A stretch of DNA of 33,633 bases from Clostridiales bacterium (GCA_012519565.1 JAAYPX010000049.1:1-33633), one strand, 5' to 3'; positions 1 to 33,633 are shown, counted from the stretch's first letter. Notes: a model not told the origin generated them from the sequence alone. Numbers and translations are program-made.

Positions 1-365
<365 letters not shown>

Positions 366-422
366 TTATATAATCTATTTTTTACCTTATCCTCCTTTTG
401 GACAAGTAAACTTTTAAATATA

Positions 423-1313
423 CTACGGTTTTGTAATTATAATTTTATCGTCTTCTGCTTCAACCTTTACTTTGTTATGTTCTAAGTTCAGGGTATCCAG
501 TAACTCCCTTGGTATCTGTAATCTTCCTACTCTATCTATAACGGAATACTCTTCATGGGTATCCTCTTTAACCTCTTCACCCCAATTAATTTCAGTGTTG
601 TCTAAATCAATAGCATACTTTTCTTTTATAATACGCTCACTACTGGTTCTCCCATCCTTAATAGCTACGACTCTGTGCACCATTTTAGATAAGGTAGTAT
701 CATGGGTTACTATAACAATTGTTAGATTCATCTCTTTATTTAAATTTCGAAAAACATCTAAAATGTAATTGGCTGTTCTACGGTCTACAGACCCAGTGGG
801 CTCATCAGCCAGTAGAAGTTTCGGGTTATTGGCCAAGGCAATTGCTATGGCAACCCTCTGCTGTTCACCACCAGATAGTTGCGTCAATTTATTATGTTTT
901 CGGTGGGATAAGCCAACCATATCAAGTAGTTCTAAAGCTCTCTGTTTCCTCTTAGATTCTGATGTAAAATACATGGGAGTCATAACATTTTCCAATGCTG
1001 TTAGATAAGGTAATAAATTACGGGCATTATTTTGCCATACAAAGCCTACAGTGCTTCTTTTATAATTTACTAAGTCCTTATCCATCATAGTAAAAAGATT
1101 TTTACCATCGACAAATAGTTTTCCAGCACTGGGACGATCTAACCCACCAACCATATTAAGGAAGGTGGATTTGCCGCTACCGCTATTGCCAATAATAGCC
1201 ATAACCTCTCCCCTACTAACCGTAAGGTCCAATCCTTGCAGAGCTAAAACTTCAATATCTTTAGTCTTATATATTTTTACAAGATTATCTGCCAATATCA
1301 TTGGATCATCCAT
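423..1313 (-). CDS. ABC transporter ATP-binding protein (MacB/LolD type) with C-terminal AbrB/SpoVT-like domain
   Basis: Walker A GNSGSGKST, signature LSGGEQQRVA, Walker B LLLADEPTGSVD; C-terminus VIDRVGRLQIPRELLDTLNLEHNKVKVEAEDDKIIITKP resembles a swapped-hairpin AbrB domain. Start overlaps the stop of the upstream ATPase gene. Confidence 0.93.
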   Translation of the reverse strand: MDDPMILADNLVKIYKTKDIEVLALQGLDLTVSRGEVMAIIGNSGSGKSTFLNMVGGLDRPSAGKLFVDGKNLFTMMDKDLVNYKRSTVGFVWQNNARNLLPYLTALENVMTPMYFTSESKRKQRALELLDMVGLSHRKHNKLTQLSGGEQQRVAIAIALANNPKLLLADEPTGSVDRRTANYILDVFRNLNKEMNLTIVIVTHDTTLSKMVHRVVAIKDGRTSSERIIKEKYAIDLDNTEINWGEEVKEDTHEEYSVIDRVGRLQIPRELLDTLNLEHNKVKVEAEDDKIIITKP

Positions 1314-1998
1314 TTACTACTTCACCATCCTCCAATTCATAGATAACATCTGCTGCATCCATTAACCCCATATCATGGGTTGTCATTATAATGGTTACCT
1401 TTTCCTTACTGACCAGCTCCTTAAATATCTTCATAACATTTAATGCCGAATTACTATCTAACTCTGCCGTTGGTTCATCAGCAAAAATCACCATAGGACG
1501 ATGGGCTATAGCTCTAGCTATGGCAACCCTCTGTTGCTCACCTCCAGATAACTCTTGGGGCATATGATGCATACGATTCCCTAAACCAACAATTTGTAAA
1601 CAATTACTTACCCTTTCTTTCTTATCCCCCTTAAAGCCAGATAATCTAAGAGCAAATTCTACATTTTCAAATGCGGTCATAATCGGAATAAGAGATACGG
1701 ATTGAAATATAAAACCTATCCTCTGTCTTCGCAGCAGCTCCCTCTGCCTTTCATTGAACTTGGTAGTATCTTGATTTTCAATATAGATAATGCCTGAAGT
1801 AGGTTTATCCAATGCTCCCAAAAGATTAATTAAGGTTGTTTTTCCCGAACCTGATCTACCTTTTAAGATTGATAATGTATTCCTAGGAATTTCAATATTT
1901 ATATCTTTTAAAGCGTGGAAATCTTTTCCCCCAGCTACAGGAAAGAAACGATTTAAATCCTTAGTCTGTATAATAAATTTATCGTTTTTTTGCATCAT
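1306..1998 (-). CDS. ABC transporter ATP-binding protein (MacB/LolD type)
   Basis: Walker A GRSGSGKTT, signature LSGGEQQRVA, Walker B MVIFADEPTAELDS. Start set to ATG at 1998 behind AAGGTGG rather than the upstream GTG at 2013. Confidence 0.93.
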   Translation of the reverse strand: MMQKNDKFIIQTKDLNRFFPVAGGKDFHALKDINIEIPRNTLSILKGRSGSGKTTLINLLGALDKPTSGIIYIENQDTTKFNERQRELLRRQRIGFIFQSVSLIPIMTAFENVEFALRLSGFKGDKKERVSNCLQIVGLGNRMHHMPQELSGGEQQRVAIARAIAHRPMVIFADEPTAELDSNSALNVMKIFKELVSKEKVTIIMTTHDMGLMDAADVIYELEDGEVVNG

Positions 1999-2020
1999 TA
2001 TATAGAACACCACCTTATGT

Positions 2021-4819
2021 TTAATCTTCTCCCAATTTCAGTGCTTGTGCTATCTTCATCTTAAAGACTAATCTGATTAAAATAGCTATACAGCTTACAA
2101 ATACCATACCAATAACAATAAATAAACGAATCATATCATTTAACTTAGTTATCAGTTCCAGAGGTAGTATCTGATCAGCAGCAGCATAGGCTATCTGTAT
2201 CAAAGGAACGTACCAACTGGATGCAAGATGTCCTATAACAGTTCCTATAATTATAGAATACAATCCTGTAAATAACTGTTCGTTTATAAGCATATGTATA
2301 ATTTCCCGTCTTGACATACCCATGGCCCGGAAAACACCGAAAAGCAATTCCCTTGATCGTATTGACAGTATCCAGTATATTAAGAAACCTACTGAGCAAA
2401 GAAGAAGAATTACAATAAAGCTTAAGGTTAGGATACCATTGGTCCCTTGGAATAAAGTTTCATTGCGGATATCTTTAAGTTCTTCATCTGTAGCTATATA
2501 TTTTGATAATCTAAGATTACTATCTGCAATATAGTCATAGAATGAGGATGTTGGACCATCCATCTTCACCCAAACCTCATAAGGTCTAAGTCCCCACCTT
2601 TGTATAATCGTGGATAAATGGGATACAATTAGATAGTTTTCCCTTACTTCTACAGTACCATCATCCAATAGTACCGTTGTTTTAGGTATATAGGATGGCC
2701 AGAAATCAAAGAAACCGTATATAGTAGCATTAATATTTACTTCTTTATAATTTGAGTAATTTATTCTATCTCCTACTTTTAAACCAAGTTTTTTAAAATT
2801 AGAAGATACTAAAACTGCATTGGGATTCTTGGCTAGCGTATTAAGATACTGGCGATAAGGTATTGGGAGAATATCAGACTTTACGTCTGTGGTTTCACCA
2901 AATTCCTTAGTATCTATAGCCATAACTTTTGATTCTATGCTGTTTTTTGATAAACTAACATTTATAGAATCTGCAAGATAAACTTTTGCAATACTCTCAA
3001 CCCCATCTATTTCCCCAAAACGATTGAAGTCTGGTTCATCATATTCCATCTTTATAGAAGGATCCACTTTTAAGTACTCTTCGTTACTATTCCAAATTTC
3101 CTTAATAACAATATCTGAGCCTATTTTATAGCGAAGATTTTCACCGGTATTGGCCAATATTGTCCTAGCAATTGTCGCATAGAACATCCCTAAGGCTACA
3201 GTTAGAATTAAGAATATCATAATAAAATACTGCTTACTTCCTGTTCTTAAAACCTGTAAAAATGATACGTAATTGGCTGGTCTCCATATTTTCTTTCCTA
3301 TCATAAAAAGTAGCCTAATAAATAATGGTTGTAATCGTAATGCCAACAATCCTGCACCTAAAATAAATAATGATGAACTCAGAAATAGTAGTGGGTCCAA
3401 GGCTTCCCCAGAAAGCACTTTCTTAGCCAATTCCTCTTTCTGATTATTAAATACATATAAACCATAGAGAGAAACTAATAATACCACCACATCCAGATAT
3501 AAGCGCTGCCATATAGGCTTAGTCTTACTTTTACTTTTTTGCTTTAACTGTACAATAGAAACTCTACTATATTTAATTACAGGTATAACAGTCACTAAAA
3601 CTGCTATCATTAAAGCAGCGATACCATAAAGAATGACATCTGGTGTAATTTTCACTTGTAAAGGTCTTCTTTGAACGAATTCTAAGAATGCATTGGATGA
3701 ACCTATTACTCTACAGAGATAACTACCCAGTGGAATACCAATGGTAAAACTAATAACTCCTATAAAAAGAGATTGTAGTGTATATATAAATAAAATCTGT
3801 AACCTACTTGCCCCTCTACTCTTTAACTGAGATATCTCATTCTGCTCCAGTTGTAGCATCTGACCTGATATCATATAGATGAAAGCACAAAGCAGTATAA
3901 TAACTGGTACTTGCAAAATCATGAGTGTAACACTGATTTTTTTCTCATTATGTCCAAAATTATTTAGAATATCGACGTAACCAGAGGCTTCAAACATGCT
4001 ATATCTAGTAAAATATTGTTTAATAAATTTATCTGTAAGAGTTAAAATAGTTCTTACCTGCTCTGGTTTGATTGTTGTATAATCAGGCTGTATGTACCAA
4101 ACACCAGATATAACGAATTGCTCCTGATTATCGCTTAGGAAGATAGAGCGAAATAAATCCTCATCAATCATACAGGTCCTATTGTAACTATCCGGCGTAT
4201 TGACCCAGTAATCATTATTCACACCCTTATTCTCGTAAACTCCTACAACTCTGATTTTGATTGGATCTCCATTGTTATCTATTAGATTCTCAAAAATCAA
4301 TTCTTCTCCAACTATTAGGTTCATGGTAATTAGGGCATTCTCGGATACTATAGCTTCAATAAAACCATCTTCTCCAATTTTATCACTATAGAATTTACCA
4401 GTAATCATCTGGACATTATCTTCCATATCCGATAAAAATCCTATTCGCGAAGTTAAATATCCTATATTATCAGTTCTTTGAAGTACATTGATAACTTTGC
4501 TTGACGCTACATAAAAGTGAGTAATTCTTTGATATAGTTCAATATTTAATTTATCACATACTGTTTGCGAGAGATCATCTAGAGTATTAAAATCTGATTT
4601 ATTTCCCTTATCTGCAGTACCTCTCAATGTGATAAGGGCAGGATATACATTTTTATTCTCTATTACATTTTCAAATTCATCTGTTAACATTCTCTGTAAG
4701 GATGCATCCTTATACATGGGATGACTGGCAGCTATGGCAATTAGTAATATATACCCAATTACTAAACTAATAAGTAACCATTTCTTATTGATTATTTTTT
4801 GAATCAAAAATATAATCAT
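2021..4819 (-). CDS. ABC transporter permease with two FtsX-like domains
   Basis: About 933 aa; N-terminal TM, central TM cluster with LKSRGASRLQILFIYTLQS, C-terminal TM cluster with FGVFRAMGMSRREIIHMLINEQL, both typical FtsX-domain motifs. Start set to ATG at 4819 (ORF track start is a TTG). Confidence 0.9.
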   Translation of the reverse strand: MIIFLIQKIINKKWLLISLVIGYILLIAIAASHPMYKDASLQRMLTDEFENVIENKNVYPALITLRGTADKGNKSDFNTLDDLSQTVCDKLNIELYQRITHFYVASSKVINVLQRTDNIGYLTSRIGFLSDMEDNVQMITGKFYSDKIGEDGFIEAIVSENALITMNLIVGEELIFENLIDNNGDPIKIRVVGVYENKGVNNDYWVNTPDSYNRTCMIDEDLFRSIFLSDNQEQFVISGVWYIQPDYTTIKPEQVRTILTLTDKFIKQYFTRYSMFEASGYVDILNNFGHNEKKISVTLMILQVPVIILLCAFIYMISGQMLQLEQNEISQLKSRGASRLQILFIYTLQSLFIGVISFTIGIPLGSYLCRVIGSSNAFLEFVQRRPLQVKITPDVILYGIAALMIAVLVTVIPVIKYSRVSIVQLKQKSKSKTKPIWQRLYLDVVVLLVSLYGLYVFNNQKEELAKKVLSGEALDPLLFLSSSLFILGAGLLALRLQPLFIRLLFMIGKKIWRPANYVSFLQVLRTGSKQYFIMIFLILTVALGMFYATIARTILANTGENLRYKIGSDIVIKEIWNSNEEYLKVDPSIKMEYDEPDFNRFGEIDGVESIAKVYLADSINVSLSKNSIESKVMAIDTKEFGETTDVKSDILPIPYRQYLNTLAKNPNAVLVSSNFKKLGLKVGDRINYSNYKEVNINATIYGFFDFWPSYIPKTTVLLDDGTVEVRENYLIVSHLSTIIQRWGLRPYEVWVKMDGPTSSFYDYIADSNLRLSKYIATDEELKDIRNETLFQGTNGILTLSFIVILLLCSVGFLIYWILSIRSRELLFGVFRAMGMSRREIIHMLINEQLFTGLYSIIIGTVIGHLASSWYVPLIQIAYAAADQILPLELITKLNDMIRLFIVIGMVFVSCIAILIRLVFKMKIAQALKLGED

Positions 4820-4842
4820 TATTAACCTACCTTCCGAAATTA

Positions 4843-6015
4843 TCAATCTATAAGTACGGTTATTCCTTCATCTAATCCATTGAATACGAAATAGTAATCA
4901 TTATTCTCCCCTCCACTGACAAATTTCTTTTTATATATACCCTCGTCAGTATAGACCATCACATAAGTATTGGAAGCATCTAAGGATACGGCATCTTTAC
5001 TAACCAATAATACATCTTTCATATATCTAGGATAGCATGTAGCCCTAACTGTCTTATTATATAAATCTTTAATATCTCCTTCTAGCAGTTTAATAACTGC
5101 GTAGTTCTTCCCTAAATACCAAGCAGACATATCCGTTAATTCTATACCTGATATAACTTTTCCTTTTAAGGTTTCAGTCCCATTACTACCTTTATCAGTA
5201 ACAGTTATATCGACTTCCATATTATATCGAAAAGTACCATGTTCATTATCTACCACAAGATATGGTTCTTCCTCCATAGATGTAATTCTAGCCAAAAGTT
5301 GTCCATTGGTAATATTACTTCCATGTTTAAGTTCTGAAGTTTCGGTAATTACCCCTGAAATCGGGGAATAAATATAGCAAACGCCCATCTTTTCATCATA
5401 TTCCCTAATACTTTCATCTAAATCTGCTAATATTTCTTCCATGGTCTCAATATAGTTACTATAATCCTCTTCAAGATAAGACAATTGAATACTTTCGATG
5501 GCAATTTGATCTGGATCATATAAACTTTCCAGCTTCTTCCTCTGCTCATCTAATCTTTGCCTTCTTGCGCTTTTCTCCTTCTTATAGTTATTCACTGTAT
5601 TTAGCTGATTTAGTTTCATTTTCTCTAATTCTACCAAATTCACCTTATACTCTATGCTTACTATTGGATCACCTTTTTGAACAAAATCTCCTACGGAGCA
5701 TAAATATTCTACCAGCACCGCCCCCAGATCCCCCTGTTCAAAAACAACATCTCTCACTAGTGGATAATAGAATTCTGCTTTCATTGTTAATTCAGTTAAC
5801 AAATCCCCCCGTATGACATTGGTAAATTTTATCTTATTTTCAAAGTCTTCAACATCATCGATTATAATTGCATCATCCTTAGCAGCTATATCTTCCAATA
5901 GTTTTTGGGTTTCAGTATCTAGTCTAGGACTATTATCACATCCAGAAAAACAACTTAAAGCCATTACTAGAATAATTCCGTATATGCATATTTTCTTAAT
6001 TTTCTGTAAATACAT
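4843..6015 (-). CDS. HlyD/RND-type periplasmic-adaptor-like lipoprotein (third of three)
   Basis: Lipoprotein signal MYLQKIKKICIYGIILVMALSCFSGC; biotinyl-lipoyl-like half GDFVQKGDPIVSIEYKVN, coiled-coil segment, second half YIYSPISGVITETSELKHGSNITNGQLLARI. Confidence 0.85.
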   Translation of the reverse strand: MYLQKIKKICIYGIILVMALSCFSGCDNSPRLDTETQKLLEDIAAKDDAIIIDDVEDFENKIKFTNVIRGDLLTELTMKAEFYYPLVRDVVFEQGDLGAVLVEYLCSVGDFVQKGDPIVSIEYKVNLVELEKMKLNQLNTVNNYKKEKSARRQRLDEQRKKLESLYDPDQIAIESIQLSYLEEDYSNYIETMEEILADLDESIREYDEKMGVCYIYSPISGVITETSELKHGSNITNGQLLARITSMEEEPYLVVDNEHGTFRYNMEVDITVTDKGSNGTETLKGKVISGIELTDMSAWYLGKNYAVIKLLEGDIKDLYNKTVRATCYPRYMKDVLLVSKDAVSLDASNTYVMVYTDEGIYKKKFVSGGENNDYYFVFNGLDEGITVLID

Positions 6016-7144
6016 TCTCCCCCTCCATTAAACCTTCTACTATTTCAATGGATATAGTATCTGATAATCCAGTTGATACCATCCGCTTTAGTCTTTTTCC
6101 ATTTTCCAGCACATAGACATAACTACCGGTACTATCTCTCATCACTGCATCAATTGGTACTGTTAAAACATTTTCCCTACTTTCCTTAACCATGCAAATA
6201 ATTCCCCAATCACTTATTTCTACATCTACTGCCTCTTCTGTAAAAACAAAGGTAGAAATTGGCACACCTTCATTCAAAACTATAGCTGAGTATTCCTCAG
6301 GATCATAGGGTACATATGTAATGGGATATTTTTTTCCATCCTTAAAGAAATAATAATCAAGGTAAGAATCTATATCTGTTTCACTAATATATTTACAGGT
6401 AACCATTTTTACCTTAGTATCAGCAATACCTATTACTGGATTTTCCTGCCTTTGATAGTATCCTTCTCTTGCCCAGTGACTTACAGAAATTATCTCTCCA
6501 TCAAAAGGAGCTACCAACTGGCTCTGACTGCTTAATTTGCTTGCTTCTTCTAATTCCTCCTGTAGCCTTAATAATTCCACTTCCATCAAATCTTTTTCTA
6601 ATTTTATTTTTTCATTTAAAATAGTATTATCTGCTTGTCTTGTAATAATATCTTCATGGATTTTTACTTTATTATCCTCATTTTGTTCTTCATTCAAGGA
6701 CTTGTCTAATGTTTCCAATATTATTTCATTTATCATAATTTCATCATACATTCTGTTAATCTTGGCTTCATATTGCTTCTTAGTATCAGCAATTTTATCT
6801 TTTAATTTTTTAATTTGTTCAAGGTAGTCCTCATTGTCTAATTCTGCTAATATTTGGCCTTGTTTTACCTTATCTCCAATTCGAACATGAAAACGTGAAA
6901 ATACACCATCTCTTTCAAAGGCTAATTCCTCGGTATAAGGTATCACATAGGTATCATATAGGGTCATTTTTTGAATATTGCCTTTCTTAACTGGCACAGG
7001 GGCGTAAGTTAACGCAACAGGAGCTACAAGTTCTATTTCATTAATGGTTTCCTCTACCCTACTGCATGAAGTCAAAACTAATACTGCCCATAACATAGAT
7101 GCCATACATACTAATATTTTAGATTTTTTATGTACGATAAGCAT
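5996..7144 (-). CDS. HlyD/RND-type adaptor-like lipoprotein (second of three)
   Basis: Lipobox VLTSC; IGDKVKQGQILAELDNEDYLEQIKKL, coiled-coil, LVAPFDGEIISVSHWAREGYYQRQENPVIGI. Start set to ATG at 7144 behind GGGGGATC (alternative start 7165). Confidence 0.87.
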   Translation of the reverse strand: MLIVHKKSKILVCMASMLWAVLVLTSCSRVEETINEIELVAPVALTYAPVPVKKGNIQKMTLYDTYVIPYTEELAFERDGVFSRFHVRIGDKVKQGQILAELDNEDYLEQIKKLKDKIADTKKQYEAKINRMYDEIMINEIILETLDKSLNEEQNEDNKVKIHEDIITRQADNTILNEKIKLEKDLMEVELLRLQEELEEASKLSSQSQLVAPFDGEIISVSHWAREGYYQRQENPVIGIADTKVKMVTCKYISETDIDSYLDYYFFKDGKKYPITYVPYDPEEYSAIVLNEGVPISTFVFTEEAVDVEISDWGIICMVKESRENVLTVPIDAVMRDSTGSYVYVLENGKRLKRMVSTGLSDTISIEIVEGLMEGENVFTEN

Positions 7145-7161
7145 TTTAGATCCCCCCATAA

Positions 7162-8259
7162 TCATCGTTTAATTATGATATCTCCTGTTTCGAGACCACT
7201 GGTAATTTCAACAAATTCAGAGGTTTCCATTCCAACTGTAACCTTCTTCATACTCCTAATACCATCTTCATTCAGATAATATACATATTGAAACTCCTCT
7301 GTACTACGGATTGCCCCCTTTGATACCGACAGCACATCATTCTTTTCCTCTAATATTAAGGTAACAGTACCTCTTGCACCTACTCCTAGTTCAAAAACAG
7401 GTTCTAACAATTCAAAATATATGATATTCGGATTCTCTCTATCATGGGTTACCTTAGCCTCATACACTTTCCCACCTAAACGCAATGTAATGTCAACAAT
7501 ATCTCCCTCTTGGAAATATGAACTATATTCTGTGTCTGCTTTAAAGGCAAATTGCTTATTGTCAATAACTCTTATAACTACTTCATCTTTTATTGAATCT
7601 CGCCACAGCAAAGCTGGTTTAACATAGGTTACAATACCATCCATACCTGCATATATTCTACCTTGATCTCTTTTTGCTTTATTTGCATCCAAGGCTAAAT
7701 TATCTAAATACAGAGTTTCCTCTATATTATTAATAGTAGCTGTATAACTATCCCTTATATTAGCAACCTCCTTGTGATACAGTTCTTGGTTTAAACTACC
7801 ATTTTCAAATAATAAGAGCTGCTTTTCTATCTCAAGCCTCATAAGCTCCTTTGTATAATCTAAGGTAATTTCATTTACTTTAATTTGATGCCTAAGTCTA
7901 TCAATTTGATCATCAATATCACCCATATGTAATTCAGCCAGAAGATCCCCCTTCTTAACTTCATCTCCTGTCTCTACATAGACTTTTGAAACTCCTAAAT
8001 CTCCTATGCCAAAGGATAAGGCCTCATCTTTTAATTGTTCATAGGTACAGTTTATATTCTTAAAATTCACAAGATCTCTTTTTGTAGCTATTTCCAATTC
8101 ATACTCTGCCTTTGCCATAGTATGAACCACTGGTGATGGTCTTATCTCTTCGTCTGGCAGAAGGGCGCAACCTGTCAGAACCTGTCCGATAATTAATATC
8201 AAAGCAAATATAACCATTCTACCTTTTTCCCCCAGTAACCTACCCATATTAACCTCCAT
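7162..8259 (-). CDS. HlyD/RND-type adaptor-like lipoprotein (first of three)
   Basis: Lipobox VLTGC; ETGDEVKKGDLLAELHMGDIDDQIDRLRHQIKVNEITLDYTKELM, IYAGMDGIVTYVKPALLWRDSIKDEVVIRVID; C-terminal GLETGDIIIKR typical of MFPs. Confidence 0.85.
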   Translation of the reverse strand: MEVNMGRLLGEKGRMVIFALILIIGQVLTGCALLPDEEIRPSPVVHTMAKAEYELEIATKRDLVNFKNINCTYEQLKDEALSFGIGDLGVSKVYVETGDEVKKGDLLAELHMGDIDDQIDRLRHQIKVNEITLDYTKELMRLEIEKQLLLFENGSLNQELYHKEVANIRDSYTATINNIEETLYLDNLALDANKAKRDQGRIYAGMDGIVTYVKPALLWRDSIKDEVVIRVIDNKQFAFKADTEYSSYFQEGDIVDITLRLGGKVYEAKVTHDRENPNIIYFELLEPVFELGVGARGTVTLILEEKNDVLSVSKGAIRSTEEFQYVYYLNEDGIRSMKKVTVGMETSEFVEITSGLETGDIIIKR

Positions 8260-8298
8260 TCTGACATTATATAATTATTATTTCATTAGTTTCTCACA

Positions 8299-8336
8299 AA
8301 GGGATACTATAGATGTTCTATCAATCAGTATCCCTT
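8299..8336. other. Intercistronic hairpin between the GH115 and first adaptor genes
   Basis: AAGGGATACT (8299-8308) pairs with AGTATCCCTT (8327-8336); a nested ATAGA/TCTAT stem lies inside. No strong T-tract on either side. Confidence 0.6.
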
Positions 8337-8347
8337 GTAAGCTACTG

Positions 8348-11221
8348 TTATGATGTATAATAACTTTCCACGGGTCCCAGATAGGATTTTGGAAGCAGAT
8401 GATCTTCTGGATAAATCATAAGCCGCTCCAATACCAACCCTGGATCAATAACTTTAATTGCTATTTCATTAATGCCCTCAGATAGTGACAAGGTAGATAT
8501 ACTGGTTCGTATATTATCCAACACCCCCTTGGCCCAAGGGGAATTTTCAGGAGCACCAGCTTTAAATCCATCTGCAATAGAGTCAATGATCTGCCAGGTA
8601 CCACCATTAACAGATACTCCATACCGGATTCCCATACCCCGATGAACTGGATTACTTGGTGCAGTCATCAGAGCCATTTTATAACTTCCACCTTTTTCTG
8701 TATAAATTCGATAGGTTACTGTTGGTGATGGCTCTTCTATTTGAAAGTGTTTTGTCGTAGGAAAAACTTTTAAACCATAGTCATACCGTCCAAAATCCTC
8801 CAGTAGTTGCCAATAGGCCTTATCTGTATTCTTTATTTCACAATAGTTATTTGCATTAATTGTAAATACTTCTTTGTTTGCTAAGAATGTTAATGGTTTT
8901 AGATTATCTATGCTTGTCTTTTTCCCATAAACCAAAAGAACAATAGTGGCATTTGCTCCCTTAATAAATACCTTTAATCTCTCTTCCTCTTCTGGTAATT
9001 GACTTCTATCACAGCATAAAGTTAGAATGTTTTGGCTTTCCACGGTTGTGAACTCGGTATGCACTGATAACCATCTACTAGGCTCCATCTCCACTGTAAA
9101 ATCAAAATAACCCTGACCATCATTGGCTATTTCAATATCTACTGTGGTATTATCATGATAGAGGAAATCTTTAATCTCAATGGTCATAGGGCTACCATAT
9201 ACCTTATGAGCAATAGGCTCTGCATCGACTCTAGATACTACCATTCTAGGGTCTTTTGCTGCTTCTACTGTATACCTTAGAGGATAGCGACAATTGTCAT
9301 CATTCCACTGAGTAAATCCTATATGGGATGCCAGCTCCATACCTTTCCATTTACCATTTAAAGCCTTGCTAAAACTCTCTGATAAATTATTATCTATTTC
9401 TATACACTCAGTAACCTTCTGAGCATATTCATTAGCAATCTTCTTGCCCTGCATTGCATAATGCCTGTTCTTACCCGCATATAATTGCATTTTTAATAAA
9501 TTTGTTGAAGCCATAGCAGGGTAATAAATCATGCTATAGTAAGCATCTTTACAGGAATTTGGCAGATGCTCATATAAATGCTGAGCTTTCTTTGATATAT
9601 AGTCTGCCAGCTCCAACATTCTATCAGCTTCTCTTTCATGAACTGGATGGTAGGTATATTCATTTAGAGCCTCTGGATGTCTTAGACTATTAAGTCTTAT
9701 GTACCCATTATGAACCTTCATTATTTCTCTAATCACACCGTCATCTATAAATTTACCAAATTGCTGCTTCATCCACTGGAATGTAAATTCTTCAGTACTG
9801 TTGGGTGATTGGGTACCCCATTTTTCAAAATCGTAAGCTAAACTCAGGAAATAAGACAGTGGAAACTCATTAAACTTTATGTCCCCCACATTGACAATCC
9901 AGATATCCCGTATTCCATAATCATAGGCCATGGACATTTGCTCCCAGACTTTACTTAGTGGTGTACTATTTACCCACTCATGGGAGATAGGACCTCCATG
10001 ATAATCGAAATGATAATACATACCCCAGCCGCCCTTACGATTTCTAACTTCCTCTTCTGGCAAGGTACGCAGGTTACCAAAATTATCCTCGCATAACATG
10101 CAGATAACTCCATCCAGTTCCTCCCATTGATTTAGTCCTACAGTATCCCTATCTCCATAAAAGTAATCTTCCACTTCCTTATAGAGGGCTATCATCTGCG
10201 GAACTTGATTTAGATCAGGATTGACATGTTCAGCAATTAACTTTCTCTGCTCCCTTATGATATCTTTTAAAAGATCAATATTCTCTTTTAAAGTAGAAGC
10301 CTCATCCAACATGGAAGAATCCCTCTCACCCCGCATACCAATTGTTATAATACTCTCGTAATTATGTCCCCTAATTAGTCCATCTCTCCAATATTTTAGG
10401 AGACCTTCCTTATTAGTGTAGTAATTCCACTCATTACCATAAATACTATCTTCTCCTCTAACCTTATCCCATTCTTCACTGGCACGCATACATGGTTCGT
10501 GATGGGATGTCCCCATAATTACCCCATAGATATCAGCTAGTTCCATATTAGCCAAACCAGGTCCATCAAGTTGGAAAGAGGAAGTCCACATTGCAGGCCA
10601 TAGATAGTTACCTTTTAATCGAAGCAATAGCTCAAATACCTTATCATACATTACGGCATTAAATCCGCCATAATGTCCAAAGGCCCAATTACCAAAGCAA
10701 GGCCACTCATCATTGATAAAAAATCCTCTATATTTCACACTGGGTTCCTTAGAAACCATCTCTATACCCTCATCCAGACAGATATTGCTTTGGAAAGCAG
10801 GCTTGGCATCTCCCCAAAACACCATCGGTGATACGCCAAGAAGCTCAGATAAATGGAACATTCCATATATAGTTCCTCTCTTGTCACTGCCACATATAAC
10901 CAATGCTAGTTTTATCTTATCTATTGGATTTTCTACTAATTTTATTGAATATACTTCTTGCTTACCACAAATAACATCCGTGTCAATTTTCCCCTCCGCT
11001 GACAAGTAATCCATGATTTCACTTTGTCCCATAGTAGCAAAAATAATTACTTGAGGTGTATTTATTTCTTCCTTTTTTGAATAAATACTAGGTTTTAAAC
11101 CACAAACTAATTCAATATCACCAGCAACCTTGGTAGCTATTCTCTTTACACCTTCAGAAGCTGTATTCTCCACTAGAATAGGAGTTATCTCCTTATTATT
11201 TGATATTTGAAAGCACTTCAC
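8348..11221 (-). CDS. GH115-like xylan alpha-1,2-glucuronidase, no signal peptide
   Basis: 957 aa; VICGSDKRGTIYGMFHLSELLGVSPMVFWGDAKP, KYRGFFINDEWPCFGNWAFGHYGGFNAVMYDKVFELLLRLKGNYLWPAMWTSSF, and WVNSTPLSKVWEQMSMAYDYGIRDIWIVNVGDIKFNEFPLSYFL are GH115-type motifs. GTG start preceded by AGGAGGAG. Confidence 0.93.
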   Translation of the reverse strand: MKCFQISNNKEITPILVENTASEGVKRIATKVAGDIELVCGLKPSIYSKKEEINTPQVIIFATMGQSEIMDYLSAEGKIDTDVICGKQEVYSIKLVENPIDKIKLALVICGSDKRGTIYGMFHLSELLGVSPMVFWGDAKPAFQSNICLDEGIEMVSKEPSVKYRGFFINDEWPCFGNWAFGHYGGFNAVMYDKVFELLLRLKGNYLWPAMWTSSFQLDGPGLANMELADIYGVIMGTSHHEPCMRASEEWDKVRGEDSIYGNEWNYYTNKEGLLKYWRDGLIRGHNYESIITIGMRGERDSSMLDEASTLKENIDLLKDIIREQRKLIAEHVNPDLNQVPQMIALYKEVEDYFYGDRDTVGLNQWEELDGVICMLCEDNFGNLRTLPEEEVRNRKGGWGMYYHFDYHGGPISHEWVNSTPLSKVWEQMSMAYDYGIRDIWIVNVGDIKFNEFPLSYFLSLAYDFEKWGTQSPNSTEEFTFQWMKQQFGKFIDDGVIREIMKVHNGYIRLNSLRHPEALNEYTYHPVHEREADRMLELADYISKKAQHLYEHLPNSCKDAYYSMIYYPAMASTNLLKMQLYAGKNRHYAMQGKKIANEYAQKVTECIEIDNNLSESFSKALNGKWKGMELASHIGFTQWNDDNCRYPLRYTVEAAKDPRMVVSRVDAEPIAHKVYGSPMTIEIKDFLYHDNTTVDIEIANDGQGYFDFTVEMEPSRWLSVHTEFTTVESQNILTLCCDRSQLPEEEERLKVFIKGANATIVLLVYGKKTSIDNLKPLTFLANKEVFTINANNYCEIKNTDKAYWQLLEDFGRYDYGLKVFPTTKHFQIEEPSPTVTYRIYTEKGGSYKMALMTAPSNPVHRGMGIRYGVSVNGGTWQIIDSIADGFKAGAPENSPWAKGVLDNIRTSISTLSLSEGINEIAIKVIDPGLVLERLMIYPEDHLLPKSYLGPVESYYTS

Positions 11222-11279
11222 AATTACTCCTCCTTACATAGTTAATAGCTTATAAATATTGATATATTGCTATTGAGAA

Positions 11280-11306
11280 TTGAATATATATTAAATATAT
11301 ATTCAA
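11280..11306. promoter_or_regulatory. Perfect AT-rich 27-nt palindrome in the GH115 leader
   Basis: TTGAATATATATT-A-AATATATATTCAA: 13-bp arms with a single central base. Confidence 0.5.
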
Positions 11307-11350
11307 AGAAAGATTATTTTAGATGAATATTTACATTAAGATTGATAAGC

Positions 11351-11379
11351 ATTATAATGTATATAGTATATTCTTACAA
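11351..11379 (-). promoter_or_regulatory. Predicted sigma-A promoter for the GH115/adaptor/ABC operon
   Basis: Minus strand TTGTAA (11379-11374), 17-nt spacer, TATAAT (11356-11351). Confidence 0.6.
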
Positions 11380-11386
11380 ATATGTT

Positions 11387-11415
11387 TTGATTTTTATTTA
11401 TTTCATAAACATTAT
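11387..11415 (+). promoter_or_regulatory. Possible weak promoter for the AraC-type regulator
   Basis: TTGATT (11387-11392), 17-nt spacer, CATTAT (11410-11415); each box matches consensus at 4 of 6 positions. Confidence 0.25.
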
Positions 11416-11526
11416 CTACAATGTCCTAAGAACCACCTGATTTATATCAGTGCTAGTAAGTTATGTTATAACTTTTATATTTAAGTTAGCTACAATACAC
11501 ATTATTTCTATAAGGGGTGATAAGCA

Positions 11527-12405
11527 ATGATTGAAGTTCTCGATGGTGTACATGAAACAGTCCTATATAGATATATGAAGGGTGTTTGTATTTATCATAA
11601 TGTCGAAAATGTAAATTATCCTATACACTGGCATACAGCATTAGAGATTATTATGCCCTATAGATCTCCCTATACAGTAGAAATCAATAATCATATGATT
11701 ACTTTTGATGTGGGAGATATCTTTTTAATTCCACCAGGTACATTACATAAACTCTACTCTCCTAAAGAAGGAGAAAGACTTATAGCATTATTTGATTCCT
11801 CTTTAATCAGCAACTTATTAGGATTAGAGACAATTATTCATCTTCTTAACCCATATAAATTTATAAAATATGAGGAGACTCCCACTTTAGCCAATGAATT
11901 GCACAGCTATTTAAAAGAGATTGAAGATGAATATTTCTCGAGAAAACCATTTAATAATTTGAGAATTTACTCTTTATTTATTCAATTATTTGCTAGTTTA
12001 GGTAGAGCCAACATTAAAGCCAACTCTGAATTCTCAAATATATCTCAGAACAATCTGAACAAATATATAGAGGACTTCTTATATGTATGCAATTATATTA
12101 ATGATCATTGTACAGAAAATATAACAGTGGACACCTTAGCTTCTCTGACAGGATTTAGCAAATATCATTTTTCTAGGCTGTTTAAGCAATTTATTGGTAT
12201 GTCATGGTACAATTATTTATTAACTAGAAGAATCATGTATGCGGAAAAACTTTTAACCAAGCCTAATATTACTATTACAGAAGTCGCTATGGCATCTGGT
12301 TTCAATAGTCTATCTACCTTTAACCGAGTATTTAAAGAATTCAAACACCGTACCCCATCAGAATATAAATCCTTAAGTGTGGATAAAAATAATCATACTA
12401 AATAG
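11527..12405 (+). CDS. AraC family transcriptional regulator (N-terminal cupin, C-terminal double HTH)
   Basis: Cupin-like IHWHTALEIIMPYRSPYTVEINNHMITFDVGDIFLIPPGTLHKL; HTH NITVDTLASLTGFSKYHFSRLFKQFIGMSWYNYLLTRRIMYAEKLL and ITEVAMASGFNSLSTFNRVFKEFKHRTPSEYK. RBS AAGGGGTG. Confidence 0.96.
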   Translation: MIEVLDGVHETVLYRYMKGVCIYHNVENVNYPIHWHTALEIIMPYRSPYTVEINNHMITFDVGDIFLIPPGTLHKLYSPKEGERLIALFDSSLISNLLGLETIIHLLNPYKFIKYEETPTLANELHSYLKEIEDEYFSRKPFNNLRIYSLFIQLFASLGRANIKANSEFSNISQNNLNKYIEDFLYVCNYINDHCTENITVDTLASLTGFSKYHFSRLFKQFIGMSWYNYLLTRRIMYAEKLLTKPNITITEVAMASGFNSLSTFNRVFKEFKHRTPSEYKSLSVDKNNHTK

Positions 12406-12416
12406 TTTCATATATA

Positions 12417-12485
12417 TAATAAGCTCTTAGTTATATTTGCTCTTATTGTACAGTATTGGTTTTACATAGAACTAAGAGCTTATTA
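12417..12485. terminator. Long inverted repeat between convergent araC-type and GH43 genes, probable bidirectional terminator
   Basis: Perfect 16-bp arms TAATAAGCTCTTAGTT (12417-12432) and AACTAAGAGCTTATTA (12470-12485), 37-nt loop. Confidence 0.65.
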
Positions 12486-12530
12486 GTTCTTATGCCTTTT
12501 AATGACTTGTATATTTAATCATTCGATATT

Positions 12531-14084
12531 TTACTGTAAGCATCTATAGTCAAATTTCTCAAAATCAGCTTTACCTCCAATCTCTTTGGTTGAGTATATA
12601 AACAATCCAATCCTACAACCAACAAAATGATCCAATCTAAAGTATAACTTATGAGTTACACCAAGCTTTATCCATTCTCCGTTACACTGATAATAAAATT
12701 CTGCAATATCTATATTATTCTCAAAATTGCCATAGACTTTTAATGTTACCCTATGGGTATCTATAGGAATTCTTTCATATTCTTTACCTGGCCTTGTAAT
12801 ATCAGAAGGTTTACCCCAGATATTGCTTTCCATGTCCATCTCTTTTCCTATCATAACTAGATAATATTTCCCTTCTTCTTTGGTCAGAGCAATTAGACCA
12901 TAACAGCCTTGTAATGCGCAAATACCTGCAAAATCTCCATCCTTAAGTTGTCTTCCATCAACTGTTACAATTGCCTGGCATGCAGGCCCCATAGCCCTCT
13001 GTGTTAATGTGTTTTGAGCTAATGTTAAATTATTACTTATTTTTCCTGTCTGAATACGCAATGCTCCTGGTTTTTCTGTGACTGTCCATAGATCATTATT
13101 GGGATTATGATTCCATTGCCATACTTTCTTTAAATATATCTTTCCGTCTTTATCTGCTTCATAGTTGAAATCATCACTGGCAAAGAGTGGCTCATAAACA
13201 TAACTTGGGTTTGTACTTTTAGTTTCAATGTAATGAGGTACCTTACCTCGAATACCAAATACAGGGAAGTTGTTTTCCCAATTCATAGGTACCAAAACAG
13301 GAATTCTTCCTACCGCACCATGATCTTGAAATAACATGGCATACCATTCTCCGCCAGGTGTATCCACTATCCCTCCTTGGGCTATACCAGCATTATGGTA
13401 GCCCATATCATCATCTAAAATATCCTTACCAATAAACTCACCTTCTAAGGATGATGCAACAAAGCAAGCTTCAGTTCTTCTTCTATTCCCGACAGATGGC
13501 CAATGAATTAAAAAGACATAGTACATTCCATTTATTTTATAAATATGGGCTCCCTCATAACCTAGGCCCACCTGCCCCTTATCTACTATAATTATTCGAT
13601 TCAGACCACCAGCCTTGGGGCCAGTAAGATCAGAATTTAATTCTAAAAGATGTATTTCTTTATTACCATATACTATGAATACCCTGTCATCATCATCAAA
13701 AAGTAGAGAAGAATCATGATAGAAACCCTGGATAATTTGCTTTTTCCACGGCCCCATAATATCCTCCGATTGATATAGATAGGTTTTTCCAGTATCATTG
13801 GCGGCAAAGCACACATAAAATTTGCCTTTATGATAACGAAGGGAGGCTGCCCACATACCTTTACCATAAATCCCTTTATCATCCTCTAATTTTTGGCCTG
13901 GAGTATCATCTAATGTTTCATAGACGTAAGTTGCAATCTCCCAATTAATCAAATCATAGGATCTAAGAATGACACCACCAGGCATAAAATGCATGGTGGT
14001 ACTAATCATATAATAGGTATCATCAACCCTTATAATATCTAAGTCAGGATAATCAGACCAAATGATTGGATTGTTTTTCCTCAT
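12531..14084 (-). CDS. GH43 family glycosidase with C-terminal beta-sandwich domain, no signal peptide
   Basis: NPIIWSDYPDLDIIRVDDTYYMISTTMHFMPGGVILRSYDLINWE, FYHDSSLLFDDDDRVFIVYG, GYEGAHIYKINGMYYVFLIHWP supply the GH43 catalytic triad regions; C-terminal concanavalin-like region. Confidence 0.93.
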   Translation of the reverse strand: MRKNNPIIWSDYPDLDIIRVDDTYYMISTTMHFMPGGVILRSYDLINWEIATYVYETLDDTPGQKLEDDKGIYGKGMWAASLRYHKGKFYVCFAANDTGKTYLYQSEDIMGPWKKQIIQGFYHDSSLLFDDDDRVFIVYGNKEIHLLELNSDLTGPKAGGLNRIIIVDKGQVGLGYEGAHIYKINGMYYVFLIHWPSVGNRRRTEACFVASSLEGEFIGKDILDDDMGYHNAGIAQGGIVDTPGGEWYAMLFQDHGAVGRIPVLVPMNWENNFPVFGIRGKVPHYIETKSTNPSYVYEPLFASDDFNYEADKDGKIYLKKVWQWNHNPNNDLWTVTEKPGALRIQTGKISNNLTLAQNTLTQRAMGPACQAIVTVDGRQLKDGDFAGICALQGCYGLIALTKEEGKYYLVMIGKEMDMESNIWGKPSDITRPGKEYERIPIDTHRVTLKVYGNFENNIDIAEFYYQCNGEWIKLGVTHKLYFRLDHFVGCRIGLFIYSTKEIGGKADFEKFDYRCLQ

Positions 14085-14121
14085 AATATTCTACCTTTCT
14101 ATATCTAAGAACTTATTTCCC

Positions 14122-15615
14122 CTATTGGAAATACCAATAATCTATTTTATATCCTTCTCCAAGATATACAAACACTAAGTCATGTACGCCTGTCACTCTT
14201 GTTAAAAGTTTTGTAGTTATTTCTTTATACTCTTCCTCTTCTGAGGGTTCGATTTCTATATAGCCTACAGCATCACCATTAGGATTATCTAGACGTATCT
14301 CAACTACTCCTGCCATAAACTTAGATGGCTTTACTTTTGCTGTAAAATAATTAGCACCTTGCTCTCCAAAATCTGCACCATAAATTGCAGTCCAGTCTCC
14401 AGTATGTATATCTGTTAATACCATATTGCCTGTTCCACCATTTTCAGCATTTTCATCATATAAGCTTGTAGAAACTCCTGCTGATGTACCTATTGTTTCA
14501 GCTTCAACCCTAGTATAAGGATTTAAGTTCTTAACTTGCTTTACACCAAGTTCCGTAGCTTCTATATTATTTATAGAATTATCCTCTGCAATAGATACAG
14601 AATCAATATTAGTGGATCGATAACCTCCAGACACACCCATTTTTGTTTCAACCAGTCTAGCGTGATAAGCTATATACAATTGATTGTCAAACTCAAACAT
14701 ACAGTGATGATTATTACCATTACTTCCAGGGAAGAATTCACCTGGGTTTTTAAGAATTGAACCCCTTAATGTAAATGGTCCCATTGGATTATCACTGGTC
14801 ATATAGATAATCTCACCACTATTAAACCCTAATTCCGCAGCAGCCTTAGGGTCCACATTAAAATTAGAGCAATATGAATAGTAATAAGTGTTGCCAATCT
14901 TATTGATACCTGAATCTTCAAATAAATAAGGTACTTCTAATGGAGCTGGATCTCCTGCCAAACTTATCATATCGTCTCCCAATTTTACAACCCTGGCAGT
15001 TCCAGGATTGGCATGGCTTTCACCAGGACCACCTCCAAAATATAAGTAGGCGTGGTCTCCATCTACCAATACCGCAGGATCGAATAACCAGGATACGTTA
15101 GCACAATTGGGAGTTGCTCGGGAAATCAAAGCACAGTTTAAAGGATCAATAAAGGGACCTGTGGGGCTGTCTGATGTTAAGACACCAATACCATTCCCTC
15201 CATTGGCAAAGTAGATAAAGAATTTATCTTTACCATCAACTTTTTTATAAGCTACTGCTGGAGCCCAGGAGTTGTTACCCCATTTTGCAGCACCATTAGG
15301 TCCAGCTGCCTTTATTGCACCATGATCAGTCCAATTCACCAAATCATCTGAAGATATTACATTAAGTGTATTTATTCTTCCATAACTATTATTCAGTATA
15401 TTACCCTCTTGGTCATATTCAAAAAGATCACCAGTCATATAGATATAGACCCTGCCTTCATAGACTATTCCATAGGGATCTGCTCCAAATCGCTGAGTAA
15501 TCAGTGGATTCTTATTACCAAATTCTTTATATCCTCTTGTTAGTTCAATATTTTTAAAATCATTTATGTACTTATTCATTATTTCATTTGATTTTTGCAT
15601 GTTTTCTATTACCAT
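14122..15615 (-). CDS. GH43 family glycosidase with C-terminal CBM6-like domain (arabinoxylan-active type), no signal peptide
   Basis: NPLITQRFGADPYGIVYEGRVYIYMTGD, WLFDPAVLVDGDHAYLYFGGG, YLFEDSGINKIGNTYYYSYC; C-terminus RVEAETIGTSAGVSTSL...DWTAIYGADFGEQGANYFTAKV...YKIDYWYFQ is CBM6-like. Start set to ATG 15615 with GGAG 6 nt upstream (ORF track start is a TTG). Confidence 0.9.
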   Translation of the reverse strand: MVIENMQKSNEIMNKYINDFKNIELTRGYKEFGNKNPLITQRFGADPYGIVYEGRVYIYMTGDLFEYDQEGNILNNSYGRINTLNVISSDDLVNWTDHGAIKAAGPNGAAKWGNNSWAPAVAYKKVDGKDKFFIYFANGGNGIGVLTSDSPTGPFIDPLNCALISRATPNCANVSWLFDPAVLVDGDHAYLYFGGGPGESHANPGTARVVKLGDDMISLAGDPAPLEVPYLFEDSGINKIGNTYYYSYCSNFNVDPKAAAELGFNSGEIIYMTSDNPMGPFTLRGSILKNPGEFFPGSNGNNHHCMFEFDNQLYIAYHARLVETKMGVSGGYRSTNIDSVSIAEDNSINNIEATELGVKQVKNLNPYTRVEAETIGTSAGVSTSLYDENAENGGTGNMVLTDIHTGDWTAIYGADFGEQGANYFTAKVKPSKFMAGVVEIRLDNPNGDAVGYIEIEPSEEEEYKEITTKLLTRVTGVHDLVFVYLGEGYKIDYWYFQ

Positions 15616-16055
15616 AATAAACTCCAACCCTTTCTACTTAAATATTACATGTCAATATGTTCTAACATCATATTTGCCAGTGGCCAACATATACCCCATC
15701 TTTTCCTATTTCAAAATATATTTTCTCATCAGTATCAAAAAGCATAGTTTATATGTATCTATCATCTTCTTGTCAATTTCTTCTTGAGACCTCCTGATTT
15801 CTAGAAGTAAATTGGGATATACTCCTGAAGAAGATCTTCCACCAGCTATATAAAGTTCTCCTTTTAAACAGGTAATATAAAATTTATTAGTAATTTATAC
15901 ATATTTTAACTATGCAACAGTTCCATTATCTTTTCTTATCATATATTGCCAAATAATAATCAATAATTGCTAATGACTCCACCTGGACCTTGTTTAGTCT
16001 AATATTAATTTAATATTAATCTGAATTTCTCCTTAGATGCATAGCAAGCTTTGAC

Positions 16056-16127
16056 GGGCACTTTATGCCCTAGGCAGATATCTTCATATCGCCTAAGTAG
16101 CGCATAATGTGAACAGAGTTCATATGC
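16056..16127 (-). ncRNA. Candidate structured RNA element made of three close hairpins between GH10 and GH43-CBM6 genes
   Basis: 16056-16070 GGGCA-ctttA-TGCCC-type stem; 16071-16095 TAGGC(a)GATAT-cttc-ATATCGCCTA; 16102-16127 GCATA(atg)TGAAC-aga-GTTCATATGC. No family match recognised. Confidence 0.4.
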
Positions 16128-16143
16128 CTGGAGGGCTTATTTA

Positions 16144-17109
16144 TTAGAAATCCATAATCTTATATAATACCTCTTTAGGCTTATGGCTCTCATCGAATAG
16201 TAAAGGCCAATTTTTTCGATTTCTAGCTGGGAAATGATCTAGCCAGGTGTAATCGTCTGCTACTCCCCAAATAGTAACACAATCAATAACATCCTTATAT
16301 TCTCGGAATACACGAAAAGCTCTTTCATATACATCTTCCTGCATTTTAATCATTTCCTTGGTGGGCCTCTCCAGGGATCTATGGTCTTGGAATTCAAACA
16401 TGGATACATCCATCTCAGTAACCTGGATTTTTACTCCTAGGCTTGCGTATAATTCTATGGCTCTTCTTAACTCATCCTCTGTAGGTGTTACTATATTAAA
16501 ATGACACTGCATACCAATACCATCTACAGGCACCCCCCTTTCTAACATGCCTTTAACTGTTTCATATATTTTCTGACTTTTTATTGGATTAGTTTCATTG
16601 TAATCGTTATAATATAACTTTGCTTCAGGAAGTACTTCTCTAGCTAAGTGAAATGAAATATCCATGAATTCTGGACCTAATATTCTGAGCCATTTACTGT
16701 CCCGTAACACTTCATCTTTTTTATCCTCGATAGCCTCATTAACAACATCCCAGCAGTATATATCTTTTTCATAACGCTTACCAATAGTAATCATATGATT
16801 TCTTAATACATCAATTAAACCTTCTTTATCAACATTCTCAAATATGTACCTAGGAGTCTGATTGTGCCAGACAAAGGTATGGCCTCTCATTGCAATATTA
16901 TTTTCTCTGGCAAATTGTACTATTTTATCAGCTTTAGTAAAGTCATATTCACCCTTTTCATTACACACACTACTATATTTCATTTCATTTTCGCATGTTA
17001 TGCTGTTAAAATGAGTAAGAATCACATCCTTATGTGAGTTTATTGTTCTTTCACTTACTGCAACTCCTACCTTAAAATAATCCTTATACTTTTCTTTTAA
17101 ACTTATCAT
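16144..17109 (-). CDS. GH10 endo-1,4-beta-xylanase, predicted intracellular
   Basis: 321 aa; acid/base DVVNEAI, nucleophile QVTEMDVSMFE, MRGHTFVWHNQTP, TIWGVADDYTW; starts MISLKEKYKDYFKVG with no signal peptide. Confidence 0.97.
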   Translation of the reverse strand: MISLKEKYKDYFKVGVAVSERTINSHKDVILTHFNSITCENEMKYSSVCNEKGEYDFTKADKIVQFARENNIAMRGHTFVWHNQTPRYIFENVDKEGLIDVLRNHMITIGKRYEKDIYCWDVVNEAIEDKKDEVLRDSKWLRILGPEFMDISFHLAREVLPEAKLYYNDYNETNPIKSQKIYETVKGMLERGVPVDGIGMQCHFNIVTPTEDELRRAIELYASLGVKIQVTEMDVSMFEFQDHRSLERPTKEMIKMQEDVYERAFRVFREYKDVIDCVTIWGVADDYTWLDHFPARNRKNWPLLFDESHKPKEVLYKIMDF

Positions 17110-17227
17110 GTTAAATCCTCCTTATAATTCAGTGACATCTGCATTACTTCCTGTAAAATTTATTTCCATTAATACAATTAGATGCAAAAATACAAACCCA
17201 TTACTGTAATTAACCCTTATAAACGGA

Positions 17228-17248
17228 GAGACGGTCTAAGACCGTCTC
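17228..17248 (-). terminator. Hairpin downstream of the solute-binding protein gene (terminator or mRNA 3' stabiliser)
   Basis: GAGACGGTC-TAA-GACCGTCTC: perfect 9-bp stem, 3-nt loop; no long T-tract follows on the minus strand. Confidence 0.55.
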
Positions 17249-17268
17249 ATTAATTTATTCTGTTTAAA

Positions 17269-18744
17269 TTATTTATTAGAAATTTTCTCGATGTTAGCAT
17301 TAGTTTCTGCTATTAGTGCATCCCACTTACTACTAATTTCCTCTATTTTTTCAGCAGGGGTAGCCTGTAATCCATAAATACTCCATATCATATCATCACC
17401 AGTATTAATACCATATACAAAATTATGATAGTTATAAACTACATCAGCAACATCATACATCATGGCCAAGGTTTCATCTACTGCTCTCTCATCCCTGTAC
17501 ATAGGATAGTAACGTTGCTTCCAATCGTCATCACCTTCGTATCCTGGTGTAGGATTGGTCCATAAATTATAAGCAAATGCTATCTTATTTGCTGTTTCCT
17601 CATCATAGCATGAAGGAATTACAGCAATATTATCACTAAAGTATACTCTATAATTTGATTCTTTATCAGGTTTTGGGAAGAGTACAAATCCCCAATCATC
17701 TTCCATGTCTTTTAAATCACCAGCCCAGTATTGCTCTCTAGCAATCATAGCTACTTCTGCTTGCATAAATGCGGTTGTAAAGTAGTCCCAGTTGGCATCT
17801 TCTGGACCTTTCATCTCATAACCTTTGTTTATTAACTTTACAACCCATTGCAAAGCTTCAATAAATTGTGGTTCATGAATTGCATTATAAAATTTACCAT
17901 TCTCGTCTTTACCTACAAATTTTCCATTATTAGCTGTTATAGCTCCTGGGATAAGCTCAGCAGAGAAGCTCATCATTGGATAAGTATCAATTACCCCATC
18001 ATTGTTATTATCAATAAGTAATTCTTCGCAAAGCTCCTCAAACTTATCCCATGTCCAATCCCCACTAGCCTGTAAATCGTATGGTAAATCAGGATCTAAA
18101 CCTGCTTCTTTAAATAATCTCTTATTAAAATATATTCCCAATTTAGGTTCTGATTTTCCTGATGCCATGCCAAAGATACTATCTCCATAGGTCATCTGTT
18201 CCAGAACAGCTTGATTCCATTTACTTTCTGTAAAATCAAGGTGCTCTAAAGTAGCTAGATCATAAAACAATCCATTGGCCAAAGGCTGTGCGGTCCAAGC
18301 TGGACCTAGAAGCATAATTTCAGCTGCTGGGTCTTCCGCCATAACAGATGTTGTGAAAGTCTCCTGCATGCCATTCCAATCTGATACAGCAACCTGCTTC
18401 ATTTTAAAGTTATATTTTTCTTGTATCATTCTGCGATATTCTTGAGTAGCCTCTTCTTGAGCAGTGGTTGGTTCTTTTTCTTCATCTGATGACCACCAGT
18501 CACCAATTATTATTTCCATTCCACCTAAGTCTAAATCTGGTATTGGTGTAAGGGTTGGACCTTCTTCTACTGTATCAAGGTTTGTATCATCTTCTTTTGC
18601 TACATCATCTGTTTTATCTTGTTCTACCTTGGAGCTGTCTGAAGATTCTGTCTCATCCTTTTTTCTACAAGCGGCAAATAGAGATAGACTCATAGCTAGA
18701 ATCATCAGAATTAATAACCACTTTCTAATACTCTTGATTTTCAT
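17269..18744 (-). CDS. Extracellular solute-binding lipoprotein of a CUT1 carbohydrate ABC importer
   Basis: Signal and lipobox MKIKSIRKWLLILMILAMSLSLFAAC; family 1 SBP features GIYFNKRLFKEAGLDPDLPYDLQASGDWTWDKFEELCEELL. Confidence 0.94.
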   Translation of the reverse strand: MKIKSIRKWLLILMILAMSLSLFAACRKKDETESSDSSKVEQDKTDDVAKEDDTNLDTVEEGPTLTPIPDLDLGGMEIIIGDWWSSDEEKEPTTAQEEATQEYRRMIQEKYNFKMKQVAVSDWNGMQETFTTSVMAEDPAAEIMLLGPAWTAQPLANGLFYDLATLEHLDFTESKWNQAVLEQMTYGDSIFGMASGKSEPKLGIYFNKRLFKEAGLDPDLPYDLQASGDWTWDKFEELCEELLIDNNNDGVIDTYPMMSFSAELIPGAITANNGKFVGKDENGKFYNAIHEPQFIEALQWVVKLINKGYEMKGPEDANWDYFTTAFMQAEVAMIAREQYWAGDLKDMEDDWGFVLFPKPDKESNYRVYFSDNIAVIPSCYDEETANKIAFAYNLWTNPTPGYEGDDDWKQRYYPMYRDERAVDETLAMMYDVADVVYNYHNFVYGINTGDDMIWSIYGLQATPAEKIEEISSKWDALIAETNANIEKISNK

Positions 18745-18771
18745 TTTTTACCTCCTCATTAATTTTATAGT

Positions 18772-18788
18772 AAAGTGTTTAACACTTT
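18772..18788. other. Short palindrome/hairpin between permease and solute-binding protein genes
   Basis: AAAGTGTT-T-AACACTTT, 8-bp arms; lies in the 52-nt gap between the two genes. Confidence 0.45.
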
Positions 18789-18796
18789 CTACATAA

Positions 18797-19840
18797 TTAC
18801 ATTTTTAAACCAGTCTGATTTATACTCTCAACAAAGCCCTTCTGAGCTACTATATAGATAATCAGTAGTGGGATAATCGTCATAATCATTCCAGTGGAAA
18901 TCATCATTTGTGAATAAGCCTCTGATATTTTGCCAGATCCATACATGGCCAGATTGTAGTCGCTCAGTAATCCAGTTATTGATGTTAATCTTTTTGATAG
19001 TAATACAACTTTGCCAAGGAACATCTTGGAATAGAATGAATCTGTCCATTGCCAAACAAAAGCAAACAAAAAACATGATGTTATAACTGGTCTAGCGTCA
19101 GGAAGCATAATTCTTATAAATGTAGATAGATTACCACAACCATCGACATAAGCTGCCTCCTCAAGCTCCTTGGGCACTCCTCTAAAATATTGTCTTACTA
19201 TAAATATGTACAAACCATTCTTCAACCCCATACAACTGGCACTAAGTAGCAAATATGGTATAGTCGAGTTATGGAGATTAATAGTCGATCCTTTAAAAAA
19301 TTTGAATATACCAAAAATATCAAAAAATCTAAAATTAAGATATAAGGATGACATAATGGTTTGAGGTGGAACAACTATCACTAATAAAACACAGGCAAAC
19401 CAAAACCTTTTTAGGGGAAAATTAAATCTTGCGAACCCATATCCAACCAATGTACAGGATACAACTTGTAATATACTAACTAGGGTTGATATGCCAATGG
19501 TATTGCGCAGCGCCTTCCAATAGCCAATTAAATAGTTAATTAGTTTATAATTTTCTGTAGTAAAATTTCTTGGAACAACTATTACCGTAGAATCATATAA
19601 ATCTTTTTCTTTCATAAAGCTTAAGGATAGCTTGTTAATCAGTGGCTGTAATATTAAGAAGCACAAACCCATTATCAGGATTGCTCGTATTAACTTATAC
19701 AACTTACTCTTTACAATCTTCCTAAGAAGGTAACCACCAGATTTTTCATTTCTTATAGCAAACTCTCTCCATCTGTTTATGAGTGAGTTTTCTTGCACTT
19801 TCTTGCTAGTAATTGATTTTTCTGCTATTGTTTTATTCAT
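18797..19840 (-). CDS. CUT1 carbohydrate ABC transporter permease (MalG-like)
   Basis: Multiple TM helices and EAA-loop-like EEAAYVDGCGNLSTFIRIMLPDARPVI. Confidence 0.94.
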   Translation of the reverse strand: MNKTIAEKSITSKKVQENSLINRWREFAIRNEKSGGYLLRKIVKSKLYKLIRAILIMGLCFLILQPLINKLSLSFMKEKDLYDSTVIVVPRNFTTENYKLINYLIGYWKALRNTIGISTLVSILQVVSCTLVGYGFARFNFPLKRFWFACVLLVIVVPPQTIMSSLYLNFRFFDIFGIFKFFKGSTINLHNSTIPYLLLSASCMGLKNGLYIFIVRQYFRGVPKELEEAAYVDGCGNLSTFIRIMLPDARPVITSCFLFAFVWQWTDSFYSKMFLGKVVLLSKRLTSITGLLSDYNLAMYGSGKISEAYSQMMISTGMIMTIIPLLIIYIVAQKGFVESINQTGLKM

Positions 19841-20741
19841 AATAATACACCCACCTTGAAATAATTCCGCTAGATATGCCTATAATAAGGATAACAGCTA
19901 AAAAGTAAACCCAGGCCATAGCAGAACTTAATCCATAATCCAATTTCGGAGACATTGTTTCTGTAATCTTTTTCATAACATCGCTATCAGTTCTCATAAA
20001 AAAATCAACGATGGTATATACTAAATTTACTAATACTACGGAACTTACCATTGGCAATGTAATCTTCCAGAAACTTTCCCAAGATGTGCATCCTTCTATT
20101 TTAGCTGCCTCATACATATTTTTTGGTATAGTCTGTAATCCCGAAAGGAATATTATGATTTGGATACCAGATGCAATAACCACATCATAAACACTATTTA
20201 CGATGTTAAAGACAGTCGTCAAAAATCTTGTGCCTATACCACTGTTTGATAATATTTCCTCTAAAGCTGCTGTAATACTTGTATCATTCGTGTTTGCCTT
20301 TATATAGTCTGCAAGCCCCTCCAATAGACTATTGTTATATTCCAGTCCTACCAATACACCAGAAGATAGTATAACTGGAAGGAAAAACACTGCCCGTACC
20401 AATCCCCTTCCTTTGAACTCCTGGTTAAGTAGTAGAGCCATAAAAAAACTGATTATTAATGTAGCTGGAACACTAGTGGCCATTTTTGTTAACTCTTCCG
20501 TAAGGAAGCGGGCATATTCAGGATCCACTCGAAAGGCAGTTTTAAAGTTTTCCAAACCTATAAACTCCATTATAAAACCGCCCTGACCGCTTTGGATTAA
20601 AACTCTACTAAAACACATTCGAAACGATTCTATGAGTGGCAAAACCATGAAGGCAATAAAGCCTATAATAAATGGTGAGATGAATAAATACCCAGCAATT
20701 GCTTTCCTTTTTTTCAAATCCTTTTGCTTTGCTTTAGCCAT
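19833..20741 (-). CDS. CUT1 carbohydrate ABC transporter permease (MalF-like)
   Basis: GYLFISPFIIGFIAFMVLPLIESFRMCFS; EAA loop YEAAKIEGCTSWESFWKITLPMVS. Confidence 0.94.
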   Translation of the reverse strand: MAKAKQKDLKKRKAIAGYLFISPFIIGFIAFMVLPLIESFRMCFSRVLIQSGQGGFIMEFIGLENFKTAFRVDPEYARFLTEELTKMATSVPATLIISFFMALLLNQEFKGRGLVRAVFFLPVILSSGVLVGLEYNNSLLEGLADYIKANTNDTSITAALEEILSNSGIGTRFLTTVFNIVNSVYDVVIASGIQIIIFLSGLQTIPKNMYEAAKIEGCTSWESFWKITLPMVSSVVLVNLVYTIVDFFMRTDSDVMKKITETMSPKLDYGLSSAMAWVYFLAVILIIGISSGIISRWVYYYE

Positions 20742-20745
20742 ATCT

Positions 20746-23271
20746 TTACCTTCTTTCCACTATATAGTCTCTTGCAGGAACATTTAAACCGTTGTAGGCA
20801 AAATCTGTATTACTATAGTTGACATATACTTTAGTACCATCCTCATAACTAGTAACCATTACTTTCTCACTTAATATCTCGTGGTCAGTAATATATTGGT
20901 TAAAACAATGTCCTAATTCCTCTTCATATCTACTATAAATTTCATAAGCTTTGCCTATCCATTGGTCATAATCTGCTGCGAAAAATGATGTGTAATTTGA
21001 TTCCTGTAAAGTAGATACAGGCTCTTTCATAAATGTGAAAGATAGGCCAGCTCCTGTTTCAACACTTTTAAGAACCATATCTTGATAATTTTCCGCTAAA
21101 TTAACTGCCTTTCCTGAATAATTAACCAAACCATGTAGTGCAATGGAATAGAACGGAATCGCATGATCAATTATGTGATACATATTTCCCTTGAAATCCA
21201 TATTAGTTACAAAATCCACATATGGTATTACATAATCATTACCATGGTTGACTATTATACCTTTACCAGATGCAATAAGCTCCTGCATCTTCTCTTGCTG
21301 CATATTTATTACATCTTGCCTGCTTATATTGTTTTTGGGATTATAATCCCCACTGATGTAATGACCAATATCATAGAATGCTAATCCACTGGCAGCATAA
21401 CTATCTACGCTCCTCCAAAGATTATCAATAGCTTCTAAAGCCACCTGCGGCTTTAATAAGTAATGGTAATCCTGTAAAGTATCTACACCAAACCATAACC
21501 GGGAGAATGGTTTTAGTTTAACAATTTCTCTAGTGGCATATTTAGCTGCATCTCTATTGATTACAAAACCGTCAAAGAGAGTATTATCATATGCATATTC
21601 CATTCTACCTTCCAAGTACACGGGTACATTGAGTTCCTTGGATAATTGTATAAACTTCCTAAAGGCTTTTTCTCCACCTAATTCAGAAATTGGTTTAATA
21701 CGATTTAAATTTTTATGTTTAAGCCCACCGTTCATCCACCCAGAATATTTTATGGATAAATTTTTAAAGCCAAGATTATATAGGTCAGTGAGTAACTCAT
21801 ATGCTTCGTTATAAGTGGTCAGAGCTATTGGAACCGACATTGGTACCCCAAATTTTTGTTTTATTTTATCAATAGCCCCTAACACTGTTACATTAACAGG
21901 GGTACTGGTCTCCTCTTTCTTTTTCATATTAGGATAACGGTCCAATAAATATTGCCTATATTCAATAGCCATATCTACATAGTCATCGGAATTTAGAAAG
22001 CTATATCTTTGTTTAACTGATCCTTGGGGCTTATTTTTTTCATATAGAACAACTGCTGCTGCTGATTTGGCAGAAACATTCATCGGTGCAGAGTGGATTA
22101 CAGTATATGTAGCATTAGCGTAATTGTAACTGTTACTGCGGCCACTTACATCCGCCTCAATAGCAGCCACTGCTGCATAATCTTCTAGTATACATAGGAC
22201 GGAATTTCCATTCTTTGCAATACCGAAAACAGGAAAATCAGCCCTGCTTTCATCAATTAAAGCATTCCTCTTCAATGCGTCATCCCAACCATAAATATCG
22301 GAATAGTATGAATTCATGGTGTTTTTACCATTATTAAATGTTATTATTGAGCCATTACCCTCTGGTATTAAGAGATATCCCTCATCTTCTGTGCTACCAG
22401 CACCAAAGTAAGGAAGAACTTTCACATTTATCATAGGATAATAGTCATACCATTCCATTTCATCAAATGGTAGTTCAACAACTAGATCCTTATCTTCCAA
22501 TCGGTAAATTACAGATATGTTAAAAAATGGTATGTTTTTGTCCTTAGCTTTACTTCCAATTTGACTATCTAGCTCAAAATCCTCGTCAGTATAACCAGCT
22601 TGGGAAAATATAACCTCTAATTTTTGTCTTAAATGATCTGGAATACCATCTCGGACTGCATAAACAATCTCATTGGCTAAATTGGGATATAAGGATAATA
22701 ATTCTGATTTATTATCTGAAGCCCGCAGATTATTGATATCATACTTTCTATAGTACTCTTTAATCTGCCTTTGCCCGCTACTGTCCATTTTTTCTAAAAA
22801 AATATTAAGTCTGTCTTCAGAAATTGCTAAAGGTATCTTAAAAACTTTTTCCACTACACCTAAGGTATAGTTCACCTTAATGTAATCATTTCCCTGTTCA
22901 ATAGAATACTGTCCTCTTTCAATTGAATATTCATGATTATTGTATAAAGTATCAACACCATTTTCATTGCTGTATTTAAGTATTAGCGTCGATTGAAGTA
23001 GGCTTTTATTAAGGCCATTGGCTAGTGGATCATTATTACCATCCACTGGATTTGAATACCATACCGCATTACTGCGCTTATCTATTACTTGAAAACTTGT
23101 GCTGCTTGGGTCTAATATTAAACTTAAATTTTCATTCTCAAGTGTGTAAGAATTCTCTACTTCTGTATTGGAGAATGTTTCTAATACTTTTTCTTCTTCA
23201 TCAGTCTTATTACAACCGACCATTATGATTACTACCATTAAACAAATACTTACCAAACTATACTTTTTCAT
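20746..23271 (-). CDS. DUF5696-like lipoprotein (N-terminal beta-rich region, central TIM-barrel-like region, C-terminal beta domain)
   Basis: Lipobox MKKYSLVSICLMVVIIMVGC; 841 aa; segments NLSIKYSGWMNGGLKHKN, GFKNLSIKYSG, SGLAFYDIGHYISGDYNPKNNISRQDVINMQ suggest a glycosidase-like barrel. DUF number assigned from memory of the family and its ABC-transporter neighbourhood. Confidence 0.75.
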   Translation of the reverse strand: MKKYSLVSICLMVVIIMVGCNKTDEEEKVLETFSNTEVENSYTLENENLSLILDPSSTSFQVIDKRSNAVWYSNPVDGNNDPLANGLNKSLLQSTLILKYSNENGVDTLYNNHEYSIERGQYSIEQGNDYIKVNYTLGVVEKVFKIPLAISEDRLNIFLEKMDSSGQRQIKEYYRKYDINNLRASDNKSELLSLYPNLANEIVYAVRDGIPDHLRQKLEVIFSQAGYTDEDFELDSQIGSKAKDKNIPFFNISVIYRLEDKDLVVELPFDEMEWYDYYPMINVKVLPYFGAGSTEDEGYLLIPEGNGSIITFNNGKNTMNSYYSDIYGWDDALKRNALIDESRADFPVFGIAKNGNSVLCILEDYAAVAAIEADVSGRSNSYNYANATYTVIHSAPMNVSAKSAAAVVLYEKNKPQGSVKQRYSFLNSDDYVDMAIEYRQYLLDRYPNMKKKEETSTPVNVTVLGAIDKIKQKFGVPMSVPIALTTYNEAYELLTDLYNLGFKNLSIKYSGWMNGGLKHKNLNRIKPISELGGEKAFRKFIQLSKELNVPVYLEGRMEYAYDNTLFDGFVINRDAAKYATREIVKLKPFSRLWFGVDTLQDYHYLLKPQVALEAIDNLWRSVDSYAASGLAFYDIGHYISGDYNPKNNISRQDVINMQQEKMQELIASGKGIIVNHGNDYVIPYVDFVTNMDFKGNMYHIIDHAIPFYSIALHGLVNYSGKAVNLAENYQDMVLKSVETGAGLSFTFMKEPVSTLQESNYTSFFAADYDQWIGKAYEIYSRYEEELGHCFNQYITDHEILSEKVMVTSYEDGTKVYVNYSNTDFAYNGLNVPARDYIVERR

Positions 23272-23286
23272 CTCCTGCCCTCCTAA

Positions 23287-23949
23287 TCAGTAGAAACGAA
23301 AGACAATTTCTTTATATAATGATATGAAATATGCAACAGTGTCACTGACTAAGCTGAAAAATAGTAATAATACGAATATGATTAACATCATTCCAACTAT
23401 GGTAGCAATTATTGTGATAACAGCTTTGCCTAAGGAATATTCATGTATCATCATAGCGGCACTCATGATTAACATTACACACCAAATTCTAGACAGACTG
23501 GCAAAAAAGTAATAGAATGCTCCTTCTTCTACTGTCATAAGATTACTTATAAATATCATAGGTAATTGAATTAATACATAAGGGGTAAGGGCATATCCCA
23601 TGGCCATATATATTCCTTTCAAGGTACCTTTACCATCGAAAAGTGTTGTCAATCCCCAGTTAGCAACACATCCAATAATAATCGGTGCAATAAATCCAAT
23701 TATTTCTTCAAAAATATTGATATACTCCCACTGCACTTTTATAAAGAGAAAACTTGTAAATTGAAGTCTCCAGATCTTTGTTATCAAAGATAGGATAATA
23801 ATTATATTTGCAGCCCCCAAAGATCCTCTTTTCTCATGGGTTAAATCCCAAAAACCGTCCAATGGATGAGTTATCACATATAGCGAATAGCGTAGTGTCT
23901 TACCCAGATGTTTCATCGTATCTGTGCTAAAAGCTGTAGCTATTTTCAT
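23287..23949 (-). CDS. Yip1-domain integral membrane protein
   Basis: HPLDGFWDLTHEKRGSLGAANIIIILSLI, GFIAPIIIGCVANWGLTTLFDGKGTLKGIYMAMGYALTPYVLIQLP are Yip1-like; several TM segments; ATGA overlap with upstream gene. Confidence 0.82.
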   Translation of the reverse strand: MKIATAFSTDTMKHLGKTLRYSLYVITHPLDGFWDLTHEKRGSLGAANIIIILSLITKIWRLQFTSFLFIKVQWEYINIFEEIIGFIAPIIIGCVANWGLTTLFDGKGTLKGIYMAMGYALTPYVLIQLPMIFISNLMTVEEGAFYYFFASLSRIWCVMLIMSAAMMIHEYSLGKAVITIIATIVGMMLIIFVLLLFFSLVSDTVAYFISLYKEIVFRFY

Positions 23950-25424
23950 GCTTCACTCACCTCTCTCTTAATTTTCTTTACTCTTGCACTTATAGTAGGA
24001 GCAGCAATAGCAATTACAACTATTGTAAATATCCAGGAGATATTTCTCTCAATCCATTCTTTACGATATAGTTGGTATGCCTTAGAATAATTATTATCAT
24101 CCCACTTATATTTAAAGTATTTCATCGCCTCTTCATATCTTTTTTGCCTTAATAAGGAACGTCCAATGCCAATATAGGCTAGATCATAGTTTCCATTAAA
24201 CATAAGAACGCGTTCCCAATACTCCGCTGATAAATCGTAATTACCCTTTTTATATTCTTCTAATGCATCATTAATAAGCTCTCCATAACTTGTTAAGGTA
24301 AAGATTGTTATTCCTAAATTTTTAGTATCCAATACTAATAAATCCGTACCCATATGGTCTATAGCAACAGGATACTGTAAATACCCAATTTTATTACCAA
24401 GTCCCCCAAAGGCATAAAGCAGATTACCCTGATTATCATAGCCAAAGATACGCCCTCTAGTCCTATCAAGTGCATAGTAAGTATCATTATCTAGAGCTGT
24501 TACATCCACTAATTTTGAAGAACCAGTAACCCCTCCTGCATCTCCCCACTCTACATCACCTATTGGTGGGAAATAACCATTTTTAATTAAAATATCTTTC
24601 CCCATAGTATTTAATTTTCGAATAGGCTTTGCTTGATCACTTATTAAATCATACTCTTCAAATACTGATGTGGTAGCATAGACAAATCCATCCTTGTCAA
24701 TGGCAATATTGTTATATTCGGTAGGTACAAATTGTACCATCTGAGATCTTTGGATTTCTGTTGAAATCTGTTTCCATAAGTAATCAATCATATTAAACTT
24801 TACGGTATTAGCCCCCATATAACCAGTAAACTCACCCTTATTATCAAATACCAATACACCCTTGTTATAATTCTTGACTAAAACAAATATTCTTCCTAAT
24901 CGATCTACTACTACTTTCTGTGGAAAAAAGTCCAAGGAAGGATCTATGGTTTCATCCTGGGGTTGATGCATTTCTTTCACTAATCTATATTGAGAATCGA
25001 TTTGGACTATCCTCTGATTATTGGTATCACATATATACATATCTCCATTACCTGACACGAATATATCATGAGGAGCAGCTAAGGAATTGACTGCTGTATC
25101 TCCATCAAATTCACTGAATTCATTGATAACCACAAATTGATCAGCATTTTTTTCTATGATAACAATTCGATTATTACCTGTATCACATACATAAATAGTA
25201 TTATCTTTTACAAATACTCCTTGCGGATCTTTGAAATTACCTATACCTAATGTATTACCGGTTATAAAATATGATGGTGTATATGCATCAGGAGATTTCA
25301 TAGCATCGCCAAAATAATCATATGTGTAGGTATACATACTATCCATGGCCTTTACATTCATTGATGGAGATATTAATAATATCAAGATACAGAAAAGAGC
25401 AGTTTTTATACTTTTTTCTCTCAT
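23946..25424 (-). CDS. Secreted/membrane-anchored NHL-repeat beta-propeller protein with TPR-like segment and C-terminal TM helix
   Basis: Signal peptide; repeats FKDPQGVFVKDNTIYVCDTGNNRIVII, LAAPHDIFVSGNGDMYICDTNNQRIVQID, LQYPVAIDHMGTDLLVLDT; TPR-like YKKGNYDLSAEYWERVLMFNGNYDLAYIGIGRSLLRQKRYEEAMKYFK; TM ISWIFTIVVIAIAAPTI. Confidence 0.87.
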   Translation of the reverse strand: MREKSIKTALFCILILLISPSMNVKAMDSMYTYTYDYFGDAMKSPDAYTPSYFITGNTLGIGNFKDPQGVFVKDNTIYVCDTGNNRIVIIEKNADQFVVINEFSEFDGDTAVNSLAAPHDIFVSGNGDMYICDTNNQRIVQIDSQYRLVKEMHQPQDETIDPSLDFFPQKVVVDRLGRIFVLVKNYNKGVLVFDNKGEFTGYMGANTVKFNMIDYLWKQISTEIQRSQMVQFVPTEYNNIAIDKDGFVYATTSVFEEYDLISDQAKPIRKLNTMGKDILIKNGYFPPIGDVEWGDAGGVTGSSKLVDVTALDNDTYYALDRTRGRIFGYDNQGNLLYAFGGLGNKIGYLQYPVAIDHMGTDLLVLDTKNLGITIFTLTSYGELINDALEEYKKGNYDLSAEYWERVLMFNGNYDLAYIGIGRSLLRQKRYEEAMKYFKYKWDDNNYSKAYQLYRKEWIERNISWIFTIVVIAIAAPTISARVKKIKREVSEA

Positions 25425-25434
25425 TGCTTCCTCC

Positions 25435-26301
25435 TTATTCCTTAATACCTGAAGTTGCCATCGTTTGAAGAATATTACTTTGAGATATTATGAATGTACA
25501 TATAGGTACTATCATCATAATTAATGTTACCGCTGAACCTACACCCGCTCTTGCGATACCTCCAGCAATAATCTGTGATAAAGCATATGGCAAAGTCTTC
25601 ATTTCTTCGGAGTAGATAAAATTGGATGCCCTAGTATTCCACAAGCCTTGAACTGAGAGTATAATTAAAGTTAGAGAGGCTGGCTTAACCAGTGGCATAA
25701 CAATCCTTGTATATATTTTCCACTCTTTTGCTCCATCTATCTTAGCTGCATCCATCAATGTATCAGGTATGCCATCCATGAACTGCCTCATCAGGAAAAA
25801 CCCAAGGGGTGCAGCAAATGCTGGTACTATAACAGCCCATATGGTATTAACCCAACCAATCTTAGACATAACTATGTAGTTTGGAATGGCAGTAACATAA
25901 CCGTTGAACATTAGAGCAGTAACTACTAAATTACTGAACATTTTACCGCCAGGAAAATCGTATTTTGCAATTACATATGCACCCATAGAAGAAATCAAGA
26001 GATGACCCGCTGTACCTACTACCGTAATAAAAGCTGTGTTAAAAAAGTATCTTGAGAAGGGCACCCATGACTTGCTTAAAATTACAAATAAATCCTGAAA
26101 GTTATCAAGCGTAGGGTTTTGAACAAATAACCTTGGAGGATAAACGAATATCTCATCCAAAGGTTTAAATGCACTGTTTATGGCATATACCAGAGGAAAT
26201 GCCATAAACATGCCAAATAGTGTTAAGACAAAATAGATACAATAATCCCCTGCCCTTGAGCGATTCGGTCTTCTTCTTTTAAAATGTTTTCTTTTCTTCA
26301 T
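25435..26301 (-). CDS. CUT1 carbohydrate ABC transporter permease (MalG-like)
   Basis: TM profile and EAA loop MDAAKIDGAKEWKIYTRIVMPLVKPAS. Confidence 0.94.
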   Translation of the reverse strand: MKKRKHFKRRRPNRSRAGDYCIYFVLTLFGMFMAFPLVYAINSAFKPLDEIFVYPPRLFVQNPTLDNFQDLFVILSKSWVPFSRYFFNTAFITVVGTAGHLLISSMGAYVIAKYDFPGGKMFSNLVVTALMFNGYVTAIPNYIVMSKIGWVNTIWAVIVPAFAAPLGFFLMRQFMDGIPDTLMDAAKIDGAKEWKIYTRIVMPLVKPASLTLIILSVQGLWNTRASNFIYSEEMKTLPYALSQIIAGGIARAGVGSAVTLIMMIVPICTFIISQSNILQTMATSGIKE

Positions 26302-26326
26302 AGCATTATTTCCTTTCTATACGACA

Positions 26327-27265
26327 TCAGGTCCCAACCCTTCGCAACATGGCCTGTATTGCTTTATTACTTAAGATCATTGTTAAAAACAATAGAGTTG
26401 CTATTGCGGAAGCATATCCCATCTCAAATCTTATAGAGCCATAATCAATCAAGTGGGTTACTACCGTTTCTGCTGCATAGTCAGTACTTGGAAATCCAGC
26501 TAATTGCATTGTTACATCCGCAACACCAAAGGACTGTGTAATGGACATTACCGCACCAAACATCAGCATAGGTTTCATGTTAGGCAGAGTAATAAACCAT
26601 AATTCTTGCCAACGATTTCTTACACCATCTATATATCCTGCCTCAAACATGGTCTGATCAATTCCTTGCAATCCAGCGACAAAACCAAGGAAACCTGTGC
26701 CCAAACTCATCCATAGGATAACCACCATAATAACCGGCATCATATACTTAGGATTGGTAAGCCAAAGTATAGGCTCATTTATCAGTCCAAGATTTAATAA
26801 AAATGCATTAACATAACCATAGGCGTCACCAGAAAACATGATAGACCAGATCAGATATACCTGACCAGATATAGTAGGGGCATAAAATACAATTACAGCA
26901 AATGCTCTTATATATCTTGGTAGCTCATTTATAAACCATGCAAACAAAAATGCTGCTATATAGCCAATCGGTCCCGTAATTGCTGCAATTAAAAATGTGT
27001 TTTTAATTGCTATTAAAAATACATCATCTGCCAAAATCAAGTTCGAATAGTTTCTTAATCCTACAAAATTAGGCGGTTCTAAAACATTATAATATGTAAA
27101 ACTTAATACCAAAGAAGATACCACAGGAATAATATAGAATAAGAAAAATAGAATAGCGTAAGGAGCAAGAAACAGATAGAATGTCTTTGAACGCTTTACC
27201 ATCTTCCAAGTAATAGCAGCATCTCTTTTCTTTTTTCTTATATACTTCTGTACAAATGTACCCAT
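26327..27265 (-). CDS. CUT1 carbohydrate ABC transporter permease (MalF-like)
   Basis: FYLFLAPYAILFFLFYIIPVVSSLVLSF; EAA loop FEAGYIDGVRNRWQELWFITLPNMKPM. Start set to ATG 27265 behind GAGGGGG (ORF track start is a TTG). Confidence 0.93.
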   Translation of the reverse strand: MGTFVQKYIRKKKRDAAITWKMVKRSKTFYLFLAPYAILFFLFYIIPVVSSLVLSFTYYNVLEPPNFVGLRNYSNLILADDVFLIAIKNTFLIAAITGPIGYIAAFLFAWFINELPRYIRAFAVIVFYAPTISGQVYLIWSIMFSGDAYGYVNAFLLNLGLINEPILWLTNPKYMMPVIMVVILWMSLGTGFLGFVAGLQGIDQTMFEAGYIDGVRNRWQELWFITLPNMKPMLMFGAVMSITQSFGVADVTMQLAGFPSTDYAAETVVTHLIDYGSIRFEMGYASAIATLLFLTMILSNKAIQAMLRRVGT

Positions 27266-27276
27266 TTTATACCCCC

Positions 27277-30168
27277 TCAATGAATATCTAAGCCAAACTC
27301 CAAACGCTTTTTGCTAATTTCTTCGTTAATTTTTCTAGAATAATCTAGAAGTGTTTCTCTTGCCTCTGTATTCTGATTTATAACTTTTCTAATGGCATTG
27401 GTAACATGCCTGGAAGTATAATATCCACCAGCTACTTCTTTAAATCCTTTTGTCCATTGCCATTGTTCCTTAATAGCTTCCATCTGCCTGCTACTCCACG
27501 CTAACTGCTCAAAAGCTACTAAGTTTGCAGTTGCATATCGAGCAGATGCACCAAGAATACTCTCCATTTCACGGCCAAATCTTACTTGTGTATCAGCACT
27601 TACCCACCATTTTAGGAACTCCCAAGCCTTTTGTTTCTTAGCATCATCCTTCTGTTTTAACATAATGGAACATGTCACCCCAGAGATTCCCGATCGATCA
27701 ATATTTCCATCTGGCTGTACAGTACCTGGTAGTAATGTGAAGTCCCAAAGTCCTCTGATTTCTGGTGCAAATACCACTAGTGTATTATAAGTACCATAAT
27801 TTTGTATTCCCAGAGGGATTTCACCCGAGCGGAAACGGTTTACGAAATCAAAAACTGTTGGTAGACTATACTGATTATATAATTTAGTATAAAGTTCAAA
27901 GGCTTTTACTCCACTTTCACTATCTATAACGGTAGATTTACCTTCATCATCATATAATGATCCACCACTTTGATATAACATTGAATAATAGGCCGACAAA
28001 TCATTACTAACTGCAGAGGGAACTGCCACATTCATGTTGTTTTGCTGTATTGTAGGTAAAATATCTATTAACTCATCCCAAGTCTGTGGAACATCCAATC
28101 CCAGTTCCTCCATAATGTCCGTACGATAAAATAGAAGGTTAAAGCTCTGAGTTTCTGGAACACCATAGATACCTCCCTCAAACTTAAAAGGTTCATAGGA
28201 ACTATAATGGAACTCTGCTAATACATCTTTATAATCTTCAAACTGGGTTATATCCTCTACTGCATTACGTAATGCATAGTTGACCGGCTCCCCTTGACCA
28301 AGGGAAAGAGCAATATCAGGACCTGTTCCTGCAATTACAGCATTAAGTAAAGTACCCGCTTCAATCAACTTAACATTTACTTTAATACCGGTCTGATGGG
28401 TAAAACTATCATCTATCATTGTTTTTATAACAGTACTCTGATCACGACCAGTTGTAATCCAAACTTCAACAGCTTCATCTTTATCATATACATCACCTAC
28501 AGAATCATAGTCCATAATAAAAGATGTTATAAAGGACTTGACTTCATGTACAAATTTAGCTAAAAAGGTTTCATGTACTGGATCAGGTTCTGCATTAAGG
28601 CCTGTTATTGTTATACTGTCAATATCTAAAGGCGATTCACTTAAAGTTAATACGGTTGTTCCCAGAGAACTTATATTACTTTTAAAATTCGCTAAGGTTT
28701 TTGGAATTTTGTCTGGTCGCTTCACTAGCTTCTCTAATTGTTCTGCCAATGTCTGTGCAGTCGAAACCTGGCTGGCTTTCTCACCTGCATAGGTAACCAT
28801 TTCATCCACAAGCTTATATAAACGTTTACTCTCTAAATCCATGGCGGTAATTACTTCAGGATAGACTTTATGAATATTGTAATCACGATATCGATCCGGA
28901 TTTGTTCCTGTTAAGACTATAATTTTTCTATAGATTGCATTTAGACGGTATATAATATCTTCCAGTTCATTAAGTATTTGCCCTAAAGAACCAAGAGTCA
29001 CTTCTAAACGTAGGGAATGTTCTCCTTTAGACAAATAAAACTCATATGGTACTCCCTTCTCATCTGCTAAAGTCATACCTTCCCATTCATTACTATATTT
29101 AAAACTTATATCTTTTACTTCTTCAAAAGGTATTACACCATCAATATATAGACTTCTATTTGATACAAAACCCCTTTGGTAATTTTGTCTACCTTTTATT
29201 GATATTTTATAGTAACCATCTTCTGGCACATCGAACTTCCATTCAATCCATTGTCCTGGTACTCTCCATGAATAACCACCACCCATATTCAAACGTATCT
29301 TGGCTACGCTATACGGCTCTGTTTTAGCTGATGAACGGTCAAAGGTTGCATAGAGGGATGGTGATGATCTCACATATGAATCCTCTCCTTGTATTACCTT
29401 TTTGTAATTACTCGAGATATCTGATAAAGCAACTTCTGGTGTCTGCTTCCTATACTCTGTATAAGTAGGCCTCTCTTTAATCCCACATAGAGTAAGAGTC
29501 TTAATTATTATTGGTTCATTGACAGCTTCCAAAGCAATGGTATTTCTTCCTTTTTCCAAGAAAAACATATAGGGCTCTGCGAAATAACCCATATAGTCTT
29601 TAAAATATGCTTCTGTCCAATTAGGCATCTCTATCTGCCCCGGTCTAATATCATTCCCTTGATTATCTTGCTTAACTTCACTCCGGTCAGTCCAGAGTCT
29701 AGTAAAAGTTAAAGTATCAGCACCGACAAAAGGTATATTGCCATTGATGTAAAATTTTCTCTCTATATCCACACCACGGGATTCCACAGGATAATATTCC
29801 ATATAGACCTGATACAAGCCACTTTCAGGTATATCTACCTGCCACTCCACATAAGAATCCTCCAAAGTATGTAATACATTTTGAACTCCTTCGTGGTACT
29901 GTAATATCTCAACCCCTTCTGCATAGCTGTATTTAGTTATATTTACTGGAATATCTTGAGTAGCCAAGGAAGCATCCGTATGATTATCAAGATATTTCAT
30001 ATATGTATTATCCCGGCCTATCCCTACTACTTCTGCTTTCAAATCATCTATACCTTCATACTTGTGGCTAAAAGTTTCAATGTCTTTATTAGGAATGAGC
30101 AAAAGGATTAGTACAGCGACCAATATCAGAATTATCCCTATTACTTTTTTGTTTCTAATAAATTTCAT
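27277..30168 (-). CDS. Membrane-anchored fused solute-binding protein: two N-terminal CBM-like beta-sandwich repeats, helical linker, C-terminal family 1 SBP domain
   Basis: N-terminal TM/signal MKFIRNKKVIGIILILVAVLILLLIPN without a lipobox Cys; related segments EWQVDIPESGLYQVYMEYYP...YINGNIPF and EWKFDVPEDGYYKISIKGRQ...YIDGVIPF; SBP domain from EVWITTGRDQSTVIKTMIDDSF. Start set to ATG 30168 with GGAGA upstream. Confidence 0.85.
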   Translation of the reverse strand: MKFIRNKKVIGIILILVAVLILLLIPNKDIETFSHKYEGIDDLKAEVVGIGRDNTYMKYLDNHTDASLATQDIPVNITKYSYAEGVEILQYHEGVQNVLHTLEDSYVEWQVDIPESGLYQVYMEYYPVESRGVDIERKFYINGNIPFVGADTLTFTRLWTDRSEVKQDNQGNDIRPGQIEMPNWTEAYFKDYMGYFAEPYMFFLEKGRNTIALEAVNEPIIIKTLTLCGIKERPTYTEYRKQTPEVALSDISSNYKKVIQGEDSYVRSSPSLYATFDRSSAKTEPYSVAKIRLNMGGGYSWRVPGQWIEWKFDVPEDGYYKISIKGRQNYQRGFVSNRSLYIDGVIPFEEVKDISFKYSNEWEGMTLADEKGVPYEFYLSKGEHSLRLEVTLGSLGQILNELEDIIYRLNAIYRKIIVLTGTNPDRYRDYNIHKVYPEVITAMDLESKRLYKLVDEMVTYAGEKASQVSTAQTLAEQLEKLVKRPDKIPKTLANFKSNISSLGTTVLTLSESPLDIDSITITGLNAEPDPVHETFLAKFVHEVKSFITSFIMDYDSVGDVYDKDEAVEVWITTGRDQSTVIKTMIDDSFTHQTGIKVNVKLIEAGTLLNAVIAGTGPDIALSLGQGEPVNYALRNAVEDITQFEDYKDVLAEFHYSSYEPFKFEGGIYGVPETQSFNLLFYRTDIMEELGLDVPQTWDELIDILPTIQQNNMNVAVPSAVSNDLSAYYSMLYQSGGSLYDDEGKSTVIDSESGVKAFELYTKLYNQYSLPTVFDFVNRFRSGEIPLGIQNYGTYNTLVVFAPEIRGLWDFTLLPGTVQPDGNIDRSGISGVTCSIMLKQKDDAKKQKAWEFLKWWVSADTQVRFGREMESILGASARYATANLVAFEQLAWSSRQMEAIKEQWQWTKGFKEVAGGYYTSRHVTNAIRKVINQNTEARETLLDYSRKINEEISKKRLEFGLDIH

Positions 30169-30289
30169 AATTACATCTCCTGTTGTTAATATAGTATACA
30201 ATTACCTTTTCAACGCAAATGATGTACACAATACCACGAGTGCTTTTTTAGTTTAAGCAATTACATGAAGTTAGTAATATGAGTTACCT

Positions 30290-32449
30290 TTATGAGATTT
30301 CAAGTCTTTGTTCTGCCCTTACCTGCAACTTAAAAGGGGTCTTCCCTGTCAATTCAATACTTCTTTTATCAGGTTGAGAATCTCCTACATATATTGTATA
30401 TAAGCCTTCCTCAACGTATCTTTTACCATCTGTACCACAAAGACTAAAGGCACTTATTGGAAGATTAATACTCATTTCCTTCTTCTGCCCAGGAGCTAAT
30501 TCTACTTTTTTGAATGACTTTAATTGTGGATTTGGTGTACCTGATCGTTCAGCTTTAATATAAATTTGAACCGTATCTCTGGCTTTGTAATTTCCTGTGT
30601 TATAAATAGTAAATTTAATATTAACTCCCTGGTCATTAACAATCTCTGTATCAGCCTGAACATTATCAATTTTGAATTTTGTATAGGATAAACCATATCC
30701 AAATGGGTATAAGGGTTCTTTGCTCATATACCTATAGGTTCTTTCTTTCATAGAGTAATCAGTAAAATCTGGTAGCTCCTCTGTGGTCTTATAGAAAGTA
30801 ATAGGAAGTTTACCTTCTGGTGAAAAATCTCCAAAGATCGCTTCAGCTATTGCTCTTCCACCCTGTGCTCCAGGATACCATCCCTGTATAATGGCAGGAA
30901 TATGATCCTGAGCCCAGTTAATTGCAAGTGCACTTCCAGACAGCATAACCAAAATAGTAGGTTTACCACTTTCATATATGGTCTTTAAAACTTCTTCCTG
31001 TATCCCTGGTAAATTTAAATCTCTTTTGTCACCGCTCGCATACTGATTCCCCTCATCACCTTCTTCTCCTTCTAAACTTGGATCTAGTCCCATACATGCA
31101 ATAACCACATCACTCATTTCACACACTGATTTTACTTCAGAGAGACGGTCATTTCTTACCGCCAGATTCTCTATACTATCCTTATGCAAATGACATCCTT
31201 CGGAAAAGTATACTCTGACATCTTGACCTAAGTAATCTTGAATTCCTTCACTAATGGTAATATAACGAGAAGCTGTACCTTCATAATTGCCAACCAAGGC
31301 CCTGCGATTATTGGCGTTTGGTCCTATAATACCTATACTTTTTATTTGGTTTTTATCAAGGGGAAGCAAGTTATTCTCATTTTTAAGTAGTACTAAGGTT
31401 TTTCTAGCAGCATCAAGATTTTTCTCTCTCATCTCTTGTAAATCTACTATGTCATAAGTTATGTTACTAAAAGGCACTTTACTGGGTTCATCAAACAAAC
31501 CAAGTTTCATTCGAGTTGTGAAAAGTCTCTCTACTGCTGTTGTTATCTGCTCTTCTGAAACTAATCCTTGCTCTACAGCCTTCTCTAGATATAAGAACAA
31601 ATTACCACAATTTAAGTCACAACCGTTATTCACTGCCAGTGCCACTGACTCTACTGGTCCCTCTGTAACACCATGATACTTATAAAAATCTTTGATAGCC
31701 CAGCAATCCGAAACTACGTGTCCCTCAAATCCCCAATCTCCACGGAGAATATCTTGTAATAAAAATTTACTTCCACAACATGGCTCACCATTGGTTCTAT
31801 TATAAGCCCCCATAACAGCTTCTACTTTAGCTTCTTTAACACAGGCTTCAAATGCTGGTAAATAAGTTTCATACAAATCCTGTTTTGAAACTTCTGCATT
31901 AAAACTATGACGTAAATCTTCTGGACCAGAATGAACTGCAAAATGTTTTACGCAGGCCGCAGATTTTAGATAATTTTCATCATCTCCTTGTAAACCATTT
32001 ATATAACTGACACCCAATCTAGAGGAAAGATAAGGATCTTCTCCAAAAGTTTCATGCCCCCTTCCCCAACGAGGATCGCGAAAAATATTAACATTAGGTG
32101 ACCAAAAGGTGATTCCCTTATATATATCCGTATCTCCAAAACGCTGCTGCATATTAAATTTGGCTCTTCCCTCGGTTGAAACAGCATCACCGATACTTTC
32201 AATAAGCTCTTCATCAAAGGTTGCCGCCAAACCTATTGCTTGTGGAAAAATAGTAGCCACACCAGCTCTAGCAACGCCATGTAGTGCTTCATTCCACCAA
32301 TTATAAGAATTCACATTTAGTCTTTTAATAGCTGGCGCCTTATGAAGCATCTGTGAACATTTCTCTTGAAGAGTCATCTTACCTACAAGCTCTTTTGCTC
32401 TTTCCTTATATTTATTAATTTTTTCAGTATTATGAATTAGTTTTCTCAT
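30290..32449 (-). CDS. GH3 family beta-xylosidase/beta-glucosidase, no signal peptide
   Basis: GITFWSPNVNIFRDPRWGRGHETFGEDPYL, ACVKHFAVHSGPEDLRHSFNAEVS, nucleophile motif VVSDCWAIKDF; C-terminal FnIII-like domain YPFGYGLSYTKFKI. Confidence 0.96.
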   Translation of the reverse strand: MRKLIHNTEKINKYKERAKELVGKMTLQEKCSQMLHKAPAIKRLNVNSYNWWNEALHGVARAGVATIFPQAIGLAATFDEELIESIGDAVSTEGRAKFNMQQRFGDTDIYKGITFWSPNVNIFRDPRWGRGHETFGEDPYLSSRLGVSYINGLQGDDENYLKSAACVKHFAVHSGPEDLRHSFNAEVSKQDLYETYLPAFEACVKEAKVEAVMGAYNRTNGEPCCGSKFLLQDILRGDWGFEGHVVSDCWAIKDFYKYHGVTEGPVESVALAVNNGCDLNCGNLFLYLEKAVEQGLVSEEQITTAVERLFTTRMKLGLFDEPSKVPFSNITYDIVDLQEMREKNLDAARKTLVLLKNENNLLPLDKNQIKSIGIIGPNANNRRALVGNYEGTASRYITISEGIQDYLGQDVRVYFSEGCHLHKDSIENLAVRNDRLSEVKSVCEMSDVVIACMGLDPSLEGEEGDEGNQYASGDKRDLNLPGIQEEVLKTIYESGKPTILVMLSGSALAINWAQDHIPAIIQGWYPGAQGGRAIAEAIFGDFSPEGKLPITFYKTTEELPDFTDYSMKERTYRYMSKEPLYPFGYGLSYTKFKIDNVQADTEIVNDQGVNIKFTIYNTGNYKARDTVQIYIKAERSGTPNPQLKSFKKVELAPGQKKEMSINLPISAFSLCGTDGKRYVEEGLYTIYVGDSQPDKRSIELTGKTPFKLQVRAEQRLEIS

Positions 32450-32639
32450 TTTACTTCCTCACTCATCATAGTATTAAGCTTAACTTTGGTTATTTTATAT
32501 AAATAATTGCAAGTTATTACTCTCCTTTAAACTATTTATAACAAAACAACTTCTCTATTTCTTCTTATATATTGCTATTTATTATTCAAATATTGCTCTC
32601 TAATTAGTAAAATTTATTTATATTAGATAATACTAAACA

Positions 32640-32695
32640 AAAAAAGGATGATAGCATCCTAACTTAAATAGTTATTTTGCCATTCATCCTTTTTT
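32640..32695 (-). terminator. Intrinsic terminator with alternative stems downstream of the partial GH43-CBM6 gene
   Basis: Minus strand GGATG-CTAT-CATCC followed by seven T; an alternative 12-bp stem AAAAAAGGATGA (32695-32684) pairs with TCATCCTTTTTT (32651-32640). Confidence 0.75.
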
Positions 32696-32788
32696 AGTAT
32701 AATAGCCATCCCATATTTACCAGGCTAAGGAGCACGCCAACGATTTCCATTACTGGTAATGCAGCAAGCGGGATATCCTTAAATAATT

Positions 32789-33587
32789 CTATCCAAATTG
32801 CCAATAATCAAATTTAAAAAGATTTCCCGAAGAATCCCCTTTAAATACAAAGAATAGATTATGTACACCAGTAGCACCATTAACATTTGTAGTGACAGTC
32901 ACCCAATTGTTACAATCCCCTGTTGAAGGTACTTCCACTTTTCCAATCAAGGGACCATCTGGTCGATCTAGATGAAGTTCAATGGTTCCGCCCATTGAAT
33001 CACTGGATACACAGGCTGAAAATTCTTTTGCACCGTCATCACCAAAATTAACATTAGATACTCTAATATAATCCCCGTCATCAATACTACATACATTCAT
33101 TCCCCCATTGGAACAAGGTTCCGTCTTAACACCAAAGGACCATGATATGGTTTCTGCCTCATTCCTTATATAGGGATTTAAAAAGTCCACCGGCTTTACT
33201 CCTTCTAGCGACATATTCATGGTAGGAATTGTTCCATCTTCATTGTAGTCAAATTCTTCTACGCAGACTGAACGAGTAAAACCACTACCCCCTGGCAAAG
33301 CACCATTATGATAGAAGAAGTAGGATTTACCCTTATAATCAACAATGCCTGGATGATTGGTGAAGCTACCACCTTGAGTAGGCATTATAATTCCTCTAAA
33401 AGTCCATGGTCCAGTCGGATTGGGACTGGTGGAGTAGGCAATATTTTCTGGTATTCCACTGGCTGCATAAATCATATAGTATAAACCATTGCGTTTATAA
33501 AACCAAGGGGCCTCCTCGTATAAAGTATGCCTTTTGGGATCTCCATCTCGCTTACCGAAACTTTCCTCATCTATGGGTACCTGTACA
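32789..33587 (-). CDS. GH43 glycosidase with C-terminal CBM6-like domain, 5' truncated; bases beyond 33587 are a fold-back
   Basis: TLYEEAPWFYKRNGLYYMIYAASGIPENIAYSTSPNPTGPWTFRGIIM, NHPGIVDYKGKSYFFYHNG, and CBM6-like RNEAETISWSFGVKTEPC...LFKFDYWQFG. The ORF-track Met lies inside the palindromic arm. Confidence 0.88.
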
Positions 33588-33633
33588 ATCCCAAAAGGCA
33601 TACTTTATACGAGGAGGCCCCTTGGTTTTATAA
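33495..33633. repeat. Perfect terminal inverted repeat (fold-back) at the window edge, probable artefact
   Basis: 33495-33540 TTATAAAACCAAGGGGCCTCCTCGTATAAAGTATGCCTTTTGGGAT is the exact reverse complement of 33588-33633; 47-nt spacer; the repeat ends on the last base. Confidence 0.97.

Follow-up and report, generated by a model that had tools for sequence, protein, structure and literature searches.

Three neighbouring genes of a Clostridiales bacterium, encoding an NHL-propeller protein with TPR helices, a Yip1-family membrane protein and a DUF5696 lipoprotein, on balance probably contribute accessory subunits to a CUT1-type importer of several parts that takes up large plant oligosaccharides. 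In such an importer DUF5696 would hold the glycan, NHL-Yip1 would form a scaffold on one permease pair (PB), a generic unit would be contributed by a second pair with its solute-binding protein (PA-SBPA), an MsmX-type ATPase would be supplied from elsewhere, and the cargo at the locus described here would be xylo-oligosaccharides. The computed evidence comprises a fixed cassette, an NHL-Yip1 fusion, the protein folds, the loss of a catalytic residue from DUF5696, and a modular arrangement of the genes.

A conserved gene cassette

The window, by which we mean the whole 33,633-nucleotide stretch analysed, corresponds to contig C158 in a draft genome of 2.77 Mb (completeness about 90%). The cassette lies on one strand (minus) in the order SBPA - PA_N - PA_C - NHL - Yip1 - DUF5696 - PB_N - PB_C (- SBPB), PA and PB being labels coined here for the two permease pairs, with intergenic gaps of -8 to +52 bases and an ATGA overlap at the NHL/Yip1 junction (GCATGAAA). 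The features of the window are as follows.

30290..32449, minus strand: GH3 of beta-xylosidase type (substrate context)
27277..30201, minus strand: SBPA, 974 aa, with an N-terminal hydrophobic anchor, a CBM-like beta-rich N-terminal half and a C-terminal solute-binding domain
26327..27280, minus strand: PA_N, permease of the generic pair, with EAA loop; 51-54% identity among own-genome paralogues
25435..26301, minus strand: PA_C, permease of the generic pair, BPD_transp_1 2.5e-14, with EAA loop; 50-57% identity among paralogues
23946..25424, minus strand: NHL propeller with TPR and C-terminal TM, 492 aa (Pfam, AlphaFold2, Foldseek)
23287..23949, minus strand: Yip1-family membrane protein, 220 aa, PF04893 1e-11 (TM scan)
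20746..23271, minus strand: DUF5696 lipoprotein, 841 aa, PF18952 9.8e-185, predicted GH129/GH101-type fold
19833..20741, minus strand: PB_N, permease of the substrate-specific pair, with EAA loop; 34-36% identity among paralogues
18797..19840, minus strand: PB_C, permease of the substrate-specific pair, BPD_transp_1 1.2e-13, with EAA loop
17269..18744, minus strand: SBPB, lipoprotein-type solute-binding protein, SBP_bac_1 1.1e-17, signal with LFAAC
8348..17109, minus strand: xylan enzymes GH115, GH43, GH43-CBM6 and GH10 (Pfam), without N-terminal signals
11527-12405, plus strand: AraC regulator amid the xylan enzymes

The three ORFs of the trio were recovered where the first-pass annotation had placed them, on the minus strand and in tight order with the ATGA overlap, as were the protein types it had described: a lipoprotein signal in DUF5696, a propeller with a C-terminal TM segment in NHL, and a multi-TM Yip1 protein. 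Pfam searches, which it had proposed, matched the NHL, Yip1 and DUF5696 domains. Both of the flanking permease pairs that it reported are present, although the end of the first pair lies at 27280 rather than 27265, a TTG start having been chosen. Two genes that it did not mention, SBPA (27277-30201) and SBPB (17269-18744), belong to the conserved block. An Rfam scan of the window gave no match.

Gene profiles were built from the own-genome copies and used to scan the loci around DUF5696 genes. Forty loci surround DUF5696 matches in same-genus and other Bacillota genomes and, being more diverse, carry more weight; another 80 named loci come from Lachnospiraceae (including Butyrivibrio), Oscillospiraceae, Christensenellaceae and Treponema, and were picked by similarity to the window DUF5696, so that identical order among them is not independent evidence. 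All eight genes from SBPA to PB_C are present near full length in 97 of 126 loci; the incomplete loci have gaps at contig ends, except for eight that carry only NHL-Yip1, DUF5696 and PB (L093, L094, L095, L098, L099, L101, L108, L109). Across the 126 loci, part of the core of NHL, Yip1, DUF5696 and the PB pair is absent only at contig ends. Gene order departs from that of the window in L107 and L212, where the SBPA-PA block comes after the core, as well as in L231, where NHL-Yip1 comes after PB; the same block occurs in Treponema bins. The link between the trio and CUT1 permeases, for which the first-pass annotation had named gene neighbourhood as the test, was upheld: contig ends excepted, none of the 126 DUF5696 loci holds the trio without a permease pair, and independence of the trio from importers was rejected. 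Chance adjacency was likewise rejected, given the conserved gene order in own paralogues, other Bacillota and Treponema.

Co-occurrence was counted in one and the same even set of 250 genomes of the phylum. DUF5696 scored above cut-off in 20 of these genomes, the NHL profile in 21 and the N-terminal half of SBPA, as a strong match, in 22; all 20 DUF5696 genomes carry the NHL and SBPA types (hypergeometric P about 1e-28), the genomes beyond this set being G283 for NHL and G144 and G195 for SBPA. Among the eight genes, the matrices of inter-cassette distances show correlations of 0.89-0.97, values that are inflated by the common species tree.

The fold and active site of DUF5696

The DUF5696 protein of the window begins with a short lipoprotein-like signal, in which Cys20 ends a relaxed lipobox (MVGC), and certain paralogues have an N-terminal TM anchor in place of this signal. 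A profile of 60 DUF5696 sequences matched DagB/ZgGH129 in the PDB (5opq, 8rzg, 8rzk; E about 5e-16) and NagBb (5wzn; 0.002). The AlphaFold2 model (pLDDT 87.5) was matched by Foldseek to 5opq with an E-value of 2.2e-34 and a TM-score of 0.69 by target length, with further matches to NagBb (5wzn, E 3.6e-26) and GH101. DUF5696 as modelled thus has a divergent form of the GH129/GH101 glycosidase fold. One true GH129 relative (L033) exceeds the Pfam cut-offs for DUF5696 and GH101 and falls slightly short of that for GH129. Weak DUF5696 matches in other genomes were set aside, those translated being GH13-type enzymes, a DUF6259 protein and a true GH129.

The acid/base glutamate of GH129 enzymes, taken to be E517 in DagB, following the GH129 literature, and E478 in NagBb, aligns to N675 of the window protein in three alignments (phmmer, hhalign, MAFFT), and the window DUF5696 lacks the acid/base glutamate of GH129/GH101 glycosidases at this position. 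Across 123 sequences the N675 column holds asparagine in 65 and glutamate in 8. The nucleophile column, that of DagB D486 and NagBb D435, corresponds by motif to D634 and holds aspartate in 93 of the 123, while one alignment places NagBb D435 at A631; the canonical pair D634 + E675 is found in a single sequence, and aspartate at both positions in nine. In DagB, D202, D486, E517 and E531 are all required for activity, and NagBb D435 is the equivalent of DagB D486 (PMC5698469). The position of DagB E531 is occupied by T689 in the window protein. W512, N514, R651, N678 and Y680 are conserved around the barrel, and thus a binding cleft may persist; since the acid/base glutamate is lost, DUF5696 is predicted to bind glycans rather than to cut them. 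Most members of the family are predicted to be pseudo-glycosidases of this kind.

It seems unlikely that DUF5696 instead retains the glycosidase activity of the GH129/GH101 clan and, with a rearranged acid, trims oligosaccharides at the membrane ahead of their uptake. The fold and profile match are clear, D634 is widely retained, the polar and aromatic residues W512, N514, R651 and Y680 are conserved around the barrel, and the protein could use an unrecognised acid, but the three independent alignments agree on N675, sequences with a possible acid pair are few, and mutating any one of the four candidate acids of DagB, D486 and E517 included, abolished activity (PMC5698469); one of the four, E531, is replaced by threonine here. 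Simply annotating DUF5696 as an enzyme was rejected on the aligned catalytic columns. The first-pass annotation had suggested a surface complex that presents or trims oligosaccharides; presentation is the best-supported reading, whereas trimming is unsupported, as the fold is of GH129 type but the acid/base residue is gone in almost all members.

Putative scaffold, transporter components and modularity

The NHL protein matched its Pfam model at 8e-13 (48 bits against a cut-off of 20), with weaker TPR matches, and has an N-terminal hydrophobic signal and a single C-terminal TM segment (462-480). In its AlphaFold2 model (pLDDT 84.9), a propeller that Foldseek placed nearest the NHL domains of TRIM71 and Thin precedes the TPR helices. 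The Yip1 protein matched PF04893 at 1e-11 (45.4 bits against a cut-off of 28.6); TM segments number four as predicted in the window protein and five in fused relatives (alignment, TM scan), or about five, and its profile found no relative in the PDB. In many lineages and families a single ORF of roughly 680-840 aa encodes both NHL and Yip1, laid out as signal, propeller with TPR, one TM and five TM segments, a layout that puts the propeller on the outer side and the beginning of Yip1 on the inner side. This fusion is the best, though indirect, support for NHL and Yip1 acting as one subunit. Yip1, single or fused to NHL, lies beside DUF5696 in five of the six own-genome Yip1 matches; the sixth (C198), below cut-off and amid ABC/FtsX-like permease genes, was discarded.

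SBPA matched SBP_bac_8 at 1.7e-25 and Golvesin_C weakly (1e-4), a paralogue showed a weak CBM_35 match (1.4e-4), and the SBPA profile matched sugar-binding solute-binding proteins in the PDB, with Lin1841 at the top. SBPA is present in every complete cassette, and SBPA and SBPB, through their SBP_bac_1/8 matches, are sugar-type solute-binding proteins as in CUT1 importers. The EAA-G-LP motifs of the EAA coupling loops are conserved in all four permeases and across cassettes. No MalK/MsmX-type ATPase is encoded inside the cassette; the genome, about 90% complete, has one OB_MalK match, on contig C125. The ORF concerned begins like an ABC ATPase and is cut short by the end of the contig. According to passages of PMC5730181, MsmX energises several importers in B. 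subtilis, and the OB_MalK-type ATPase of C125 may serve the cassette.

The own genome contains six DUF5696 matches, two of them cut by contig ends, and about six cassette copies. The other copies have different neighbours: in L008 rhamnose isomerase and a sugar kinase, in L010 a rhamnogalacturonan lyase of PcRGLX type together with GH2 and a GDSL esterase, and in L011 GH2. This variety of catabolic neighbours indicates a general rather than a xylan-specific cassette. Identity among the three complete own-genome copies is 50-57% for PA, 31-40% for PB, 33-39% for NHL, 33-35% for Yip1 and 24-28% for DUF5696. In each of three further genomes (G102, G176, G206) a single standalone SBPA-PA unit accompanies three complete cassettes and five to eight loci that are core-only or truncated by contig ends; G080, also with many core-only loci, likewise has one standalone unit. 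The neighbours of the G102 unit (L219) do not, judged by sequence, resemble carbohydrate genes. The SBPAs of the standalone units in G102, G176 and G206 group in a single clade with full support, and the arrangement is therefore stable. The earlier picture of a trio between two importers holds in that permease pairs flank it but is understated, since the trio goes with PB in every locus while SBPA-PA is a separable, more conserved unit. The gene counts suggest that the generic SBPA-PA unit serves several substrate-specific cores; if it is so shared, the architecture would be uncommon among ABC importers. We tentatively propose, as a possibility of middling-to-low probability, a Gram-positive utilisome counterpart: a dual-permease ABC supercomplex whose SBPA-PA engine, of which some genomes encode a single copy, is common to several cores, each with an NHL-Yip1 scaffold, a pseudo-GH129 receptor, PB and SBPB.

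Operon conservation and mirror-tree agreement could mean joint inheritance only. The locus might comprise a pair of independent ABC importers plus three helper genes that form a co-inherited operon but no joint complex, a reading to which we assign a low probability. Each permease pair does have an intact EAA loop and an adjoining solute-binding protein, and SBPA-PA is able to stand alone; against this, NHL-Yip1, DUF5696 and PB stay linked in widely diverged loci, even where the SBPA-PA block has been rearranged (L107, L212, L231), and the NHL-Yip1 fusion recurs in many lineages. It is quite improbable that NHL-TPR-Yip1 and DUF5696, instead of building the importer, act as a sensor at the surface, gating transport or reporting on it. 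Receptors including PknD (PDB match 1rwi) do have NHL propellers as their extracellular domains, and it is established that ordinary CUT1 importers work without the trio; yet Pfam detected no cytosolic signalling domain, Yip1 is mostly membrane, and a separate AraC-type regulator is encoded in the same locus.

The proposed importer and related systems

If the trio are accessory subunits of an importer, secreted enzymes encoded elsewhere would free decorated oligosaccharides, which DUF5696 and SBPB would capture at the membrane. The membrane-tethered, GH129-derived DUF5696, its acid/base residue lost, would probably hold the glycan uncut in the old active-site cleft, while the NHL-TPR-Yip1 scaffold, with propeller and TPR outside and Yip1 in the membrane, would dock DUF5696 and the solute-binding proteins on PB. 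PA and the large SBPA would add a generic, shareable part; the sugar would be moved by PB and/or PA, with ATP hydrolysed by an MsmX-type ATPase encoded elsewhere. We infer the physical complex, the glycan holding and the transport role. The window cargo would be a decorated xylo-oligosaccharide (glucuronoarabinoxylan fragments), degraded inside by GH10, GH115, GH43 and GH3. The xylan setting assumed in the first-pass annotation is supported for the window copy, with GH10, GH115, GH43, GH43-CBM6 and GH3 alongside. By N-terminal hydropathy the GH10, GH115, GH43 and GH3 enzymes of the locus are without signal peptides, so decorated, branched oligomers should enter intact and be cleaved internally. 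As Treponema are diderms, a function at the inner membrane is likely, rather than one in attaching the cell to its food.

The MsmX-powered CUT1 importers of Gram-positive bacteria, as described for B. subtilis in passages of PMC5730181, resemble the cassette in their EAA permease pairs, solute-binding proteins and CAZyme neighbours, and probably in a shared ATPase encoded elsewhere; the cassette differs from them, so far as those passages describe them, in its two permease pairs, an SBP fusion of about 980 aa, three extra envelope proteins and a fixed order. DUF5696 shares a beta-sandwich, TIM barrel and C-terminal beta domain with the 3,6-anhydro-D-galactosidase ZgGH129/DagB (5opq, 8rzk) and the GH129 enzyme NagBb (5wzn), but is without the acid/base glutamate and E531, and is tethered and importer-linked. 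The Bacteroidetes SusCD utilisomes, as portrayed in parts of PMC7618045, carry tethered surface glycan proteins on a transporter, as the proposed importer would; the likeness is one of analogy only, and common ancestry is not claimed. Unlike those systems, the cassette is built on an ABC importer, without a TonB system or outer-membrane barrel. The cassette Yip1 has the sequence family (PF04893) and five-TM layout of Yip1/Yif1 proteins but is tied or fused to an extracellular NHL-TPR protein and an ABC importer, and a trafficking role is not expected.

In the open papers searched, as distinct from subscription journals, DUF5696 is unmentioned and Yip1, NHL and carbohydrate ABC transporters are never linked, which suggests that this kind of importer is undescribed there. 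Passages from studies of B. hungatei and B. proteoclasticus report CUT1 solute-binding proteins and permeases induced on xylan and pectin, the cassette proteins being unnamed in those passages. If the proposed importer is real, it would give DUF5696 its first role and a Yip1-family protein a concrete bacterial one, and would explain the uptake of large decorated plant oligosaccharides by gut and rumen Lachnospiraceae and treponemes. With up to about 20 copies per host, beside different CAZymes, it offers a marker cassette for predicting substrate loci.

Distribution and relatives of the DUF5696 cassette

The same sugar importer-type cassette was found in bins of Treponema/Spirochaetaceae (loci L144, L158, L160, L163, L165, L168, L174, L175, and L179); these carriers are diderm bacteria outside Bacillota, and its presence there suggests horizontal transfer. 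Matches to DUF5696, the cassette lipoprotein family, numbered 8 to 22 per genome in G102, G122, G176, G206, and G080 (genome size 2.2–3.0 Mb), an unusually heavy investment in the DUF5696 system. The DUF5696 Pfam model also matched a true GH129 enzyme encoded in a same-order genome (L033:868-2751; E 3e-253 to the known enzyme NagBb), which provides a useful bridge between the GH129 and DUF5696 families.

Apparently interrupted cassette genes

A single in-frame TAG was seen in each of two DUF5696 genes, L007:8516-10906 (G000:C165), whose frame is otherwise intact, and G122:C81:41367-43262. These could be young pseudogenes or reflect sequencing error. At locus L102 (G193:C1, a single-contig genome), the cassette permease gene PA_C is divided into two ORFs with about 1.6 kb between them, possibly as the result of an insertion.

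Genes at the ends of the window

423-8259: two ABC ATPases, an FtsX-type permease (941 aa), and three HlyD/biotin-lipoyl-type adaptor proteins arranged in tandem
32789-33601: GH43-CBM6 gene

The gene set at the low-coordinate end is that of a MacB-like exporter whose three adaptors follow one another directly. At the high-coordinate end, the 5' part of the GH43-CBM6 gene is probably truncated by the contig end.
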